This document shows positions 1 through 64,000 of a stretch of 64,000 nt of DNA, piece by piece. Source of the DNA: Haloplanus sp. CK5-1 (GTDB taxonomy: Archaea > Halobacteriota > Halobacteria > Halobacteriales > Haloferacaceae). Position 1 is the first letter of the stretch. The number at the start of each line of letters is the position of its first letter. The position numbers were made by a program, and so were the translations under genes. The stretch covers positions 1,054,001-1,118,000 of the forward strand of contig NZ_CP147505.1 in NCBI RefSeq assembly GCF_037201915.1. Reading direction: 5' to 3'. A model generated the notes under the pieces. That model was not told the DNA's origin. It did no database searches and worked only from the letters and a program-made list of their open reading frames with translations.

Positions 1-125
1 TCGCGGATCCCCCCGCGGGGGAGGTCGTGGCTCACGTCCACGAGACGGGCATCGCTCCGGCGCAGCACGACGCCCTTCATCGCGGCCGGGTACGGCGAGC
101 CGAAATCGGAGGCGAGAGTGATCAT
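1..125 (-). CDS. SAM hydroxide adenosyltransferase (DUF62 family), N-terminal part
   Basis: Only the first 41 residues lie in the window; the rest is beyond base 1. The start, MITLASDFGS, and the following segment with AAMKGVVLR and VDVSHDLP match the N-terminus of the DUF62/SAM hydroxide adenosyltransferase family, which splits S-adenosylmethionine into adenosine and methionine using water. The ATG (123-125) overlaps the nadM stop by 4 bases, so it is the second gene of a nadM operon. I believe this pairing is common in haloarchaea. Family assignment is good for so short a piece; the catalytic core cannot be checked. Confidence 0.82.
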   Translation of the reverse strand, partial: MITLASDFGSPYPAAMKGVVLRRSDARLVDVSHDLPRGGIR

Positions 126-634
126 CCGTTGGTGTCGGTCTCGCTCACGCGCTGGATTCGCTCGATGCCACCGACCTCCTCGATGACGCCCACGACCGGT
201 TCGGGGACGAGATGTCGCCACTCGCCGCCGTCGATCATCCGATCGCGGAGTTCCGATCCTTCGAGCACGTCGCGGTTGTACATGGGCGACTGGCGGACTT
301 CCACGTCCGCCTCCTCGAACAACTGGATGACGAGCGGGTTGTTGGAGTACGCCACGTCGAAGGCGGGGGACATGCTCCGGACGTGGCTCACCCAGACGGA
401 GTTCCGGTCGAGATCCTCGATCGGCACGACGTACGTCGTGAGGTCGAACTCGGCGACGGCCTTCGTCACCATCATCACGCGTTCGCCGGCGGTGAACGGG
501 TTGCGTCTGGAGTGGGAGTGGCCGGCACTCCCGATGCCGAGGACGAGTTCGTCCACTTCGGTGACGATCTCCTCGACCATCTGGTGGTGGCCGTCGTGAT
601 ACGGCTGGAACCGGCCGATGTAGAACCCCCGCAT
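122..634 (-). CDS. nadM: Nicotinamide-nucleotide adenylyltransferase (archaeal NadM)
   Basis: Makes NAD+ from NMN and ATP in the cytoplasm. It has 170 residues, the normal length for archaeal NadM. The N-terminus carries the nucleotidylyltransferase signature GRFQPYHDGH (residues 7-16), and the C-terminal part has an EGSELRDRM segment matching the second phosphate-binding motif of the family. A clear TATA box lies on the same strand at about 661-672, so the transcript starts close to the ATG. Transcribed together with the DUF62 gene downstream (4-base overlap) and divergently from lonB. Confidence 0.95.
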   Translation of the reverse strand: MRGFYIGRFQPYHDGHHQMVEEIVTEVDELVLGIGSAGHSHSRRNPFTAGERVMMVTKAVAEFDLTTYVVPIEDLDRNSVWVSHVRSMSPAFDVAYSNNPLVIQLFEEADVEVRQSPMYNRDVLEGSELRDRMIDGGEWRHLVPEPVVGVIEEVGGIERIQRVSETDTNG

Positions 635-660
635 GGTCTCAGTGTCGACGTACGTGCGCG

Positions 661-672
661 CATTTATAAAAT
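661..672 (-). promoter_or_regulatory. Archaeal TATA box for nadM
   Basis: On the minus strand this reads TTTTATAAATG, about 27-38 bases ahead of the nadM ATG. That is the spacing expected for a leaderless or short-leader haloarchaeal transcript. Confidence 0.65.
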
Positions 673-760
673 CGACGAGTCGGACTCCCCACCGAATTAC
701 GACGATAGAACCGCCTCAAACTCCCATACTGCTGGCTCGACGGAACGCTGCGTGGGGAGA

Positions 761-770
761 AAGTATATCA
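761..770 (+). promoter_or_regulatory. Probable TATA box for lonB
   Basis: AAGTATATCA sits 38-47 bases before the lonB ATG at 808. With a start site 25 or so bases downstream this gives a leader of roughly 15-20 bases. It is back to back with the nadM promoter in a 173-bp divergent spacer. Confidence 0.5.
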
Positions 771-807
771 GTTGCGCACCCTTCAGTCAGAGCAACGATA
801 CCGTTCT

Positions 808-3063
808 ATGAACGACGACACGAACACGGACGAGCGTCTCGCCGATGGCGAGGAACGCAGTTCCTCGGACAGTCGGCCGGAGGCCGACGACAGCGAGGAG
901 CAACGCTCCTCTGGCAACCGGACACAGTCCGGTGACAGCGAGGGCCCACAGTCCGGCGACGACAGGGAATCGGAGATCCCTGGGGAAGCCGGTAACGGCA
1001 CCGAGCGGGTCGACGACCCGCCCGCCGACGATCCGGACGGGATCGACGAGTGGGGTGACGAGGTTCCCACCCCGTCCGGTCCGGATTCGGACGACGAGTC
1101 GGACGAGGAGCGGTCCATCGACGACCTCGGGAGCGACGTCGAAATCGACGCCGAGATCGACGAGGACGCCGAGGACGACCTCCTCGGCGGCCTTCGGATC
1201 GACTCGACGGCCGAGATCGAAGTACCCGACCGCCTCGTCGATCAGGTGATCGGGCAGGAACACGCCCGCGACGTGGTGATGAAGGCGGCCAAGCAGCGCC
1301 GCCACGTCATGATGATCGGCTCGCCCGGGACGGGCAAGTCGATGCTCGCGAAGGCGATGAGCGAACTCCTCCCCAAGGAGGAACTGCAGGACGTTCTCGT
1401 CTACCACAACCCCGACGACGGCAACGAGCCGAAAGTGCGGACGGTCCCCTCGGGCAAGGGCGATCAGATCGTCGAGGCCCACAAGGAGGAGGCGCGCAAG
1501 CGAAACCAGATGCGCTCTTTCTTGATGTGGATCATCATCGCCATCGTGCTCGGCTACTCCCTGATCATCGCCGGGAACATTCTGCTGGGCATCCTCGCGG
1601 CCGGGATCATCTACCTCGCGTTTCGCTACGGCTCCCGTGGCTCGGACGCGATGATTCCGAACCTCATCGTCAACACCGCCGAACAGCAGACCGCGCCGTT
1701 CGAGGACGCCACCGGTGCTCACGCGGGCGCGCTCCTGGGCGACGTCCGCCACGACCCCTTCCAGTCCGGCGGCATGGAGACGCCGAGCCACGACCGCGTC
1801 GAACCCGGTGCCATCCACAAGGCCAACAAGGGCGTGCTGTTCGTTGACGAGATCAACACGCTCGACGTCCGCTCCCAGCAGCATCTCATGACCGCGATCC
1901 AGGAAGGCGAGTTCGGCATCACGGGCCAGTCCGAGCGCTCCTCGGGCGCGATGGTCCAGACCGAACCCGTCCCCTGTGACTTCGTCATGATCGCCGCGGG
2001 GAACCTCGACGCGATGGAGAACATGCACCCCGCGCTCCGCTCGCGCATCAAGGGGTACGGCTACGAGGTCTACATGGACGACACCATCGAGGACACGCCG
2101 GACATGCGCCGGAAGTACGCCCGCTTCATCGCCCAGGAAGTCGAGAAGGACGGCCGCCTCCCCCACTTCACCGACGACGCCATCGGCGAGGTCATCCTCG
2201 AGGCGCGCCGCCGCGCCGGCCGGAAGGACCACCTGACGCTTAAAATGCGGAACCTCGGCGGACTGGTCCGCGTCGCGGGCGACATCGCTCGCGCCGAGGA
2301 CGCCGACTACACCACCCGGGACCACATCCTGCAGGCGAAGGGTCGCTCCCGGAGCATCGAACAGCAACTCGCGGACGACTACATCCAGCGGCGCAAGGAC
2401 TACGAACTCCAGGTCAACGAGGGGTTCGTCGTCGGCCGCGTCAACGGACTGGCCGTCATGGGCGAGGACTCCGGTATCGTCCTCCCGGTGATGGCGGAAG
2501 TGACACCCTCTCAGGGACCGGGCGAGGTCATCGCCACCGGCCAACTGAAGGAGATGGCTCAAGAAGCGGTGTCGAACGTCTCGGCCATCATCAAGAAGTT
2601 CTCCGACGAGGACATCACCCAGAAGGACATCCACATCCAGTTCGTACAGGCGGGTGAGGGCGGCGTCGACGGCGACTCCGCCTCCATCACCGTCGCTACG
2701 GCGGTCATCAGCGCCCTGGAAGGCGTCGGCGTCGACCAGTCGCTGGCGATGACCGGATCGCTCTCGGTCCGCGGTGACGTCCTCCCCGTCGGCGGCGTCA
2801 CGCACAAGATCGAGGCCGCCGCCAAGACCGGCATGGACCGGATCATCATCCCCGAGGCCAACCTGCAGGACGTGATGATCGAAGACGAGTACGAGGAGAT
2901 GGTCGAGATCATCCCCGTCAGCCACATCAGCGAGGTTCTCGACGTGGCGCTCGAAGGCGAACCCGAGAAGGACTCGCTGGTCGACCGACTCAAGGACATC
3001 ACCGGATCGGCGCTCGACAAGCAGAGCGTCAACCAGGGCCCGAGCAGTCCCAGCCCGCAGTAG
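808..3063 (+). CDS. lonB: Membrane-anchored ATP-dependent protease LonB
   Basis: Archaeal B-type Lon: an AAA+ unfoldase fused to a Ser-Lys protease, held at the inner face of the membrane. It has 751 residues. The first 100 or so form an acidic, Ser/Gly-rich extension of low complexity. The Walker A motif GSPGTGKS is at 171-178. Between the Walker A region and the rest of the AAA+ module lies a hydrophobic insert at about 239-275 that would form the two membrane helices typical of LonB. The catalytic dyad is Ser624 (in GDSAS) and Lys667 (in THKIEA), 43 residues apart as in bacterial Lon. I chose the ATG at 808; an upstream in-frame ATG at 772 would overlap the promoter. Confidence 0.96.
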
Positions 3064-3065
3064 TC

Positions 3066-3830
3066 GTGCCAGTGCCGGAGTGGACGGCCTTCGCCGGCTT
3101 CGTCGGCGTCGTCCTCGCCGGACTCCTCCTTCTCGCGCGCGCTTCGACCGGCGTCGTCGACACTCCCGACTATCCGACGACGCTCACCGACCGCGTCGGC
3201 CCGACGGCGCCGACCGACGCCCCGACGGTGCGGCGGCCGGCGACGCCACCGACGCTCCCTTCCGCCGGGATGTTGTTCGCCAACGTCGCCGTCTCGCAGG
3301 GGTTTTTCGCCACCGTACTGATCGTGGGAGCGTGGTACGCGTCGATCCCCGCCTCGGCGTTCGGTCTCGGGGGCGACGCCGTCTCCCCCGCGTCGCTCGG
3401 GGTCGGCCTCGGTCTCGGCGTGGCCCTCCACGCCGCCAACACGGTCGGTTCCCGGGTCGGCGAGCGCTTCGGCCTCGGCGACTCGGCCACGCTCCGCCGT
3501 GCGATGGCTCCCGACTCGGCGCTCGGGTGGGCCGTGCTGTTCGCCGTCGTCCTTCCGCTGGTCGCGGGGTTCGAGGAACTCCTCTTTCGGGGCGTGTTGG
3601 TCGGCGTCTTCGCGGCGGGGTTCGACGTCTCGCCGTGGCTGCTCGCCGCTCTGTCGTCGGTCGCGTTCGCCCTCGGCCACGGCGCACAGGGACGGGTCGG
3701 CGTCACCGTCACCGGCCTCCTCGGGTTCGTCCTCGCCGCGGCGTTCGTCCTCACCGGGAGTCTGGTGACCGTCGTCGTCGCCCACTACCTCGTGAACGCC
3801 CTGGAGTTCGCGGTCAACGAGTGGGCTTAG
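3066..3830 (+). CDS. CPBP-family intramembrane metalloprotease (CAAX protease-like)
   Basis: A 254-residue multi-pass membrane protein starting with GTG two bases after the lonB stop, so probably co-transcribed with it. It shows the three CPBP/Abi motifs: EELLFR (Glu170-Glu171 and Arg175), FALGH (His205) and HYLVN near the C-terminus. These are the zinc- or proton-binding residues of Rce1-like glutamic/metallo-endopeptidases. The substrate is unknown. The pairing with LonB suggests membrane protein quality control, but that is inference only. Confidence 0.88.
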   Translation: MPVPEWTAFAGFVGVVLAGLLLLARASTGVVDTPDYPTTLTDRVGPTAPTDAPTVRRPATPPTLPSAGMLFANVAVSQGFFATVLIVGAWYASIPASAFGLGGDAVSPASLGVGLGLGVALHAANTVGSRVGERFGLGDSATLRRAMAPDSALGWAVLFAVVLPLVAGFEELLFRGVLVGVFAAGFDVSPWLLAALSSVAFALGHGAQGRVGVTVTGLLGFVLAAAFVLTGSLVTVVVAHYLVNALEFAVNEWA

Positions 3831-4270
3831 GCTTCGAGGGCGCGCAGTCGCTCGGCGACGTCGGGCGGGGTGGCGCCCGGGCCGGTGATCCGGTGATCGG
3901 GGACGAACAGCGGCGTGGGATTCGACCGGAGCGCGGTCCGGACGGCCTCGAGGTCCGACTCCTCGTCGTCGTCGAGGCCGGCGAGTCGCGCCAGCCGCGC
4001 CACCCCGATCGTCTCGCCGTACGGGACCGTCCGGACGGCCTCCAGCACCTCCCGTTGCTCCGTCGGGACGGTGAGCGCCACCGTCACGTCGTCGAAGTGG
4101 TCGTCGTCGCCGTCGAGGTAGTCGAAGATGCGATCCAAGAGCGGGTGATCGGGGTCGGCGTCGGCCGGTGGTGTCTCGGGAAAGGAGACGCTGATGACGC
4201 GCCCGCCGGCGACGCCGAGCTGGACCGCCCGCCCCAGCGTCGGTGACTCGTGGGCGTGGATGCCCTCCAT
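3827..4270 (-). CDS. MGMT/Ogt-like DNA-binding protein lacking the acceptor cysteine
   Basis: A 147-residue protein with the fold signature of the C-terminal domain of O6-alkylguanine-DNA alkyltransferase: TVPYGETIGV ahead of a helix-turn-helix, then ALRSNPTP and the active-site loop. The loop reads PDHRI (residues 124-128) where active enzymes have PCHR, so the alkyl-accepting Cys is replaced by Asp125. It therefore cannot work as a normal methyltransferase. It resembles alkyltransferase-like (ATL) proteins, which have Trp at this place. I took the ATG at 4270; an in-frame ATG at 4309 would run into the trpC promoter. It overlaps the CPBP gene tail to tail by 4 bases. Confidence 0.8.
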   Translation of the reverse strand: MEGIHAHESPTLGRAVQLGVAGGRVISVSFPETPPADADPDHPLLDRIFDYLDGDDDHFDDVTVALTVPTEQREVLEAVRTVPYGETIGVARLARLAGLDDDEESDLEAVRTALRSNPTPLFVPDHRITGPGATPPDVAERLRALEA

Positions 4271-4310
4271 GGTGGCGAATGGATCGGTCGACGCAAAAGT
4301 GGGACGCAAG

Positions 4311-4319
4311 CCTTATGTG
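4311..4319 (+). promoter_or_regulatory. TATA box of the trpCBA operon
   Basis: CCTTATGTG ends 22 bases before the trpC ATG at 4342, giving a leaderless or nearly leaderless mRNA. The following bases to 4341 are AT-richer than the surroundings and could hold an operator, but no clear dyad is visible. Confidence 0.55.
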
Positions 4320-4341
4320 CAGATAAGTCCGTTAGTGTACA

Positions 4342-5103
4342 ATGATGGGCGCTAATGAGGAAGACTTGAACCCAGCGGTCCGCTCGATCCTGGCGGCCGC
4401 GCGCGACCGCTCCGGCGGGACGGAGCGCGTGTCGGTCGACGCCCGGTCGTTTCCGGTGGCGGTCGCCGAGGCCGAAGCGGACGGGCGGGTGCCGGTTATC
4501 GCGGAGGTGAAGCCGACGAGCCCCACGACCGAGGGGCGCCGTGACGACGACCCGGTCGACCTCGCGCGGGCGATGGCCGACGGCGGTGCGTCGGCGATTT
4601 CGGTGCTGACCGAACCCGACCACTTCGGCGGGTCGGCCGGCGCGTTGACCCGCGTCCGGGCGGCCGTCGACGTGCCAGTGCTTCGCAAGGACTTTATTTT
4701 GACGGAGTCCCAACTCGACGTCGTGGCGTCGGATCTGATCCTGTTGATCGCGCGGTTCGTCGACGATCTCGACGAACTCCTCTCGGCCGCCGAGGACCGG
4801 GGGTTCCAGCCCCTCGTCGAGGTCCACACACGCGAGGAACTCGACCGTGCGGTCGCGGCCGGCGCGGACCTGATCGGCGTCAACAACCGGGATCTGGCTC
4901 GACTCGAGGTCGACCTCGAGACCTTCGAGTCGCTCGCGCCGGGCGTGCCCGAGGACGTGACGCTGATCGCCGAGAGCGGGATCGGCTCGGTCGACGACGT
5001 GGAACGGATGCGGTCGGCGGGGGCGGACGCCCTGCTGATCGGCAGTGCGATCATGGACGGCGACGTGACGGCGAACGTGCGGCGACTCACCACACAGCAA
5101 TGA
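4342..5103 (+). CDS. trpC: Indole-3-glycerol phosphate synthase
   Basis: Closes the indole ring from CdRP in tryptophan synthesis. It has 253 residues, a complete TIM barrel. Visible motifs are AEVKPTSPT (substrate phosphate and catalytic Lys), PVLRKDFI, the GVNNRDL strand and IAESGI near the C-terminus. There are two possible ATG starts (4342 and 4345). First gene of trpCBA; its stop overlaps the trpB ATG by 4 bases. Confidence 0.96.
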
Positions 5104-6350
5104 GTTCTCACACAGGCAAGTTCGGCGAGTACGGTGGACAGTACGTTCCCGAGGCGCTGATGCCCGCCATCGAGGAACTGGAAGACGCGTACGAGCGGTA
5201 CGTCCTCGACAACGAGGACGGCTTCATGGACGAGTTCCGGGGGCGACTGGCCGACTTCGGCGGGCGACCGACGCCCCTCCAGCGTGCCGATCGGCTCTCG
5301 GAGCGCTACGACACCGACGTCTACCTCAAGCGCGAGGACCTCCTCCACGGCGGCGCACACAAGTTGAACAACGCGCTCGGCCAGGTGTTGCTGGCGAAGT
5401 ACATGGACAAGGAGCGAATCATCGCCGAGACGGGGGCCGGCCAGCACGGTACCGCGACGGCCATGGCGTGTGCTCACCTCGGGATGCCCTGCGAGGTGTA
5501 CATGGGTCGGCGCGACATCAACCGCCAGCGTCCCAACGTCTTCCGGATGCGCCTCAACGGGGCCGACGTCACGCCCGTGACGGTCGGCCGCGGAACGCTG
5601 AAGGAGGCCATCAGCGAGACGATGCGGGACTGGGCCGAGAACGTCGAGGACACCCACTACGTCATCGGCTCGGTCGTCGGTCCTCACCCCTTCCCGGCGA
5701 TGGTGCGTGACTTCCAGCGCGTCATCTCGGAGGAGGCACGCGAACAGGTCCGCGAGAAGGCCGGTCGCCTCCCCGACTCGGTCCTGACGTGTGCCGGCGG
5801 CGGGTCGAACACGATGGGGCTGTTCGCGGAGTTCGTCGACGACGAGGGGGTCGACCTCTACGCCGTCGAGGCCGGCGGGAGCAGTTTGGAGGTCGACGAG
5901 AAGGAGGGGATCGCCCCCAACTCGGCGACGCTCTCGACCGGGACCGACGGCGTCCTCCACGGTTCGCGGACCCGCGTCCTGCAGGATCGGGACGGCCAGA
6001 TCATGGAGTCACACAGCGTCTCGGCGGGGCTGGACTACGCGGGTGTCGGCCCCGAACTCGCCGACCTCGTGGATCGGGAGCGCGTCACCGCCGTCAACGT
6101 CGACGACGACGGCGCGCTCGAAGGCTTCCACCGACTCTCGCAGTTGGAGGGGATCATCCCCGCCTTGGAGTCGGCCCACGCGCTGGGCTACCTGGAAGAC
6201 AACCACGACGCCCTCGGCGACGTGATCCTGCTCAACATCTCCGGACGCGGCGACAAGGACCTCGAGACGGTTCTGGAGGAGACCCACGACCGCGACATCG
6301 AGGGCGCGCCGGACATCGAGACGTTCGCCGCGACGGGGGGGTTCCAGTGA
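5100..6350 (+). CDS. trpB: Tryptophan synthase beta chain
   Basis: PLP enzyme joining indole and serine to give tryptophan. It has 416 residues. The Schiff-base lysine is Lys88 in GGAHKLNN, and the phosphate loop GGGSN is present further on. The N-terminal segment [13 protein letters not shown] is typical of TrpB1, the form that works in a complex with TrpA. Overlaps trpC by 4 bases upstream and trpA by 4 bases downstream, which favours coupled translation. Confidence 0.97.
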
Positions 6351-7195
6351 GCTCCATCTCCGAGGCGTTCGCCGACGGCCCGGCCTTTATCCCTTACCTC
6401 GCGGCCGGGGACCCCGACTACGAGTCGTCGCTCGCGTACGTCGAAGCCCTCGAACGCGGCGGTGCGGACGTGATCGAACTCGGCCTCCCCTTCTCGGAAC
6501 CCATCGCGGAGGGGCCGACGATCCAGAGCGCCATCGTGCGCTCTCTCGAAGCGGGGATGACTCCCACGCGGTTCTTCGAGTTCGTCGCGGACCTCGACGT
6601 CGACGTCCCGCTCGTCTGCATGACCTACTACAATCTGATCGCGCAGTTCGGCGAGGACGGCGAGCGGGGCCCCGAGGCGTTCGTCCGTCGTGCCGCCGCG
6701 GTGGGTATCGACGGGTTCGTCGTCCCCGACCTGCCGGCGGAGGAGGCCGGCCCGCTCCGGGAGGCCTGCGACGAGTACGGCTGTGAACTCGTCTTCATCG
6801 TCGCGCCGACGACCCGCGGCGACCGACTGGAGCGTATCATGTCGCAGGTGTCGGGCTACGTCTACGTCCAGGCGCGTCTCGGGACGACCGGGGCGCGAAC
6901 CTCCGTCTCGGATCAGACCGAGGAGAGCCTCGCGCGCATCGCCGACTGGGACGTGCCCAAGGCGGTCGGGTTCGGCATCTCGACGGGTGACCACGCCCAG
7001 CGGGTGATCGAGGCCGGGGCCGACGGCGTCATCGTCGGGTCGGCGCTCGTCGACATCGTCGCACAGGGCGCCGAGCGCGACGATCCGGCCGTGACGGTGG
7101 CGAGTAAACTGGAGGGCAAGGCCCGCGAACTCAAGGAGGGGGCCCTCCGCGGGGCGTCGACGGCGGACGGACGACCGCATCCGGAACGTACATAA
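6347..7195 (+). CDS. trpA: Tryptophan synthase alpha chain
   Basis: Splits indole-3-glycerol phosphate to indole, which is channelled to TrpB. It has 282 residues from a GTG start that overlaps the trpB stop (GTGA). The catalytic Glu is conserved (VIELGLPFS), but the next catalytic acid, Asp60 of the E. coli enzyme in DPLADGP, is Glu here ([10 protein letters not shown]). I believe this is shared by other haloarchaea. The tail of the gene overlaps the TATA box of the next gene. Confidence 0.95.
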
Positions 7196-7197
7196 GC
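7188..7197 (+). promoter_or_regulatory. TATA box for the ADH synthase gene, overlapping the trpA stop
   Basis: GTACATAAG at the end of trpA lies about 27-36 bases before the ATG at 7225. The two downstream aromatic genes can therefore be transcribed separately from trpCBA. Confidence 0.5.
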
Positions 7198-7224
7198 ACC
7201 ACTGGTACAGGGTAACACATACTG

Positions 7225-8016
7225 ATGAACACGGGAACACGCGCGCGCCTCCGCCGCATCTCGACGGACGACCGCTACCTCATCGTCCCCATGGACCACG
7301 GCGTCACCATGGGCCCGGTGAAGGGGTTGGTCGATATCGAATCGACCATCGACGCCGTCACCGACGGCGGCGCGGACGCCGTCCTCACGCAGAAGGGAAT
7401 CGCACCCCGCGTCCACGACAACAAGAACGGCTCGGGCTTTATCGTCCACCTCAACGGCTCGACGAACATCGGCCCGGACGAGGCCGACAAGCGCGAGACC
7501 GGCAGCGTCGAGGCGGCGCTCCGGGCCGGTGCCGACGCCGTCTCCTTCCACATCAACGTCGGCTCCGAGTACGAACCGAACCAGATGACCGACCTCGCCC
7601 GCGTGACCGAGCGCGCGACGGAGTTGGGGCTGCCGACGCTGGCGATGGCGTACGCGCGGGGCCCAGATATCGCCGAGGACGACCCCGAAGCGCTCGCCCA
7701 CGCCGTCCGCCTCGCCGAGGAACTCGGTGCGGACGTGGTCAAGACGGGATACAGCGGCGACGGCGACAGTTTCGGACCCGTCTGTGCCGGCACCCGCCTG
7801 CCGGTCGTCATCGCCGGTGGCAGCCGTGGGACGGATCGCCAGACCGTCGAGATGGTCCGCGGCGCGATGGACGGTGGGGCTGCCGGCGTCTCGATGGGTC
7901 GGTCGATCTTCCAACACGACGACCCCGGTGCGATTACCCGCGCAATCGCCGCGGTCATCCACGACGACGCGGGCGTCGACGAGGCGCTCCGGCGGGGCGG
8001 CCTGCTCGAAGCGTGA
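7225..8016 (+). CDS. 2-amino-3,7-dideoxy-D-threo-hept-6-ulosonate (ADH) synthase
   Basis: Class I aldolase-like enzyme of the archaeal early shikimate route: it condenses 6-deoxy-5-ketofructose 1-phosphate with aspartate semialdehyde, replacing DAHP synthase. It has 263 residues. Visible features are the VPMDHGVTMGP strand, the Schiff-base lysine in DVVKTGYSGD, and a C-terminal phosphate-binding GGAAGVSMGRSIFQ. The next gene encodes dehydroquinate synthase II, the second enzyme of the same route, which supports this call over fructose-bisphosphate aldolase. Confidence 0.92.
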   Translation: MNTGTRARLRRISTDDRYLIVPMDHGVTMGPVKGLVDIESTIDAVTDGGADAVLTQKGIAPRVHDNKNGSGFIVHLNGSTNIGPDEADKRETGSVEAALRAGADAVSFHINVGSEYEPNQMTDLARVTERATELGLPTLAMAYARGPDIAEDDPEALAHAVRLAEELGADVVKTGYSGDGDSFGPVCAGTRLPVVIAGGSRGTDRQTVEMVRGAMDGGAAGVSMGRSIFQHDDPGAITRAIAAVIHDDAGVDEALRRGGLLEA

Positions 8017-8097
8017 TACGGATTATCGTAAGTCAGTACCGGTGAGTCGCCGGATCGCCTTGGCGGCTCACCGGTAAACAGTTACAATAATCCGTAT
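8016..8097. repeat. Large intergenic palindrome (36-bp arms, 10-bp spacer)
   Basis: The left arm is 8016-8051 and the right arm 8062-8097. Reading the right arm in reverse complement, 30 of 36 positions match, with mismatches mostly clustered in one 5-base patch. The left arm begins inside the stop codon of the ADH synthase gene. Outer arms share ATACGGATTAT and inner arms share TACCGGTGAG. The element would fold into a long hairpin in RNA, or extrude as a cruciform in DNA. It could be a terminator for the upstream gene, a regulator site or a dispersed palindromic repeat; one copy is seen in this window. Confidence 0.85.
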
Positions 8098-8143
8098 GAG
8101 TCCATCCGCCACGTTGAAGCCACGTCCCGTCGAGGTGTAGACA

Positions 8144-9319
8144 ATGACACGGAGCGTGTGGCTGAAGGCCGACGGCGACGTCGGCGACTGGGAGCGACGG
8201 AAAGAGCGCATCGTCGCCGGACTGGAGGCCGGCGTCGACTGGGTGCTCGTCGACGAGACGGACGTGGCGCGGGTGCGTGACCTCGGCGACGTGAACGTGG
8301 CGGCCTTCCGGGCCGACGCCGACCTCGTCGAGGACGCCGAACCCGAGGGGACGACGGCCGACGCGTACGTCGTCGGCAAGAACGGCGAGGGTGACGGCAC
8401 GGTCGACCTCCCGCCCGACTTCTCCGGGTCGGCCGACCTCTCGACGCTCCGCCGGGACGGCGACGCCCCGCAGGGAGCCTACGTTCGCATCTTCGACGAG
8501 GAGTACGAGGGCTTCGCCGAGGCCGCGGCCGACGAAGCCGAGTACACCATCGTCGTCGCCGAGGACTGGACGATCATCCCGCTGGAGAACCTCATCGCCC
8601 GCATCGGGTCGGAGACGGACCTGATTGCGGGTGTCACCACCGCCGAGGAGGCCCAAACTGCCTTCGAGACGCTGGAGATCGGTGCCGACGGCGTGTTGCT
8701 GGACGCCGACTCCCCCGACGAGATCCGGGCGACCTGCGAGGTTCGCGACGCCGCCGACCGCGAACACCTCGAGTTACAGTACGCCGAGGTGACCGCGGTC
8801 GAGCGCACGGGTATGGCCGATCGGGTCTGTGTCGACACCGGATCGCTGATGGAGGGCGACGAGGGGATGCTCGTCGGGTCGATGTCGCGGGGGCTCTTTT
8901 TCGTCCACGCGGAGACCGCCGAGTCGCCGTACGTCGCCTCGCGACCCTTCCGGGTGAACGCCGGCGCGGTCCACGCGTACGCTCGGTCGCCCGGCGGCGG
9001 CACGCAGTATCTCTCCGAACTCGCGAGCGGGGACGAGGTGCAGGTGGTCGATACCGACGGTGACACCCGGGAGGTCGTCGTCGGCCGGGTCAAGATCGAG
9101 AAGCGGCCGATGTTTCGGGTGCAGGCCGAAGTCGAGGCCGAGGAGGGCGTCGACCGCATCGAGACGCTCCTCCAGAACGCCGAGACGATCAAGATCCACA
9201 CCCGGGAGGGTCGGACCGCGGTCACGGATCTGGAGGCCGGCGACGAGGTACTGGTCTACTACGAGGACGTGGCCCGCCACTTCGGCGAGGCGGTCGAGGA
9301 GAGCATCATCGAGAAGTGA
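8144..9319 (+). CDS. 3-dehydroquinate synthase II
   Basis: Archaeal-type dehydroquinate synthase that oxidatively deaminates and cyclises ADH to 3-dehydroquinate with NAD+. It has 391 residues, in line with the family. Typical segments are SVWLKADG at the N-terminus, the GMADRVCVDTGSLM core and the C-terminal AGDEVLVYYEDVARHFGE. It follows the ADH synthase gene, with the palindrome between them, and its stop overlaps the next gene by 4 bases. Confidence 0.95.
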   Translation: MTRSVWLKADGDVGDWERRKERIVAGLEAGVDWVLVDETDVARVRDLGDVNVAAFRADADLVEDAEPEGTTADAYVVGKNGEGDGTVDLPPDFSGSADLSTLRRDGDAPQGAYVRIFDEEYEGFAEAAADEAEYTIVVAEDWTIIPLENLIARIGSETDLIAGVTTAEEAQTAFETLEIGADGVLLDADSPDEIRATCEVRDAADREHLELQYAEVTAVERTGMADRVCVDTGSLMEGDEGMLVGSMSRGLFFVHAETAESPYVASRPFRVNAGAVHAYARSPGGGTQYLSELASGDEVQVVDTDGDTREVVVGRVKIEKRPMFRVQAEVEAEEGVDRIETLLQNAETIKIHTREGRTAVTDLEAGDEVLVYYEDVARHFGEAVEESIIEK

Positions 9320-10083
9320 TCGAGCGGTTCCGGGTTCCGACCGACACGACCGCCCCCGACGGCCACACCAACGCGTACCTCGTCGATGGGGCCGAACCGG
9401 TCCTCGTCGACCCGGCCGGCCGGACCGACGCCCTCGACGCCGCCGTCGCGGACCGCGGGGTGTCCCACGTCGCGGTGACACACGCCCACCCGGACCACGT
9501 CGACGGCGTCGCGGCCTACGCCGACGAGACGGGGGCGACGCTGTGGGCGCGCCGCGGCCGCGAGGAACGGTTCGCGGCCGCGACCGGTCGTCACCCGGAG
9601 AGAACGTTCGCCGAGGGCGACGTCGTCGTCGGACTGACCGTCCTCGACACCCCGGGCCACGCGCCCGACCACGTCGCCTTCGAGGCCGACGCCGGGATCC
9701 TCTCGGGCGACCTCGCGGTCGCGACTGGGAGCGTCGCCGTCGCCGCACCCGAGGGCGACCTCCGGGCGTATCTCGTCGCGCTCCGACGGCTGTACGCCCG
9801 CGATCCGCCGCGCCTCTACCCCGGCCACGGCCAGGTGATCGACGACCCGCGGGCGACCGTGTGTCGACTGCTGGCCCACCGCCGCGAGCGTGAGCGCCGG
9901 ATCGTCCGCGCGGTCGATCGGGGGGCTGTCGACGTCGACGCCGTCGTCGAGGCGGCCTACGACCGCGACCTCTCCGGCGTTCGTGACCTCGCTCGCGGGA
10001 CGGTGAGCGCCCACCTCGACAAACTCGCCGTCGAGGGGCGGATCCGCGTCGATCGGGAGACCGGACGGGTCGAACCGCGGTAG
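9316..10083 (+). CDS. MBL-fold metallohydrolase with C-terminal winged helix
   Basis: A 255-residue metallo-beta-lactamase-fold protein. The metal motif HAHPDH is at residues 56-61, with further His in DTPGHAPDH and YPGHG. The C-terminal 60 residues (LARGTVSAHLDKLAVEGRI) look like the LACTB2-type winged helix. The family includes hydrolases acting on nucleic acids or thioesters; the substrate cannot be told. It starts with GTG overlapping the dehydroquinate synthase stop, so it rides in the aromatic transcript. Confidence 0.88.
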   Translation: MIERFRVPTDTTAPDGHTNAYLVDGAEPVLVDPAGRTDALDAAVADRGVSHVAVTHAHPDHVDGVAAYADETGATLWARRGREERFAAATGRHPERTFAEGDVVVGLTVLDTPGHAPDHVAFEADAGILSGDLAVATGSVAVAAPEGDLRAYLVALRRLYARDPPRLYPGHGQVIDDPRATVCRLLAHRRERERRIVRAVDRGAVDVDAVVEAAYDRDLSGVRDLARGTVSAHLDKLAVEGRIRVDRETGRVEPR

Positions 10084-10127
10084 TCCGTCGGCGACGGGGT
10101 TTTGCGTCTCGGTCGCCCAGCGGGGGT

Positions 10128-10778
10128 ATGGAGTCGCTGGAGGGCGAACTCGAACGTGCGCGCGACCTCGACGTGAGCGACCTCGCCGACGCCATCGAGT
10201 CGATCGGCTTCGAGTGTACGCGGTGTGGTGCCTGCTGTAAGTCGGAGGTCGACGATCCCCACACGGCGACGGTGTTCCCCGACGAGGTGCGAGCGTTACA
10301 GGACGCGACCGACCGCGACTGGCGGGACGTGGCGCGACCGATGCCCTACGGGCTTCGCGAGGGCCCGGACGGACCGGAGGGGGAGACGTTCGAGTGGGCC
10401 CTGGCGACCGGCGCCTGTGGTGACTGCACGTTCTACGAGGAAACGGACGGCGAGGGGGCCTGTACCGTCCACGACCACCGGCCGCTGCTCTGTGAGACCT
10501 ATCCGTTCAGCGTCGCTCTCGGCGGGACGAGTCAGCCGATGGGCGAGGCCGTTGACGAGGCGGGGCTGGTCCGCGCTCACGAGTGCGAGGGACTCGGCCG
10601 GGACATCTCGCGGGCCGACGCCGAGGCGATGGCTCGGGCGCTCAAAGAGCGGGCGATCCGCGAACTGACGGAGGCGGTTGGCGTCCGCGACAACTACGAC
10701 CCCGCCGACGCCGACGCGGGCGAGGTGGTCGTCTACGACTCGGAGGGACCGAAACGCCCCGACGGAACGCCGCGCTGA
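10128..10778 (+). CDS. YkgJ-family cysteine-cluster protein
   Basis: A 216-residue soluble protein with the metal-binding cluster CTRCGACC (Cys30, Cys33, Cys36, Cys37) near the N-terminus. More cysteines follow (ACGDC, GACTVH, LLCETYPF), the pattern of the zinc/iron-chelating YkgJ family. The enzymatic role is unknown. Its own start region is 44 bases after the MBL gene. Confidence 0.88.
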   Translation: MESLEGELERARDLDVSDLADAIESIGFECTRCGACCKSEVDDPHTATVFPDEVRALQDATDRDWRDVARPMPYGLREGPDGPEGETFEWALATGACGDCTFYEETDGEGACTVHDHRPLLCETYPFSVALGGTSQPMGEAVDEAGLVRAHECEGLGRDISRADAEAMARALKERAIRELTEAVGVRDNYDPADADAGEVVVYDSEGPKRPDGTPR

Positions 10779-10815
10779 CGGCGATACAACTTTACTCCTT
10801 CCGCCACAGGTCGAG

Positions 10816-11232
10816 ATGGAGGTTTACACTGTGGAAATTTCGGATAAACTGCTGTGTCTGTTCAGCGAGCGTGTGCGGGAAGAAGACGGAACGTACGTGA
10901 TCGACGTGCCACAGCGCGAGATAGACACCGGTGGCGTCGACCCCGGCGAGACCTATCGGGTCGCGCTCATCTCCGCGGACCGCGAGCCGACCGAGGACGA
11001 GGACTCCGCCGCCGAGACGCCGACCTCGGATCCCCAGCCCCCGGTCGAAGTCGGCGAGGTCCGGTACGTCGAAATCGAGGACATCGGAAAACAGGGTGAC
11101 GGCATCGCCCGCGTCGAGCGCGGCTACGTCATCATCGTCCCCGGTGCGGAGATCGGCGAACGCGTCAAGATCGAAGTGACGGAAGTCAAGTCCAACTTCG
11201 CCGTCGGCGAGATCATCGACGAGGACCTCTGA
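10816..11232 (+). CDS. TRAM-domain protein
   Basis: A 138-residue protein. The C-terminal 60 residues (from IEDIGKQGDGIARV to VKSNFAVGEI) form a TRAM domain, an RNA-binding beta-barrel found in archaeal cold-shock-like proteins and tRNA modification enzymes. The N-terminal half is acidic with a Pro/Thr-rich linker. The ATG at 10816 is chosen because an AT-rich TATA-like stretch (about 10786-10797) lies at the leaderless distance. Haloarchaea usually have several such single-TRAM proteins, thought to be RNA chaperones. Confidence 0.88.
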   Translation: MEVYTVEISDKLLCLFSERVREEDGTYVIDVPQREIDTGGVDPGETYRVALISADREPTEDEDSAAETPTSDPQPPVEVGEVRYVEIEDIGKQGDGIARVERGYVIIVPGAEIGERVKIEVTEVKSNFAVGEIIDEDL

Positions 11233-11274
11233 GACCCACAAGATTCTTTCGAGCGGCCGCGTGATTCCGGCCGT

Positions 11275-12225
11275 ATGCACCGCCGTGCCCTCCTCTCGGT
11301 CTGCGTGACCGGTCTGACCGTGACCGCGGGCTGTCTCGACACCGGCTTCGGAAGCGACTGCCAGCGCGGTGCGAACTTGCGCCTGGAGTCGGTGACGGCG
11401 GCCGAGGTGGCCGACCGCGAGAGCGACCCGGTCGCCGCCCTCTCGCCGCCGGAACACGACGCCGTCTCTGCCGCCCGGCGTGGCGAGGTTGCGACGCTGT
11501 GGGCGACCTCGGCCCCGCTCTCCGGCGTCGACCACCTCGTCGACGCCGGGACGTACTACGCCGTCACGACCGACCTCGTTTCGACCGTCGAACGGACCGG
11601 CTACGCCCTCTCGCTCGACACCGAGAGGGCCGAGGACGTGCCGACCGATCGCCGCGTCGTGTTCGACGACCTGCCTGCAGTCGACCGGACCGCGCTGTAC
11701 GTGGCGCTTGGCTTCCCCGGTCCCCGGGAGATCGAGCGGTTCGACCGCGCCCGTTCGGTCAGTATCGGCGGGACGCTCGTCTACCCGGACGGCGACGCCG
11801 AATCCCGCTCGGAACTCGTCGCCGACCCGCCGTACGAGGCCCTCCGGATCGGCGGGCGTGACTTCCGGTTCGACCTCGGCGACCCCCGACCGAAGACGGT
11901 CGAGACCCACCGGATCGAACTGACCGAAGTCTCCGGGTCGGCCGCCGATTTCGCCGATATCGTCCTCGATCGGTCCGGGATCCACCTCGATCCCAGCGAC
12001 CTCTCGGCCGAACAACGCGACATCGTCGAGGCGGCCATCGACGACGGCTACGACGAGTGTGCGCCCTACTCCGACGCATACGCCGACCTGCAGGTCACGC
12101 TCGGTCGCGAACTGGAGCGGACGAGGACGGCGGACGGCTCCGCGACCGACGCTCCCGACCGGGTCGACTACGCCGACTACGAGGCCGAGTGGTACGCCGT
12201 TTCCCTCTCCGAGTACGTCGTCTAG
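11275..12225 (+). CDS. Haloarchaeal lipoprotein of unknown function
   Basis: A 316-residue protein with a short positively charged N-terminus (MHRRALL), a hydrophobic stretch and a lipobox ending TAGC at about residues 16-19. It is therefore probably exported and lipid-anchored. The rest is an acidic soluble domain with no motif I recognise. It overlaps tail to tail with the radical SAM gene by 4 bases. A possible TATA (AAGATTCTTT, about 11242-11251) gives it its own promoter. Confidence 0.75.
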   Translation: MHRRALLSVCVTGLTVTAGCLDTGFGSDCQRGANLRLESVTAAEVADRESDPVAALSPPEHDAVSAARRGEVATLWATSAPLSGVDHLVDAGTYYAVTTDLVSTVERTGYALSLDTERAEDVPTDRRVVFDDLPAVDRTALYVALGFPGPREIERFDRARSVSIGGTLVYPDGDAESRSELVADPPYEALRIGGRDFRFDLGDPRPKTVETHRIELTEVSGSAADFADIVLDRSGIHLDPSDLSAEQRDIVEAAIDDGYDECAPYSDAYADLQVTLGRELERTRTADGSATDAPDRVDYADYEAEWYAVSLSEYVV

Positions 12226-13943
12226 TCGGCCGCACCGACCGAGCCGAGCGTCGCGAACTTCGAGAGGTCGGCGTCGAGGTCGACCTCCGACAGGGAGCCG
12301 TAGGGGCGACCCACCACGATGTCGCCCGCGGTCGACCGGCCGACGCCCGGTAGCATCCGCAGTTCGTCCATCGACGCGGCGTTCAGATCCAGCGGGTATG
12401 GAACGCCCGTCACCGACCGGTAGCCGTGATCGACCACCGCGACGTCGACGGTCGTGCCGAGTTCGCGCTCCCCCGGAAGTCCGACGAGCAGGGGGTACGT
12501 TCCCAGTTGCCGGCCGAACGTCTTGCCGTCCTGGTGGTACTCGAGGTGGACGTCCGGAAGGACGGTCCCCGCCGGAACGACCCGGCGGAGCATCGGGCGG
12601 TCGACCTCCTCGCGGACCTCCCGCTTGTACTCCGCGAACAGGTCCTTGTGGTCGCGGGCGATGTCGGCCCCGGTGTCGCTCATCTCCGTGCCCGCGAAGG
12701 CCATCACCTGCCGGATGTTGATCCGGCGGAGCATCAGTCCCTCGTCGTACACCCGCTTCAGGAACCGCTTGTTGTGGTCGAACGTCTCGCGGCGCTCACC
12801 CTGCAGGCCGTGGACGAGGTTGATCCCGGGGAGGAGTTTCGGGAGGCGATCCGCGGCGGCGTCGCCGTGGGTCGGCGCGTCGGCGGGGTCGTCGCCCGGT
12901 CGCCACCCGGCCACCTCGTTGACGACGCGCACGGCCTCCAGACACTCGTCGGCCGTCACGAGCAGGTTGTTCTCCTCCTGCACGACGGGGTCGGCGGATT
13001 CGAGGCCAAAGGCCGCGGTGTCGCCCGCGGTGTTGTGCTCGGCGATGATCCGGATGGCCTCGCGGGAGCGCTCCGGGTAGTCGACGATGGTGACCGGGTT
13101 CATGTTGTCGAGGTGGAGCGTCTCCAACTCGGGGGCGACCTCCCGGATGCCGGCGTAGAGTCGTCGGAGTGCGTCGGGATCCGGAGCCTCGCCGTCGCCG
13201 CCGAACGCGAGGATGTCGGCCTGCCGGCCGAGGCGGAAGTGGCGGACTCCCCGGTCGTAGAGGGCCTCGACCTCGCGGACGACCGACGCCGCCGACCGGA
13301 AGCCCGGATCGCCGTACAGCGGCTCGGTACAGAACGAGCACCGGTAGGCACAGCCACGCGACGTCTCCAGTTCCGCGATCAGGTAGTCGGGATGGTTGGG
13401 GTGGTCCTCGACGACGAACGCCCCCTTCGCGGCCCAGCGGTCCAGGTCGTCGTTGTCGCGCATACGGTCGCCAAAGCCCTCCAGTCCGCTGGCCACGAGG
13501 TCGTGGGCCGCCGCCTCGACGTCGCCCTTGGCGACGAAGTCGTAGTCGAGGTCCTTGCGCTCCATCTCCTGGCCGCCGGCGTTCTCGTCGCCGACGCCGA
13601 AGCGGACGGGCCCGCCCATCAGCGTGGTCCCGTCGGCGGTCCAGGCGAGTTCCCGCACTTCGTCGGGTTCGGCCGGCGTCCCGCCGACGTACTTCCCGGG
13701 GACGGTCATGCCACCGAGGTAGATCAGGAGGTCGGCGTCGGCCACGTCGGCCCACTTCGACCGGTCGTCGCGGAGTTCGTCGATCGTGTGGTAGGTGATT
13801 CCGTCGGCGGGCACGCCAGCGTCGACGAGTGCGCCGGCGGTGAAGCGCGGATACGTCGAGACGTACGGCGGGACCCCGAAGTGTGCGGGTTCGTCGACGT
13901 AGCCGTCGACGATCGTGACCGCGAGGTCGGCGGGGTCGGTCAT
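12222..13943 (-). CDS. Radical SAM protein with C-terminal helix-hairpin-helix
   Basis: A 573-residue protein. The N-terminal 190 residues resemble a B12-binding-like or Rossmann domain. The radical SAM cluster motif is CAYRCSFC (Cys198, Cys202, Cys205). The last 60 residues (LNAASMDELRMLPGVGRSTA) form a helix-hairpin-helix, a DNA/RNA-backbone-binding element. This architecture is a conserved archaeal family of unknown substrate; the HhH suggests action on nucleic acid. The ATG at 13943 was chosen over a far upstream start that would overlap unrelated sequence. Confidence 0.88.
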   Translation of the reverse strand: MTDPADLAVTIVDGYVDEPAHFGVPPYVSTYPRFTAGALVDAGVPADGITYHTIDELRDDRSKWADVADADLLIYLGGMTVPGKYVGGTPAEPDEVRELAWTADGTTLMGGPVRFGVGDENAGGQEMERKDLDYDFVAKGDVEAAAHDLVASGLEGFGDRMRDNDDLDRWAAKGAFVVEDHPNHPDYLIAELETSRGCAYRCSFCTEPLYGDPGFRSAASVVREVEALYDRGVRHFRLGRQADILAFGGDGEAPDPDALRRLYAGIREVAPELETLHLDNMNPVTIVDYPERSREAIRIIAEHNTAGDTAAFGLESADPVVQEENNLLVTADECLEAVRVVNEVAGWRPGDDPADAPTHGDAAADRLPKLLPGINLVHGLQGERRETFDHNKRFLKRVYDEGLMLRRINIRQVMAFAGTEMSDTGADIARDHKDLFAEYKREVREEVDRPMLRRVVPAGTVLPDVHLEYHQDGKTFGRQLGTYPLLVGLPGERELGTTVDVAVVDHGYRSVTGVPYPLDLNAASMDELRMLPGVGRSTAGDIVVGRPYGSLSEVDLDADLSKFATLGSVGAAD

Positions 13944-14061
13944 GTGACGTCGTTGGCGGCCGAGGCGTAAAACCGTATCCGTGCGTGCCCGACGCCGGCA
14001 TCGGCGACGCCGGTCGCACGTCCCCACGCCACTTATGACCGTCGCGGCACTACCCGGAGGT

Positions 14062-14220
14062 ATGCCCGCCACGAAGGAACTCGAGTGTACTAGCGCCGAC
14101 TGCGAACTAGACATGTTCGAGAACCACTACACCTACGACATCGCGGACGACCACTCGGTCGACGACCTCTCCTGCCCGCTCTGTGGCGGGACCGACTGCC
14201 TCGAAGAGATCGAACTATGA
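14062..14220 (+). CDS. Small zinc-ribbon-like protein
   Basis: A 52-residue protein with two cysteine pairs, CTSADC near residues 9-14 and CPLCGGTDC near 39-47, which should hold a zinc ion. It belongs to the class of haloarchaeal micro-proteins with CPxCG motifs. GGAGGT directly touches the ATG, leaving no spacing, so it is unlikely to act as a Shine-Dalgarno site. A TATA-like ACTTATGAC at about 14031-14039 suggests leaderless expression. It overlaps the Hsp20 gene by 4 bases. Confidence 0.75.
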   Translation: MPATKELECTSADCELDMFENHYTYDIADDHSVDDLSCPLCGGTDCLEEIEL

Positions 14221-14654
14221 CCGGGTTCCGCGACTTCGGCGAGTCCGTCGCCGACGCCGTCCTCGAACGGGTGGGGCGTGGCGTCGGCAAGGTCCAGGAG
14301 CGAAAGCCGCTCCCCTACGACGTTCTGGAGTCCGACGACGCCTATCTCGTCGTCTTCGACGCGCCGGGTGTCACCCGGAGCGACGTACAGGTACGGTACG
14401 TCGAGGGCGAGGTGCAGGTTCGCCTCGACCGCTTCCGCGACTTCCACGACGGGTTCGAGATGCGCTTCCCCGGGCGTGGTCTCTCCCTCGACGGCGGCGC
14501 GCGCCTCCCGCCGGACGCGGACGTCGCCGCCGGCGGGGCTTCCGCCACCTTGACCGACAACGGCACGCTCCGCGTCCGCGTCCCCAAGCGCTCGACGGGG
14601 ACCGACGTGACGGTTCGCGAAGAGGACGGAGACGACGAGGCGACCGACGCCTGA
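14217..14654 (+). CDS. Hsp20/alpha-crystallin-family protein
   Basis: A 145-residue small heat-shock protein. The crystallin core runs from about residue 37 (YDVLESDDAYLVVFDAPGV) to 125, with the final strand in TLRVRVPKR. The core is short in the middle and the usual GVL motif is modified, so it is a divergent member. The acidic C-terminal tail fits a halophile. Translationally coupled to the upstream zinc-ribbon gene (ATGA). Confidence 0.83.
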   Translation: MTGFRDFGESVADAVLERVGRGVGKVQERKPLPYDVLESDDAYLVVFDAPGVTRSDVQVRYVEGEVQVRLDRFRDFHDGFEMRFPGRGLSLDGGARLPPDADVAAGGASATLTDNGTLRVRVPKRSTGTDVTVREEDGDDEATDA

Positions 14655-14657
14655 CGG

Positions 14658-15464
14658 TCACGCCGACCCGAGAAGGTCACCGACGCCGCGGGCGGGGTAG
14701 CCGACGACGGTCGTCGCCCCCGCCTCCTTCAGCGCCGCTACCCGTTCCCCGACGGCCTCGGGCGTCCCCGTCAGCGCGAAGTCCTCGGCCGCGGCGCACA
14801 ACACCTCGCGGGTGTGGCCGCTCGCGGCCGCCGAGGTGATCGGATCGTCGGGGAGCGCCCGCGCGACCGGTCGCCGCCGCCCCAGATACGGACCGAGGGC
14901 GTCGAGGATCGCGTCCGTGTCGTCGGTGAGGACCGTCGGTGCGTAGACGGCCAGGTCTCCCTCCCAGCCCGCGGCCCGGAGCGCGCGACAGTCCCGCCGC
15001 GTCGACCGCCCGAGCAGTTCGAACTGTGTCCCGCCGACAGCGAGTGCGACGCGTTCGACGCCCTCGGTGCCGACCCACGCGTCCGGGGTCGTCTCCCGGG
15101 CGGCCCGGAGGCGCGGCGCGACCGCCCGGTTACGCTCCGCGTCGGTGAGATACGCCGGGTTGCCGGCGACGAGGACACGTCCGACACTCTCCGGGATCCG
15201 GTCGAGGAGGCCGTCGTCGCCCAGCGGATCGAAGCCGTCCGCGCGGACGGGGGTCGTCACGCGAACCGTCTTCTCGGTGGCGACCGACCGAAGCGTCGCG
15301 GCGTCGGGGAGGTACTCTCGACCCTCGTAGTCGACGACTACGGCCGGAAGGGGGACGTCGCGGCCGCGCCCCACGTCGCACTCGGTCGGCTTCAGCGCCA
15401 CGGCGTCGAGTCCAGTCCCTGCGACCGGCGTGCTCGTCCTCGCCCGCTCGGTGTGTTCGACCAT
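14658..15464 (-). CDS. Conserved haloarchaeal protein, luciferase-like barrel fragment suspected
   Basis: A 268-residue protein I do not recognise with certainty. It is soluble and alpha/beta, with repeated strand-helix units. The C-terminal stretch (VGERVAALKEAGATTVVGYPARG) resembles the end of luciferase-like F420-dependent oxidoreductases. It has no obvious catalytic motif. It lies tail to tail with hsp20 (3 bases apart) and head to tail with the Nudix gene. Confidence 0.65.
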   Translation of the reverse strand: MVEHTERARTSTPVAGTGLDAVALKPTECDVGRGRDVPLPAVVVDYEGREYLPDAATLRSVATEKTVRVTTPVRADGFDPLGDDGLLDRIPESVGRVLVAGNPAYLTDAERNRAVAPRLRAARETTPDAWVGTEGVERVALAVGGTQFELLGRSTRRDCRALRAAGWEGDLAVYAPTVLTDDTDAILDALGPYLGRRRPVARALPDDPITSAAASGHTREVLCAAAEDFALTGTPEAVGERVAALKEAGATTVVGYPARGVGDLLGSA

Positions 15465-15502
15465 TGCGGGGTGCTACGCGTCGGGCGACAAAGGCCTGTC
15501 GC

Positions 15503-16108
15503 TCACACCGGGAAGTCGGCGTCCGGGTCGACGACGCGGTCGACCTCCGCTGGCATCTCCCAGTCGGTCGCCAGTTCGAGCAACTGGACCAGCATCCGCC
15601 CGGTCGCTCCCCAGACGGTGTAGCCGCCGACGTAGAAGAAGTGGAGGCGGACCTCGCCGTAGTAGGGGTGGTCCCGACGCTCCGACTCGTAGTTCGCGAG
15701 GTCGGTCAGTTCCTCGACCGGGAGCACCGCGATTTCGGCCACTTCGCGCTCGTCGGGGACGTACTCGCGGTCGGGGATCCGCGAGACGAACGGTCGGACG
15801 GCGTACTCGCTGACCGTCGGGATGTCGTCCAACCGCCCGACCACATCGATCTCGTCGTCCCGGAGGCCGATCTCCTCGTCGGCCTCCCGGCGCGCCGTCG
15901 CTTCGAGGTCCGTGTCGCTGGGTTCGCGTCCACCGCCCGGGAAACTCATCTGTCCCGCGTGTTCGCCGAGGTGATCCGCACGCTTGGTAAAGAGGAGCGC
16001 GTCGCTCCCGTCCCTGTCGACGACGGGGGCGACGACCGCAGCCTCTCGATCCGCGTCGTCGACGGTTCGGGGCGTGTGGCTGCTGATTGCGTCCAGATTC
16101 ATGCGCAT
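15503..16108 (-). CDS. Nudix hydrolase, CoA pyrophosphatase type
   Basis: A 201-residue Nudix protein. Upstream of the Nudix box it has LFTKRADHLGEHAGQMSFPGGG, the UPF0035-type signature of coenzyme A diphosphatases. The box itself ends in READEEIGL, with the metal-binding Glu pair present. It probably hydrolyses CoA or related nucleotides to the 3',5'-ADP and phosphopantetheine products. Start is ATG 16108 or 16102. Confidence 0.88.
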   Translation of the reverse strand: MRMNLDAISSHTPRTVDDADREAAVVAPVVDRDGSDALLFTKRADHLGEHAGQMSFPGGGREPSDTDLEATARREADEEIGLRDDEIDVVGRLDDIPTVSEYAVRPFVSRIPDREYVPDEREVAEIAVLPVEELTDLANYESERRDHPYYGEVRLHFFYVGGYTVWGATGRMLVQLLELATDWEMPAEVDRVVDPDADFPV

Positions 16109-16192
16109 CGTGTATCGTGTCGCGTCGGAGCCATCGACAGCGTCGGCATCGGCGGCCCGACAATCACCTCTCCTAGGGTTCGGGGTCTCCTT

Positions 16193-16672
16193 TCAGTTGC
16201 GGTTTTCGATCGCGTCGTCGAGGCGGCTCCGTACGTCGCTCACGTCCGTCGACCCCCACGTTTCGAGGTCGTAACTCACGTCGAGGAGTCGTTCGATCCG
16301 GTCGGCGTCGCCGGCGTCGGCCGCCTGCGCGGCGTCGGCACGGAGGCGACGCTCGGCCGGATCGACGAGCGCCCCCGGATCGACCTCGCGGTTCGGGACG
16401 TCGAGGATGTGTGGCAGATCTTCGGCGCCCTCGGGGAGGCTCGGGAACGCCACGGGTCCCGGGGCGAGCAGCGTCGTTCCCTCGCGGTCGACCGCGACGA
16501 GGTAGTAGCCGTCTATCGCGGCGTCGACGGCGTCGCCGACTGCCCCGTCGTCGGCCGCTTCACCCCGCTTGAACGCGAGTTCGTCGAGCGCACGTTCGAG
16601 TTCGTCCCGGGTCAGCGCGCCGAACAGGTCCACGACACCCGCGAGTTCGTCGCCCGTCTCCGTGGCGATCAT
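16193..16672 (-). CDS. Conserved haloarchaeal protein (DUF7109-like)
   Basis: A 159-residue acidic protein of unknown function. It begins with a helical segment (LFGALTRDELERALDELAFKRG) that looks like a small DNA- or protein-binding helix bundle. Its ATG overlaps the stop of the glycosyltransferase gene upstream by 4 bases, so the two are co-expressed. No enzymatic motif is visible. Confidence 0.7.
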   Translation of the reverse strand: MIATETGDELAGVVDLFGALTRDELERALDELAFKRGEAADDGAVGDAVDAAIDGYYLVAVDREGTTLLAPGPVAFPSLPEGAEDLPHILDVPNREVDPGALVDPAERRLRADAAQAADAGDADRIERLLDVSYDLETWGSTDVSDVRSRLDDAIENRN

Positions 16673-17760
16673 CGGATCGCCTCCAGATCCGCGGTGGCCG
16701 TCTCGGCGATCAGCGCCGGCGACAGGGGTGCGTTCCGCCACGCCGGGAGGCGGCGATCCGGTCCAGGCGGTTCGATGGCGTCGGCGTACGCCGCCGCCTG
16801 TTCGAGTTCGTCGGCGCGGTCGTACGACAGGCCGTTGAACGCCGTGTCGAGTTCGTACCCCTCGACGAGCGTCTCGGCGGCTTCGCGGTAGCGGTCGGGG
16901 AGCGTCCCGTAGTCGGGGTCGACGCCCGCCTCCTCGACGACCCGGAGCAGCGCCGACGAGACGTGGCGGCACATCTCCGAGAGGCCGGTCGGGCCGCTCA
17001 CCGAGCGGTGGTCGTGTTCGTACGTCCCCAGATCGACCTGCGCGCTCCCCTCGAAGCCGGCGTGCTCGAAGGCGTCGCCGAGGGTGCCGACCTCGAGCCC
17101 CCACGACCGCTGGGGGCGGAGCCGCGCCACGAGGTCGGTTGTCGCCGCGAACTCGCCGGCGAGCGCGTAGCGAAACGACTCCAGATACCGGAGGATCGGT
17201 GCCTCGCATGCCGTCGAGAGCGCACGTACCAGCGGGACGAAAAACAACCGAAACAGCCGCCCGTAGAGCCGTTCGTTCTCGACGCGGGCGTAGTACCCCT
17301 TCGAGAACGTGTGGCCGTGGGCGAGCGGGAAGAGGAGTCGGGGCACGTCGGCCGGGGTGTAACTCTTGGTGTCGGCGTCGTGGACGGCGACGAACTCCCG
17401 GTCGAGGGTCTGTCCCAGCCCCAGCCACACGTCGCGCCCCTTGCCGAACTCGCCGCCGAGGCCGTGGTCGTCGAGCAGTTCCTCGAGGCGAGGGCCGTTG
17501 CACCACAGCACCGACAGCGACAGGTCGAATCCGGTGAGCCAATCGTGGAAGGGAGCGACGCGGTCGGCCGGGGCGCGGAGCGGGACGACCACCTCCGCGG
17601 GATCGACCCGTTCGAGCGCCGAGAGCACGCGGTCGGGAGCCAGTCCGCCGTACTCGCGCTCCGTCATCGGGACGACGACCGCCGACCGGTCCGTCGGGGC
17701 CGGCGGCGTCGGATCGGTCAGGTCGTGGAGCGTCGCCACGCGTTCCTGGACGTACTCCAT
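16669..17760 (-). CDS. Glucosyl-3-phosphoglycerate synthase-like glycosyltransferase
   Basis: A 363-residue GT-A-fold protein. The N-terminal Rossmann part leads to VVPLRAP and then HDADTKSY, with the metal-binding Asp128-x-Asp130. Two hydrophobic helices follow (LFRLFFVPLVRAL), then RPQRSWGLEVGTLG, all in the order seen in GT81 enzymes. These make glucosyl- or mannosyl-3-phosphoglycerate, precursors of compatible solutes or glycolipid heads. The exact donor and acceptor are not certain. ATG 17760 or GTG 17763. Confidence 0.82.
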   Translation of the reverse strand: MEYVQERVATLHDLTDPTPPAPTDRSAVVVPMTEREYGGLAPDRVLSALERVDPAEVVVPLRAPADRVAPFHDWLTGFDLSLSVLWCNGPRLEELLDDHGLGGEFGKGRDVWLGLGQTLDREFVAVHDADTKSYTPADVPRLLFPLAHGHTFSKGYYARVENERLYGRLFRLFFVPLVRALSTACEAPILRYLESFRYALAGEFAATTDLVARLRPQRSWGLEVGTLGDAFEHAGFEGSAQVDLGTYEHDHRSVSGPTGLSEMCRHVSSALLRVVEEAGVDPDYGTLPDRYREAAETLVEGYELDTAFNGLSYDRADELEQAAAYADAIEPPGPDRRLPAWRNAPLSPALIAETATADLEAIR

Positions 17761-17811
17761 CACACCTCCCTGAGGACGGCGCGGACAAAAGCCCGTGGAT
17801 GCGACGCCCGT

Positions 17812-18420
17812 TCAGTCGCCGAGTCCGTACGTCACCTCGACGGTCTCCGAGACGACGATCGGGTTCGGTTCGAAGTCGGCGTCGGGTCCCATCTCCAGTC
17901 CCTCGTCCACGAAACTCGACGTCTCCGTCTCCCCGACGACGGTGGCCACCGACACCACCTCGTCGACGGTCAGTCCCTCGGCGGCGGCGATGTGTTCGCC
18001 CTTCGTCCGGGCACGCTCCGTCGCCGCGCTCAGCGCTTCGTTTTCGAGGTGTCGGGTCGTCTCTTCGTGGAGGTCGAAGTCGACGCTCTCGATCCGTCCA
18101 CCCGCGTCCGTCGCGTCCACGACGACCGCCCCTGCCGCCTCGGCGACACAGTCCACGTGGAGCGTCTCGATCGCCCAGTACGCTGCGTCGGTCTCCTCCC
18201 CGAACAGGTCGCTTGTCTCTTTCACGCGCCGATCGACCGTCCGGATCCGGTCGTCGTCGACCGGGAGCGACGCCCTGACCGTCGCTGCGCAGTCTCGGGC
18301 CTGCTCTCGAGCGACCGTTCCCGACGCACCCTCGCCCGTCGCCTTCACTTCGACCGTCGTCAACTCCGGGACGCTTTCGGCTCGACCGGTCGCCGTCACC
18401 GTGATGGTTCGTCCTGTCAT
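17812..18420 (-). CDS. SIMPL-domain (DUF541) protein
   Basis: A 202-residue protein matching the SIMPL/DUF541 family: ITVTATGRAESVPELTTVEV at the start, a repeated VDATDAGGRIESVDF strand and a C-terminal VEVTYGL. No signal peptide is seen. The family is widespread but its function is unclear. ATG at 18420 was chosen; the longer frame would read through the divergent promoter of the zinc-finger gene. Confidence 0.83.
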   Translation of the reverse strand: MTGRTITVTATGRAESVPELTTVEVKATGEGASGTVAREQARDCAATVRASLPVDDDRIRTVDRRVKETSDLFGEETDAAYWAIETLHVDCVAEAAGAVVVDATDAGGRIESVDFDLHEETTRHLENEALSAATERARTKGEHIAAAEGLTVDEVVSVATVVGETETSSFVDEGLEMGPDADFEPNPIVVSETVEVTYGLGD

Positions 18421-18482
18421 CGTCCTCGGAGGGACGGCCGCCGACACTAAGTGGTTGGTGTCGGAGACCCGACGGCCGGACC

Positions 18483-18492
18483 GTTTTTTAAA
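18483..18492 (+). promoter_or_regulatory. TATA box of the zinc-finger micro-protein gene
   Basis: GTTTTTTAAA ends 22 bases before the ATG at 18515, a strong match to a haloarchaeal leaderless promoter in an otherwise GC-rich spacer. Confidence 0.65.
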
Positions 18493-18514
18493 CTGGGAGA
18501 CCCAACGTGAGTGC

Positions 18515-18685
18515 ATGAAATCGACGCGGAAGGGCCTTCGTGACGGAGAGTTACAGAAGGACACCTACGAGCGGCTCACCTGCTCCGACTGTGAGAAGGT
18601 GCTGAAAAAGCAGGACGATCCGGACGAGGTGTTCTCCGTTCGGATTTGCCCCGGGTGTGAACGCGAGTGGAAGGACCTGCGGTAA
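18515..18685 (+). CDS. HVO_0758-type zinc-finger micro-protein
   Basis: A 56-residue basic-acidic protein with two CxxC knuckles, CSDC (residues 23-26) and CPGC (45-48), so one zinc site. Sequence and length match the haloarchaeal HVO_0758 family, whose Haloferax member I recall was linked to swarming and biofilm formation. It likely binds nucleic acid or a protein partner. It is tail to tail with the aldo/keto reductase gene, with no gap. Confidence 0.88.
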   Translation: MKSTRKGLRDGELQKDTYERLTCSDCEKVLKKQDDPDEVFSVRICPGCEREWKDLR

Positions 18686-19774
18686 CTACTCGAAGACGGC
18701 GTCGAACGCCCGCGCACCCAGTGGATCGAACGTCCCCGCGGCGACGGCCTCCGCGACGTGGTCGGGGTCGCTCGTCCCCACGAGCGCACAGGTGATACCT
18801 GGGGCACTCCGCGCGAAGTTGATCGCCCGCTGAGCCGGCGTCTCCCCCTGCAGTTCGGCGTCGACGGCCGCCGGAATCCCGTCGACCAACTCTCCCCCCG
18901 CGAGGCTCGCACTCGCGAACACGTCGAGGTCGAGGGCGTGGGCAACGTCCAGCGCCGACCGGCGCTCGCCCTCGAACGCGTGGGCCGGCGTCGTGAACGC
19001 GTCGGCCATGAGGACGTTGAACGGGAGTTGTATCGCCTCGAACCCTGTCGTCCCGTGGCCGACGGTTTCGGCGGCCGATCGGGCGCGTGCCACCACCTCC
19101 GGGAGCGACAGGTGGGCGTCGGCGTCCGGCGGGACACGGAACGCGTCCCACGTCGCCACGCCGTACCCGCCGATGTCGTCCGCATCGATCCGACGCTCCA
19201 GTCGCTCGAAGGTCGCCTCCAACTGGTCGTACACCGCCTCGCGGGAGCGCGCCCGGAGTTGCGTCTCGGGGTTGTGGACGTAGTAACAGTCCACCGTCTC
19301 GACGCCGAGGGCGTCGAGCGATCGGTCCAGCGACGCCTCGATAGCCTCGGGTGCGATGCAGTGGCGGCCCGCCGCGATGTCACCGGGGTCGACGGATCCG
19401 GACTCGACGAATCGCTCGCGAACGTACGTCGCCGGATCCTCCGGTCGTTCCCCGTCGAACGGCAGGAATCCACCTTTCGTGGCCACGACGACGGCCTCGC
19501 GGTCGACGTCGGCCCCATCAAGGGCCCGTCCGACGACCCGCTCGCTCCGCCCACAGCGGTAGTTGGCGGCGGTGTCGACGACGTTACAGCCGCCGTCGAG
19601 CCCGGCGATCAGCGCCCGCTCGTAGTGTTCGTCGACGGCGTCGGTCGGCTCTCCGAGGTAGGTACCGAGGCCGACACTCGAGACGACGCCCGGATCGAAC
19701 CGACGGAAGTAGGTTCGACCGAACCCGTCGCCGAAGCGGTCGCGATACCCCCACGTGGCGCTGCTGGTCGCCAT
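18686..19774 (-). CDS. Aldo/keto reductase
   Basis: A 362-residue NADPH-type TIM-barrel oxidoreductase. The catalytic tetrad is visible: Asp in NVVDTAANY (with Tyr four residues on), Lys in VATKGG, and His in YYVHNPE. A C-terminal cofactor segment, ALVGTSDPDH, is present. The substrate is unknown. The protein has a single lysine, the catalytic one. Confidence 0.9.
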   Translation of the reverse strand: MATSSATWGYRDRFGDGFGRTYFRRFDPGVVSSVGLGTYLGEPTDAVDEHYERALIAGLDGGCNVVDTAANYRCGRSERVVGRALDGADVDREAVVVATKGGFLPFDGERPEDPATYVRERFVESGSVDPGDIAAGRHCIAPEAIEASLDRSLDALGVETVDCYYVHNPETQLRARSREAVYDQLEATFERLERRIDADDIGGYGVATWDAFRVPPDADAHLSLPEVVARARSAAETVGHGTTGFEAIQLPFNVLMADAFTTPAHAFEGERRSALDVAHALDLDVFASASLAGGELVDGIPAAVDAELQGETPAQRAINFARSAPGITCALVGTSDPDHVAEAVAAGTFDPLGARAFDAVFE

Positions 19775-19813
19775 ACGTCCACTACGCGCGCCGAGGGGGA
19801 AAGGCGTTGCACG

Positions 19814-20971
19814 TCATACGTCGCCTTCGAGCGCCCGCCGCAGACGGTCGGTGAGTGTCTTCCGTCGCGCAGGCCAGACGAACTCGTCGGCGTCGAGGGG
19901 GATCTGTCCGCCACCCATCCGGGAGTGCCCGCCGCCGTTCGCCTCCGGGATCCCGTCGAGTGCGGCCTCGATGGCGCGCCCCATGTGGACCCGGTCGTCC
20001 CGGGACCGCCCCGAGAGGTGGAGGACGCCGTCGCGGACGCCCCAGACGACGGCGGCGGTGACACCTTCGAGCAGCATGAGTTCGTCCGCAGCCTGCGGAA
20101 TCGCGTCCACGTTCGACACCTCACCCACGTCGCTGATCGCGAACGGTCCCTGAATGTCGCGCTCGCGGATCGCCCTCGCCTTGATCTCGAGGACCTCCGC
20201 GCTCACCTGCGGGTTGGCGATCCGATCGAGGAGGCTCTCGTCGACGCCGTCGGAGAGGTAGCCGCTGGTTTCGAAGTCGGCGGTGTCGGTACCCGCGGTG
20301 AGCCGATCGGTGTCGGTGAGGATGCCGTAAAACAGCCCCGTCGACAGCGTCGACGGGATCGTGTAGTTCGTGTCTACCTCGCTCTCGTGGCTATCCGGTG
20401 GTACCGGCGTGGCGTCGACGTCGCGGAAGTACTCCCCGATGACGCTGGAACAGGCCCCGTACTCCGTGCGAACGTCGGTGAAGGCTTCACCACTCCCGTC
20501 GCCAGGGTGGTGGTCGATGACCGCTACTGGATCGATGTCTTCGGAGCCGCTGAACCCCCGTGCCAGGTTGTGGTCGACGAGGACGATCGCCTCCGAACCG
20601 ATATCGTCCGACCGCTCGATGGCGGTGAGTTCGGGGTTGAGGACGTTCCGGAACACGCGGTTCTCCTGGTGGCGGATCTGTCCGGAGAAGTTGATGGTCG
20701 ACTCGGTCCCCACCTGTTCGGCCAGCGAGGCGACGCCCATCGCGGCTGCCATCGCGTCCGGGTCCGGGTTCGGGTGGGTCAGCACCGCAACGTCGTCGTA
20801 CTCCGCCAGCAACGACACGAACCGGACGCCGGCCGGCCGCGTGAACTGGTGGAGGAGGTACCCGCCACCGAGCAGGACGACGAGGCTGACGACGGCCGCC
20901 GCAAGCAACTCGGGGTAGGACTGCGCGACCGCTATCGCCCGCTGGACGAGATCCTCGGCCACGACCGACAT
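19814..20971 (-). CDS. Membrane-anchored DHH-family phosphoesterase
   Basis: A 385-residue protein. An N-terminal membrane helix (about residues 22-42) is followed by a DHH phosphoesterase domain: HPNPDPDAM (motif I), VLVDHN (II), VIDHHPG (III, the DHH) and TDTDR (IV). The C-terminal DHHA1 part ends with NGGGHSRMGGGQ. Relatives degrade oligoribonucleotides, cyclic dinucleotides or pApA. The membrane anchor suggests a cyclic-dinucleotide role but this is not shown. ATG 20971 is chosen as the first start clear of the upstream region. Confidence 0.87.
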   Translation of the reverse strand: MSVVAEDLVQRAIAVAQSYPELLAAAVVSLVVLLGGGYLLHQFTRPAGVRFVSLLAEYDDVAVLTHPNPDPDAMAAAMGVASLAEQVGTESTINFSGQIRHQENRVFRNVLNPELTAIERSDDIGSEAIVLVDHNLARGFSGSEDIDPVAVIDHHPGDGSGEAFTDVRTEYGACSSVIGEYFRDVDATPVPPDSHESEVDTNYTIPSTLSTGLFYGILTDTDRLTAGTDTADFETSGYLSDGVDESLLDRIANPQVSAEVLEIKARAIRERDIQGPFAISDVGEVSNVDAIPQAADELMLLEGVTAAVVWGVRDGVLHLSGRSRDDRVHMGRAIEAALDGIPEANGGGHSRMGGGQIPLDADEFVWPARRKTLTDRLRRALEGDV

Positions 20972-21040
20972 ACCCCTCCCGACTCGGTCGAGGGTCAAGA
21001 GTATTCTCCCATTCCGACCTCGGGAAGCCGACGGAACGGC

Positions 21041-21916
21041 TCAGGACGAGGTGAACGCGTCGATGGCCGGCCGGAAGCCGTCGTAGACTGCCGGGAAGCG
21101 GAGGGCGTAGCCGAGTTCGTGGAGCCGGTCGTTGGCACAGCGCTTGTTCGCGCGAACTCGTCGACTCACCGTGTCGTCCGTGGCCGCCGCTCGTTCCTCG
21201 ACCGTCCACTTCGCCGGCGGGTCGACGCCACACTCCTCGGCCAGCCAGTCCGCGAACGCGTGCTTCGAGACGGGTTCGTCGTCGACGCCGAGAACGACCT
21301 CGCCGCGCGCCCGATCGGTCGTCAGGACGTGTGACACTATCCCCGCCGCGTCGTCGCGGTGGATGGAGTTGAGATACCCCTCCGTGACCGGGCCGTCGAG
21401 GTAGCGGTCCATCCGATACCGGTCCGGACCGTACAGGCCCCCAAATCTGACGACCGTGCCGTCCATCGGCGACGCGTCGAGGGCGATCCGTTCGGCCTCG
21501 AGCAACACGTCCTGTCGCTCGGTCGCGGGCTCCGGTGTCGTCGACTCGTCGACCCAGTCACCGTCGTGGTCGCCGTAGACGCCGGTACTCGACGTGTAGA
21601 CGAGTCGGTCGGGTGGTGACGCCCGTCCGCAGAACGTCTCGACTGCGGTCCGAAGCCCCGTTACGTACGCCGTCCGCGCCGCGTCGACACCGCGGCCGCT
21701 GGCGCTCGCCGCGTACACGACCCAGTCGACGTCGGGGACGGCCGACAGCGACTCGCCGTCGGTCACGTCGGCACGGACGGCCTCGAAGCCGGCGTCCTCG
21801 ATGGCGTCGAGCCCCGTCGCCGACCGGCGGACGCCCACCACCTCGTGGCCCGCGTCGGTCAGTCGCCTCCCGAGTTCGATACCGACGTAGCCACAGCCGA
21901 GGATTGCGACGCGCAC
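21041..21916 (-). CDS. NAD(P)-dependent SDR-type epimerase/dehydratase
   Basis: A 291-residue extended short-chain dehydrogenase from a GTG start. The N-terminal nucleotide motif is VAILGCGYVG, and the active site has YTSSTGVYG. It resembles YeeZ/YbjT-like NAD-binding proteins acting on sugar nucleotides or unknown substrates. It lies 5 bases after the DUF5791 gene on the same strand. Confidence 0.85.
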   Translation of the reverse strand: MRVAILGCGYVGIELGRRLTDAGHEVVGVRRSATGLDAIEDAGFEAVRADVTDGESLSAVPDVDWVVYAASASGRGVDAARTAYVTGLRTAVETFCGRASPPDRLVYTSSTGVYGDHDGDWVDESTTPEPATERQDVLLEAERIALDASPMDGTVVRFGGLYGPDRYRMDRYLDGPVTEGYLNSIHRDDAAGIVSHVLTTDRARGEVVLGVDDEPVSKHAFADWLAEECGVDPPAKWTVEERAAATDDTVSRRVRANKRCANDRLHELGYALRFPAVYDGFRPAIDAFTSS

Positions 21917-21921
21917 GGCGA

Positions 21922-22353
21922 TCAGCGGGCGTTCCGTCCCGCGACGTAACTGTGAATCGCGGCGAGTTCGTCCAGCGCCAACCGGGTGCGACCCTCGATG
22001 GCCTGCTGAATCTCCTGTCCCGAGAGGTCGAGGTCGACGTTCGAGGCGATGGTGTCGACGTCGAGGACGCCCGTCGTCATCCCCATCAGCAGGTAGTCGC
22101 GCACCTCCTGTACGATACCGTCGGCGTCCCGGCCGTCGGTTTCGCTGGCGAGGATCGACGCCGCCTCCGACAGCGTCATCGTCGGCGACTCCCCGCTCGC
22201 AAGCGCGGCGACCGTCTCGGTCGGGAGGTCGGCTGCGGTGGCGACGGCCTCGATACCCCTCGCGTCGACCACTGCACGGAGTTCGTCGTCGTAGGCGTCG
22301 CGGAGTTGGCGTGGTGATTTCGTCTCCGGATCGTCGACAGCGTCGTGGAGCAT
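21922..22353 (-). CDS. DUF5791-like haloarchaeal protein
   Basis: A 143-residue acidic helical protein of a conserved haloarchaeal family (DUF5791 as I recall it). Segments such as SEAASILA, DYLLMGMTTGVLDVDTIA and LSGQEIQQAIEGR are helical and suggest a HTH-like bundle. Function unknown. ATG at 22353 is supported by good match to family length; it lies 32 bases downstream of the pilus-like operon end and may share its transcript. Confidence 0.8.
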   Translation of the reverse strand: MLHDAVDDPETKSPRQLRDAYDDELRAVVDARGIEAVATAADLPTETVAALASGESPTMTLSEAASILASETDGRDADGIVQEVRDYLLMGMTTGVLDVDTIASNVDLDLSGQEIQQAIEGRTRLALDELAAIHSYVAGRNAR

Positions 22354-22385
22354 ACGTTCGATGGGTCCCCCGCCAACAAAAGGGT

Positions 22386-25300
22386 TCACTCGCCGTCGCG
22401 GCAGGCCGTCGCCGCCCACGACGTACACCCCGGTCGTGGCCAGGTGCCCGCGCGCTCCTCGCGTTCCCCGTCGACGTCCCCGACACCGTCGCGTCCCGCC
22501 GGTACCGCCACCGCGACTGCCGTTCGCGTCTCGAAGTCGACGCGCTCGTCGCGGCCGAGGCGTTCTCCGTCACCGTCGCCGTCCACGTCCAGTCGTACCG
22601 TCGATCCGTCGCGAACGTACCGGAGCGTACCGCCCGGCGTCGGGCCGCCGCGTCGCGTCCGCAGGCTGAACCGGGCGTACGCCCCGCGGACGGACACCGA
22701 CCAGACGTTGATCGTCGCGTACCAGTACCCCGGGACGGGGGCGACCGGCAACCCCGCCGGCACCGCGCCGAGCGTTCCGTTCAACCGATCGGTGAGCAGA
22801 CGGTCGGTCGCAGCGTCCGCCGCGTCGGTCATCGCTCGTTCGCGGACTCGCGTCACCGTCGCGTTGACCCGTTCCTGTGCGACGGTGCCGGCCCGCGTAG
22901 CGAGCGTGCGACCGAACGTCGTCTCCAGTCGCGCCTCGATCCGGTCGACCCGCGCGGGGTCCGCTCCCGACGCGCGTTCGTCCGCCTCGACGGCTATCGC
23001 CCGGGCGAGCGACCCGTTACTGGCCGCCAGCGCCCGATCCGCCGGGCTCTCCCACCGATCGAATCCAGCCGTGACCGCTTCGCGAACCGACGGCCGTGAG
23101 AGTTGCGTCTCGCTACGAACGGTGTGGCGGCTCCCGGCACGGAGCGTGGCGACCGAGCCAGAGACGGCCGACCGCAGATCGCTTCGGGGCTCTCGGATCG
23201 ACGCGTTCTCGACACCGTCTGCCGCGTTCAGCGCCTGTGCCGCCGTCCGCAGCCTCGTCCGCGAGGAGCCGTTGCTCCCCGATCCGGCCACCGAGTCGGC
23301 CGCGTCACCGTACGGCGCGACAAACAGGTTGACGTTCTCGGACGATAGCGGGTGGTACGACCGCGACGGCGGGACGCCGACGGCGCGGTCGTGACTCACC
23401 GACGCGACGGTGAGGTACGCCGGCGAGCCGTCGGGGACGACGCTCACTGGCCCGGTCGGTGGCGTTCCCTCTCGGGCGAGCGACGCGTTCGCCGGTCCCG
23501 CCGAGCGTCGTCCGGCGTCGAGGGTCCGGCGGAGCGACCGCGGTGATTCGATCCCCGCGTGTCCGAGTACTCGGTCGAACGCTCGCCGTCTCTCCTCGTG
23601 GCCGTCCGCTCGCCGCTCCAGACGGCGGATCGTCGCGTCGACCAGCGCCGCTCGTGCCGCGACCCGCGCTCGATCCGCCGCGCCGCGGTATCGATCCGGC
23701 GGTTCGATCAACGCCATCCGCCGTTTCCGGAGGTCGTCCGCGAGTCGCTCCGGTGGGTTCGCCGTGTACGTCGCGATGCGTCCCGCGTCGACGCCGACGG
23801 AGGCGTTCGAGAGCCGTCCACGGAGTTCCGCCAGGTCCGCGTTCACCCACGAGCGGAGTGCCGAGGGGCGGTCACCGTATACGGTCCGCTCGTGCACGCC
23901 GAGGCTGTCGTTGGCGACGGCGACGGCCACGTCGTCCCGGCCGCCCTGTTCGTCGACCAGTCGTCGCTCCGCCTTCCCGGGTACGTCGGCCAGGTTCGGA
24001 CCACCGACCGGCCCGCCGCGTTCGAACGTCTGCCGGGTCGGTCGGTCGGGTGCCGTTCCGTTCGGGGCGTACTCGCCGACCACCGCGACGCCGACACGGT
24101 ACCGCTCGGTCCACTCTCCGTCCGTGGTGATCGTGCGATTCCCCCGTCGCCACGTCCACGCCACGGTCCGGTCGAGGGTCACGTGCCGGGTGAACGTCTC
24201 GAAGCGATGCCGTTCCGATCCGGAGTCGGGAGCCGGAGCACTGCTCGCGTCGACCTCGGCGCTCATCGTCACGTCGGTGGTTTCGAGACTCCACTCCTCG
24301 CCCGGAGTGTTGGGTTCGGGACGGGGTTCGTCGTACGTCTGTCGACTCGACGTCAGGAGCTCGGCCTCGACGCGATACGCGGATCGAAAGAGACCGTCGA
24401 GCGAGCGATTCGATCGAACCGCCTCGGTCCGAAGCCCAGTCGCCGCCCGGTCGGGGGCCACCCCGGTATCGACGTCGATCCGGTGGCTCGGCGACGGACC
24501 GTCACGTCCTCTGATCGGGAGTTCCACGCTCGTGTTCCCGCTCGCGTTCCGCCGCTCGTTCGGGCGTGGGACGACGCGGTCGGCCCACGACGAGTCGGCT
24601 TCCGTCGCCGCCGTGAGGTCACGGACGCCGAGTTCGAGGGTCGCCCGCCGCGTCGCTCGCCGTCCGGCCGGATCGCTTCGTCCGAAGGCCGACCGCTGTG
24701 CTGTGAGCAGGGCAGCGTTCGTCGACGTTTCGACGTGACGAGTGGCGACGACGTTGGCGATCGGAACTCCGCCGTACTGGGCGTAGCCCCGCGCCCACGC
24801 GATGGGGTAGAGCCGTGCGGTCAGCCGCCGCCCCAGTCCCGGACCGTCCAGCGGGGTTCGGTTCAGCCGCGTCTCGAACGTCGCCGTTCGATCGTGTAGA
24901 GCCAACACCGGCGTCGCGACGGTCACCGTTCGTGTTCGGTGTTCCCTCGCGACTAGCCGGCCGTCGTCACGGGCCGAGACGGTCACGTTCCGGACCGTCA
25001 CGCGGACCGCCGTCCCGTTTCCGACGCCCTTGACCTCGATACGGTCCATCGCACGCCCGAGCTCCGCCGGTGTAGTCGCCTCGGGGAGCGACGCGACGGC
25101 GGTCACGTCGCCCCGCCGATAGCGGGTCGTCTCGAGGCGGTCGTCGAGGCTCAGATAGATTCGGAGCCGCAACGCGTCCCGGAACGGCCGGGCGTCGCTC
25201 AGCAGTCGGCCGTACGGCGTCGCCGCGGGCTCGGTCACCGGCTCCGTCGCCGCCGCTCGCGACGCCTCTCCGACGGCCGATCGGATCGTCTCCGTCGTCG

Positions 25301-25460
25301 CGGCTTCGACCCGCTCCATGGCGACGTCGGCATCGCGGTCGATCCGGTCCGGCCCACGGGTGTCGACCACCGCGGCGAACGTCGACGCGCCGACCAGCAG
25401 GAGGACACCCACGAGCGCGAACGGGACGCGTGCCCGTCGATCCTCGGCGAAGCGGGTCAC
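22386..25460 (-). CDS. Very large exported/membrane protein of pilus-like locus 1
   Basis: A 1024-residue protein, last gene of the first pilus-like operon. A short Arg-rich N-terminus is followed by one hydrophobic helix (VPFALVGVLLLVGASTFAAV), then about 990 mostly polar residues outside the membrane. The body has many Asn-x-Thr/Ser sites, long Arg/Ala-rich helices, and a hydrophobic patch near residue 940 (APVPGYWYATINVW). Only three lysines occur. I link it to the haloarchaeal DUF7286 family from memory. It could be the fibre adhesin, a tip protein or a scaffold. The GTG at 25460 gives the GTGA overlap used throughout this operon; a second GTG is at 25466. Confidence 0.72.
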   Translation of the reverse strand: MTRFAEDRRARVPFALVGVLLLVGASTFAAVVDTRGPDRIDRDADVAMERVEAATTETIRSAVGEASRAAATEPVTEPAATPYGRLLSDARPFRDALRLRIYLSLDDRLETTRYRRGDVTAVASLPEATTPAELGRAMDRIEVKGVGNGTAVRVTVRNVTVSARDDGRLVAREHRTRTVTVATPVLALHDRTATFETRLNRTPLDGPGLGRRLTARLYPIAWARGYAQYGGVPIANVVATRHVETSTNAALLTAQRSAFGRSDPAGRRATRRATLELGVRDLTAATEADSSWADRVVPRPNERRNASGNTSVELPIRGRDGPSPSHRIDVDTGVAPDRAATGLRTEAVRSNRSLDGLFRSAYRVEAELLTSSRQTYDEPRPEPNTPGEEWSLETTDVTMSAEVDASSAPAPDSGSERHRFETFTRHVTLDRTVAWTWRRGNRTITTDGEWTERYRVGVAVVGEYAPNGTAPDRPTRQTFERGGPVGGPNLADVPGKAERRLVDEQGGRDDVAVAVANDSLGVHERTVYGDRPSALRSWVNADLAELRGRLSNASVGVDAGRIATYTANPPERLADDLRKRRMALIEPPDRYRGAADRARVAARAALVDATIRRLERRADGHEERRRAFDRVLGHAGIESPRSLRRTLDAGRRSAGPANASLAREGTPPTGPVSVVPDGSPAYLTVASVSHDRAVGVPPSRSYHPLSSENVNLFVAPYGDAADSVAGSGSNGSSRTRLRTAAQALNAADGVENASIREPRSDLRSAVSGSVATLRAGSRHTVRSETQLSRPSVREAVTAGFDRWESPADRALAASNGSLARAIAVEADERASGADPARVDRIEARLETTFGRTLATRAGTVAQERVNATVTRVRERAMTDAADAATDRLLTDRLNGTLGAVPAGLPVAPVPGYWYATINVWSVSVRGAYARFSLRTRRGGPTPGGTLRYVRDGSTVRLDVDGDGDGERLGRDERVDFETRTAVAVAVPAGRDGVGDVDGEREERAGTWPRPGCTSWAATACRDGE

Positions 25461-26296
25461 GGCCACGTCCTCACGGTGATTCGTACGCGACCGAGGCCGA
25501 CGCGCTCGCTCACCGCTCGCGCCGACGCGTTCGTCGCTCCGAGGTCACGTGCCACCCGATCGGAGACGGCCGCGGCGAGACGCTCGTTGGTGTCGTCGAC
25601 CCCGCCGCTCGCGAGCCGGGTCGATCGGCCGACACCGAAGCGTTCCGTCGCCTGTCGGTATCGGTGCCGTATCACGGCCGAGACGGGGCGGGCCCCGCCG
25701 GCGGCGACGCGGGTCCGCGTCGGCGGAAACAGGCCCTCCACGAACCCCTCGGCTACCACGTCGGCGACCCCCTCGATGCCTCGCGCTCGGGCGGCGTCCC
25801 GTGTCTCGTCCCGTCGGGTGGGAAATCCGCTCGAAACGGTCATCGTCGCCGCGTGAACCGGCACGTCTGGCGGTGGTCGCGCGCCCACGGCAACGTGGCC
25901 CTTGATCGACGGTCCCGGATACGGCCGCCAGACGGCCGTAACCCGCGTGTGGTTCTCTTGGATCGCCCCCCTGACGGCACTCGCTACCGCCGCCCCGAGT
26001 CCATCACGGGCGTGAGACAGACGCCGGCCGTCCACCGTGATCCGGCCGACCGCCGCGCGTGCGAGGAGCTCCGCGAGCGTCCCGTGGGCAGTCCGGTCGA
26101 CCGACACGCGGGCCCCGTCGCCTGTGGTCGGTTCGAGCGTGTAGTTTACCGACGTCGTCGTCGTCGCGAGCGTCGACGACACGTCCGGTGCGCGGCCCTC
26201 ACCGGTCGCCTCCCGAGGCGTCGCAGTCGTCACCGTCACCACTGCGCCGCTGATCAGAAGGAGACAGAGCACCCCGTCGAGGACGGTGCTCGTCAC
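25457..26296 (-). CDS. Pilin-like exported protein of pilus-like locus 1
   Basis: A 279-residue protein starting with GTG in a 4-base overlap with its upstream neighbour. The N-terminus (VTSTVLDGVLCLLLISGAVVTV) is a single hydrophobic helix right at the start, as in Tad-type or class III prepilins. The rest is an exported domain rich in Thr, Arg and Val. One lysine. No enzymatic motif. Probably a minor subunit of the fibre or a membrane-bound assembly partner (DUF7284-like from memory). Confidence 0.68.
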   Translation of the reverse strand: MTSTVLDGVLCLLLISGAVVTVTTATPREATGEGRAPDVSSTLATTTTSVNYTLEPTTGDGARVSVDRTAHGTLAELLARAAVGRITVDGRRLSHARDGLGAAVASAVRGAIQENHTRVTAVWRPYPGPSIKGHVAVGARPPPDVPVHAATMTVSSGFPTRRDETRDAARARGIEGVADVVAEGFVEGLFPPTRTRVAAGGARPVSAVIRHRYRQATERFGVGRSTRLASGGVDDTNERLAAAVSDRVARDLGATNASARAVSERVGLGRVRITVRTWP

Positions 26297-26685
26297 GCCC
26301 ACACCTCCACGCGGACGCGACCCGGGCGGACCCGAGCCGGGCCGATTTGGATGCCGATCCGACGTGTCGCCGTCTCGGTGTCGACAGCCTCGGGTGGGGT
26401 CGGACCGGTGTGCCACCGCTGACCGGCCGCGGCGGCGGTGACGTTCAGGCGGTAGCCCGCCGGCCCCGCCCGCCGTGCTCGGTCCGTTCGATCCGGCTTC
26501 GCGACGCCGCCCGAAGCGAGGATGTCGACGACCCGGTCGAGCGTCGGCGGCGCGACCGATCGCTCCTCCTCGCCGATGGCTCCGTCCACGGCGGCAGCGT
26601 ACGTCGAGACGGCCACACACACGGCCACGAGCACCACGAGCGCGGCGACTGGTTCGACCTGCCCCCTAGCCGACGAGCGTGACAT
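26293..26685 (-). CDS. Small pilin-like protein of pilus-like locus 1
   Basis: A 130-residue protein with a class III (prepilin) signal: SSARGQVEPVAALVVLVAV, where cleavage after RG would leave a Gln-initiated hydrophobic helix, the classic archaeal prepilin peptidase (PibD) site. The globular part is small. One lysine. This is the best candidate for the main fibre subunit of the locus. ATG at 26685 or GTG at 26688. Confidence 0.72.
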   Translation of the reverse strand: MSRSSARGQVEPVAALVVLVAVCVAVSTYAAAVDGAIGEEERSVAPPTLDRVVDILASGGVAKPDRTDRARRAGPAGYRLNVTAAAAGQRWHTGPTPPEAVDTETATRRIGIQIGPARVRPGRVRVEVWA

Positions 26686-27133
26686 CACACCCCTCCCAGA
26701 CGACGTGTCTGACGATCAGCGGACCCTCGGCCGACCGCCAGCGTGAGTTCCTTTCCCGCGCCGTCCCGGCGGCCGTACAGAGCGCATCGCCGGAGTCGAA
26801 CCGACTCCCCGGGGGCGCACCGCGGAGGACCGCTGTCAGCGAATCGATCCCGGCGGCGGGGGTCACGGGACCGAACGCGAACGTCGCGTGGGTCGTCCCG
26901 GCGTCGTTTCGGAGTCCGATCCCCCCGGGTTCGACCCGGATCGCCCGTGCGTCGAGCGGGTGTTCGGCGGTCGCGGGGTGTGCCGTCGCCGCCGTTCGGT
27001 CGACCGTTCCGGCCACGTCGGCGGCGGCCGGCGGCGGGGCCGTCGGGAGCGCCGCAGCGACGCCCACCAACGCGACACTCGCGATGGACAGTCCGAGCCA
27101 CGTGTACCACGCATCGACTGGAACGCCGAACAT
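26666..27133 (-). CDS. Small membrane-anchored exported protein of pilus-like locus 1
   Basis: A 155-residue protein. An N-terminal hydrophobic helix (TWLGLSIASVALVGVAAAL) is followed by a Pro/Ala-rich linker and an exported domain with two cysteines (about residues 118 and 149) that could form a disulfide. It has no lysine. It overlaps the next pilin-like gene by 20 bases. Function unknown; probably a minor subunit or an anchor for the platform. Confidence 0.66.
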   Translation of the reverse strand: MFGVPVDAWYTWLGLSIASVALVGVAAALPTAPPPAAADVAGTVDRTAATAHPATAEHPLDARAIRVEPGGIGLRNDAGTTHATFAFGPVTPAAGIDSLTAVLRGAPPGSRFDSGDALCTAAGTARERNSRWRSAEGPLIVRHVVWEGCDVTLVG

Positions 27134-27175
27134 GGGGTGGGATGGCCCCGTTACCGCACTTGAACCTCGGCCCGG

Positions 27176-28894
27176 CTACAGGAACAGGCCCGCGCCGACG
27201 TACGCCGAGAAGTAACAGCAGGTCGCGAGACACAGCGCGACCCCGATGCGGTGCCCGAGATGCGTCCGGTCGAGCCCGCGGGTCAGCCCCGTCGAGAGCA
27301 CGGTGAGCGCCACCGCGAGCCAGAGGACGTACGCTCCGACGGCGACGCCGAGTTCTCCCGTCGGAAGCGCTCCCGCCCCGAACCCGGCGGTTTCGGTTCG
27401 CCCGACCCGCGCGGACAGGGCGACCGTCGCGCCACCGACGAGCGGTCCGAAGACGGCCGCAGTGTTCGACAGTGTTCCCGTGACCTGTGCCAGTTCGCGC
27501 CGTGCGTCGCGTTCGATCCGCCGCAGTTCCTCGGCGTGTTCCGCCGTCGCGACCAGCGCGTCGCCGGCGGGCCGGCCCTCGGTCGCCGCGAGGCCGAACA
27601 GTTCGGCCATCTCGTTGGCCCGTCGGCTCGGGAGCGTACCGAGTACCCCGTGCTCGCCGCGGAACGCCTCGGCCACGGTGACACCGAGTCGGTGCTGTCG
27701 CTCCGTCGCCTCTTCGAGGAGGTCGCCCGTCGCGCCCGACATCCGATCGGCCACTCCGTCGACCGCCGTCTCGACGGCTTCCCCGGCAGACACGCGCCGT
27801 CCGACGAGATAGAGCGCGTCGTGGAGTTCCGACTCGACCGCGATGACACGCTCGCGGACGCGTCTGGCTTCGTGGACGTGGACCACGAGCGCGACACCCG
27901 GTCCGAGACCGACGGCGGCGACCGGCCCGGCCCACCCCCCGACCACGTGCGTCACGACGACGACGCCGACCGCTGCCGCGACGACGCCGGCGGCCACCGA
28001 ACGGGACCATCCGTCGGGCGTGTCGGGGTGATCCCGGCCGATCCGGGGCGGCGGGAACGCGACTGGCCGGCGAGCGAGGAGCCACGCCCCGGCCACGACC
28101 ACCACGAGCGGGAGCGCGAGGTCGTAGAGTGCGACGACGACCGGTAGTGAGAGCCGAACGCCGGTCGCCCGGGCCGCCGGGAGGACGCCGACGAGCGCTA
28201 GCGGTAGGAGAACGCCGAAGGCGTACAACCCCGTCACCGGCCCCCTGATCTCGGTCGCGAACGTCGCCAACTCCTCTCGCGCGCCGTCGAGCGCCGCCGC
28301 TACTGCCCGGTCGAGGTGTCGGTCGCGCTCCGTGGCCGGTGCTGACGCCGCGGCGTCGAGCCGGTCGACGGCGCGTTCGAGCGCCGGGAACTGATCTCCC
28401 CACTCGTCGACGAACGCCTCGAAGCCACTCCGTGGCGTCCCGCGGGCGCGGTCGACGTGGCGGTGGAGGCTTCGAGCTAGCACCCCGCTCCCCGTCCGGG
28501 CGGCGAAGACGGCCGCGCGCTCGGTCGCAGGGTCGATCCGCAGACGGAGCGCGGCCCGTCCGACGAGCGCGGCGGCCGACCCCAGCGCGCGTGTCCGACG
28601 CAGCGTCGCCAGGAACCGAACGCCTCGTTCCACGACGGTCGGGACGCAGACGCCGACGCCCGTCCCGGCGGCCAGGATGGCGAGTCCGATTCGCCCCGAC
28701 CCGAGTGTAGCCACGCCCACCCCGACACCGACTGCGACGACGGCCACGACGACGGCCACACTCCGGGCCGCACGCTCGGTCGTCTCGGCGTCGGCGCTCC
28801 AGCCGAGATGTGCGAGCGCCCGCTCGAACGCCGGGTCGGGGTCCACGCCTGTCGGCCACGCGGCAGCCAGTCGCCCGACTGCAGTCCCGGTCAT
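27176..28894 (-). CDS. TadC/PilC-type platform protein of locus 1 (lysine-free)
   Basis: A 572-residue multi-pass membrane protein of the T2SS F family. Two similar halves each carry a cytoplasmic helical domain followed by membrane helices: one set near residues 45-90 and 215-270, the second at about 300-345 and 480-570. The segment GVTVAEAFRGEHGVLGTLPSRRANEMAELFGLA resembles the conserved F-domain. The protein contains no lysine. Its ATG overlaps the ATPase stop by 4 bases. It should form the inner-membrane base on which the ATPase acts. Confidence 0.83.
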   Translation of the reverse strand: MTGTAVGRLAAAWPTGVDPDPAFERALAHLGWSADAETTERAARSVAVVVAVVAVGVGVGVATLGSGRIGLAILAAGTGVGVCVPTVVERGVRFLATLRRTRALGSAAALVGRAALRLRIDPATERAAVFAARTGSGVLARSLHRHVDRARGTPRSGFEAFVDEWGDQFPALERAVDRLDAAASAPATERDRHLDRAVAAALDGAREELATFATEIRGPVTGLYAFGVLLPLALVGVLPAARATGVRLSLPVVVALYDLALPLVVVVAGAWLLARRPVAFPPPRIGRDHPDTPDGWSRSVAAGVVAAAVGVVVVTHVVGGWAGPVAAVGLGPGVALVVHVHEARRVRERVIAVESELHDALYLVGRRVSAGEAVETAVDGVADRMSGATGDLLEEATERQHRLGVTVAEAFRGEHGVLGTLPSRRANEMAELFGLAATEGRPAGDALVATAEHAEELRRIERDARRELAQVTGTLSNTAAVFGPLVGGATVALSARVGRTETAGFGAGALPTGELGVAVGAYVLWLAVALTVLSTGLTRGLDRTHLGHRIGVALCLATCCYFSAYVGAGLFL

Positions 28895-30801
28895 TTCGCC
28901 ATCCGCCTGCGGTGTACCGTATCCACCTCGGTCGGTGACGTCCGCTCCGTCGCCGCGAGGTCGGCCAAGAGTGATTCGCGCTCGTCGAGTTCGTCGAGCA
29001 CGTCCGCGTACGACTCCCCCGGTCGGGTCAGTGACGCCACGAGATGACTGTTTCCGCGCTCGACGACCCCTGTCGGCTCGGTTCCCCCGTCCCCGGCTAC
29101 GAACAGCGACTCGAACGCGACGCCCTCCCCGGTGTGGCGCACTTCTTCGATGGTGTCCACACGTCGGCTCTCGCCCGCCGCGAGTGTGACGAGCAGGTCG
29201 GTCGCGGCGAACGACGACGCCGGCACGCCGAGGTCGGTCACGACGCGCTCGAACACGGCATCGGACCCGTCGCCGTGGATCGTCCCGAGGACGGCGCTCC
29301 CCGCCGCGCCCACCCGCATCGCCTCGTACAGCGTCATCGCCTCTTCACCCCTGACCTCGCCGACGACCAGCGCACCCTCGCCGAGTCGGAGCGCGGTCCG
29401 TAGCGCTTCCTCGGCGGATAGCGACGGCCCGTCGCCGCTCTCTATCCGAACCGGTTGGACGTCCCGGCCGGCCTCCTGCAGTTCGGTCGCCGGGAGTTCG
29501 GGCGTGTCCTCGACGACGACGGTCCGCGTCGTCGGCGGGAGTTCCCAGAGGAGCGCGGAGAGCAGCGTGGTCTTGCCGGCACCCCGTGGCCCGGCGATCA
29601 ACCCCGCAGCGGCGCGCTCGACGGCGAGCGAACAGAGCGCGGCGGCGTCGGCCGGGAGCGTCCCGTTCTCCACGAGGGCGGCGAGCGTCCACGCCGTCGT
29701 CCCGTGCGTTCGGAAGACGAAACCGTGGCCCTCGCTCGCCGGATCGGTGGTCCCCGCGACGCGGACTCGGTCGCCGGCGAGCGTCTCCGTCGTCGCGTCG
29801 AGCGTAGGGTTCGCCCGTGAGAAGGACCGGCCACTCTCCCTGCGGAAGCGGGAGGCGAGCGCTGTGGCCCCCTCGCGTGTCAGGTGGACGTTCGTCGGTA
29901 CTCTGTCGCCCCCAACGACGACTCGGACGGGGTTGTCGCTCACGGGTGCGGTCACGAGCACCTCCGACACCAACGGGTCGGTGAACAGATCCTCGAGGAC
30001 GCCGTGCCCGTGCGTCTGTTTTCGGAGGACTCGCTCGACGGCCTCGACCGACACTTCGGCAGGGTCCACGTCACCAACCGCTCGGACGGCCCGTGCGATC
30101 GGCCGGTCGTCGTCCGTCGTCGGGCCCTCGGCCAACTGCTCGTACGCCTCCGCCAGAGCGCGGAGTCCCCCGTCGCCGAGCCGCGTTTCGAGCGGATCGA
30201 GCAAGTAGTATCCCCCCGCTTCGGTCCGGTACCGACGTACCGTCGCGCCGGTGTCGAGCTCCCGACGGTCGAGCAGTGTCGCCTCGCTCGGCGGCCGGTC
30301 CGACAGTCTCGCGTTCGACATCGTCGGTCCGACGGTCGCGGGAAGCGCCCGTTCGTAGCCGCCGTCGACCCGGTCGGCACCCGCGGCCAGCCCCGTCGTC
30401 GCCGCCACGTCTGCCACCGGTCCGGCGCGCCCGGTCGCGGCGCGGGCGGCTCCGAGCGGATCGCTGCGCGCCCGCTCCGCGAGGACCCCGTCGTGGACGG
30501 CGACACGAGCGACGAAGCGACCGGCCGCGACGAGTAACCCCACCGCTCCGTCGTCGTAGACGCGTTCTCGCCCCGCGTGTCGGACGCGGACCGCGTCGAC
30601 CTCGCGGTTCGAGAGCGCATCGATCACCGTCGCACGACAGTCGGGAGCGGCCGCGAGGTCACCGCCCCCGGAGCAGCCGTCGGCGTCGACGACGAGCGCG
30701 ATGCCCCGGTCCGGATCGGCTCCCGGTGGCGACCGAAACGACGGCTCGCACCGACACATGTTGCCCGACTCGTCGTCCCGGAATCGGTCCAGTAGCCTCA
30801 T
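28891..30801 (-). CDS. Type II/IV secretion ATPase (VirB11/TadA-like) of locus 1
   Basis: A 636-residue ATPase with the Walker A motif GPRGAGKTT (Lys410), an Asp box (VVVEDTPELP), VVGEVRGEEAMTLYEAM (Walker B region) and TIHGDGSDAVFERV (His box). The N-terminal 200 residues are specific to this family, with a Cys-rich start (MCRCE and a further Cys pair) that could hold a metal. Only three lysines, one of them the catalytic Walker Lys. It should drive assembly of the fibre. ATG at 30801 is chosen over 30822 because it fits the gene start context. Confidence 0.88.
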   Translation of the reverse strand: MRLLDRFRDDESGNMCRCEPSFRSPPGADPDRGIALVVDADGCSGGGDLAAAPDCRATVIDALSNREVDAVRVRHAGRERVYDDGAVGLLVAAGRFVARVAVHDGVLAERARSDPLGAARAATGRAGPVADVAATTGLAAGADRVDGGYERALPATVGPTMSNARLSDRPPSEATLLDRRELDTGATVRRYRTEAGGYYLLDPLETRLGDGGLRALAEAYEQLAEGPTTDDDRPIARAVRAVGDVDPAEVSVEAVERVLRKQTHGHGVLEDLFTDPLVSEVLVTAPVSDNPVRVVVGGDRVPTNVHLTREGATALASRFRRESGRSFSRANPTLDATTETLAGDRVRVAGTTDPASEGHGFVFRTHGTTAWTLAALVENGTLPADAAALCSLAVERAAAGLIAGPRGAGKTTLLSALLWELPPTTRTVVVEDTPELPATELQEAGRDVQPVRIESGDGPSLSAEEALRTALRLGEGALVVGEVRGEEAMTLYEAMRVGAAGSAVLGTIHGDGSDAVFERVVTDLGVPASSFAATDLLVTLAAGESRRVDTIEEVRHTGEGVAFESLFVAGDGGTEPTGVVERGNSHLVASLTRPGESYADVLDELDERESLLADLAATERTSPTEVDTVHRRRMAK

Positions 30802-30834
30802 ACTGTCCCGTTGCCCCGGCATCGCTTTTGAATC

Positions 30835-31269
30835 TCAGTCACGCCGGACGACCACCCTGACCCCGTCGTCGCGAACGAGCGAGAGGACGAGCCGGTGTCG
30901 ACCCGGTGTCCGCAGGCTGATCGGGCCGTCCGGCGTCCGCAGGTCGACGCCCCGAAGGGTCGTCCGCCGGGGTCGACCGTCTCCAACCCGATAGGCGAGT
31001 AGATCCGCCGTCCCGTCGATCCGTAGTGTCGCCTCGCTGGCCGTCCACGAGCGGGCCGGAAGCCGCAGGGTGACGATCCGTCGTGCGCCAGCCACCGACG
31101 GTCGGGTCGGGTCCTCGTGGGCGAGCAACGACCGCGCTGCCCGGTCGAGTCGATCGGTTGTCCCGTCGAGGTGGATTGCCGTCCGCGCCGCCTTTCCCTC
31201 CTCGATCGCCGGCGTCGCGGCCGCCAGCAACACGACGGTCAGAACGACGGCGAGGACGACGCGGATCAC
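30835..31269 (-). CDS. Small membrane-anchored exported protein of locus 1
   Basis: A 144-residue protein with GTG start in a GTGA overlap with the coiled-coil gene. One N-terminal helix (VVLAVVLTVVLLAAATPAI) is followed by a beta-rich exported domain (TPDGPISLRTPGRHRLVLSL). One lysine. Between the coiled-coil protein and the ATPase gene; likely a membrane-bound member of the same machine (DUF7311-like from memory). Confidence 0.68.
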   Translation of the reverse strand: MIRVVLAVVLTVVLLAAATPAIEEGKAARTAIHLDGTTDRLDRAARSLLAHEDPTRPSVAGARRIVTLRLPARSWTASEATLRIDGTADLLAYRVGDGRPRRTTLRGVDLRTPDGPISLRTPGRHRLVLSLVRDDGVRVVVRRD

Positions 31270-31934
31270 AACAGTCGTCGGATGCGGTCGGCCAGCGATA
31301 AGGCCCCGCTCTCGTCCTCGTCCACGTACTCGTGCCTGGTCTCGCTGTCCTCGATGTCGGGACGGTCGACGGCCGCTGCGGCGGTTGCGGCCGTCTCCGC
31401 GAGCGTCGCGTCCGTTCGTCTCGACGTCCCCGACCGCTCCGTCGACCCCGTACCGTCCGCGTCGCTTCCGCCCCGCCAACCGTCCGTTCCCGCCCCGACA
31501 CCACCGGACGCTCCCTCGGTCGCGCGGTCCGGTTCGCCGTCGTCGTGCCACTCCACTCCGTCTTCCCGCCCCGTGTCGTCGTCGACTGTCGTCTCGGCGG
31601 TGTGTCTCGGACCGTCCACGTCGCGTTGCGCCCGGTCGTCGCCGTGGTCGGGTGCCTCGTGTAGGTCCGCTTCGAGGCGCTCGACCCGTGCCACGGCGGC
31701 GTTCGCCCGACGTTCGACTTCCTCGTCGACCGCTCGCACGCCGCCGGCGAACCCCCGGAGGGCCTGCACCGCCGCCTCCAGATCGGCCAGTCGGTCGTCG
31801 AGTTCCTCGACGTTCGTTTCGATGTCGTCCAGTCGTTGCTCCATTCGGGCGGTGTCGGGCAGTCCGTCCACGGCGTGTCCGTCGCTGATCGCCCGCTCTA
31901 CCGCGTCGATCCGGTCGTCCAGTCGGTCGTCCAT
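31266..31934 (-). CDS. Coiled-coil protein, first gene of pilus-like locus 1
   Basis: A 222-residue soluble protein. Residues 1-95 are heptad-rich (MDDRLDDRIDAVERAI, ETNVEELDDRLADLEAAVQ) and should form a long coiled coil. Residues 100-185 are an acidic Gly/Ser/Asp linker of low complexity, and the C-terminal 35 residues form a short helix region (LSLADRIRRLL). No lysine. It may tether the ATPase or other cytoplasmic parts. A second ATG seven codons upstream (31955) is possible. Confidence 0.7.
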   Translation of the reverse strand: MDDRLDDRIDAVERAISDGHAVDGLPDTARMEQRLDDIETNVEELDDRLADLEAAVQALRGFAGGVRAVDEEVERRANAAVARVERLEADLHEAPDHGDDRAQRDVDGPRHTAETTVDDDTGREDGVEWHDDGEPDRATEGASGGVGAGTDGWRGGSDADGTGSTERSGTSRRTDATLAETAATAAAAVDRPDIEDSETRHEYVDEDESGALSLADRIRRLL

Positions 31935-32058
31935 GCGGCGCGCTGGCCGCGCCATCGCACCTAAACCCTCGGTGGGTCGGTACCCGAGACGCTCACGGTG
32001 TCTCGGTCCCGGAAACGCGGCGGTGTTTTGAAGGGAGCGCGAGACGCACGTCCGACGC

Positions 32059-33129
32059 ATGAAGTCCGTCCTGATTGGTGTCGGACAGGCAGGCGGCAAA
32101 GTCGTCGGCGCCCTGTCCGATTTCGACGCGCGGAACGGTTTCGGTGCGGTCGTCGGATCGCTCGCGGTCAACAGTGCCCGGTCGGACCTCCAGTCCCTCC
32201 CGCTGGAGACGGTCCTCATCGGCGGGGCAGAAGTGAACGGTCACGGCGTCGGCGGCGACAACGAACTCGGCACGAAGGTGATGCGCGACGACGTCCAAGA
32301 GGTGTTGAGCGCTATCGACGGCCGGATGACGGCCCGCGCCGAGGCGATGTTCGTCGTCGCCGGCTTGGGCGGTGGCACCGGAAGCGGCGGCGCGCCGTAC
32401 CTCGTGAAGAAACTGCAACGCGTCTACGACGTCCCAGTCTACGGCCTGGGCGTCCTCCCCGGGCGCGACGAGGGCGCGCTGTACCAGGTGAACGCCGGGC
32501 GATCACTGAAGACGCTCACCCGGGAGGCGGACGCGACGATACTGGTCGACAACGACACCTGGCGGTCGGCGGGCGAGAGCCTCGAATCCGGCTACGAGGC
32601 GATCAACGAGCGTATCGCTCGGCGCGTCGGACTCCTCCTCGCCGCGGGCGAAGCCGTCGGCGGCGTCGGCGAATCGGTCGTCGACAGTTCGGAGGTCATC
32701 AACACGCTCCGTGGCGGCGTTGCGACCCTCGGCTACGCGTCGGCCGACGCCGCGCCCGACGCGGGTGGGAACGTCAACGTCGTCACGAGCACGACCCGCC
32801 GGGCCGTTCGGTCGGGACTCGGTCTGCCGGACACGACGAGCGCGGAGCGGGGACTACTCGTCGTCGCTGGCCGTCCCCGAGCGGTCTCACGGAAGGGCGT
32901 CGAGAAGGCCCGGTCGTGGCTGGAGACGGAACTCGACACGATGGAGGTCCGCGGCGGCGACTTCCCCCTCGACGACGACCGGTTGGCGTCGCTCGTCCTC
33001 CTCGGTGGTGTCGTGGACTCCGACCGTCTCGACGGCTTCCTCGAACGGGCGCGGCGGGCAGCCGAAGACGGTGTGGCGGAGGACGAAAACGAGACGCTCG
33101 CCGACGACCGGATCGACGGCCTGCTGTAG
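32059..33129 (+). CDS. cetZ: CetZ-family tubulin-like GTPase
   Basis: A 356-residue tubulin/FtsZ-superfamily protein. The nucleotide-binding loop is at residues 7-13 (GVGQAGG) and the tubulin signature GGGTGSG at 104-110. The NxD-type catalytic loop region is modified compared with bacterial FtsZ, as in the CetZ group that controls cell shape and motility in haloarchaea. It is divergent from locus 1 with 124 bases between, holding a weak TATA (TGTTTTGAAG, about 32024). Confidence 0.86.
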   Translation: MKSVLIGVGQAGGKVVGALSDFDARNGFGAVVGSLAVNSARSDLQSLPLETVLIGGAEVNGHGVGGDNELGTKVMRDDVQEVLSAIDGRMTARAEAMFVVAGLGGGTGSGGAPYLVKKLQRVYDVPVYGLGVLPGRDEGALYQVNAGRSLKTLTREADATILVDNDTWRSAGESLESGYEAINERIARRVGLLLAAGEAVGGVGESVVDSSEVINTLRGGVATLGYASADAAPDAGGNVNVVTSTTRRAVRSGLGLPDTTSAERGLLVVAGRPRAVSRKGVEKARSWLETELDTMEVRGGDFPLDDDRLASLVLLGGVVDSDRLDGFLERARRAAEDGVAEDENETLADDRIDGLL

Positions 33130-34482
33130 CTACTTGGACGTGACGAGGCTGCCGCCGTCGAACTCGGCTCGACCGTACTCCACGTCCATCAGGTCGAGGA
33201 TAGTCGGGCCGATGTCGAACAGGTCCGCGTCGGTGACGCTCACCGATGGATCGTCGACGAACAGCGTCGCGTTGTCGAAACTGTGCATCCCGTTTCGGGG
33301 GCCGACGTCGAACACCTCGTCGTGACCCTTGAACCCCGACTTGAGGTCGAACCCGTGGTTGGGGATGGCGACCAGATCCGGCGCGATGTCGTCGTGTGCG
33401 CCCCGGAACGCGTCCTCCTTCTCGACGACGCGCTCGCAGACCGCCCGACCGTCCGGCCCTTCGAGCGCTTCGAGCGCCGCCTTCAGTTCGTCGCGGGTCG
33501 CCTCGTACTCGTCTTGGGGCACCGACCCGCGCGGCTCGCGACCCTCGAGGTTGATGTAGAACCGTCCCGGGATGAGCGAGTAGGCCCGCGACTCCTCGGC
33601 GATGTCCGTGAGGTCGTCGTGGTCGTCGTCCTCGAAAGAGAGCCACCCCTCCTCTTGCAGCCACGCGTTGAAGTGGACCTCGTGATCCAGCGACGTGAAG
33701 CCGTGGTCGCTGGCGACGACCAGGGTCACGTCGTCGTCGAGGCGGTCGCGGATCTTCCCGATGTAGTCGTCGACCTTGCGGTAGAACTCCATGAAGGCCT
33801 CCTTGTTCGGCCCATCGCGCTCGTAGTCCTTGAACAGGAAGTGGTTCACGCGGTCAGTCGTCATGAAGACGCCGAAAAAGAGGTCCCAGTCGTCGCGGTC
33901 GAGATACTCGCTGAACGCCTCGAACCGCGTGTCGATCGTCTCGTGGGCGTCCTCGACGAACGCGCTTTTGTCCGCCTTGTGACCGAGTTTGGCGTTCACG
34001 TCGATGGCGTAGTCGATCGATTGGAGGTAGTCTCGGAGTTCGTCCGGACGAGCCGCCTTGTCGACCCCCGGCGAGAGGAAGCCGGAGACCATCCGCTGGA
34101 CGCTCCGCTGGGGCGGGAAAGTGACGGGAACGTTCATCACTGTCGCGGTGCGGTCGGTCCCTTCCAACCGATCCCACAGCCGTTGTGCTTGCACGTCTTG
34201 TCCCATCGGTACGTACGTGTCGTACGTGCCGGATTCGCGGTCCTGGAAGCCGTACACGCCCGTCTCACCGGGGTTGACCCCCGTCGTCAGTGCCGGCCAA
34301 CAGGCGCTCGATTCCGGGGGAACGATGCTGTCGATGGCGCCCGCCGACCCCTCGTCGGCGAGTGCCGCGAAGTTCGGAAACTCCTCGGGATGATCCGCGA
34401 GGAGACTGTGTGGCACCCCGTCGATGCCAACGAATGCGACGCGCGGATGATCCCCGCCGCGCAACCGATCGAACAGACCCAT
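33130..34482 (-). CDS. Alkaline phosphatase superfamily phosphodiesterase/nucleotide pyrophosphatase
   Basis: A 450-residue enzyme of the type I phosphodiesterase/nucleotide pyrophosphatase group. Metal ligands are visible in GIDGVPHSLL, SACWPALTTGVNPGETGVYGF (nucleophile Ser/Thr region), DRVNHFL, ASDHGF and a C-terminal GMHSF. No signal peptide, so it acts in the cytoplasm. Substrate unknown. Tail to tail with cetZ, with the two stops adjoining. Confidence 0.87.
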   Translation of the reverse strand: MGLFDRLRGGDHPRVAFVGIDGVPHSLLADHPEEFPNFAALADEGSAGAIDSIVPPESSACWPALTTGVNPGETGVYGFQDRESGTYDTYVPMGQDVQAQRLWDRLEGTDRTATVMNVPVTFPPQRSVQRMVSGFLSPGVDKAARPDELRDYLQSIDYAIDVNAKLGHKADKSAFVEDAHETIDTRFEAFSEYLDRDDWDLFFGVFMTTDRVNHFLFKDYERDGPNKEAFMEFYRKVDDYIGKIRDRLDDDVTLVVASDHGFTSLDHEVHFNAWLQEEGWLSFEDDDHDDLTDIAEESRAYSLIPGRFYINLEGREPRGSVPQDEYEATRDELKAALEALEGPDGRAVCERVVEKEDAFRGAHDDIAPDLVAIPNHGFDLKSGFKGHDEVFDVGPRNGMHSFDNATLFVDDPSVSVTDADLFDIGPTILDLMDVEYGRAEFDGGSLVTSK

Positions 34483-34505
34483 ACCACCTGCCTATCGGGG
34501 AAGCG

Positions 34506-34514
34506 CATAAGAAT
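34506..34514 (-). promoter_or_regulatory. TATA box for the phosphodiesterase gene
   Basis: On the minus strand this reads TTCTTATGC, 24-32 bases ahead of the ATG at 34482, the leaderless spacing. Confidence 0.6.
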
Positions 34515-34694
34515 CTTCGTTTCCGGACGGCTCCGGACCGGTTCTCCGACACGCCCTCGTCTGTTAGGTGACCGTACCTCGTGGCCGCCGATCGTCCCCC
34601 GTTTTCCAGCCGATACCGGGATGAATCGCACGACAGCGGCGTGTTAACCAGCCGTACCAAACTCCCTAAGGTCGCTTCGACCAACCCGCTAGAT

Positions 34695-34931
34695 ATGAGC
34701 ACGACCGCCGCCACCGACGACCTGAACGAGAAACAGCGTCGGATCCTGCGATACCTCCGTGAACACGCCGGCACGAAGACCTACTTCAAATCGCGGCTCA
34801 TCGCCGCCGAACTCGGCATGACCGCCAAGGAGGTCGGGGCGAACATGACCGCCATCCGAACCGGCGAGTTCGACGTGGCCGTCGAGAAGTGGGGCTACTC
34901 CTCCGGCACGACCTGGAAGGTCGAGAATTAA
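34695..34931 (+). CDS. Small winged-helix protein (DUF7123-like)
   Basis: A 78-residue protein. The core LNEKQRRILRYLREHAGTKTYFKSRLIAAELGMTAKEVGANM is a helix-turn-helix, ending with a short wing (VEKWGYSSGTTWKVE). Probably a DNA-binding regulator conserved in haloarchaea. A TATA-like CCCTAAGG about 25 bases upstream supports the ATG at 34695. Tail to tail with the next regulator (4-base overlap). Confidence 0.82.
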   Translation: MSTTAATDDLNEKQRRILRYLREHAGTKTYFKSRLIAAELGMTAKEVGANMTAIRTGEFDVAVEKWGYSSGTTWKVEN

Positions 34932-35593
34932 GGGTCGTACCTGACGAACGCCGCCGCGTCGTCGGCGAAGGCCCGCGTCTCCGCGTCGAAGGAGTCGGCG
35001 TACCGCACCAACAGCGTGATGATCGTCTCGGGCCGCGCGACGGCGTAGCCGTCCGAGCGGTCCAAGAGCCCCGCCTCGTCGAGTTGGCTGGCGTACGTGC
35101 TCACGGTCGCCCGCGAGACGTCGAGGGCGTCCGCCACCGCGGTTCCGGTCGCGTCGGGGTGGCGAAGCAGCGTCAGGATCATGCCACGAGGCGTCTCGCG
35201 ACGCAGGTAGCCGAGCGCCGTCTGCTCGAACGCCGAAAACCGACCGGCGACGAAAAACCGGCGGTAGTCGCCGTCGCGACGGGATGCCAACGCGCTTCCG
35301 TCGGATCGACGATCCGACGACGTCTCGCCTGCGGGCTCCTCGTCAAGGAGGCGACGCAGGTGGTGTTGGGTCTCCCCCGTGCCGAGTTTCAGGTCGTCGC
35401 GCAGTTTCGAGAAGTGTGCGCCCGGCGTCGCGTTCACGTAGCCGAGGATGGCGTCGCGGGCGTCGCTGTCGGACTCGGCCGCCCGTGCGGACGTACTCCC
35501 GAGTCCGGCCAGCGGCGTCGCCGCTCCGAGTGCGGCGAACCGACGAAGCGTCGCTCGTTTCTCCCCGTCGACTCCCCGATCCCCGTCCGGCAT
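34928..35593 (-). CDS. Winged-HTH regulator with Tat-like N-terminus
   Basis: A 221-residue protein with two winged-helix domains (ARDAILGYVNATPGAHFSKLRDDL at about residues 45-70, and ILTLLRHPDATGTAVADALDVSRATVSTYASQL at about 140-172). Unexpectedly, the N-terminus reads KRATLRRFAALGAATPLAGLGSTSARA, which looks like a cleavable Tat-type or membrane signal. If real, the regulator is membrane-tethered or exported. ATG 35593 or GTG 35599. Confidence 0.78.
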   Translation of the reverse strand: MPDGDRGVDGEKRATLRRFAALGAATPLAGLGSTSARAAESDSDARDAILGYVNATPGAHFSKLRDDLKLGTGETQHHLRRLLDEEPAGETSSDRRSDGSALASRRDGDYRRFFVAGRFSAFEQTALGYLRRETPRGMILTLLRHPDATGTAVADALDVSRATVSTYASQLDEAGLLDRSDGYAVARPETIITLLVRYADSFDAETRAFADDAAAFVRYDP

Positions 35594-35644
35594 CGTCACC
35601 CGGACAGTCGGCTCGCCCCGGCAAAAGCGTGTCGCACGTCCGTG

Positions 35645-36784
35645 CTACTCGGGCTCCGTCTCCGCCTCGGGGTCGCTGCCGGCCCCCTCGTCGGCGTCTT
35701 GCATCACTTCGTTGGCGCTCTTGATGTCCGTCCCCGCCCCCGACTTGATCGCCTCGGCCTCCTGTTCGAGTTCCTCGACGTCCATCTCGGCGGCCTCGTC
35801 GATCTGGCCGAGGATCTCCTCGATGTCGTCGAGGCCGATGAGTTCGCGGGTTTCGTCGTCGAACTCCAGCGAATCGAGGGCCGCGGAATCCTGCACGTCG
35901 CTGCCCGTGAGTTGCTTGCCGTAGCGACCGACGAGCGACGTGAGTTCCTGCGGGAGGACGAACGTCGTCGACTCGCCCTGCCCGATGCGTTCGAGCGTCT
36001 CCATCCCCTTGTCGATGACTGCGCGTTCGCCCATCGACTCGGCGGATTTCGCTCGCAACACCGTCGAGATGGCGTCGCCCTGTGCCTCGAGGATCTGGCT
36101 CTGCTTCTCCCCTTGGGCGCGGATGATGTTCGACTGCTTCTCGCCCTGTGCGCTCTCGACGGCGCTCCGGCGTTCACCCTGCGCTTCGAGGATCATCGCC
36201 CGGCGGCGACGCTCCGCGGAGGTCTGTTGCTCCATCGCCTGCTGGACGTCCTTCGAGGGGTTGACCTCGCGGACCTCGACTGACTCCACGCGGACGCCCC
36301 ACTCGTCGGTTGGTTCGTCGAGTTCCTCGCGGATGCGCGCGTTGATCTCGTTGCGCTTGTTCAGCGTGTCGTCGAGTTCCATGTCGCCCAGCACCGCCCG
36401 AAGCGTCGTCTGGGCGAGGTTCGACACCGCCATCTTGTAGTTGTCCACCTCGAGGAACGCCTTCTTGGCGTCCATCACCTTGATGTAGACGACGGCGTCG
36501 GCGGTCACGGGCGAGTTGTCCCGCGTGATCGCCTCCTGTCGCGGCACGTCGAGGGTCTGGGTCCGCATGTCGAAGGAGTACGTCCGCGAGACGAACGGCG
36601 GGATGAACGTGATACCCGGTTCGAGTAGTCGTCGGTACTCGCCGAACACCGTCAGCGCCTTCTTCTCGTAGGCGTCGACGATTTCGACCATCTGGTAGAC
36701 GGTGACGATGGCGAGGATCAGGACGAGTAGCCCGACGAACAGCGATCCGAACGGGAGACCGAGTTGGAGTACGGCGGGGTCCAT
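35645..36784 (-). CDS. SPFH/Band 7 (stomatin-like) membrane protein
   Basis: A 379-residue protein. One membrane helix at about residues 14-35, then a Band 7/PHB domain (YEKKALTVFGEYRRLLEPGITFIPPF to VRVESVEVREV), then a long helical section with repeated EAQGE/RAQGEKQS units, and an acidic C-terminal tail. Such proteins form membrane microdomain scaffolds and often work with a NfeD protease; none is seen nearby. It has its own TATA box at 36809-36816. Confidence 0.9.
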   Translation of the reverse strand: MDPAVLQLGLPFGSLFVGLLVLILAIVTVYQMVEIVDAYEKKALTVFGEYRRLLEPGITFIPPFVSRTYSFDMRTQTLDVPRQEAITRDNSPVTADAVVYIKVMDAKKAFLEVDNYKMAVSNLAQTTLRAVLGDMELDDTLNKRNEINARIREELDEPTDEWGVRVESVEVREVNPSKDVQQAMEQQTSAERRRRAMILEAQGERRSAVESAQGEKQSNIIRAQGEKQSQILEAQGDAISTVLRAKSAESMGERAVIDKGMETLERIGQGESTTFVLPQELTSLVGRYGKQLTGSDVQDSAALDSLEFDDETRELIGLDDIEEILGQIDEAAEMDVEELEQEAEAIKSGAGTDIKSANEVMQDADEGAGSDPEAETEPE

Positions 36785-36808
36785 GCCGGAGCATTAGGCT
36801 GTCGGTGG

Positions 36809-36816
36809 CATAAGGG
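36809..36816 (-). promoter_or_regulatory. TATA box for the SPFH gene
   Basis: On the minus strand CCCTTATG lies 25-32 bases before the ATG at 36784. Confidence 0.6.
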
Positions 36817-36832
36817 TTCTCACGCCACCCGT

Positions 36833-37390
36833 TCACGACCAGTCGTCGACTTCCTCGACCCGCTTGCCGGTCGCCTTCGGGATCACCCGCCGATCCGCGT
36901 TCGCCCACTCACGGTCGAGTTCCCGCCCCTCGAACAGACGGTCCAGAAAGACCGCCAGCGCCGCAACCTCGGAGTGGGGCTGGTTCGTCACGCCCACGTT
37001 CCAGTCGGCGCGGTCGTACACCTCGAAGTCGACCTTCCCCGCCCCGACGACGAGTAGGAGGGGGTCGCCCCCGTCGCCACCATCGAATCGCTCCCTGATC
37101 GCCCCCGTGACCGACTCGACCGGTTCGCCGTACATCGTGAGGTGGACGACCGCCCCATCCCAGTCGCGCAGCACCGGCCGCCACGCGTCGGTCACCGTCA
37201 CGTCGAACGGGCCGCCGAAGCGGTCGGTGATGTCCGCGACCGTCTCGCGGGCCTGCGTCGCCTCGCCGACGAGGATCGCTCGATCGGCACCGAGCGCCCG
37301 CGCCGTCAGGGCGACGTGTGTCGTCATGCGGTCGTCGCGGCCGGGGCGGTGGCCCAGTCGTAACACGACGACTTCGGCGGAGTTCTGCAT
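36833..37390 (-). CDS. trm56: tRNA (cytidine(56)-2'-O)-methyltransferase
   Basis: A 185-residue SPOUT-type methyltransferase (aTrm56) that methylates the ribose of C56 in the T-loop of tRNA. The N-terminus VVLRLGHRPGRDDRMTTHVALTARALGA and the knot region NVGVTNQPHSEVAALAVFLDRL match the family. An in-frame open region runs upstream to 37702, but the ATG at 37390 fits family length and avoids overlap with the divergent epimerase gene. Confidence 0.92.
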   Translation of the reverse strand: MQNSAEVVVLRLGHRPGRDDRMTTHVALTARALGADRAILVGEATQARETVADITDRFGGPFDVTVTDAWRPVLRDWDGAVVHLTMYGEPVESVTGAIRERFDGGDGGDPLLLVVGAGKVDFEVYDRADWNVGVTNQPHSEVAALAVFLDRLFEGRELDREWANADRRVIPKATGKRVEEVDDWS

Positions 37391-37502
37391 GTCCCGAGCG
37401 AGGGCGTCGAGTGGGTAACGGCTTTCGGATCGCGGGACGGGGGACACGGCGCGGGACGGCCGGATCGCAACACACTTGCGCCGCGTGGGACAGGTGAACG
37501 GC

Positions 37503-38432
37503 ATGGATCTCTCGGATCGGCGCGTGGTCGTCACCGGCGGGGCGGGTCTCATCGGCTCGCACCTCGCCGCCCGACTCGCGGACGACAACGACGTGATCGT
37601 CGCCGACGACTGCTCGAAGGGCGAACCGGACCGGGTCCCCGACGACGCCACCCTCGTCGAGACGGACGTGACCGACCCCGACGACGTGGCCGAGGTGGTC
37701 ACCGAGGACGTCGACGTCGTCTTCCACCTCGCGGCCTACACCGACACGAACTACGCCGACCCCCGTCGGCTGTTCGAGGAGAACACCGAGATGACGTACA
37801 ACCTGCTCGAACGCGCCGCCGAGGTGGACGTCGATGGCTTCGTCTTCACCTCTTCCTCGACCGTCTACGGCGAGGCGCCCCGCCCGACCCCCGAGGACTA
37901 CGCCCCCCTCGAACCGATCAGCGAGTACGGTGCGAGCAAACTCGCCGACGAGGGACTGGTGTCGACGTACGCCCACGCCCACGGCGTGCAGTCGTGGACC
38001 TTCCGTTTCGCCAACATCGTCGGCCCGCGCCAGCGGGGGAACGTGATCCCCGACTTCGTCGAGAAACTCCTCGACGACCCGGAGACGCTCACCATCCTCG
38101 GCGACGGCCGACAGGAGAAGTCCTACCTCCACGTCGAGGACTGCGTCGACGCCATCTGTCACGTCGTCGAACGCGCGGACGCGGATCTGAACACCTACAA
38201 CCTCGGGTCGCGGACCACGACGTCGGTCAATCGCATCGCGGACATCGTGAGCGAGGAGATGGGCCTCGATCCGGACTACGAGTACACGGGCGGTGACCGT
38301 GGGTGGACCGGCGACGTGCCGAAGATGCGCCTCTCGATCGAGAAACTCGCGGCGCTGGGCTGGGAGCCACCGGAGTCGAGCGACGACGCCGTCCGCCGGG
38401 CGGCCCGGCAGTTGATCGACGAACTCGCATAG
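37503..38432 (+). CDS. NAD-dependent sugar-nucleotide epimerase/dehydratase
   Basis: A 309-residue extended SDR. The NAD motif is GGAGLIGSHL (about residues 13-22), the active-site Ser region is FTSSSTVYGEA and the Tyr-Lys pair is YGASK. C-terminal sugar-binding parts are conserved. Probably a UDP-glucose 4-epimerase or dTDP-glucose dehydratase relative acting in surface glycan synthesis, in keeping with the two glycosyltransferases 1.3 kb further on. The precise substrate is not decided by the sequence. Confidence 0.88.
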   Translation: MDLSDRRVVVTGGAGLIGSHLAARLADDNDVIVADDCSKGEPDRVPDDATLVETDVTDPDDVAEVVTEDVDVVFHLAAYTDTNYADPRRLFEENTEMTYNLLERAAEVDVDGFVFTSSSTVYGEAPRPTPEDYAPLEPISEYGASKLADEGLVSTYAHAHGVQSWTFRFANIVGPRQRGNVIPDFVEKLLDDPETLTILGDGRQEKSYLHVEDCVDAICHVVERADADLNTYNLGSRTTTSVNRIADIVSEEMGLDPDYEYTGGDRGWTGDVPKMRLSIEKLAALGWEPPESSDDAVRRAARQLIDELA

Positions 38433-38467
38433 ACACGCCTTTACTCGCCGCCCCCGACGATTCGGGT

Positions 38468-39235
38468 GTGCAGATCGTCGGCTACGACACGGTCGACGCC
38501 GGCCTCCTCCTGAGCGACGCCACCGACGGTTCGGGGGACGCCGTCGGCGTCGAGTACGTCCCTCTCGACCCCGGGACGACCCTCGACTACCGCCTCGGCG
38601 ACCGCCGCTGTGCGGGCGTCGTGACCGACGACGGTCACCGACCCTGCGACGCCGCCGCCGCTCCCCACTGTCCGGTCCACGACTCGACGTGGGTCTGTGC
38701 CCGGTGCACCGGAACCTGTCTCAAAGACGAGATGGACTGCTTCGACGACCACGCCGTCTACCTCGCGGCGTTCGCGCCGGACACGTTCAAGGTCGGCGTC
38801 ACGAAACGCCATCGCTTGGAGACGCGGCTCCGCGAACAGGGTGCCGACCGCGGCGCGCACGTCCGGACCGTCGAGAACGGCCGGATCGCCCGCGAAATCG
38901 AGGCTGGATTGGCCGGATGGATACCGGACCGGGTTCGGATACCGACCAAGCGGGCGGGCCTCGGTCGATCGGTCGACGAAGCGGCGTGGGAGGCGTTGCT
39001 CGACGACTTCGACCCCATCGAGACGTTCGACTTCGACTACGGCCTCGACCTGTCGGAGCGCCCCGTTGCGGAGACGCTGGCGAGCGGCCGGATCCGGGGG
39101 GCGAAGGGTCGGTTGCTCGTCCTCGACCTCGCTGGCAGCACCTACGCCGTCGACCTGCGTGCTCTGGTCGGCTACGAGGTCCGGACCGGTGGCACCGACC
39201 GTCGCCTCCAGTCGAGCCTCGGCGCGTTCGGGTAG
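38468..39235 (+). CDS. DUF2797 protein with GIY-YIG-like segment
   Basis: A 255-residue protein from a GTG start. A Cys/His-rich N-terminal region (HCPVHDSTWVCARCTGTC, about residues 63-80) likely binds zinc. The next segment, VYLAAFAPDTFKVGVTKRHRLETRLREQGA, resembles a GIY-YIG nuclease core, a known feature of DUF2797. Whether it cuts DNA is unknown. Confidence 0.8.
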   Translation: MQIVGYDTVDAGLLLSDATDGSGDAVGVEYVPLDPGTTLDYRLGDRRCAGVVTDDGHRPCDAAAAPHCPVHDSTWVCARCTGTCLKDEMDCFDDHAVYLAAFAPDTFKVGVTKRHRLETRLREQGADRGAHVRTVENGRIAREIEAGLAGWIPDRVRIPTKRAGLGRSVDEAAWEALLDDFDPIETFDFDYGLDLSERPVAETLASGRIRGAKGRLLVLDLAGSTYAVDLRALVGYEVRTGGTDRRLQSSLGAFG

Positions 39236-39274
39236 ACGACAACCCTTTTCGGCGTGGCTTTCGAACCCGTTCCC

Positions 39275-39709
39275 ATGGCAGACGACGACACCGGCGACGA
39301 GTCAGAGACCGCAGGGAGCGACCCCGACGTGAGCGAGGGCGAGACCGAGGCCGAGGAGAAGTCCTTCCGCGAGCGCGTCGAGGAGATCCGCGAGCGTCGC
39401 GCCGAGGAGCGTGAGGAGGGTGAACGCCCCGACCCCGAGGAGATGATGGGTGGCGGCGAGGGCGGCAACCCCTTCGCACAGATGATGAGCGGCATGATGG
39501 GCGGCGGCGGCGGCCCGCCGGGTATGGGCGGCGGCGGTGGCCCGCCGGGGATGGGTGGCGGTGGCGGCCCGCCGGGGATGGGCGGCGGTCGTGAAGAGGA
39601 GTCGGTCGGCAACGAGGAACTCGTTCGCGAGGTCCGACAGCTCCGGGACGAGGTTCGCGACGCGACCCGACAGCTACAGCGGATCGCCCAGGCCATCGAA
39701 GACGACTGA
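39275..39709 (+). CDS. Acidic protein with Gly-Pro-Met repeats and coiled coil
   Basis: A 144-residue protein of unknown function. Residues 15-62 are highly charged and helical (EEIRERRAEEREEGERP). Residues 65-107 are low complexity with three tandem copies of a GGGGPPGMG unit. Residues 110-144 form a helix (LVREVRQLRDEVRDATRQLQRIAQAIE). No membrane segment. The repeat DNA is near identical at the nucleotide level, so it may vary in copy number between strains. Confidence 0.72.
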   Translation: MADDDTGDESETAGSDPDVSEGETEAEEKSFRERVEEIRERRAEEREEGERPDPEEMMGGGEGGNPFAQMMSGMMGGGGGPPGMGGGGGPPGMGGGGGPPGMGGGREEESVGNEELVREVRQLRDEVRDATRQLQRIAQAIEDD

Positions 39710-39721
39710 TCGAGCGGTCTC

Positions 39722-40825
39722 TTACTCCGCGACGCGGTCGTACACCTCGGCGACTCGGTCGACCGCTCGGCCGACGCCGTGGTCTTCCCGGCGCGCGAGG
39801 CAGGCCTCCGACAGCGACGCTCGGTCGTCGAGCGCCCGTTCTATCGATTCCCGGAGCGATTCGGCGTCGCCCGTCTCGAAGTGGTAGCCGGTGACTCCAT
39901 CGAGGACGGTGTCGGCGAGTGCGCCCTCGTCGGCTCCGACGACCGGCGTTCCGCAGGCGTTGGCCTCCAGCGCGACGAGCCCCTGTGTCTCGACCGGACT
40001 CGGGAAGACGAAGAGGTCGAGCGCGCTGTAGAACGCGGGGAGCTCGTCGCGGTCGAGGAACCCCAGAAAGTGGGTGTCGACCCCGCGAGCCTCGGCGCGT
40101 GCCTCCAACTCCTCTCGGGCCGGCCCGTCGCCGCCGAAGACGACCGTCGCGTCGAGGCCCGCGGCGGCGTCGACGATGTCGGCGAGTCGCTTCTCGTAGC
40201 CGTGGCGGCCGGTGTATCCGATCAGCGGCCGGTCGTCGAGTCCGTGCCGCGCCCGGAACGCGTCGGTGTCGACCGGCCGGAACCGGTCGGTGTCGATGCC
40301 GTTCGGGACGACGGTGACGGGTGTCGAGACGCCGACCTCCTCTCGGAGGTGGGTCCCGGTCGCTTCGCTCGGCGCGAGGACGGCGTCCGCGTGGTCGAGA
40401 AACCAGCGCTCGTACCGCTCGCTCACGCCCTCGACGATCCGTTCGACCGTCTCGCCGGGCGCGACGTAGTCGGCGTACTCCGCGGAGGGCGTGTGGTACG
40501 ACGCGACCAGCGGCCGGTCGTGTTTTCGAGCCAGCCACAGTCCAGCGAGACCGACCGCGAAGGGCGTGTGGGCGTGGACGACGTCGACGTCCCGGACCCG
40601 TCGCGGGACCCACGGGACGCCGAGCCGAAATCCCGGATAGAAGGGAAAGGGGAGGCTCCGAACGGGGTACTCGCCGGCACGGGGGGCGTAGCCGTCGGTC
40701 CGCGGGTAGACCACGTCCATCCGACCGCCGCGCTCCGCCCAGCAGTCGCGCCACGATTTGACGGTGTAGGTGACGCCGTTGACGGTCGGGAGGTAGGTGT
40801 CGGTGAAGGCGGCGACCGAACGCAT
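39722..40825 (-). CDS. GT4-family glycosyltransferase
   Basis: A 367-residue GT-B enzyme. The acceptor side starts with FTDTYLPTVNGVTYTV; the donor side has VVPNGIDTDRFRPVD, a GYTGRHGYEKR motif and the ETQGLVALEANACGTPVVGAD signature of GT4 retaining transferases. It belongs to the mannosyl/glucosyl transferases for glycolipids or surface glycans. Co-directional with a second GT4 gene 25 bases upstream. Confidence 0.9.
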   Translation of the reverse strand: MRSVAAFTDTYLPTVNGVTYTVKSWRDCWAERGGRMDVVYPRTDGYAPRAGEYPVRSLPFPFYPGFRLGVPWVPRRVRDVDVVHAHTPFAVGLAGLWLARKHDRPLVASYHTPSAEYADYVAPGETVERIVEGVSERYERWFLDHADAVLAPSEATGTHLREEVGVSTPVTVVPNGIDTDRFRPVDTDAFRARHGLDDRPLIGYTGRHGYEKRLADIVDAAAGLDATVVFGGDGPAREELEARAEARGVDTHFLGFLDRDELPAFYSALDLFVFPSPVETQGLVALEANACGTPVVGADEGALADTVLDGVTGYHFETGDAESLRESIERALDDRASLSEACLARREDHGVGRAVDRVAEVYDRVAE

Positions 40826-40849
40826 TGCCTCCGGTTCGACGAGGAGGGG

Positions 40850-41926
40850 TTAATCGTTTGTGACTTCGCACTCGCTCCGCTCCCCGACCCGCCGGTACGC
40901 CGCGACGAGCCTCTCGCCGACCCGATCCAGCGAGTGCTCGGCCGCCGTCTCGCGTGCATTCTCGCCTAACCGCTCGCGCAGGTCGGGGTCGGTCGCCAAC
41001 AGATCCAGCGCGTCGCGGAACTCGGCGCGGGTCGAACACTTGAGACAGTCGTGGCCGTCGGTGTAGAACTCCTCGAAGACGGGGATATCCCGCAGGACGA
41101 CCGGCTTGCCACAGGCCATCGCCTCCAGTACCGCGATGCCCTGATTCTCCGCCTTGGTCGGGAAGCAGTAGACGTCGCCGGCGGCGAAGGCTCCCCGCTT
41201 GTCGTCGACCCAGCCGGTGAAGGTGACGTTCTCGGGGGGATCGGTCGTCCACCGCCGCACCGCCTCGGAGGCCTGCGGTCCCGTGTCGTAGGGACCGAAC
41301 CACGCGAACTCGTAGTCGGTCTCCTCGGCGAGCCGACAGAACGTCGAGAGGCCCTTGCGCTCGAAGACGTTGCCGACGCTGAACACCACCAGCCCGTCGA
41401 GGTCGAACCGCTCGCGGTACTCCCCGCGGAGGGACTCGAACCCCGCCAGCGACGCGGTGTCGACGCCGTTGGTGATCGGTCGGATCGGCGCGTCCACGGG
41501 GTAGGATTCGAGGACCCGTTTCGTGTACGCGCTCGGACAGAGGACGAGGTCGGCCTGTGAGTAGAACCACCGCAGATAGCGCCCGAGCGGTCCGGCGAGG
41601 TGGGTCGAGCCCCGGAAACTCTCGGCGAAGTCCTCGCGGGTGACGTGGGCGTGGAGGACAAGCGGCGTGTCGGTCCGCTTGGCGTGGCGGGCCACGGCGA
41701 CGGTCCCCGGCCCGATCATGTTGCAGTGGGCAACGTCGTACTCGCGGAACGCGCCCCGTCCCCGGAGGCCGGCGGCGAGTGCCCGCGGCGGCGACTCGCC
41801 CCGCCAGGGCGACGTGATCACGGACACGTCGGTCGTCGACAGGGCGGCGCGTTGCTGGTCGGCTGCGGTCCCGATCCCGCTCCGGTCGAGGCGCCCCTCG
41901 AGTTCGAGGTAGTTCAACACCCGCAC
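40850..41926 (-). CDS. GT4-family glycosyltransferase
   Basis: A 358-residue GT-B enzyme with ITNGVDTASLAGFE, VGNVFERKGLSTF and ENQGIAVLEAMACGKPVVLRD, the GT4 donor site. I prefer the GTG at 41926 (VRVLNYLELEGRLDRSGIG), where family similarity seems to begin. A longer version from ATG 42031 is open but would start inside the start codon of the divergent rnp4 gene. Together with the other GT4 and the epimerase it probably makes a surface glycan or glycolipid. Confidence 0.86.
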   Translation of the reverse strand: MRVLNYLELEGRLDRSGIGTAADQQRAALSTTDVSVITSPWRGESPPRALAAGLRGRGAFREYDVAHCNMIGPGTVAVARHAKRTDTPLVLHAHVTREDFAESFRGSTHLAGPLGRYLRWFYSQADLVLCPSAYTKRVLESYPVDAPIRPITNGVDTASLAGFESLRGEYRERFDLDGLVVFSVGNVFERKGLSTFCRLAEETDYEFAWFGPYDTGPQASEAVRRWTTDPPENVTFTGWVDDKRGAFAAGDVYCFPTKAENQGIAVLEAMACGKPVVLRDIPVFEEFYTDGHDCLKCSTRAEFRDALDLLATDPDLRERLGENARETAAEHSLDRVGERLVAAYRRVGERSECEVTND

Positions 41927-42029
41927 GCCGGCCGGTTGCGCGGTGACCGTCTTGATGCTACCGATACGCCACACCGGTCGCGGCACTCGTTGTCGGAAGG
42001 CCTTTGCCACCCCGCGGCGGCGTTCGTCC

Positions 42030-42305
42030 ATGGGCATCGCTGCCGAGCGGATCGATCGGCTGGCCGCGCTCGCCCGCGCCGCGGCCGCCGAGGGCGACGA
42101 CGACCGCTCCCGGGAGTACGTCCGCCTCGCCCGTCGGATCGCCGAGCGAAACCGCCTCTCGCTCCCGAAGGGGTTCCGCCGGTTCACCTGCGACGACTGT
42201 GACGTCTACCGTCGGCCCGGCCGGAACGCTCGCGTCAGACTCGCCGACGGCCACGTGGTCGTCCGGTGTGACTGCGGTGCGACGGCCCGCTATCCCTACG
42301 ATTGA
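42030..42305 (+). CDS. rnp4: Ribonuclease P protein component 4 (Rpp21)
   Basis: A 91-residue protein of archaeal RNase P, which trims the 5' end of pre-tRNA. The N-terminal helices (ERIDRLAALARAAAAEGDDDRSREYVRLARRIAERNR) and the zinc ribbon (CDDC then CDC, about residues 51-54 and 82-84) match Rpp21. It precedes a YhbY RNA-binding protein and an MscS channel, all on the plus strand. Confidence 0.92.
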   Translation: MGIAAERIDRLAALARAAAAEGDDDRSREYVRLARRIAERNRLSLPKGFRRFTCDDCDVYRRPGRNARVRLADGHVVVRCDCGATARYPYD

Positions 42306-42327
42306 GCGGCTGCCGAACCCCACGGTT

Positions 42328-42337
42328 GATATAAACT
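42328..42337 (+). promoter_or_regulatory. TATA box for the YhbY gene
   Basis: TGATATAAAC, an AT island in the spacer after rnp4, ends 30 bases before the ATG at 42367. Confidence 0.6.
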
Positions 42338-42366
42338 TTCAAACCGATTCGGGTTCTGTGACGGGT

Positions 42367-42615
42367 ATGGATACGCAAGCGCTCAGAAAGCGGGCCCACG
42401 ACCTCGACGTGACGGTCTGGGTCGGGAAGGCCGGCGTCGACGCCGTCGTCGACGAGCTCGACGGACAGTTGCGGGACCGTGATCTGGTGAAGGTGAAGTT
42501 CCTGCGGGCGGCCCGCGGCGGGACCGACGTGGAGACGCTGGCGGCAGATCTGGCCGAGCGAACCGACGCGACCGTCGTCGAGACCCGCGGTAACACCGCA
42601 GTGCTGTATCGATGA
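42367..42615 (+). CDS. YhbY/CRM-domain RNA-binding protein
   Basis: An 82-residue single CRM domain: RKRAHDLDVTVWVGKAGVD at the N-terminus and LVKVKFLRAARGG then RGNTAVLYR at the end. In bacteria the family binds the pre-50S ribosome; the neighbouring rnp4 fits an RNA-processing role. Its stop overlaps the MscS ATG by 4 bases. Confidence 0.9.
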   Translation: MDTQALRKRAHDLDVTVWVGKAGVDAVVDELDGQLRDRDLVKVKFLRAARGGTDVETLAADLAERTDATVVETRGNTAVLYR

Positions 42616-43508
42616 GTACGCTCCCGCTCCAGGCCGATGGGGGCGGTGCGATCGCCCGGTTTCTCGGGGCGAACGGTATCCCCTACGCCGAGTCGCTCGG
42701 TGCCGCCGTCTCCTTTCTGATCGCGCTACTGGTCGTCTACTTCGTCGGTCGTCTCGTCCTCATCCCCGTCCTCGACCGGGTGATGGACGCCCGGGGGCTG
42801 GAGATTCACGCCCGCCAGCCGCTCCGGAAACTCGCCTTGGCGATCGTCGTCTTCGCCGGCGTCGCCATCGCCTTCGGCTTCGCTGGCTACGGCAACTTCC
42901 TCCAGTCGCTCGCGACGGTGGCGGCGGCTGCGACGCTCGCCATCGGCCTCGCGATGCAGGACGTCCTCGCAAACTTCGTGGCCGGCATCTTCATCTTCAC
43001 CGACAAACCGTTCAAGATCGGCGACTGGATCGAGTGGGACGGCAACTCCGGTATCGTCGAGGACATCAGTTTCCGGGTCACCCGAGTTCGAACCTTCGAC
43101 AACGAACTGCTGACCGTCCCCAACTCCCAACTCACCGACGGCGTCATCAAGAACCCGGTCGCCAAGGGCCAACTCCGACTGCAAGTCCCCTTCGGTATCG
43201 GCTACGACGACGACATCGAGCGGGCGAACGAGATCATCCTCGAGGAGGCTCACGCTCACCCCGAAATCCTCGAGAACCCCGCACCGTCGGTCCGCCTGAC
43301 CGAACTCGGGGACTCGTCGGTCGTGCTCAAATCACGGGTCTGGATCGACGACCCGAGCCGAGCCGACTTCGTCAAGACCCGCGGGGAGTACGTCACCGCG
43401 GTCAAGGAGCGCTTCGACGAGGAGGACATCAACATCCCCTACCCGAACCGGACGCTCGGTGGATCGCTCGAACTCGACGGCGTCACCGCCGAGACGCTGT
43501 CCGACTAG
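42612..43508 (+). CDS. Small-conductance mechanosensitive channel, MscS family
   Basis: A 298-residue protein with three predicted membrane helices at about residues 25-50, 75-95 and 98-125, the last being the pore helix (TVAAAATLAIGLAMQDVLANFVAGIFIF). The soluble MscS beta domain follows (IGDWIEWDGNSGIVEDISFRVT). It releases solutes on hypo-osmotic shock, important in salt habitats. Translationally coupled to the yhbY gene. Confidence 0.92.
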   Translation: MSTLPLQADGGGAIARFLGANGIPYAESLGAAVSFLIALLVVYFVGRLVLIPVLDRVMDARGLEIHARQPLRKLALAIVVFAGVAIAFGFAGYGNFLQSLATVAAAATLAIGLAMQDVLANFVAGIFIFTDKPFKIGDWIEWDGNSGIVEDISFRVTRVRTFDNELLTVPNSQLTDGVIKNPVAKGQLRLQVPFGIGYDDDIERANEIILEEAHAHPEILENPAPSVRLTELGDSSVVLKSRVWIDDPSRADFVKTRGEYVTAVKERFDEEDINIPYPNRTLGGSLELDGVTAETLSD

Positions 43509-44308
43509 AGTTCGATCCGCTCGACCAACCCGCTCTCCTCTTTCGTGTTGATGGCGACGATGCGGACGTAGTCTTCGAGCATGGAGTCTTCGAGTTTCGC
43601 TTTCAGCAGGCCGTCGACTTGGTAGACGCCGGCGGCGTTCACCATCTCGATTTCGACGAGTACTCCCCGCTCCTCGCCTTCCTGTAGCGTGACGTTGCGG
43701 ATCGCCTGACTCGAGAGTGTGTTGATGCCCCGTCCCCCCTCCTCGTAGGGGATGCGCGACCGCCCGCGCTCCATGTCGAGGGCGTCGGCGACGCGGATGA
43801 CACCTGCCTCGCGGGTCAGGGGGTCCTCCTCGGTGTGGTGACAGAGGATGGCGTGGAGGATCTCGGCTTTCATCCGGACGACGCCCCCCGTGTCGTAGAA
43901 CTCGGCGAGCAGGCGGTCGAGGACGTCGGCCGCGAGCGGGATCGAGTAGTAGGGGTGACGGTCGCGGTGGACGACGTGGCCCACGTCGTGGAGGGTCGCC
44001 GCCAGGGCGACGACGACCGCCTCGTCGGCCTCGTCGAGGCCCTGGTCCGCTGCGCCGTTGAACGGAACGCCGGCCCGCTTCAGCAGTTCGTACAGGCGAA
44101 GCGCTCGGTTCCGGACGATTTCGATGTGCTTCGGACCGTGGTCGTTGTACCTCTTTCGTTTCACTGCGTTGACGTTCTGGGCGTCGAGATACGCCCGCAC
44201 CTCGGCGTCGTCGACGACGGTCGGGAGGATGCGGTTCAGTTTCTCGTCGGGGAAGGCGTGGGCGGCGTCGGGGTCGTACTCGCGGCCACCGCTGTCGTCG
44301 GAAGTCAC
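43505..44308 (-). CDS. HD-domain phosphohydrolase
   Basis: A 267-residue HD protein. Metal motif residues: His in DHGPKHIEIV, HDVGHVVHRDRHPYY (HD pair) and CHHTEEDP. A dimerising C-terminal domain (EIEMVNAAGVYQVDGLLKAKLE) is present. It may act on nucleotides such as dGTP or on (p)ppGpp-like molecules; the substrate is unknown. Overlaps mscS tail to tail by 4 bases. GTG start. Confidence 0.87.
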   Translation of the reverse strand: MTSDDSGGREYDPDAAHAFPDEKLNRILPTVVDDAEVRAYLDAQNVNAVKRKRYNDHGPKHIEIVRNRALRLYELLKRAGVPFNGAADQGLDEADEAVVVALAATLHDVGHVVHRDRHPYYSIPLAADVLDRLLAEFYDTGGVVRMKAEILHAILCHHTEEDPLTREAGVIRVADALDMERGRSRIPYEEGGRGINTLSSQAIRNVTLQEGEERGVLVEIEMVNAAGVYQVDGLLKAKLEDSMLEDYVRIVAINTKEESGLVERIEL

Positions 44309-44347
44309 ACCGTCACGTTGGTGCCCGACGCGAAAAAGGCCGCCGGG

Positions 44348-44833
44348 TCAGGCCCCCGCCCCGGACGTCTCGGCTGCCACCTCCCGCACCGCGTCGTAGT
44401 CGGGTTCCTGCTTCGGATTCTCGGCCTCCCACCGGTAAGTCACCGTCCCGTCGCCGTCGACGACGAACACCGCCCGCCGGGCGACGCGGATGTCTCCCGG
44501 TTGGAAGGACGACGCGACGCCGTAGGCGTCGATCAGATCACGGCGCTCGTCGCTGAGCAGGCCGAAGGTCAGGTCGTTTTGCCGCCGGAACTCGTTGAGG
44601 GTGTAGGGCAGGTCGACGCTGACGCCGTACACCGTCGCGCCGACGTTCTCGAAGTTCGCGAGTCGGTCGCGGAAGGTACACATCTCGGTCGTGCAGGTGT
44701 TGGTGAAGGCCGCGGGGAAGAACGCGAGAACGATCGGCGCGTCGTCTAATCGTTCGGACAGGGTGAACGTCTCGACGTCGCCGTTCGCGAGCGGGACGGT
44801 GAAGTCGGGAGCCGCGTCGCCGGTGTCGAGCAT
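44348..44833 (-). CDS. Peroxiredoxin (PrxQ/BCP or AhpC/TSA type)
   Basis: A 161-residue thiol peroxidase. The active site is PAAFTNTC, with peroxidatic Cys47; Cys52 five residues on is in the place of the resolving Cys of PrxQ-type enzymes. Reduces hydrogen peroxide and alkyl hydroperoxides in the cytoplasm. ATG 44833 gives the normal N-terminus. Confidence 0.92.
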   Translation of the reverse strand: MLDTGDAAPDFTVPLANGDVETFTLSERLDDAPIVLAFFPAAFTNTCTTEMCTFRDRLANFENVGATVYGVSVDLPYTLNEFRRQNDLTFGLLSDERRDLIDAYGVASSFQPGDIRVARRAVFVVDGDGTVTYRWEAENPKQEPDYDAVREVAAETSGAGA

Positions 44834-44944
44834 ACGCCGCGTTCGGACGACCACGATATGACGTTTGCGGGTCGTCGACCGGCACCGTTCGCCGCCCCGC
44901 CGCCACACATCGCCGCCAGCCCTACCCACCCTTCGGTCCAAAAA

Positions 44945-44953
44945 GCCTATAAT
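44945..44953 (+). promoter_or_regulatory. TATA box for tatA
   Basis: GCCTATAAT lies about 24-35 bases ahead of the tatA start (GTG 44977 or ATG 44980). Confidence 0.6.
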
Positions 44954-44979
44954 CGCGAACAGGCTAGCCGGGTGTAGTG

Positions 44980-45267
44980 ATGCACGATCCAATCGTTCCA
45001 CTGTTCCCCGGGTTGCCCGGCGGGCCGGAGTTGCTCATCGTCCTCTTCGTCCTCGTCTTGCTGTTCGGGGCGAACAAGATCCCCAAACTGGCCCGTTCGA
45101 CCGGGCAGGCCATGGGTGAGTTCAGACGGGGTCGCGAGGAGATCGAGGAGGAACTGCAGGAGGGGGCCGAATCGGGGGGCGACTCCGCGTCCGCGACGGA
45201 CGAGGCGGACACCACGGCTACGACGACCGACGACGAGGCCGAGACGGAATCCACTACGAGCAACTGA
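44980..45267 (+). CDS. tatA: Twin-arginine translocase subunit TatA/TatE
   Basis: A 95-residue protein with the short periplasm-side N-terminus, one membrane helix (ELLIVLFVLVLLFGANKIPKLA), an amphipathic helix and an acidic Glu/Asp/Thr-rich tail, the exact layout of TatA. Builds the pore for folded Tat substrates, the major export path in haloarchaea; substrates with Tat signals in this window include the copper-protein-like lipoprotein at 51520. A GTG one codon upstream is also possible. Confidence 0.92.
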   Translation: MHDPIVPLFPGLPGGPELLIVLFVLVLLFGANKIPKLARSTGQAMGEFRRGREEIEEELQEGAESGGDSASATDEADTTATTTDDEAETESTTSN

Positions 45268-45615
45268 CGGGACCGCTCCGGTCCCCGCGGACCCGGCAGG
45301 GGTTCGCCACCCCGCTTTTTCGGCGGCAGTGGTCGTGTTGAAGTAAGCGAGTGAAACTGGAACCACCTCGTTGTGCTCCTCGTGCTTCGGTCTGTGGTGC
45401 TTGTGACACCGGGAGAACGTTGCTCTCCCGAGCTCACGGCGACTCCGTCGCCGTGAACGGCCGTCGTCCTCCAGCAGCGAGGGAGCGAAGCTCCCTCGGA
45501 CAATCGGGTGGCACTGCCGCCCGAGACGACGGGGTTTCGAGGTGTCTTCGATTCGGTCACTCTAATCGCGGCAGTCGGGACAACACATTAGACGCTCCCC
45601 TACGACCGCCCGACC
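45268..45615. other. Gene-poor spacer with structured region
   Basis: A 348-base gap between tatA and the small gene at 45616. No convincing protein-coding frame: the open frames here have no recognisable product and change across strands. Most of the stretch is occupied by the four-hairpin element described separately. The first 140 bases (45268-45409) hold a TGGTGC...CACC short hairpin and nothing else I can name. Confidence 0.7.
45410..45524 (+). ncRNA. Candidate structured RNA with four consecutive hairpins
   Basis: Four strong stem-loops follow each other: 45410-45430 (7 bp, 7-base loop), 45434-45456 (9 bp, loop CTCCG), 45478-45498 (9 bp, loop GAA) and 45504-45524 (9 bp with one G-U, loop ACT). 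Stems are mostly GC. This is far beyond chance for 115 bases and is not a terminator pattern. The strand is not certain, since hairpins fold on both. It could be an RNA gene, an mRNA leader for the gene at 45616, or a relic of an IS200/IS605 element 3' end, whose guide RNAs are similarly folded; no tnpB remnant is visible. Confidence 0.5.
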
Positions 45616-45921
45616 ATGGACGATACCGATGCCCTCACGCGACAGGCGACACGACTCCACGACGAGACGCCCCACGCGGTTCGGGTGTCGGTGACGCTGT
45701 CGAACGACACCCGCGAACTGCTGAGCGAGATCCGGGACGACCTGAACGACCGTGCCGGGGAGCCGATCCTGAACACGAACGATGTCGTCCGTCTGGCGCT
45801 TCGGGCGGGGGCGCGGTACCACGAAACCGAGGCCGATCCGTCGGATGCGGACGCGCCGGACATCCGGGCGCTCACTGCGGTCATCCACGAGACGATAGAA
45901 AACGCAGAGAAAGAAGCGTAG
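45616..45921 (+). CDS. Small hypothetical protein, possibly ribbon-helix-helix
   Basis: A 101-residue acidic protein. AVRVSVTLSNDTRELLSEIRDDLNDR followed by NTNDVVRLALRAGARYH has the strand-helix-helix order of ribbon-helix-helix DNA-binding proteins, but similarity is too weak to be sure. It is downstream of the four-hairpin element and tail to tail with the formamidase gene (13 bases), so it might be a local regulator. Confidence 0.62.
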   Translation: MDDTDALTRQATRLHDETPHAVRVSVTLSNDTRELLSEIRDDLNDRAGEPILNTNDVVRLALRAGARYHETEADPSDADAPDIRALTAVIHETIENAEKEA

Positions 45922-45934
45922 GCGAGCGCTCCGA

Positions 45935-47206
45935 TCAGCCGAGCGGGTCGTCGGTGACGAGGAGGTCGCCGCGGTCTTCGGCGTTACCGAGGCTGCCCGG
46001 CGAGAGGTCGAACTCGAAGGCTCCGGTGGGCAGCGCGAGCGTCGAACAGGAGTTCGGGACGTCGACCATGCCGCTGTGGCGTCCCTCGATGGGGACGGTC
46101 CCGAGGATGTGGAGGGCCTGCTGACCCGTGTAGCCGAACTTCTTCAGGTAGTCGATGGCTTGGAGGCAGGCGCGCCGGTAGGACGTGTGGGAGTTCATGT
46201 ACTGCTGTTCGCCGTCTTCGGTGACGGAGTAGCCACAGAACGTGACGTAGTCCTCGAAGTTGGGCCCGCGGTGGCCCGGTTCGAAGATGGGGTGGGTGAC
46301 CCCGTGATCCTCCATCCCGTTCTTGACGACTTCGAACTTGCAGTCGACGTAGCCGGCCATCTCGATGGCACCACAGAAGGTGATCTCGCCGTCACCCTGC
46401 GAGGCGTGGAAGTCGCCGACGCCGAACTTGCCGCCCTCGACGTAGACGGGGAAGTAGACCGTCGTCCCGATAGAGAGGTCCTTGATGTCGTGGTTGCCGC
46501 CGTGTTCCCGCGGCGGGACGGTCCGGGCGGCCTCCCCCGCGGCCTCGTCGGCCGCGTCGGGATCCATCTCGCCCATCTGTGCGCCGTCCTTGTTCGGCGG
46601 GTTCGCGACGCCCGGCTCCTCCTTTCCAGTCGGATGGTTCGGGATCGACTCGGGATCCTCGGCGTGCTTGTCGATGAGCTCCTGTTCGCGTTCGTTCCAC
46701 TCCTCGAGGAGCTCCTGACTGGGGGCACAGCCGGCGAGTCCGGGGTGGATCTTCCCCTCGTAGCGAACGTCGGGGACGTGCCGCGACGAGACGGTGTAGC
46801 CGTCGATGTCCCAGACCGACTTCGCCGCATCGGGGAAGTGGTCCGTGAGGAACCCGCCCCCGTTCTGCTGGGAGAACGTGCCGGTGAATCCGAACTCGGA
46901 GCGGTCGTTGAGCGGCCCCATGTCGAGGAACTCGACCTTGAGGAGGTCGCCCGGTTCGGCCCCGTTGACGTGGACCGGTCCGGCGAGGTAGTGTACCTGG
47001 TTGAGGTCCACGTCCCGAACCTCGTTGGGGTCGTCCGCGTCGGTGATCTGTCCGCCGGTCCAGTCGAGCGCTTCGAGGCGTGCGGTCTCGCCGTCGTCGA
47101 CCTCTACTGCGGCCGGGATATCGGGGTGCCACCGGTTGAACGGGTTCGCCCCGGGTTGTTCGTCGGGGGGGCTGTCGGTGTCGACTTCGAATTTCACTTC
47201 GGGCAT
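45935..47206 (-). CDS. fmdA: Formamidase/acetamidase
   Basis: A 423-residue hydrolase that releases ammonia from formamide or acetamide. Characteristic segments: ALDWTGGQI, HYLAGPVHVNGAEPGDLL, NGGGFLTDHFPDA, IHPGLAGCAP, and GDGEITFCGAIEMAG with the conserved Cys. The C-terminal part (GYTGQQALHILGTVPIEGRHSG, DVPNSC) is complete. It follows the amiS channel gene on the same strand, giving an amide uptake and hydrolysis operon. A decayed paralog lies at 48925-49719. Confidence 0.9.
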   Translation of the reverse strand: MPEVKFEVDTDSPPDEQPGANPFNRWHPDIPAAVEVDDGETARLEALDWTGGQITDADDPNEVRDVDLNQVHYLAGPVHVNGAEPGDLLKVEFLDMGPLNDRSEFGFTGTFSQQNGGGFLTDHFPDAAKSVWDIDGYTVSSRHVPDVRYEGKIHPGLAGCAPSQELLEEWNEREQELIDKHAEDPESIPNHPTGKEEPGVANPPNKDGAQMGEMDPDAADEAAGEAARTVPPREHGGNHDIKDLSIGTTVYFPVYVEGGKFGVGDFHASQGDGEITFCGAIEMAGYVDCKFEVVKNGMEDHGVTHPIFEPGHRGPNFEDYVTFCGYSVTEDGEQQYMNSHTSYRRACLQAIDYLKKFGYTGQQALHILGTVPIEGRHSGMVDVPNSCSTLALPTGAFEFDLSPGSLGNAEDRGDLLVTDDPLG

Positions 47207-47216
47207 TGGTATCAGA

Positions 47217-47310
47217 GCTCGTGCTCCGTCCCCAAATGTAATCTACCGTGACTTAATACTAATGTAACAATTCTGATTGACAGTTTTATGTGATCTTTTT
47301 TGATACGTAC
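47217..47310. other. AT-rich spacer between amiS and fmdA
   Basis: This spacer contains runs such as ACTTAATACTAATGTAACAA and a T-rich stretch near 47296, much more AT-rich than anything else in the window. On the minus strand an ATTAAGT at about 47253 could be an extra promoter for fmdA. The T-run downstream of amiS could equally be a terminator. Confidence 0.5.
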
Positions 47311-47325
47311 GATCCGGGCGACGGC

Positions 47326-47850
47326 TCACGCCCAGGGCCAGAAGCCGGCGGCCATCAGGTAGCCACCGACGGCCGTGGCGACGCCCGTCACCGCGGTGAA
47401 CCAGCCGACCGGGGCGGTGAACTCGTCGCGCTCCAACCCGAGGAGGACGAAGAAGGCGGCCCAGAGCACCGCCCAGAGCCACCAGAGCCCGGTGAGTCCC
47501 AAGTCACCCGTGAGCAAGACGAGGTAACCGGTCGGGAGGGCGGTGAGCGCGACGAAAAAGCAGTACCACCCGAACGATCGCTGGTCCTCGATGCCCCGGA
47601 TGGCGTTCGCACCGATCCAGAGGTACGTCATCGAGAACAGCAACGTCCCAGCGGCGTTGAACGGCGTCCCCTCCGAGGCGTCGCCGCCGAACCCCCACCA
47701 GAGGACGATCAGGAACGTGATTGCCCCGGTGAGGAAGTTGAAGATGGCCACGTCGCTGTCCGATCCGTGACCGAGGAGCCACAACCCGTTGACGAAGAGG
47801 ACCCCGCCGACGAACAGAAGCCCCATCCCGAGAACACTATACAGCGACAT
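47326..47850 (-). CDS. amiS: AmiS/UreI-family amide or urea channel
   Basis: A 174-residue protein with six predicted membrane helices (LLFVGGVLFVNGLWLLG, FLTGAITFLIVLWW, TLLFSMTYLWIGANA and others), the layout of AmiS/UreI. It lets small amides or urea cross the membrane passively. Upstream of fmdA on the same strand, so substrate entry and hydrolysis are linked. Its promoter region holds an ACATG-A-CATGT palindrome. Confidence 0.88.
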   Translation of the reverse strand: MSLYSVLGMGLLFVGGVLFVNGLWLLGHGSDSDVAIFNFLTGAITFLIVLWWGFGGDASEGTPFNAAGTLLFSMTYLWIGANAIRGIEDQRSFGWYCFFVALTALPTGYLVLLTGDLGLTGLWWLWAVLWAAFFVLLGLERDEFTAPVGWFTAVTGVATAVGGYLMAAGFWPWA

Positions 47851-47889
47851 GTTCCCCGATCACTCCAGCGCCGCGTGTGGTAGTTGAAC

Positions 47890-47930
47890 ACATGACATGT
47901 CGACCAACGACCATCAATACCTTATACTTT
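47890..47930 (-). promoter_or_regulatory. Candidate promoter/operator of the amide operon
   Basis: On the minus strand GTATAAGG (about 47920-47927) is a TATA candidate. Downstream of it, at 47890-47900, sits a perfect 5-1-5 palindrome ACATG-A-CATGT that would lie in the leader and could bind a dimeric regulator. A second imperfect dyad TACTT-GT-AAGTA is at 47930-47941. Function is inferred from position only. Confidence 0.45.
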
Positions 47931-48040
47931 ACTTGTAAGTATTCGGGTAATAATTCCGTCGCTCCGACACGTCCCGGTCGGGGTGTCGTCGGCACCGGAC
48001 TTAATGTCGGTTCGGTGCGAAGCGTCGGCCGACTCACCAC

Positions 48041-48430
48041 ATGACGACGGTCGAACGCCTCCGGACGGCAGAACTCGTCTTCCTCGTCGCAGTCGGCGGG
48101 TTCGCGGGTGCGAGCCTTCGCCACGTCGTCTCGCTCGCCGTCCCCGGCCTCGGCGGCACGTTCGCCGCGAACGTCACCGGCTGTCTCGCCCTCGGGGTCC
48201 TGGCGTACGAGGCCGAACTCGTCGGCGTCGTCGCCGAAGAGACGTACTACGCCGCCGCGACGGGCTTTCTCTCCTCGTTTACCACCTACAGCACGTTCGC
48301 CCTCGAAGTCGTCCAGTCGCCGACGCTCGTGGGCGTCGGCTACGTCGTCTCGACGTACGCCGTCGGCTTCGCCGCCGTCCTCGTCGGGAGAGGGGTCGCT
48401 CGGACGCTCGCGGGGGTCGTCGGGTCGTGA
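48041..48430 (+). CDS. crcB: CrcB/Fluc fluoride channel, first copy
   Basis: A 129-residue protein with four membrane helices. Family motifs are GGFAGASLRHVVS (first helix), FAANVTGCLALG and FLSSFTTYSTFALE. It exports toxic fluoride. It is paired with a second copy by a 4-base overlap; two copies make the antiparallel heterodimer used by species without dual-topology Fluc. Confidence 0.92.
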   Translation: MTTVERLRTAELVFLVAVGGFAGASLRHVVSLAVPGLGGTFAANVTGCLALGVLAYEAELVGVVAEETYYAAATGFLSSFTTYSTFALEVVQSPTLVGVGYVVSTYAVGFAAVLVGRGVARTLAGVVGS

Positions 48431-48786
48431 ATCCCGCCTATCTGATCGGTGCCGGCGCGGCCGTCGGCGCTGTGGCGCGGTACGCCACGAACGGGTACGT
48501 CGGCCGTGTCACCGCGGACCGGCGGTTCCCGTACGGGACGTTCACCGTCAACGTCCTCGGCTCGTTCGTCCTCGCCCTCGTCACCTTCCTCGGCGCGGGA
48601 TCTGACGTGCTCGCCCTCGTCGGCACCGGTGCCTGCGGGTCGTACACGACGTTCTCCTCCTTCTCGGTCGATACGGTTCGGCTCTGGGAGGACGGGGACC
48701 GCGTCCTCGCCGTGTGGAACGCCGCCGTCAACCTGTTCGGTGCGCTCGCGGGCATCGGGCTCGCGGCCGTCGTGGCGGGGATCTAA
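48427..48786 (+). CDS. crcB: CrcB/Fluc fluoride channel, second copy
   Basis: A 119-residue protein starting with GTG in a GTGA overlap with the first copy. Motifs GAGAAVGAVARYATN, FTVNVLGSFVLALVTF and GACGSYTTFSSFSVDT match CrcB. It should form the channel with the upstream protein, inserted in opposite orientation. Tail to tail with the decayed region that follows. Confidence 0.92.
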   Translation: MNPAYLIGAGAAVGAVARYATNGYVGRVTADRRFPYGTFTVNVLGSFVLALVTFLGAGSDVLALVGTGACGSYTTFSSFSVDTVRLWEDGDRVLAVWNAAVNLFGALAGIGLAAVVAGI

Positions 48787-48925
48787 TCGGCGTCGGGGAA
48801 CAGCCCGAAGAGGAGTTCGGCCTCCTCGTGCGTGCCCTCGACTACGGCCGATCCGACCTTCGACCACCTCCGCTCCGCGACGAGCCGGTCGGCGAGTCGC
48901 TGGGCGCCGTCGGCGTCGGTCCCCG
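48783..48925 (-). pseudogene. 3' fragment of an unidentified gene
   Basis: On the minus strand an open frame encodes DGAQRLADRLVAERRWSK and about 25 further residues before a stop at 48783. It reads like a genuine C-terminus, but upstream the frame runs into antisense of the formamidase remnant. So it is the severed end of an unknown gene, cut by a rearrangement near 48925. I cannot identify the family. Confidence 0.45.
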
Positions 48926-49719
48926 GCGAGAAGTTCCGCGTCGAATGTCTCGACTGGACAGGCGGACAGATCGTCAACGACGACGGCGCCAACGACATCC
49001 GGGACGTGGGGTTGACGCCCAACCACCACCTGAGTGGCCCATCGAGGTCGAGGGCGCGGAACCCGGCGACATCCTCGTCGTCGACATCCTCGACATCGGT
49101 TCTTTCTCGGATCACGAGTGGGAGTTCACCGGGTTCTTGGACTTGGAGAACGGGGGTGGATTCCTCACGGATCACTTACCCGAGGCGCGCAAGGCTATCC
49201 GGGAGATCGACGGCGTCTACACCCGGTCGCGTCGCGTTCCGGGCGTGGACTTCCCCGGCCTAGGGCGACGGCGAGATCACGTTCTGCGGAGCCCTCGAGA
49301 TGTCGGGGTGGATCGACTTCCGGGTCGACCTGATCAAGGGCGGGATGGAGCAGTTCGGCATCGACCACCCCACGTTCAAGCCGGGCAACGTCGAATCGCA
49401 GCTCACCGAGTACATCACTTTCGAGGGATACTCCGTCGACGAGGACGGCACCCAGCACTACAAGAACGCCAACGTCGGCATGCGCCGGGCCTGTCTCGAC
49501 GCCACCGACTACCTGAAGAACTTCGGGTACACCGGTGAACGGGCGTACTTCGCGCTCGGCACCATCCCCGTCGAGAGCCGCATCGCGGGCATCGTCGACC
49601 TGCCGAACACGTGCGTCACCGTTTCGATCCCGCAAGAGGCGTTCGATTTCACCGTCGACCCCAACGACCTCGGGGACGTGGGGAGTCAGTCCCGCGGCAC
49701 CGCCCCGAGACCGTCCTGA
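48925..49719 (+). pseudogene. Decayed second formamidase/acetamidase gene
   Basis: A broken paralog of the intact formamidase at 45935. It starts abruptly at PGEKFRVECLDWTGGQI without an N-terminus. Near 49030-49040 a base is missing (LSGP, then IEVEGAEPGD in another frame). The next segment runs to VDFPG near 49260, where about 130 residues including IHPGLAGC are deleted and the frame changes. The last part, GDGEITFCGALEMSG to the stop at 49719, is intact. So there are a 5' truncation, a frameshift and an internal deletion. Confidence 0.85.
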
Positions 49720-49748
49720 CGCCGACGCGACCGGCTCGGACGCCGGTT

Positions 49749-51410
49749 TTAGTGGCCGATCGCCCAGGGGTAGCCGCCGGTGTCGGCCCGGACGCCACCA
49801 CCCGCGGGTGCTCCGTCGTCGTGGTCGTGTTCACCGACTCCTCCGTCCGACGACTCGGTCTCGATGATCCCGTCGATCCGGAGGAGGAGCGTGGCGGCGT
49901 CCGTCGCGTTGGCGACGACGCGCCGCTTGAGCAGTGCCGGCTCGACGACGCCCCGGTCGGCCACGTCCGCGATCACGCCGCCGTCACCGTCGATACCGGC
50001 ACGGCTCTCCCCCTCGGCGTGTCGCGCCCGAAGGTCGAGCAGCGTGTCGATCGGATCCAGCCCCGCGTTCCGTGCCAGCGCCACGGGAATCGTCTCCAAG
50101 GCGTCCGCGAACGCGTCCACCGCGAGGGCTTCGCGGTCGTCGATCCCGCGGCCGTGTGCCCGGAGGTCGCCGGCGAGTGCCACCTCCGCCGCACCGCCGC
50201 CGGCGACGAGCGTCGGCCGGTCGCCGACGGCGTCGAGGAGGGTGAGCGCGTCGACCACGATACGCTCGGTTTCGTCGACGACGTGGTCGGTCCCGCCCCG
50301 AAGCACGACCGACACCTGCGACGACGACGCCTCGCGGACGATCACGAACGACCCGTCGCCCAGGTCGATCCGCTCGACCTCGTCGGCGCGTCCGACTGCC
50401 GCCGCGTCGAGGGCATCCAGCCGCATGACCGGCGTCGCGCCGGTCGTCCGCTCGAGTTTGTGGATCTCGTCCTGCCGGGTCCGCTCGAACACCAGGACGC
50501 CCTCGTGGGCGAGGCGTGCCCGCAGTCGGTCATCGACCGCCTTCTGACAGAACAGCACGTCCACGTCGAGGGCTGTGAGCATCTCGACGAACCGACGGTA
50601 CTCCTCGTCCTCGAAGGTCCGAGCGCGTTCGAGGTCCTCGACCTCTTCGACGGTGTATCGCGACACCGAGTCGGGCGACTGGATCGTGAGTTCGTCGTCG
50701 ACGACGGCGACGCGTGCGTCCTCGACGTGCCGCGGGACCGATGCGGCGACCTCCGAGAGACTGGTCGAGGACGCGTCCGTGTCGATGACGAGGCCGTCGA
50801 GCAACTCCGAGTCGGTCGTGGCCCCGCCCGCGAACCCGTGGATCGTCACGTCGTCCAGCCGTCCGCGACCGCGGTCGCGCGACGCTCGGAACGCCCGGAC
50901 CGTGAGGTCGGCGAGGGAGGCCGTCCGGGCGTCGTCCCACCGGCCCGTGATCGTCGTCGCGGCCACGCTCCTGAGCGTCTCGTCGTCGCCCGCCGTCCAC
51001 GCCACGTCGTCGAGGGCCGCCCCGGCGCGTCTCGCGGCTTCGCGGTAGCCGCCGACGACCGTCGTCGGGTGAATCCCGTCGTCCAGCAGGTCGCCGGCCT
51101 CGTCCAGCAACCCCCCGGCAAGGGCGATGGCGGCGGTGGAGCCGTCACCGAGTTCGCCGTTCTGAGCGCGCGCGACGTCCGAAATGAGGTTCGCCGCCGG
51201 CGACTCGATATCCATCCGGTCGACGATGCTGCCACCGTCGTTCGTCAGGACGACCGTCCCGTCCCCGACGAGCATCTTGTCGCGCCCGTTCGGTCCGAGC
51301 GTCGTCCGAAGCATCTCGGACAGCGCCACCCCGGCATCGACCGTCAGTTCGTCCGCGTCGCTTCGACCGACCTCCCGGGTTACGTTCGCGATCCGGTCGA
51401 GTCCGTCCAT
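49749..51410 (-). CDS. Divergent thermosome (group II chaperonin) subunit
   Basis: A 553-residue chaperonin subunit. Motifs LGPNGRDKMLVGDGTVVLTNDGG (apical/equatorial ATP site), GDGSTAAIALAGGLLDEA (a GDGTT variant) and VVAGGGAAEVALA near the C-terminus are present. The apical domain is poorly conserved and the sequence is unlike the standard archaeal thermosome. It lacks the Gly-rich methionine tail; it ends with acidic and His residues. It may be a third, specialised subunit. TATA-like CATTTATCAC is at about 51447-51456. Confidence 0.84.
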   Translation of the reverse strand: MDGLDRIANVTREVGRSDADELTVDAGVALSEMLRTTLGPNGRDKMLVGDGTVVLTNDGGSIVDRMDIESPAANLISDVARAQNGELGDGSTAAIALAGGLLDEAGDLLDDGIHPTTVVGGYREAARRAGAALDDVAWTAGDDETLRSVAATTITGRWDDARTASLADLTVRAFRASRDRGRGRLDDVTIHGFAGGATTDSELLDGLVIDTDASSTSLSEVAASVPRHVEDARVAVVDDELTIQSPDSVSRYTVEEVEDLERARTFEDEEYRRFVEMLTALDVDVLFCQKAVDDRLRARLAHEGVLVFERTRQDEIHKLERTTGATPVMRLDALDAAAVGRADEVERIDLGDGSFVIVREASSSQVSVVLRGGTDHVVDETERIVVDALTLLDAVGDRPTLVAGGGAAEVALAGDLRAHGRGIDDREALAVDAFADALETIPVALARNAGLDPIDTLLDLRARHAEGESRAGIDGDGGVIADVADRGVVEPALLKRRVVANATDAATLLLRIDGIIETESSDGGVGEHDHDDGAPAGGGVRADTGGYPWAIGH

Positions 51411-51519
51411 TCTATTGACACCTACGTGGGGGGACGACCGGTCCCGTGATAAATGTGCGCACGGCTTCGGGGTCTCTTCGTCGACGTCGAAACGGGTAGT
51501 CAGTGCCTCGATCCGGCCG

Positions 51520-52062
51520 CTACTGCGGCTCGCAGGGCAGCATCTCTTGGTCGTACTCTTGGTCGCCGACGACGACGGCCGCACAACCGCCGATGTGACC
51601 GAAGTCGTAGTGACACTTGTACTCGTAGACACCCTCTTCGCGGAAGTAGTAACTGATCGGTTCGCTGGAGATGTCCTCTTTCATCTCCCAGTCCGAGGCG
51701 ACGTCGGGGTTCCAGGCCTGCCGACCGCCCTCCCCCGACGGCGACATCGACGTGACGCTGTGCGAGCCGATCCCCTCGTACACCCACTCGACGACAGTGC
51801 CCGGTTCGACCTCGAGCACCATCGGGATGAACGTCTTGTTCTCGACGGTGACCGTCTCGGTCGGGGCGTCTTCCGGCGGCCCGGAGGGTGTCGCCGTCGC
51901 GGTCGCGGTCGGTTCGGGCGTGTCCGTCGCCGTCTCCGTCGCCGTCGAGTCCCCACCGTCGCCGCCGTCGCCACCACCGCCGCCGGATCCACCAGCACAG
52001 CCCGCGAGCGATCCAGCGAGTCCAGCGGCGGCTGCGACGACTTTCCTGCGACTGAATGTCAT
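51520..52062 (-). CDS. Copper-protein (plastocyanin/halocyanin)-like lipoprotein with unusual metal site
   Basis: A 180-residue exported lipoprotein: a Tat signal (SRRKVVAAAAG) and lipobox LAGC with Cys22, then a Gly/Asp and Thr/Pro-rich linker (about 23-66) and a cupredoxin domain (69-180). The ligand loop is not standard: His101 is present, but the C-terminal loop reads CHYDFGHIGGC (Cys150, His151, His156, Cys160), where halocyanins have C-x2-H-x4-M. The Met ligand is missing. It sits on the outer face of the membrane and may carry electrons or bind copper differently. Confidence 0.85.
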   Translation of the reverse strand: MTFSRRKVVAAAAGLAGSLAGCAGGSGGGGGDGGDGGDSTATETATDTPEPTATATATPSGPPEDAPTETVTVENKTFIPMVLEVEPGTVVEWVYEGIGSHSVTSMSPSGEGGRQAWNPDVASDWEMKEDISSEPISYYFREEGVYEYKCHYDFGHIGGCAAVVVGDQEYDQEMLPCEPQ

Positions 52063-52173
52063 GGGATATCGTGCTCCCCGCTAAGTGAGGCCCCTTCAAA
52101 AATCATTCGAGGTCGGCTGACGACCGCACTCCACCGCTACCCCCGATTATCACCGGTTAGATCGGCCGACAGA

Positions 52174-52182
52174 ATTTATATT
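52174..52182 (+). promoter_or_regulatory. TATA box for pilus-like locus 2
   Basis: ATTTATATT, one of the best TATA boxes in the window, lies 23-31 bases ahead of the ATG at 52205, the leaderless spacing. This favours 52205 over the upstream GTG at 52184. Confidence 0.65.
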
Positions 52183-52204
52183 CGTGAAACACCTGATGCG
52201 TGCA

Positions 52205-54871
52205 ATGGCTATCGACGACGCCGAGAGCTCCGATCCCGAGGAGTTCGACGGTTCGACCGCTCCGCGACGGAACACGGATGCGGTCGACCCCTCGGAGGTA
52301 TCGGCGTTGCTCGCCGCGGGCGAGGCAGCCGCGACGGCCCTCGACGAGGCCGTCGCGGAGGCACGGACAGGTGACACGCCGGTCGTCAAGGACCTCTGGA
52401 CCTGGGAGGACTACAAGCAGGAGTACTACTACGACGCCGACGGCAACCCGCCGACGGACGGCAACGGGGAGGTCGTGCCCTTCGATCCGAGCGACAGCCT
52501 CGGTTTCGACCCCGACCGCACGGAGGCAGTGTTCTCGGGCGCCGCCGACCTCGCCGACCGACTCGACGACGTCGTCGACGAGCGGACGGTCGAAGTCGAC
52601 GCCGACCTCGACGAGGACGCCTTCTTCCGGACGCCTCTCGGTACCACCACCATCGCCAACCGGTACGATCTGGAGAAGACGGTCCCGCTGGAGAAGAAGA
52701 CCCACTTCCACGAGATCGACCGATACTGGGTGAACAAACCGTACGCGTTCGTCGTCATCTTCCAGTCGCGCAAGGAAAACGAGAAGAAGTACTACGTCGT
52801 CCAGCCCCACACCACGTCGATCGAGGACGACCTCCGCGAGTTCCTGACGGCGAAGCTCCAAAATGCCATCAAGTACACCGAGGTCGGTGTCGCCGGCGGT
52901 CTCGACGAACGCGAACGCGTGATCAGGGACGAGACGTACGGCCTGCTGGACCGGTACGACCTCTACTCCCGGACCCCCGGGACCGGACTGCTCGACTCCA
53001 TCGCCTCCCAACTCGGCATCGAGGACGCCGAAGGGACCGTCGGTCGCCTCCTCTCGCGGCTGGGTTGGCGTCCGAAGCGGGACGTGGGCGAAGAGATCGA
53101 CGGTATTGAGACCCGGCCCGAACCGGTGGTGTTGGCGGAAGACGCGACCTCCCTCTCGGAGTACCAGGTCGAGAAACTGCTCTACTACCTCAAGCGGGAC
53201 TTCATCGGCTACGAGCGCATCGACCCGATCAAACACGATATCAACGTCGAGGACATCTCCTGTGACGGCTACCACTCGCCCGTCTTCGTCTACCACAGCG
53301 ATTACGAGCAGATCATCACCAACGTCTACCACGGCGACGACGAACTCGACGACTTCGTGGTCAAGCTCGCCCAGCGGTCGGGCAAGGGTATCAGCAAGCG
53401 CCGCCCGCAGGTCGACGCCACCCTGCCGGACGGCTCGCGCGCCCAACTCACGCTGGGCAAGGAAGTCTCGGACCACGGCACCAACTACACCATCCGACAG
53501 TTCAAGGACGTCCCCTTCACCCCCGTGGACCTCATCAACTGGAAGACGTTCTCGCTGGAGGAGATGGCGTACCTCTGGCTCGCCATCGAGAACAACAAGT
53601 CGCTCATCTTCGCCGGCGGGACGGCGTCGGGGAAGACCACGAGTCTCAACGCCGTCTCCCTGTTCATCCCCTCGAACTCCAAGATCGTCTCCATCGAGGA
53701 CACCCGAGAGGTCGAACTCCCCCAGCGCAACTGGGTGGCGTCGGTCACCCGTCCTTCGTTCTCCGACGACGAACAGGGCGAGGTCGACGAGTTCGACCTG
53801 CTGGAGGCCGCACTCCGACAGCGGCCGGAGTACATCGTCATGGGCGAGATCCGGGGCGAGGAGGGGCGGACCCTCTTCCAGGTCATGTCGACCGGGCACA
53901 CCACGCTGACGACGTTTCACGCCGACTCGGTCGGCGAGGTGCTCAAGCGGTTCACGACCGAACCGATCAACGTCTCGAAGACCATGTTTACCGCGCTGGA
54001 CCTGGTGTCGATTCAGACCCAGACCAGGGTCGAGGGGACGAAGGTCAGGCGGAACAAGAACCTCACCGAGATCAACTTCTACGACGCCGAAAACGACGAA
54101 ATCAACGTTCAGGACGTCTACCAGTGGCAGGCCGAGACCGACGAGTTCCTCCGGATGAGCGACTCCAACACCCTCGAAGAGATCCGCTTCGACCGTGGGT
54201 GGACCCGGTCGACGCTCGACGAGGAGATATTCAAGCGACAGGCCGTCCTCGCTTACCTCATCGAGAACGGACTCAACACCTACACGCAGGTCGCCGCCAC
54301 GGTCCAGGCGTTCATCAACGACGAGGAGACCATCCTTGCGCTGATGGCCAACGACCAACTCGAACGCAGCCTGGAGGACCTCCGGGAGATGGAGTCGGTC
54401 CTGATCGACATCGATCCCGAGAAGGAGGCAATGGTCCCACGGCCGGACCCGAGCGAGGAGGAGCTGGACCTGTGTGCGGACATCCTCGACCGGGCCGACA
54501 CGGAACTGTTCGAGGCGTACCGCGGCGAGGACCGCGGGGGCGTCGACTCGGCGCTGCTGGACGTCGACTCCGCACCCGACGTGACGCCCGACGGGGCGAC
54601 CGACGGCGACGACCCCGACTCCGACTCCGACTCCGACCTCGACCCCTCGCCAGTCGACTCGGGGAGCGACGACGCCACCGCGGACGACGCCGGCACCCCG
54701 CCCGGCGACGACTTCGGTATCTCCTTCGAAGACGACGCGGGCGACGCTCCCCCGACGTTCGACGAAAGCGGGAAGGGAGCGGACGAGAGTGAAGATGAGA
54801 GCGAGGATGGGGCGGCCGTCGACGAGTGGGGGTTCGGCGACGTGACCGAGGACGAAGAGGAGGAGAACTGA
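52205..54871 (+). CDS. Type IV pilus/archaellum-type secretion ATPase (PilB/ArlI-like) of locus 2
   Basis: An 888-residue ATPase. The N-terminal 200 residues are acidic (TWEDYKQEYYYDADG is a family mark), the core has the Walker A GGTASGKTTS (Lys477), Asp box SIEDTREVELP, Walker B IVMGEIRGEEGRTLF and His box TLTTFHADSVGEVL. The last 130 residues form a disordered Asp/Ser/Glu tail. It drives assembly of a type IV pilus-like fibre. It contains about 31 lysines, unlike its counterpart in locus 1. The leaderless start at 52205 is favoured. Confidence 0.92.
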   Translation: MAIDDAESSDPEEFDGSTAPRRNTDAVDPSEVSALLAAGEAAATALDEAVAEARTGDTPVVKDLWTWEDYKQEYYYDADGNPPTDGNGEVVPFDPSDSLGFDPDRTEAVFSGAADLADRLDDVVDERTVEVDADLDEDAFFRTPLGTTTIANRYDLEKTVPLEKKTHFHEIDRYWVNKPYAFVVIFQSRKENEKKYYVVQPHTTSIEDDLREFLTAKLQNAIKYTEVGVAGGLDERERVIRDETYGLLDRYDLYSRTPGTGLLDSIASQLGIEDAEGTVGRLLSRLGWRPKRDVGEEIDGIETRPEPVVLAEDATSLSEYQVEKLLYYLKRDFIGYERIDPIKHDINVEDISCDGYHSPVFVYHSDYEQIITNVYHGDDELDDFVVKLAQRSGKGISKRRPQVDATLPDGSRAQLTLGKEVSDHGTNYTIRQFKDVPFTPVDLINWKTFSLEEMAYLWLAIENNKSLIFAGGTASGKTTSLNAVSLFIPSNSKIVSIEDTREVELPQRNWVASVTRPSFSDDEQGEVDEFDLLEAALRQRPEYIVMGEIRGEEGRTLFQVMSTGHTTLTTFHADSVGEVLKRFTTEPINVSKTMFTALDLVSIQTQTRVEGTKVRRNKNLTEINFYDAENDEINVQDVYQWQAETDEFLRMSDSNTLEEIRFDRGWTRSTLDEEIFKRQAVLAYLIENGLNTYTQVAATVQAFINDEETILALMANDQLERSLEDLREMESVLIDIDPEKEAMVPRPDPSEEELDLCADILDRADTELFEAYRGEDRGGVDSALLDVDSAPDVTPDGATDGDDPDSDSDSDLDPSPVDSGSDDATADDAGTPPGDDFGISFEDDAGDAPPTFDESGKGADESEDESEDGAAVDEWGFGDVTEDEEEEN

Positions 54872-54872
54872 C

Positions 54873-56912
54873 GTGAGTCTCGACACCGGACGCGGGCTGG
54901 ACCGCAGCGTCGACAGCCTCGGAGACCTGTTCTACCCGCTCTTCCAGTTGCTGTTCGACGAGGACGGCGACTTCGTCGACGACATGGAGACGAAGTTGGT
55001 GCAGGCGCGGATGGCGACGACGGTCGAACTCTACCTCTCGCGCGCCCTCGCCGTCGGTGTCCTCCTCGGGCTCGTGCTGTGGGCGGTGGGAACACTCGTC
55101 GGTTACAGCCTCTTCGCGTTCGGGATCATCTCCCCGGACCTGTTCTCGACCGGGGCGCGCATCCCGAACGAGACGGTCGTCACCCTCATCGAGCGGTTGA
55201 AAGTCCCTGCTGCCATCGGTATCACCGGTCTGGTCACCGGATCGGTCGGCTTCGTGACCGGCTTCGGCACCCTCGTTGCAATCCCCTACTCGACGGCCTC
55301 GACCCGGGAACGAGAGATCAATATGCTCCTCTCGGACTCGATCTCGTTCATGTACGCCCTCTCGGTGGGTGGACTGAACCAACTCGAGATCCTCGAGGCG
55401 ATGGCCCGGGCAGACGACACGTACGGCGAGGTGGCAAAGGAGTTCCAGAGCATCGTTCAGGAGACGGAGTACTTCGGCACCGACTACCGCAACGCCATCC
55501 GGAAACAGGCGGCGGCAACGCCGAGCGACGACCTCTCGCAGTTCCTGACGGACATGCTCTCCATCGTCAACTCCGGTGGGAACATGCAGGCGTTCCTCTC
55601 CGACAAGAAGGACAAGCACATGCGCACCGCCAAACAGCAACAGGAGGTCACCCTCGACACCCTCGAACTGTTCGGCGAGATGTACATGACGCTCTCGCTG
55701 TTTCCCCTCCTCCTCATCATCATCCTCGTTATCATGAGCATGCTCGGCGAGGCACAGACGCTCATGCTGTACGGCACGGTGTACGCGCTCATTCCGCTGA
55801 CCGGCGTGATGTTCCTCGTGCTGGTGTCGACGGTGAAACAGGACGAACCCGGCAACGGCTACCTCGACCCGAGCGAAGCGGGCGACCGGGTGCAGAAGGT
55901 CCAGAAGGAGGGGCTTCGACACCTCGGTCTGATCGAGAGTTACGTCGGCGAGTTCGGTATCTTCGACCGGATCAAATCCCGCGAAGGGACGTTCAAGACC
56001 AAACAACTCCTCCGGAACCCACACCACTTCTTCCGGGACAACCCGCTGTTTACGCTCGCGCTGACCGCGCCCGCCGCTCTCGTGTTGGTCGTCGTCGCCG
56101 TCGCCACGGGGTCGGTTCCGACGACGTGGGACGGGATGATCCAGGCACCCGTCTGGGGCACCTTCATCTGGGTGTACGTCCCCCTCTACGTCCTCCTGAT
56201 CCCGCTCACCGTCTTCCACGAGTGGAACGTCCGATCACGGGCGGCGATCACCGGAAAACTCTCCGACAACCTCCGGAAACTGTCGAGCGCGAACGACACC
56301 GGACAGACGCTTCTGGAGTCGATCCAGACGACTGCGGAGACGTCGTCGGGGAAACTCGCGGACGAACTCGACGTCATCTACGCCAAGGTGAACTACGGGA
56401 TGAGCCTGCGGGACGCGCTGGTCGAGTTCAACAACAAGTACCACGTTCCGCGACTGGCGCGGACGGTCAAACTCATCAGCAAGGCACAGGAGGCCTCCAG
56501 TCAGATCACGCAGGTGCTGACGACGGCCGCCCAAGCCAGCGAGAACCAGGACGACATCGAACGGGAGCGTCGCTCCCGGACTCGGATGCAGGTGGCGATC
56601 ATCCTGATGACCTACCTCACGTTGCTCGGCGTGATGGCGATTCTGAAGACGCAGTTCCTCGACGTGATGGCCGGTCTCACGGAGCAAGCCGCGGGGAGCG
56701 GTGGCGGTGGCGGCGGTGGCGGACAGGCACAGTTCGGCGGCGGCATCGACACGCAACTGCTCTCTTTGCTCTTCTTCCACGCAGTGACGCTGCAGGCAAT
56801 CCTCTCGGGGATCATCAGCGGCTACATCCGGACGGCGAACCTGCTCGCCGGCATCAAGTTCGTGGTGATCCTCCAGACCATCGCTCTGGTCGTGTGGCTG
56901 GTGGTCGGATGA
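54873..56912 (+). CDS. Type IV pilus platform protein (PilC/ArlJ-like) of locus 2
   Basis: A 679-residue membrane protein of the T2SS F family from GTG 54873, two bases after the ATPase stop. Helices: about residues 55-80, 110-135, 270-310, 400-445, 570-590, 635-679. Conserved F-domain segments are LPLLLIII-like and FGEMYMTLSLFPL. Near residues 607-624 it has a run GGGGGGGGQAQFGGG, a flexible loop. About 23 lysines. It forms the base of the fibre together with the ATPase. Confidence 0.9.
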   Translation: MSLDTGRGLDRSVDSLGDLFYPLFQLLFDEDGDFVDDMETKLVQARMATTVELYLSRALAVGVLLGLVLWAVGTLVGYSLFAFGIISPDLFSTGARIPNETVVTLIERLKVPAAIGITGLVTGSVGFVTGFGTLVAIPYSTASTREREINMLLSDSISFMYALSVGGLNQLEILEAMARADDTYGEVAKEFQSIVQETEYFGTDYRNAIRKQAAATPSDDLSQFLTDMLSIVNSGGNMQAFLSDKKDKHMRTAKQQQEVTLDTLELFGEMYMTLSLFPLLLIIILVIMSMLGEAQTLMLYGTVYALIPLTGVMFLVLVSTVKQDEPGNGYLDPSEAGDRVQKVQKEGLRHLGLIESYVGEFGIFDRIKSREGTFKTKQLLRNPHHFFRDNPLFTLALTAPAALVLVVVAVATGSVPTTWDGMIQAPVWGTFIWVYVPLYVLLIPLTVFHEWNVRSRAAITGKLSDNLRKLSSANDTGQTLLESIQTTAETSSGKLADELDVIYAKVNYGMSLRDALVEFNNKYHVPRLARTVKLISKAQEASSQITQVLTTAAQASENQDDIERERRSRTRMQVAIILMTYLTLLGVMAILKTQFLDVMAGLTEQAAGSGGGGGGGGQAQFGGGIDTQLLSLLFFHAVTLQAILSGIISGYIRTANLLAGIKFVVILQTIALVVWLVVG

Positions 56913-57406
56913 CTCGCAGCCGCGGACAGACGACGCTCGATTTCGCCGTCGGCGTGAGCCTCTTCCTCGGCGTAGTCGCGTTCGCCTTCGCGTTCGCGCC
57001 GACGATGTTCGCTCCGTTCGGCTCCGACACCGGCGTGAACTCGGTGATCGCGGACCGGAGCGCGGACCGACTGGCCGCCGACGCCCTCGTGGATTCGCCG
57101 GACGACCCCGCCGTCCTCGACGGGAGTTGCACGCGGAGTTTCTTCGACGGGAGCGTCCCGGCCGACTGTCGGTACACCACGACCGACCTCGGCGATACGC
57201 TCGGCCTCGATTCGACGACTCAGGTGAACGTGACGATCAGGAACGCGTCGGGGATCAGGTCCCTCGGTGGCACGCGACTGGCCGCCGGCGATCCGACCAC
57301 GACCACGGCCGACGTGGTCGTGGCGCGGCGTGTCGTATTGCTGCCGGGCAGTGACGACACCGCGTTCGACAGGGAGCGAAACCAGTTGCTCGTTCGGGTG
57401 TGGTGA
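56909..57406 (+). CDS. Pilin-like protein of locus 2
   Basis: A 165-residue protein whose ATG overlaps the platform stop. The N-terminus MTRSRGQTTLDFAVGVSLFLG has the prepilin signature: positive tail, RG cleavage site, Gln at +1, acidic residue at +5, then a hydrophobic helix. The body is exported with two cysteines (residues 72 and 84) that may pair. No lysine. Probably a fibre subunit. Confidence 0.75.
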   Translation: MTRSRGQTTLDFAVGVSLFLGVVAFAFAFAPTMFAPFGSDTGVNSVIADRSADRLAADALVDSPDDPAVLDGSCTRSFFDGSVPADCRYTTTDLGDTLGLDSTTQVNVTIRNASGIRSLGGTRLAAGDPTTTTADVVVARRVVLLPGSDDTAFDRERNQLLVRVW

Positions 57407-58014
57407 CCGTGCGGGGACAGGCACACACGCTCGAAGCGTTCGTCGCGGCGCTCCTGGTGTTGAGCGGCATCAGCTTCGCGCTCGGGACGACGGCCGTGAC
57501 CCCGCTGTCCGCGAGTACCTCGAACCAACACGTCGGCAATCAGGAGCGAGCCGCGGCGGTCGGCGTCCTCGAGGCAACCGAGGCCGACGGGAGCCTCGCC
57601 GAGGCCGTCGTCTACTGGAACACGACCCCCGACGACGACAGCGGCGAGTTCTACGGCGCGAACAACAGCGACGGGACGGGCTACGCCACCGGCCCGCCGA
57701 ACGAGTTCGGTCGCGTCCTCAACGAGACGTTCGGTGACCGGCGCGCCGCGTTCAACGTGGCCGTCGTCTCGTTCGACCGGAACGGCTCCCGGACCACGAC
57801 GACGATGGTTCGGATGGGTGTCCCCAGCGACGACGCGGTGACCGCCACCCGGCAGGTCGTCCTGTACGACGACACGACCCTCTCGTCACCCGAACTGGGG
57901 AACGTCTCGGCGGCCGCCACGGACTCGGATCGGCGGTTCTACGCGTCCGATATCGACCCCGGCAATCGGCTGTTCAACGTCGTGGAGGTGCGCATCACCG
58001 TATGGCGGATCTGA
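57403..58014 (+). CDS. Pilin-like protein of locus 2
   Basis: A 203-residue protein from a GTG overlapping the previous stop (GTGA). N-terminus VTVRGQAHTLEAFVAALLVLSG: RG cleavage site, hydrophobic helix with Glu at +6. The body is rich in Asn/Thr/Asp with several glycosylation-type N-x-T/S sites. No lysine. Second subunit of the fibre or a minor pilin. Confidence 0.74.
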   Translation: MTVRGQAHTLEAFVAALLVLSGISFALGTTAVTPLSASTSNQHVGNQERAAAVGVLEATEADGSLAEAVVYWNTTPDDDSGEFYGANNSDGTGYATGPPNEFGRVLNETFGDRRAAFNVAVVSFDRNGSRTTTTMVRMGVPSDDAVTATRQVVLYDDTTLSSPELGNVSAAATDSDRRFYASDIDPGNRLFNVVEVRITVWRI

Positions 58015-59426
58015 TGCCCGAGGACGGTGACCGCGGACAACTCCTCCTCGTCGCGGGGTTCGCCATCGCCGTCACAATCGTGGCGCTGGTGTTGCTGTTG
58101 AACACCGCCATCTACACCGAGAACCTCGCGACCCGGGACGTGGACACCCGCTCCAGCGACGCGCTCGCCTTCCGCGATATCGTCGAGGACGGCCTCTGGG
58201 CCGTCGTCGAGGGTGCGGCACTGAACGACGACGACGAGACCGATCGAGGGGATGTCGAGGCGAACGTCACGCGGCGCGTCGAGCGCTTCGAGAACTACTC
58301 CTCGCGACACACGCTCGGTGGCGGTGCGGGATCGGCCGTGGACGTCGTCACCCTCCACGAGGGGGCGCGGGTGCGTCAGACCGACCCCGACCGGAACCTG
58401 ACCGACGGGTCGAGAACTGCGAACTGGACGGTGGCGACCGACGTCGACGGGGCCCAGCAGTTCGACCTGAACACCACCGGCGGGCTGGTGTCGACGGACG
58501 ATCCCGCCAACGACTCGTTCCGGGTCGAGGTCGTCGGCAGCGGCGGCGACCGGTGGAGCCTCTACGTCTACAACGACACGACGGGCGATCCGACCATCGC
58601 CGTCGAGAACGGGAGCGGTCCGATCACGACCGACGTCTGTGGGGGTCTCGTCACCGGTCCGCCGCGCGTCGGTCTTCGGGCCGGCACCGTCAACGGTGTC
58701 GGCTGTGACGCCATCGACTTCGCGGCGGGAACGACGCCGCCCTACGACGTCTCCGTCACCTACGGCAACCGCTCGCGGGGGACGTACGACGCGGTGGTGA
58801 ACACGACGGCGGTCGACGCCACCGTGGACGACACCGCCCCACTCGACTCCCCGTACTGGGTACCGGTCGTCTACGGACTCGACGCCGACGTCACCTACCA
58901 GTCCGAGACGCTCACCTACCGGTCACGCGTCGGCATCGAACCGGTCCCGGTGTCGGCCGGCGGCGGCGTGTTGCAGTTCGTCAAGGCCCCCGGCGAGACG
59001 GTCGGGAACGACGACAACCCCCGGACGCTCGAGTTCGACATCGAGAATACTGGGGGTGAGGACGTGACCGTCGAGAAGTTTGCCGTCGACGCCACCGACA
59101 TCGACGCCGACGTCACGATCGACAACAGTAACGCCGCCGAACTGGAGATCCGAACGGTCGACACGGCCGACGAGGGCCAAGCCGACAGGGACGGCTCCGG
59201 CGTCTTCGATGCCGACCGGACGATCTACGACCTCGTCGACGACAGCGACGGGGACGGCCAGTACGCGACCATCCGGGCCGACAACACCGTGGAGATCGAC
59301 ATTCGCGAGTTCAGTCGGGAGCTCGGCCCGTTCGAGGTCACCTACGACGAGTCGGAGGCCGACCTGTCGGTCACTTTCGTCCTCAGCGACGGGAGCGCGG
59401 AGGTGTTCTACTTCCGTGAGCAGTAG
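58002..59426 (+). CDS. Large pilin-like exported protein of locus 2
   Basis: A 474-residue protein. After MADLMPEDGDRG comes a hydrophobic helix (QLLLVAGFAIAVTIVALVLLL) with the RG|Q cleavage site, then about 430 exported residues, beta-rich and Asn/Thr-rich, with a CCT-like pair of cysteines near residue 208-225. The C-terminal 110 residues (NTGGEDVTVEKFAVDATDID) look like an immunoglobulin/beta-sandwich domain. Could be a tip adhesin. A second ATG at 58014 is possible; GGAGGTG upstream favours 58002. Confidence 0.72.
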   Translation: MADLMPEDGDRGQLLLVAGFAIAVTIVALVLLLNTAIYTENLATRDVDTRSSDALAFRDIVEDGLWAVVEGAALNDDDETDRGDVEANVTRRVERFENYSSRHTLGGGAGSAVDVVTLHEGARVRQTDPDRNLTDGSRTANWTVATDVDGAQQFDLNTTGGLVSTDDPANDSFRVEVVGSGGDRWSLYVYNDTTGDPTIAVENGSGPITTDVCGGLVTGPPRVGLRAGTVNGVGCDAIDFAAGTTPPYDVSVTYGNRSRGTYDAVVNTTAVDATVDDTAPLDSPYWVPVVYGLDADVTYQSETLTYRSRVGIEPVPVSAGGGVLQFVKAPGETVGNDDNPRTLEFDIENTGGEDVTVEKFAVDATDIDADVTIDNSNAAELEIRTVDTADEGQADRDGSGVFDADRTIYDLVDDSDGDGQYATIRADNTVEIDIREFSRELGPFEVTYDESEADLSVTFVLSDGSAEVFYFREQ

Positions 59427-59868
59427 CGCCACGTCCCGCTCCGACCGCGCCGTCTCGACGGCGCTCGGCTACGTGCTCACCCTCGGTATCGCGACGATCC
59501 TCATCAGTGGCCTGCTCATCGCGGCCGGCACCGCAGTCGAGGACCGGCGCGACGTGACGACGCGAAGTTCTCTCGACGTCGCCGGCGAACGCCTCGCGTC
59601 GAACCTGATGTCGGCCGACCGACTCGCGGAGACGTCCGGAGCGCGGGCGGTGTCCGTCGCCGTCGACCTCCCGTCCCGGATCGCCGGCAACGGCTACCTG
59701 GTGACGGTGGATCCGGCGAACTCGACGCTCGTCTTGGTGTCGGACGGCCCGGACGTGACGGTTCACGTTCGATTCACGACCACCACGCCCGTCGCTGCGG
59801 CGACCGTTCGGGGCGGCGACCTCCGGGTCGTCCTCTCGGCCGGCCGTCTGGAGGTGCGGTCGGTGTGA
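59416..59868 (+). CDS. Pilin-like protein of locus 2
   Basis: A 150-residue protein from GTG, overlapping its neighbour by 11 bases. N-terminus SRSDRAVSTALGYVLTLGIATILISGLLIAAG: cleavage after RA followed by a hydrophobic helix, close to the archaeal DUF1628-type pilin N-termini (RAVSPVIG). Beta-rich exported part. No lysine. Confidence 0.74.
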   Translation: MSSSATSRSDRAVSTALGYVLTLGIATILISGLLIAAGTAVEDRRDVTTRSSLDVAGERLASNLMSADRLAETSGARAVSVAVDLPSRIAGNGYLVTVDPANSTLVLVSDGPDVTVHVRFTTTTPVAAATVRGGDLRVVLSAGRLEVRSV

Positions 59869-60590
59869 CCCGCGGACAGAGCGAGACCATCGGCTTCGTT
59901 CTGGTGTTCGCGCTGATCGTCACCTCGACCGGCATCGTCTACGTCGCCGGCTTCCAGACGCTCGGCGACGCCCGGACCACGGAGGAACTCCGGAACATGG
60001 AGCGTGCCTTCGACGTCCTCGACGACAGCATTAGCGACGTGGCTCGCCGGGGCGCACCCAGTCGTTCGACCGAGGTCAGCCTCGGAAACGGCGACCTCGC
60101 CTTCGGCGACACGGCGCGGATCAACGTCACGACGAACGTCTCGGCGCAGTCCGTCGAGATATCACCTCGGCCGATCGTCTACCGACTCGACGGTACCGAA
60201 ATCGTCTACGTCTCGGACGCGGTGATCCGGACCGACCGCGGGAGTTCGGTGATGCGGTCCGACCCTGCGGTGGTAGCGAACGGCCGCCGGGTCGTCCTCC
60301 CGTTGATCGACGTCGACGCGGCCGGTGACCGGGTCGGCGTCGGTGGCGATACGACGGCCCTGATCCGAACGCAGTCGAAGAGCCCGCCGAACACGCTGTC
60401 GGTCGACCCCGACACAGGGCGGGTGACCGTGACGGTCACGGTCGAGTCGCCACGAACCGAGGCGTGGCGGCGGACGTTCCAGCGCCACGGGTTCACGTGT
60501 GGCCCGGCCGGCACGACCGTGTCCTGTTCGACCGACACCGACGAACTCCACGTCGTCTGGACCACGACGAGCGTCGACTTCCTCCGCTAA
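59865..60590 (+). CDS. Pilin-like protein of locus 2
   Basis: A 241-residue protein from GTG in a GTGA overlap. N-terminus MTRGQSETIGFVLVFALIVTSTG has the RG|Q prepilin site and Glu at +3, then an exported beta-rich domain with a C-terminal cysteine pair (about residues 210-220). Likely a minor pilin. One lysine. Confidence 0.75.
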   Translation: MTRGQSETIGFVLVFALIVTSTGIVYVAGFQTLGDARTTEELRNMERAFDVLDDSISDVARRGAPSRSTEVSLGNGDLAFGDTARINVTTNVSAQSVEISPRPIVYRLDGTEIVYVSDAVIRTDRGSSVMRSDPAVVANGRRVVLPLIDVDAAGDRVGVGGDTTALIRTQSKSPPNTLSVDPDTGRVTVTVTVESPRTEAWRRTFQRHGFTCGPAGTTVSCSTDTDELHVVWTTTSVDFLR

Positions 60591-61982
60591 CTACCCGTCC
60601 TCTATCTCCACCGTGGTCACCGACACGTGGAGGTACAGGACTCGCGGTTCCCCGCTCCCGACGTCGAGTTCGACGTCCTGGACGCGCGAATCGTGGTCGA
60701 AGTCGTTTGCCGGCTGTCCGTTGATGTCGACGTTTCCACCGACTAGGCCGCCGGTTATCGTCCCCTTTCCGTTGAGGTCGACCTCCGATTCGGGGGCGTA
60801 GAGCAATCCGACGAAGACGGCGTTACCGTCCATGTCGACCTCTCCCGAGGAGTGGACGAGAACCCGGAGATCCCCGGGGTTTCCGCCCGCGTTGGCCTCG
60901 CCGAAGGCGGCGTCGTCTCTGACGTAGACGGTGACGTTGTTCGATCCGGTGATGTCGAGGCTGTCGGGGTCGAACGATCCGTTCACCACCAGACCGACGT
61001 TACCGCCGCTCGTATCGACCGTGATGTCGTTGTCGACGTCGCTCTCGGTGTAGTAGGTACCCGCGTCGTCGACGTCGGTCGTCCAGCCCTCACAGCCGCC
61101 GCCCAGACAGTCGTCGATTCGGCTTTCGATCCGTCCGTCGGCTGACGGGTAGTCGGTCCCCGTCTCGGAGGGCGTCGGCGGATCACCGCCGTTGGCCGTG
61201 ATGCTACCACCGGTCGACGCGAGGATGTTGTCGAACTCGCCTTTGAACGGCGTGATCAACTCGATGGTCGCGCTCTCGTTCGCGTGGTCGTAGGTGACGT
61301 TCCCGCTGGTTCGTTCCTCGAAGTAGGTACCCCACGCTCGGTAGTAGTCACTCTGTACGGTCACGTGAACTCTGCCCTTGGTCAGTGGATTCGACCGCGT
61401 CGCGTTCGGGAACTCGCCGGCGGTCTCGTTTCGCTGGACGATCCGGACCGACCGACCCGAGATTCCGTCGCTCTCGACCCGGACCAGCGGCAGCGTGAGC
61501 GTCCCCCGCTGGTAGTGGAATTCGGGGGGAGAGACCATCGTGCTTCCGTTGCCGTCCCGCCGCCAGACGCCACCGCCTTGGTAGGCGAGCGTCGTCTGCC
61601 CGCGCTCGTAGGTCACCGTCCCCAGCTGTTCGTCTAGGATGGTCTCGTTGCCGTTCGTCCCGTTGACGATACGGACGATCATCCGTCCCGAGTCCTCGTC
61701 GACGGCCGTGGTTCCCCGCCCGGTCCGGCCGAAGTCGACACGCTGGGTGTCCGAGGAACCGTGGGCGACCAGACTCGTCTTCGAGTCCAACTGCGTCATC
61801 GCGTGTTCCGCCTTCCCGACGTCGACGGACGCCGTCGCGTCGTCGATAGCGCTCGCGCCGAACATCAAAACTGTCCCGCCGCCGACGACCGTGAGCGCCA
61901 CGAGGAGCAACACGGCGAGTGTCTCCGACTGACCGGTCCGGTCGCGTCCGAACCGGTCCAGCGGCGGGCGTGGCATCGACAT
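60591..61982 (-). CDS. Pilin-like exported protein with repetitive C-terminal domain, opposite strand
   Basis: A 463-residue protein on the opposite strand, tail to tail with locus 2. N-terminus GRDRTGQSETLAVLLLVALTVVGGG is a prepilin-type helix. The C-terminal half (about residues 300-440) is made of short Gly/Asn/Asp-rich strands such as GNAVFVGLLYAPESEVDLNG and TITGGLVGGNVDING, which look like rungs of a beta-helix, as in bactofilin or DUF7305-type proteins. A Cys pair lies at DDCLGGGC. It has a strong TATA box at 62005-62015. Probably a partner or alternative subunit of the same system. Confidence 0.75.
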   Translation of the reverse strand: MSMPRPPLDRFGRDRTGQSETLAVLLLVALTVVGGGTVLMFGASAIDDATASVDVGKAEHAMTQLDSKTSLVAHGSSDTQRVDFGRTGRGTTAVDEDSGRMIVRIVNGTNGNETILDEQLGTVTYERGQTTLAYQGGGVWRRDGNGSTMVSPPEFHYQRGTLTLPLVRVESDGISGRSVRIVQRNETAGEFPNATRSNPLTKGRVHVTVQSDYYRAWGTYFEERTSGNVTYDHANESATIELITPFKGEFDNILASTGGSITANGGDPPTPSETGTDYPSADGRIESRIDDCLGGGCEGWTTDVDDAGTYYTESDVDNDITVDTSGGNVGLVVNGSFDPDSLDITGSNNVTVYVRDDAAFGEANAGGNPGDLRVLVHSSGEVDMDGNAVFVGLLYAPESEVDLNGKGTITGGLVGGNVDINGQPANDFDHDSRVQDVELDVGSGEPRVLYLHVSVTTVEIEDG

Positions 61983-62004
61983 TCGGCGGAAGTAGGCGGC
62001 GAGC

Positions 62005-62015
62005 GTATTAAAAAC
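62005..62015 (-). promoter_or_regulatory. TATA box for the gene at 60591-61982
   Basis: On the minus strand GTTTTTAATAC lies 23-33 bases before the ATG at 61982, a strong leaderless promoter. Confidence 0.65.
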
Positions 62016-62123
62016 GGACGGCCGTTTCTCAACGGCGATACCGTCCGACGTCCGACGCAGTCCCGTTCCGGCCTCACCGGGTGCCGAGTCGTACGCGTCG
62101 CTCCGTGCTGCCGAGCGTCAGGT

Positions 62124-62130
62124 CTATACT
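62124..62130 (+). promoter_or_regulatory. TATA box for the FAD-linked oxidase gene
   Basis: CTATACT lies 23-29 bases before the ATG at 62153. Confidence 0.55.
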
Positions 62131-62152
62131 CGCTCCGGCGCTGGGTGGGTGC

Positions 62153-63547
62153 ATGCGACACGATACCACGTTCGTGGACGACCTCGGTCTCTCGGCCGAG
62201 CAAGTCTCGGTCACCGGCGCCGACCGGGAGCAGCGATCTCACGACTGGGGCACCGACCGCGCGGACGGCGTCCGTCCGGATGTGGTGATCTGGCCCGAGT
62301 CGACCGACGACGTGGCGACGGTCTTGCGCGCGGCGACCGAACGGGGCGTGCCCGTCACGCCCTACGCGGCCGGCACCAGTCTGGAGGGCAACGCCGTCCC
62401 CATCGACGGCGGTATCAGCCTCGACATGACCCGGATGGACGCCGTCCTGGACGTTCGTCCCGACGACCTGCAGGTGGACGTCCAGCCCGGAATCCTCGGC
62501 GACGACGTGAACGAGGCGGTGGCCACCCACGGACTCTTCCTCCCCTCGATGCCGGCCTCGGGGAAGATTTCGACCATCGGCGGGATGCTCGCCAACGACG
62601 CCAGCGGCATGAAGACGGTCAAATACGGCGAAGTGAGCGACTGGGTGCTCGAACTGGAGGTCGTCCTCCCGACGGGTGAGGTCATCACGACCGGGAGCAA
62701 GGCCGTCAAGACGTCGAGTGGCTACGACCTCGGCGACCTGATCGTCGGTAGCGAGGGCACCCTCGGGGTAATCACTCGTGCGACGCTCCAGTTGGCCGGC
62801 AGACCGCGGCAGATCCGCGGCGGGCGTGCCCACTTCGAGACGCTCGACGACGCGTCGGAGGCGGTGTTCGACGCCGTCCGCTCCGGCGTCGACGTGGCGA
62901 AGATCGAACTCATCGACCGGTTGAGCGCCGCCGTGTCGAACGCCCACCTCGACACCGACCTCCCGGACGTGCCGATGGTGTTCGTCGAGTTCCACGCCGA
63001 TCACGGGATCGACGAGGAGATCGAGTTCTGTCGCTCCGTGTTCGAGGCCCACGGAGTCACGCGGTTCGACGTTGCCGAGAACGACCGCGGCATGGCCGAC
63101 CTCTGGGCGGCACGGCGCGAACTGGCCGACGCGCTGGAACCGTACGACGACGACCTGTCGCCGCTCACGCCCGGCGACGTGACCGTCCCGATCAGCGAGT
63201 ATCCGGGGCTCATCCGCTACGTGAAAGAGCTGGCCGACGAGGAGGGGTTTCTCGTCCCCTGTTTCGGTCACGCCGGCGACGGCAACCTCCACTACTCGGT
63301 GCTGGTCGACCCCGACGACCCCGACGACGTGGCTCACGGCGAGGCGGTGTCGCGCCGGATCGTCGAGTACGCCATCGACCTCGGCGGGACGTCGACCGGG
63401 GAGCACGGCATCGGCCTCGGCAAGCAGGACTACCTCGCGGCGGAACACGGCGACGCGGCCGTCGACGCCATGCGATCGATCAAGCGCGCGCTCGACCCGG
63501 CGGGGATCATGAACCCCGGGAAGGTGTTCGACGGGCCGGAACCCTGA
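62153..63547 (+). CDS. FAD-linked oxidase (glycolate/D-lactate dehydrogenase type)
   Basis: A 464-residue flavoprotein of the GlcD/D-lactate dehydrogenase group. The FAD-binding PP-loop region is TPYAAGTSLEGNAVP, followed by ISTIGGMLANDASGMKTVKYG and VGSEGTLGVIT; the C-terminal cap has FGHAGDGNLHYSVLVDP and STGEHGIGLGK with the metal-binding His. Oxidises a 2-hydroxy acid, probably lactate or glycolate, in the cytoplasm. ATG 62153 with TATA 23-29 bases upstream. Confidence 0.92.
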   Translation: MRHDTTFVDDLGLSAEQVSVTGADREQRSHDWGTDRADGVRPDVVIWPESTDDVATVLRAATERGVPVTPYAAGTSLEGNAVPIDGGISLDMTRMDAVLDVRPDDLQVDVQPGILGDDVNEAVATHGLFLPSMPASGKISTIGGMLANDASGMKTVKYGEVSDWVLELEVVLPTGEVITTGSKAVKTSSGYDLGDLIVGSEGTLGVITRATLQLAGRPRQIRGGRAHFETLDDASEAVFDAVRSGVDVAKIELIDRLSAAVSNAHLDTDLPDVPMVFVEFHADHGIDEEIEFCRSVFEAHGVTRFDVAENDRGMADLWAARRELADALEPYDDDLSPLTPGDVTVPISEYPGLIRYVKELADEEGFLVPCFGHAGDGNLHYSVLVDPDDPDDVAHGEAVSRRIVEYAIDLGGTSTGEHGIGLGKQDYLAAEHGDAAVDAMRSIKRALDPAGIMNPGKVFDGPEP

Positions 63548-63556
63548 CCGTCGGAC

Positions 63557-63970
63557 TCACCCCGTGTTCGTATAGAGGTAACCGGTGACGATGGCCAGCA
63601 TCGCTTCGGCGACTTTGGAGATGACCGCCATCGGATTCAAGCTACCTCCCTGGTAGAACGCGTCGACGCCGAACCCCTGGAAGGCGAACAGGGCGACGAC
63701 CGTCGCGAGGGCATAGAGTGCGGCGACGAGGTACAGTTCCCGACGCCAGTAGCGGGTCAGGTAGATCGCGATCCCACCCAGAAAACCCAAACCGTTGAGG
63801 GCAAAGAGGATGGCCAGCGTCTGACTGAACCCGATCACCTGGGGGGACAGAAACAGGTGGATCACGCCCGTCACTGCCGCCAACACGACCGCCAGATAAC
63901 CGATCGGGTTCTGGGGGGGGCTCACTAACGATCCGCCACTGGCAGTCGCACTGGATTCCGCTCGTCCCAT
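63557..63970 (-). CDS. Small haloarchaeal membrane protein (DUF7475-like)
   Basis: A 137-residue protein with four membrane helices (YLAVVLAAVTGVIHLFLSPQVIG, LAILFALNGLGFLGGIAIYL, LYLVAALYALATVVALFAF, and a C-terminal MAVISKVAEAMLAIVTGYLY). Conserved in haloarchaea, function unknown. ATG 63970 is backed by a TATA box at 63992-64000. Tail to tail with the FAD oxidase. Confidence 0.8.
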   Translation of the reverse strand: MGRAESSATASGGSLVSPPQNPIGYLAVVLAAVTGVIHLFLSPQVIGFSQTLAILFALNGLGFLGGIAIYLTRYWRRELYLVAALYALATVVALFAFQGFGVDAFYQGGSLNPMAVISKVAEAMLAIVTGYLYTNTG

Positions 63971-63991
63971 ACCCCAGTATGTCAGATGCAT

Positions 63992-64000
63992 AGATAAAAT
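63992..64000 (-). promoter_or_regulatory. TATA box for the small membrane protein gene
   Basis: On the minus strand ATTTTATCT ends 22 bases before the ATG at 63970, the leaderless spacing; the window ends here. Confidence 0.55.

Follow-up and report, generated by a model that had tools for sequence, protein, structure and literature searches.

A dispersed hairpin element of haloarchaea with a 3-bp target duplication that commonly includes a stop codon

A palindrome within a block of aromatic genes

The window, a stretch of 64,000 nucleotides from the genome of Haloplanus sp. CK5-1, contains a block of genes for TrpC, TrpB, TrpA, ADH synthase and 3-dehydroquinate synthase II, each of which scores above the cut-off of its NCBIfam model, confirming the aromatic setting proposed by an earlier, sequence-only reading of this DNA. 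The ADH synthase gene ends in a TGA stop codon at 8014-8016, and the last A of this codon is the first base of the palindrome, as that reading also had it. The two palindrome arms (8016-8051 and 8062-8097) are 36 nt each, lie 10 nt apart and match at 30 of 36 positions. This is the best score for an inverted repeat of this shape in the whole window, and 30 dinucleotide shuffles reach at most 26, so the palindrome is real. The mismatches, at arm positions 12, 17, 19, 20, 21 and 32, had been described as concentrated in one internal patch; this holds for four of the six, but the other two stand alone outside it. Positions 8016 (A) and 8097 (T) are parts of a flanking target duplication, which leaves 8017-8096 as the element proper, with termini written as TACGG/TTATTGTAA. 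The features of the locus are as follows.

7225-8016, + strand: ADH synthase gene (TIGR01949), ending at the element
8014-8016, + strand: TGA, serving both as the ADH synthase stop codon and as the left copy of the 3-bp target duplication (a single TGA is present at the empty site of G010, a congener)
8017-8096, + strand: 80-bp hairpin element, terminal bases TACGG...CCGTA (covariance model match of 99.9 bits; boundaries from the G010 empty site and eight identical copies in a second congener, G008)
8017-8031, + strand: outer left arm, pairing with 8082-8096
8032-8036, + strand: conserved non-pairing patch, left side, GTCAG (alignments A2 and A3)
8037-8051, + strand: inner left arm, pairing with 8062-8076
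8052-8061, + strand: loop of 10 nt
8062-8076, + strand: inner right arm
8077-8081, + strand: conserved non-pairing patch, right side, AACAG (alignments A2 and A3)
8082-8096, + strand: outer right arm
8097-8099, + strand: TGA, right copy of the target duplication
8144-9319, + strand: 3-dehydroquinate synthase II gene, downstream of the element (pre-insertion gap of 44-45 bp)

Folded as DNA or as RNA, the hairpin is far more stable than its shuffles (z -7.2 and z -8.6, respectively). The stability of the RNA form, at -50.5 kcal/mol, favors a role of the hairpin as a conserved regulator or terminator of the aromatic operon, although a search of 7900-8250 for a stem-loop followed by a T tract, as in intrinsic terminators, found none. 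Searching the stretch against Rfam gave no model matching the element and a single chance match, to mir-B6, outside it (E 0.87; score 25, the cut-off being 89).

A family present throughout the genus and widely in haloarchaea

When the 3.24-Mb genome of the window was searched with the element by BLAST, several further copies appeared beside unrelated genes. With nhmmer, six copies score at least 50, the window copy included, and one more is weak; a further diverged copy is present in L168. The family is matched in all 12 genomes of the genus, with 2 to at least 150 matches per congener when both strands of the palindrome are counted, which implies roughly 70 copies or more in some congeners. 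In an evenly drawn sample of the class, at least one match (E up to 0.001) was present in 108 of the 292 haloarchaeal genomes and in 37 of the 77 genera, in line with the association of similar palindromes with other haloarchaea made in the sequence-only reading; copy numbers from these scans are lower bounds, since scoring was limited to 16 candidates per genome for the class and to 150 for the genus. One named carrier is Natronosalvus hydrolyticus, at one locus found with a strict pattern. A copy from another genus (L156), used as query, matched 11 haloarchaeal plasmids, with carriers in Natrinema, Natronorubrum, Natrialba, Halomontanus, Halococcus and Halapricum; the window copy itself matched nothing in the plasmid and phage collections. 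A pattern scan of viral contigs picked out 68 stretches, and the covariance model accepted none of them; the same model did detect the copies in L055 searched alongside. Searched with the gene block, the plasmid collection returned only distant matches of trpB type.

Two identical copies about 6 kb apart in G004 (L054 and L060; contig C7 near 2252929 and 2259012) are each directly followed by a degenerate second copy of the family.

Empty sites and target duplication

Both genes at the window locus are present without the element in all 11 congeners. In the nearest of these, G010, which is 92% identical in the downstream gene, the empty site is gapless and has a single TGA; the element is thus 8017-8096, with TGA duplicated on both sides, and the insertion probably happened in the lineage of Haloplanus sp. 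CK5-1 after its split from G010. The joined flanks of 15 other element loci were compared with five congeners. Eleven align through the junction without the element in at least one genome, some with indels, and at three of these 11 (G007:298050, G007:2363020 and G000:1832313) the empty site is gapless over about 60 bases on each side. The duplicated triplet at G000:1832313 is TAA.

Recent movement is most evident in G008, where eight copies identical over all 80 bp lie in eight unrelated places, each with its own exact TGA/TGA or TCA/TCA flank; six pairs of these copies were compared and have nothing in common beyond 3-8 flanking bases. A near-complete census of this genome, built from the arm matches listed and comprising 62 copies after 5 of 67 rows were dropped, shows an exact 3-bp duplication at 48 of the 62 copies among those matches. 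The duplicated triplets observed are TGA, TAA, TCA and TTA, and repeats that have decayed at stop sites commonly read TGA on the side of the gene and CGA on the other (12 of 63). In other genera, 18 of 23 sampled copies have exact repeats.

The hairpin family is a dispersed, mobile repeat, and the MITE-like character suggested earlier is upheld by its multiple copies in its own genome and in every congener, its wide haloarchaeal spread, its target duplications and its empty sites. BLASTN of the genome and of other haloarchaea had been proposed to distinguish a repeat family from a single copy lacking conservation at orthologous loci; many copies beside unrelated genes were found, but the window locus itself is empty in every congener. 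That absence contradicts a regulatory cruciform conserved at this position and, together with the placement of other copies beside unrelated genes, makes a dedicated control element of the aromatic operon very improbable. The window copy is a passenger at the locus and not a conserved control of the aromatic genes, although a terminating or polar side effect of the element is possible.

One convergent gene pair is represented at three loci in three congeners (L023, L036 and L077): the stop of the left gene carries a copy common to G000 and G010, and G008 has a separate copy at the stop of the right gene.

Occupancy of stop codons

Target sites were characterized in 73 elements from 12 genomes, chosen by similarity to the window copy and scoring at least 50 (11 of 84 elements were dropped for scores under 50); two G004 copies in a duplicated segment are both counted here, and alignment A2 omits one of them (61 of 62 listed). 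Genes were called with a crude codon score trained on six genes of the window. By these calls, an in-frame stop codon of a coding-like frame is one copy of the duplication in 63 of the 73 elements. The stops used are 61 TGA, 2 TAA and 0 TAG, compared with 241 TGA, 85 TAA and 175 TAG for unoccupied genes in the same stretches. Elements occur in both orientations relative to the stop (40 and 23), which indicates that the triplet belongs to the target and not to the element. The target has a symmetric bias, with G at -3, C at -1, G at +1 and C at +3. With every TNA triplet taken as an equally good target in stretches that leave the next promoter intact, 17% of copies would be expected at stops, and a safe-zone model weighted by the target bias raises this share to 32%. 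Both values are well below 63 of 73, so survival or some directed step must supply the remainder.

Actively directed insertion at gene ends, mediated for instance by transcription termination, an R-loop or the mRNA 3′ end, was suspected first, in place of random insertion at TNA followed by selection. The excess over the 32% expectation favors it, as does the finding that even near-identical copies lie at stops in 6 of 12 cases. The identical copies and the census of G008 shifted our view toward survival as at least part of the cause. Among the matches listed, 49 of 62 copies in the census are at stops, and the share is lower for copies with a near twin (at most 1 difference; 6 of 12) than for the others (43 of 50, p=0.013), in a comparison for which numbers are small, the near twin is a proxy for young age only, and the cut is one of four tried, giving p values of 0.05, 0.013, 0.015 and 0.06. 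Three to four of the eight identical copies are at stops, depending on the criterion. Several young copies, as well as the copy at G007:298050, lie at TGA triplets outside stops, and the complete avoidance of TAG stops shows that sequence matters. Directed insertion appears unlikely. Since young copies are less stop-biased than older ones, survival is supported as at least part of the cause of the stop bias, on small numbers.

In samples from outside the genus, the stop test was passed by 13 of 23 copies, and in annotated plasmid regions the element overlaps an annotated stop codon in 3 of 8 cases, with no overlap in the other five. The copy near 298050 of G007 (L058) has a TATA-like box on one side and a start codon on the other, and occupies a non-stop TGA. 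The G011 copy L177 (contig C1 near 1209880) is truncated: the terminal TGA of a gene is followed by a single arm, and the remainder of the element is gone.

Constraints from neighboring genes and transcription

A leaderless archaeal core promoter is about 33 bp in size. When the following gene lies on the same strand, the pre-insertion gap is shorter than 33 bp in 0 of 27 occupied cases compared with 76 of 201 unoccupied ones (p=1e-5), which argues that insertion into tight operons is not tolerated. The A+T content 34-22 bp before gene starts is 52% at occupied sites, 47% for other genes with long gaps and 33% for genes with tight gaps. The exclusion from tight gaps would also suit the regulatory hairpin considered above; the spacing itself fits either a polar effect of a strong hairpin in the 3′ UTR, which would end or cut transcripts, or the loss of read-through.

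Convergent neighbors are over-represented at copies (38 of 65 compared with 91 of 292, p=5e-5). This enrichment favors a reading in which copies have been domesticated as portable 3′ ends, acting as bidirectional terminators or mRNA stabilizers, and persist at stops for this reason. A reporter assay in Haloferax volcanii measured 59% termination for a hairpin tested as a terminator (PMC7237163), which also speaks for such a role. The presence of copies is patchy between congeners, a pattern that speaks against domestication. Copies of the family put very stable hairpins into many 3′ UTRs, which bears on how archaeal transcript ends are understood.

Stem covariation and a conserved non-pairing patch

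Among 61 copies from the genus, changes on both sides occur in 11 of 30 pairs, and 0 of 500 shuffles reach the covariation score. In an alignment of 27 sequences, mostly from other genera, both-side changes occur in 19 of 30 pairs and 0 of 500 shuffles reach either the count or the covariation score; 93.5% of the cells are paired, and other complementary sequences have taken the place of the inner stem. Nearly all members of both alignments preserve the non-pairing patch, which reads GTCAG or GTCAT opposite AACAG or close variants. Simple arm-by-arm conversion would erase this patch, and it is probably kept by selection or by an enzyme that recognizes it. The combination of compensatory stem change with a fixed non-pairing patch suggests that a mobilizing or binding factor recognizes the strand in its folded form, whether DNA or RNA. 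Strong stem covariation is also a point for domesticated 3′ ends, but the needs of mobility or conversion between arms can produce covariation as well, and we consider domestication a minority explanation for the persistence of copies at stops. In one copy of G000 (L022, near 1579675) the inner loop is inverted and part of one arm is lost, as if the hairpin center had flipped.

Search for a mobilizing transposase

Searches with solo arms in five genomes and G008 found no autonomous relative with the ends of the element; the 15 solo-arm matches that were read are diverged or truncated copies or chance matches, and the solo arms listed for G008 served only as the source of census copies. Seven congeners have 69 DDE_Tnp_1 matches, and the 30 of these that were examined show no matching ends; the high-copy insertion sequence of the element's own genome has ends unlike those of the hairpin. 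No transposase that mobilizes the element emerged from these searches. The high-copy insertion sequence (L291-L310) has a reading frame for a 332-aa DDE transposase and 24 copies of equal score, with about 1,010 bp common to the 20 that were read.

The imperfect hairpin, the conserved non-pairing patch and the many intergenic copies recall REP palindromes moved by RAYT-like Y1 transposases, and the sequence-only reading had named REP elements as one option. REP/RAYT elements, however, are not known to duplicate their target on insertion, whereas the present family makes clean 3-bp duplications. Y1_Tnp has no match in the element's own genome, and over 292 genomes its presence is not associated with carriage (80 of 108 carriers and 121 of 184 non-carriers, p=0.15); the genome of the window copy is among 28 carriers without a match. 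This non-association and the target duplication argue against REP/RAYT, so that membership of the classical REP class is not supported and a Y1-driven origin is highly improbable. A more suitable first guess comes from the target: because IS1031-type elements prefer TNA and duplicate 3 bp, a transposase of this type (IS5 family) is a candidate mobilizer.

Discussion

The observations are best explained, and with considerable confidence, by a non-autonomous, MITE-like hairpin that enters sites resembling GNC-TNA-GNC, is silent when TNA is a TGA or TAA stop, and survives best as stop-codon copies. The 80-bp hairpin inserts into this palindromic target and duplicates the central TNA, as the empty sites and identical copies show; it would land on TGA and TCA sites in general. 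Where the TNA is a TGA or TAA stop codon, insertion recreates the stop and leaves the host protein unchanged; copies would usually survive at gene ends because insertion there copies the stop and the protein is unharmed. Same-strand copies persist only if 33 bp or more of native upstream DNA is left to the following gene. Mobilization would be in trans, with a TNA duplication such as IS1031-type (IS5 family) transposases make.

A more far-reaching version of this account holds that the mobile hairpins are specialized on stop codons across the haloarchaea and that retained copies serve as portable bidirectional 3′ ends insulating neighboring genes. In GC-rich genes the final codon and the TGA after it suit the palindromic target GNC-TNA-GNC, and the 3-bp duplication rebuilds the stop; we nevertheless regard this extension as speculative and improbable. 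If it were true, transposition would be a source of new gene ends.

A mobile element that includes the stop codon in a 3-bp duplication can colonize gene-dense parts of compact genomes with proteins left intact, and insertion at stop codons would be an elegant solution to the problem of safe sites that mobile DNA faces. That solution is testable because fresh, identical copies exist. A search of open-licence full-text literature other than preprints, in which five core sequences were among the queries, did not surface the hairpin family. The novelty lies in the family itself and in its existence at stop codons, where duplication of the target makes good the damage of insertion.

Several known systems resemble the family in part. 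The SMR-A and SMR-B elements of Haloquadratum walsbyi are, like it, haloarchaeal, about 80-110 bp long and bounded by inverted terminal repeats, with a parent transposon that is not known; PMC3119063 states that they make no target duplication and target other mobile elements, whereas the hairpin family duplicates TNA and sits at gene ends. PATEs of Haloquadratum are transposase-free haloarchaeal elements with palindromes, but the same paper describes them as kin of IS605-type elements with neither inverted terminal repeats nor duplication, and the hairpin family has both. Membership of either group was considered and is contradicted by the 3-bp duplication and, for PATEs, also by the inverted terminal repeats. 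IS1272 shares a mobility tied to inverted-repeat structures, although, according to PMC5678879, it replaces inverted-repeat targets without duplication, in contrast to the 3 bp duplicated here. Elements of the IS1031 group (IS5 family) resemble the hairpin family in their TNA targets, TGA being one example, and in their 3-bp duplication; as presented in PMC12016507, they are full insertion sequences with a transposase, and among the ends we compared no haloarchaeal member with TACGG ends was found.

The closest likeness is to MITEs. The element is 80 bp long without coding capacity, has terminal inverted repeats and a target duplication, and exists as dispersed, recently mobile copies that have multiplied in bursts. 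Prokaryotic MITEs, as characterized in the review PMC10969869, are likewise short and non-coding, with terminal inverted repeats, target duplications and many intergenic copies. A parent transposon of the hairpin was not found in the ends searched (30 of 69 DDE_Tnp_1 matches and the 24-copy insertion sequence). Compared with the elements described there, the hairpin family is distinguished by being one whole palindrome, by compensatory turnover of its inner stem and by its strong occupancy of stop codons.

Follow-up and report, generated by a model that had tools for sequence, protein, structure and literature searches.

An eight-gene operon beside cetZ2

The window analyzed here is a 64,000-nucleotide stretch of the genome of Haloplanus sp. 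CK5-1. Between positions 22386 and 31934 it contains eight uninterrupted open reading frames on the minus strand, close to where an earlier sequence-only reading had placed them. The genes and their surroundings, beginning with the first gene of the operon, are as follows.

31266..31934, minus strand: DUF7310 coiled-coil cytoplasmic protein, first gene; 222 aa, Pfam E 4e-27, no transmembrane (TM) segment
30835..31269, minus strand: DUF7311, N-terminal TM helix plus ectodomain; Pfam E 6.6e-42, class III leader absent
28891..30822, minus strand: PilB2-type VirB11-like secretion ATPase; 643 aa, T2SSE E 6.6e-18
27176..28894, minus strand: PilC2/TadC platform protein; 572 aa, T2SSF E 2.1e-4 (below the curated cut-off), several TM segments, 4-base overlap with pilB
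26666..27133, minus strand: DUF7283, TM-anchored; Pfam E 2.5e-54, class III leader absent
26293..26688, minus strand: DUF7285 prepilin with the class III site ARG/QVEP (slash, cleavage point); Pfam E 3.8e-35
25457..26296, minus strand: DUF7284 pilin-like protein, N-terminus M-TSTVLD; Pfam E 4.8e-85
22386..25460, minus strand: DUF7286, about 1024 aa, TM-anchored ectodomain with the class III-like site RA/RVPFALVG; Pfam 1156 bits
31935..32058, no strand: intergenic stretch of 124 bases between the operon and divergent cetZ2
32059..33129, plus strand: cetZ2 (tubulin-like), divergent neighbor; CetZ_C and Tubulin (Pfam)
21922..22428, minus strand: DUF5791 protein, downstream neighbor; Pfam E 2.9e-46, adjacent in most regions

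Four-base overlaps can be read at the junctions 31269/31266 (GTGA), 28894/28891 (ATGA), 26296/26293 (GTGA), and 25460/25457 (GTGA), and the DUF7283 and DUF7285 genes overlap by 23 bases. By hydropathy, the five exported proteins each carry a single TM-like segment, at the N-terminus; PilC has many such segments, and the coiled-coil protein and the ATPase have none. All eight proteins are named by Pfam (DUF7310, DUF7311, T2SSE, T2SSF, DUF7283, DUF7285, DUF7284, and DUF7286), with scores well over the cut-off for all but PilC (T2SSF, 21.7 bits where the cut-off is 25.2); an NCBIfam search of the pilus genes returned general ATPase matches only. The open reading frames and junction sequences agree with the overlapping eight-gene arrangement that the sequence-only reading had described, and Pfam and hydropathy agree with its division into an ATPase, a platform protein, a coiled coil, and five single-helix exported or membrane proteins. 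Its description of those five as unrecognized partners does not hold, since each belongs to a Pfam family.

The eight genes are real, as attested by their Pfam families and by the conservation of the proteins and their order across 20 regions of other genomes. The order coiled coil-7311-PilB-PilC-7283-7285-7284-7286 is constant in these regions. DUF7310 is at the same position in 19 of the 20; the single-query search behind this count did not pick up the two leading genes of one region or the DUF7284 gene of two regions, and a broader query finds DUF7284 in all 100 loci searched. DUF7286 is 64-78% identical to Haloplanus copies. The genes are nearly always found together: 66 of the 73 named loci that have 9 kb or more of upstream sequence carry the complete set in this order. 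Among the exceptions are cassettes with no motor nearby and, in Halorussus ruber, a motor and a cassette that stand apart from each other. More diverged loci of Natrialbales type, a taxon label drawn from the published distribution, have the same gene order. A check of these divergent loci for an extra gene between DUF7283 and DUF7285 showed, in the one locus examined (L149), only a longer DUF7283.

DUF7286 is present in 224 of 292 Halobacteria genomes. The system occurs in about three quarters of the Halobacteria sampled, and both motor and cassette have methanogen relatives. An ATPase matching this PilB profile at E <= 1e-50 is present in all eight genomes with DUF7286 versus 1 of 25 without it (Fisher p = 6e-7, a value that is indicative only, as related genomes are not independent), and DUF7283 is absent from all 20 genomes searched that lack DUF7286.

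The motor and the published PilB2/PilC2 system

The P-loop and GEVRGEE-type motifs of the ATPase are conserved across 21 sequences, and four N-terminal cysteines, C23, C25, C50, and C62, are invariant in the same number. We rejected these cysteines as a novelty because a Cys-rich N-terminus already appears in Makarova 2016 (PMC4858521). PilB2 would hydrolyze ATP and drive the platform PilC2, which in turn would raise pilin-like subunits out of the membrane to build a filament or a short pseudopilus, and the DUF7310 coiled coil may act on the ATPase from the cytoplasm, as a regulator or an adaptor.

The PDB sequence relatives of the ATPase include 2oap, CpaF, and FlaI; the best one carries the deposited name "type II secretion system protein" and stands alongside CpaF pilus ATPases. 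Together with several leaderless TM-anchored subunits and one ectodomain protein of ~1000 aa, this would suit a machine resembling type II secretion, in which a short pseudopilus or fixed membrane complex exports or holds surface proteins and no long fiber is made. We judge such a machine unlikely. Where the function of an archaeal VirB11-type ATPase is known, it powers a pilus or an archaellum (general knowledge; PMC4858521), and the neighborhood has no constant cargo gene across the 20 regions.

According to Makarova, Koonin & Albers (2016, PMC4858521), the type IV pili (T4P) of ATPase subclade 4F in Halobacteria combine an ATPase whose N-terminus is Cys-rich with the coiled-coil protein arCOG07564, an FtsZ-like neighbor, and often an S-layer-like protein, and are linked with stand-alone PilA-type major pilins. 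The subclade, which is also found in methanogens, is like our locus in its Cys-rich ATPase N-terminus, TadC, pilins, and FtsZ-like neighbor, and for its coiled coil and S-layer-like protein our locus has candidates of matching type and position; we found no difference between the two in the features compared. The locus may be placed provisionally in subclade 4F on these features. DUF7310 probably fills the arCOG07564 slot, the correspondence being one of type and position, and DUF7286 is a candidate surface component and a candidate for the S-layer-like protein.

The divergent neighbor has 4b45 as its best PDB match (479 bits, versus 304 bits for 4b46); these entries are H. volcanii CetZ2 and CetZ1, respectively (PMC9856176). 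According to Brown & Duggin 2023 (PMC9856176), cetZ2 in Haloferacales and Halobacteriales adjoins a pilB2/C2 regulon with predicted pilins and a surface protein. The operon described here likewise lies beside cetZ2, and the genes around it, which code for DHH, epimerase, DUF5791, and phosphodiesterase proteins, are as in the published neighborhood; the DUF5791 gene probably corresponds to arCOG04674 of the cetZ2 region. Because the features of subclade 4F are present by type and position and the cetZ2 linkage is also found, the system is a known one. It is already described and widespread, and our analysis adds little beyond the two published surveys, which report neither a pilus from this operon nor a phenotype. 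The earlier proposal of a distinct surface filament or secretion device holds in that this is an operon of type IV filament type, but one already described (PMC4858521, PMC9856176). Nor can the coiled-coil starter and the 1024-residue protein be said to belong to no described system, as the first survey includes the coiled coil and S-layer-like protein and the second the surface protein.

Of 72 loci, 52 have a cetZ gene no farther than ~10 kb away, and linkage of cetZ to pili has been noted also for Thermococcales (PMC9856176), which could be taken to mean that the tubulin-like protein positions or scaffolds the pilus within one machine. We regard this as improbable, given that more than a quarter of the loci have no cetZ nearby and that many genomes carry cetZ2 without the pilus operon (PMC9856176). 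The locus provides a clean, testable parts list, made up of a motor, one coiled-coil protein, and five subunits in fixed order, with CetZ2 as a candidate partner.

Among known systems, the pil-2 locus of Halobacterium salinarum encodes a PilB2 of arCOG01818, co-transcribed with PilC2 and prepilins, and is induced in adherent cells (Losensky et al. 2015, PMC4292770). It differs from our operon in being a 6.9-kb unit of seven ORFs, a length that appears too short for a DUF7286 gene, and we set it aside as direct experimental evidence for that reason; Makarova appears to place it in subclade 4C (PMC4858521). The PilB3/PilC3-PilA adhesion pili of H. volcanii share the logic of a PilB/PilC motor, PibD processing, and pilins supplied in trans, but the pilB3 operon contains no pilin genes and the families are different. 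A second T4P locus, with a PilB3-like ATPase, is located at 52-60.6 kb of the window.

Prepilin signals and the exported subunits

Class III prepilin sites, which belong to the minimal type IV filament set named in the sequence-only reading, are present in DUF7285 and DUF7286, in DUF7284 only among relatives, and not in DUF7283 or DUF7311, in which no class III site was found when N-termini from 20 genomes were compared. In DUF7286, R[AG] stands at -2/-1 before a [RWQ]xPF core in 97 of 100 copies, and in DUF7285 it precedes an xxEP-type core in 68 of 99. The corresponding R[AG]/xSTVLD motif of DUF7284 occurs mainly in Halobacteriales; in Haloplanus, Halorubrum, and relatives the protein starts M-TSTVLD, which would fit a leader cut back to the start Met alone, with the mature start still in register. 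The genome encodes one PibD-family peptidase (PF06847, over the cut-off, at G000:C1:225207), and ten Pilin_N (PilA-type pilin) matches lie elsewhere in it.

It could be argued that the class III-like motifs are incidental and that the five proteins are ordinary membrane-anchored parts of a non-pilus envelope complex, as leaders are not present in all five and no known fold was matched. We think this very improbable in view of the conserved R[AG] in nearly all DUF7286 and most DUF7285 copies and the tie of these genes to a T4P motor.

Our preferred reading, to which we assign a probability of about 0.72, identifies the locus with the PilB2/PilC2 type IV pilus operon of haloarchaea (the subclade 4F system and cetZ2-linked regulon) and takes the five subunits for a minor-pilin/tip or priming complex. 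It draws on the protein families, the CetZ2 neighbor, the match to the literature, gene order, co-occurrence, the class III sites, PibD, and the Pilin_N matches. In such a pilus, PibD would remove the class III leaders before assembly, so that DUF7285, DUF7286, and, in many lineages, DUF7284 would be processed subunits; DUF7283 and DUF7311 would be similarly built TM-anchored subunits without a leader. The large exposed part of the complex would be DUF7286, and the part of major pilin would fall to DUF7285 or, with greater likelihood, to a PilA-type pilin from another locus. Against this reading stand the missing prepilin leaders of DUF7283, DUF7311, and, in this genus, DUF7284, as well as a broken helix in the DUF7284 and DUF7286 models (in a region of low confidence) and the lack of a PDB match to a pilin fold.

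A rival reading is that of a self-contained, distinct filament, in which DUF7285 would be the major pilin, DUF7286 a large decorating or S-layer-like subunit, and outside pilins would play no part. The prepilin N-terminus of DUF7285 is of the most orthodox haloarchaeal type and the operon holds a full minimal T4P set, both of which speak for such a filament. The link of subclade 4F to stand-alone PilA-type major pilins (PMC4858521), the many Pilin_N genes in the genome, and the occurrence of cassettes with no adjacent motor speak against it, and we consider it possible but rather unlikely.

AlphaFold2 models were obtained for DUF7284 (pLDDT 89.8) and DUF7286 (mean pLDDT 72.7). In both, the TM helix and the next helix are separated by a break, modeled with low confidence, instead of forming one continuous pilin helix. 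With Foldseek, neither model matched a PDB entry at E <= 0.001. The best VIA-align hits were to unrelated proteins (Z 6.0, 88 aligned, 4.6 A for DUF7284; Z 5.2, 106 aligned, 3.9 A for DUF7286), and SecB-like, hotdog-like, and ribosomal-protein-like entries, all with Z of 6 or less, were discarded as common arrangements. For these predicted structures, the absence of a fold match neither backs nor rules out a pilin fold.

A possibly separable cassette and loss of the operon

Outside Halobacteria, DUF7286 is present in two families of methanogen type within the phylum; Methanosarcina acetivorans is one of the positive controls. Three genomes were read from one of these families; in them DUF7285, DUF7284, and DUF7286 follow in the same order, and in two of the three the first-slot gene is a DUF7311 relative (hhalign 96%). 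The gene in the DUF7283 slot shows no link to DUF7283 (hhalign 3.6%), and the methanogen coiled coil has only a weak link to DUF7310. The PilB2-type ATPase sits elsewhere in the methanogen genomes, not beside the cassette. It is a new detail that four of the five exported subunits are grouped in methanogens too, in the same order but not next to the motor.

Some haloarchaea carry extra cassettes beside which no pilB or pilC was found (L152, L153, L155). Together with the methanogen copies, they suggest that the five subunits work jointly and can be separated from the motor, as would suit a minor-pilin or tip/priming complex. A comparable make-up is known from bacterial T4aP, where a compact operon apart from the motor genes encodes several minor pilins and one surface protein of ~1000 aa, PilY1. 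We found no sequence or fold match between the two sets, and the role that we suggest for the five subunits is by analogy only. As a tentative extension, which we consider rather unlikely, the five exported proteins could be an ancient priming/tip complex independent of the motor and common to Halobacteria and methanogens, in which the DUF7286 fold is not among solved structures and some subunits have given up the prepilin leader.

For the pilB2/C2 regulon, Brown & Duggin (2023, PMC9856176) favor a recent gain or a mobile element, whereas the spread over Halobacteria, the methanogen relatives, and a deletion scar that we observed point to loss as well. The scar is found in locus L158, which keeps cetZ, the coiled-coil gene, and DUF5791, with the start of DUF7311 fused directly to the C-terminal part of DUF7286. 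In a genome of the same genus (L050) the whole operon is present, so at least some absences of the operon are deletions. That one lineage lost the operon by internal deletion is, like the methanogen cassette and the extra haloarchaeal cassettes with no adjacent motor, a new detail.

Amino terminus of DUF7284

The exported subunit DUF7284 (gene start at window 26293-26296) and its relatives begin M-TSTVLD in Haloferacales, whereas those of Halobacteriales have R[AG]|xSTVLD, where the bar marks the predicted class III prepilin cleavage site. Judged from these sequences, the Haloferacales proteins have apparently lost the prepilin leader while retaining the mature N-terminus.

Deleted and apparently interrupted copies

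In L158, a locus from another genome, the first codons of DUF7311 are fused onto the C-terminal quarter of DUF7286 (L158:12235-13455), and the junction sits between cetZ and the coiled-coil gene on one side and DUF5791 on the other. This arrangement is an internal deletion of the pil operon. Apparent disruptions occur in three further loci: DUF7286 is interrupted in genome G220 (L157, G220:C19), and internal stops occur in one gene each of two further genomes (L040 DUF7283 and L009 DUF7286). All three are apparently broken copies, which may be sequencing errors. In the window, reading the DUF5791 ORF (21922-22428) from its first start codon makes it overlap DUF7286 by at most 43 bases, at the 3' end of the latter.

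Cassettes elsewhere and a second pilus locus

Additional 7283-7285-7284-7286 cassettes of exported-subunit genes are present in L152, L153, and L155, the last including 7311 as well; pilB/pilC were looked for beside these cassettes and not found. The cassette also occurs in methanogens, in regions that include these two:

L159:9085-15987, methanogen cassette region
L160:9076-15063, methanogen cassette region

In both, the next gene after the cassette encodes one more exported protein (177-202 aa) with no Pfam family, and in L159 a divergent coiled-coil gene lies ahead of the cassette.

Besides the pil operon, the window holds another type IV pilus locus:

52184-60590, + strand, encoding a PilB3-like ATPase, a T2SSF platform with two domains, and proteins of the families DUF7288, DUF7261, and DUF7289
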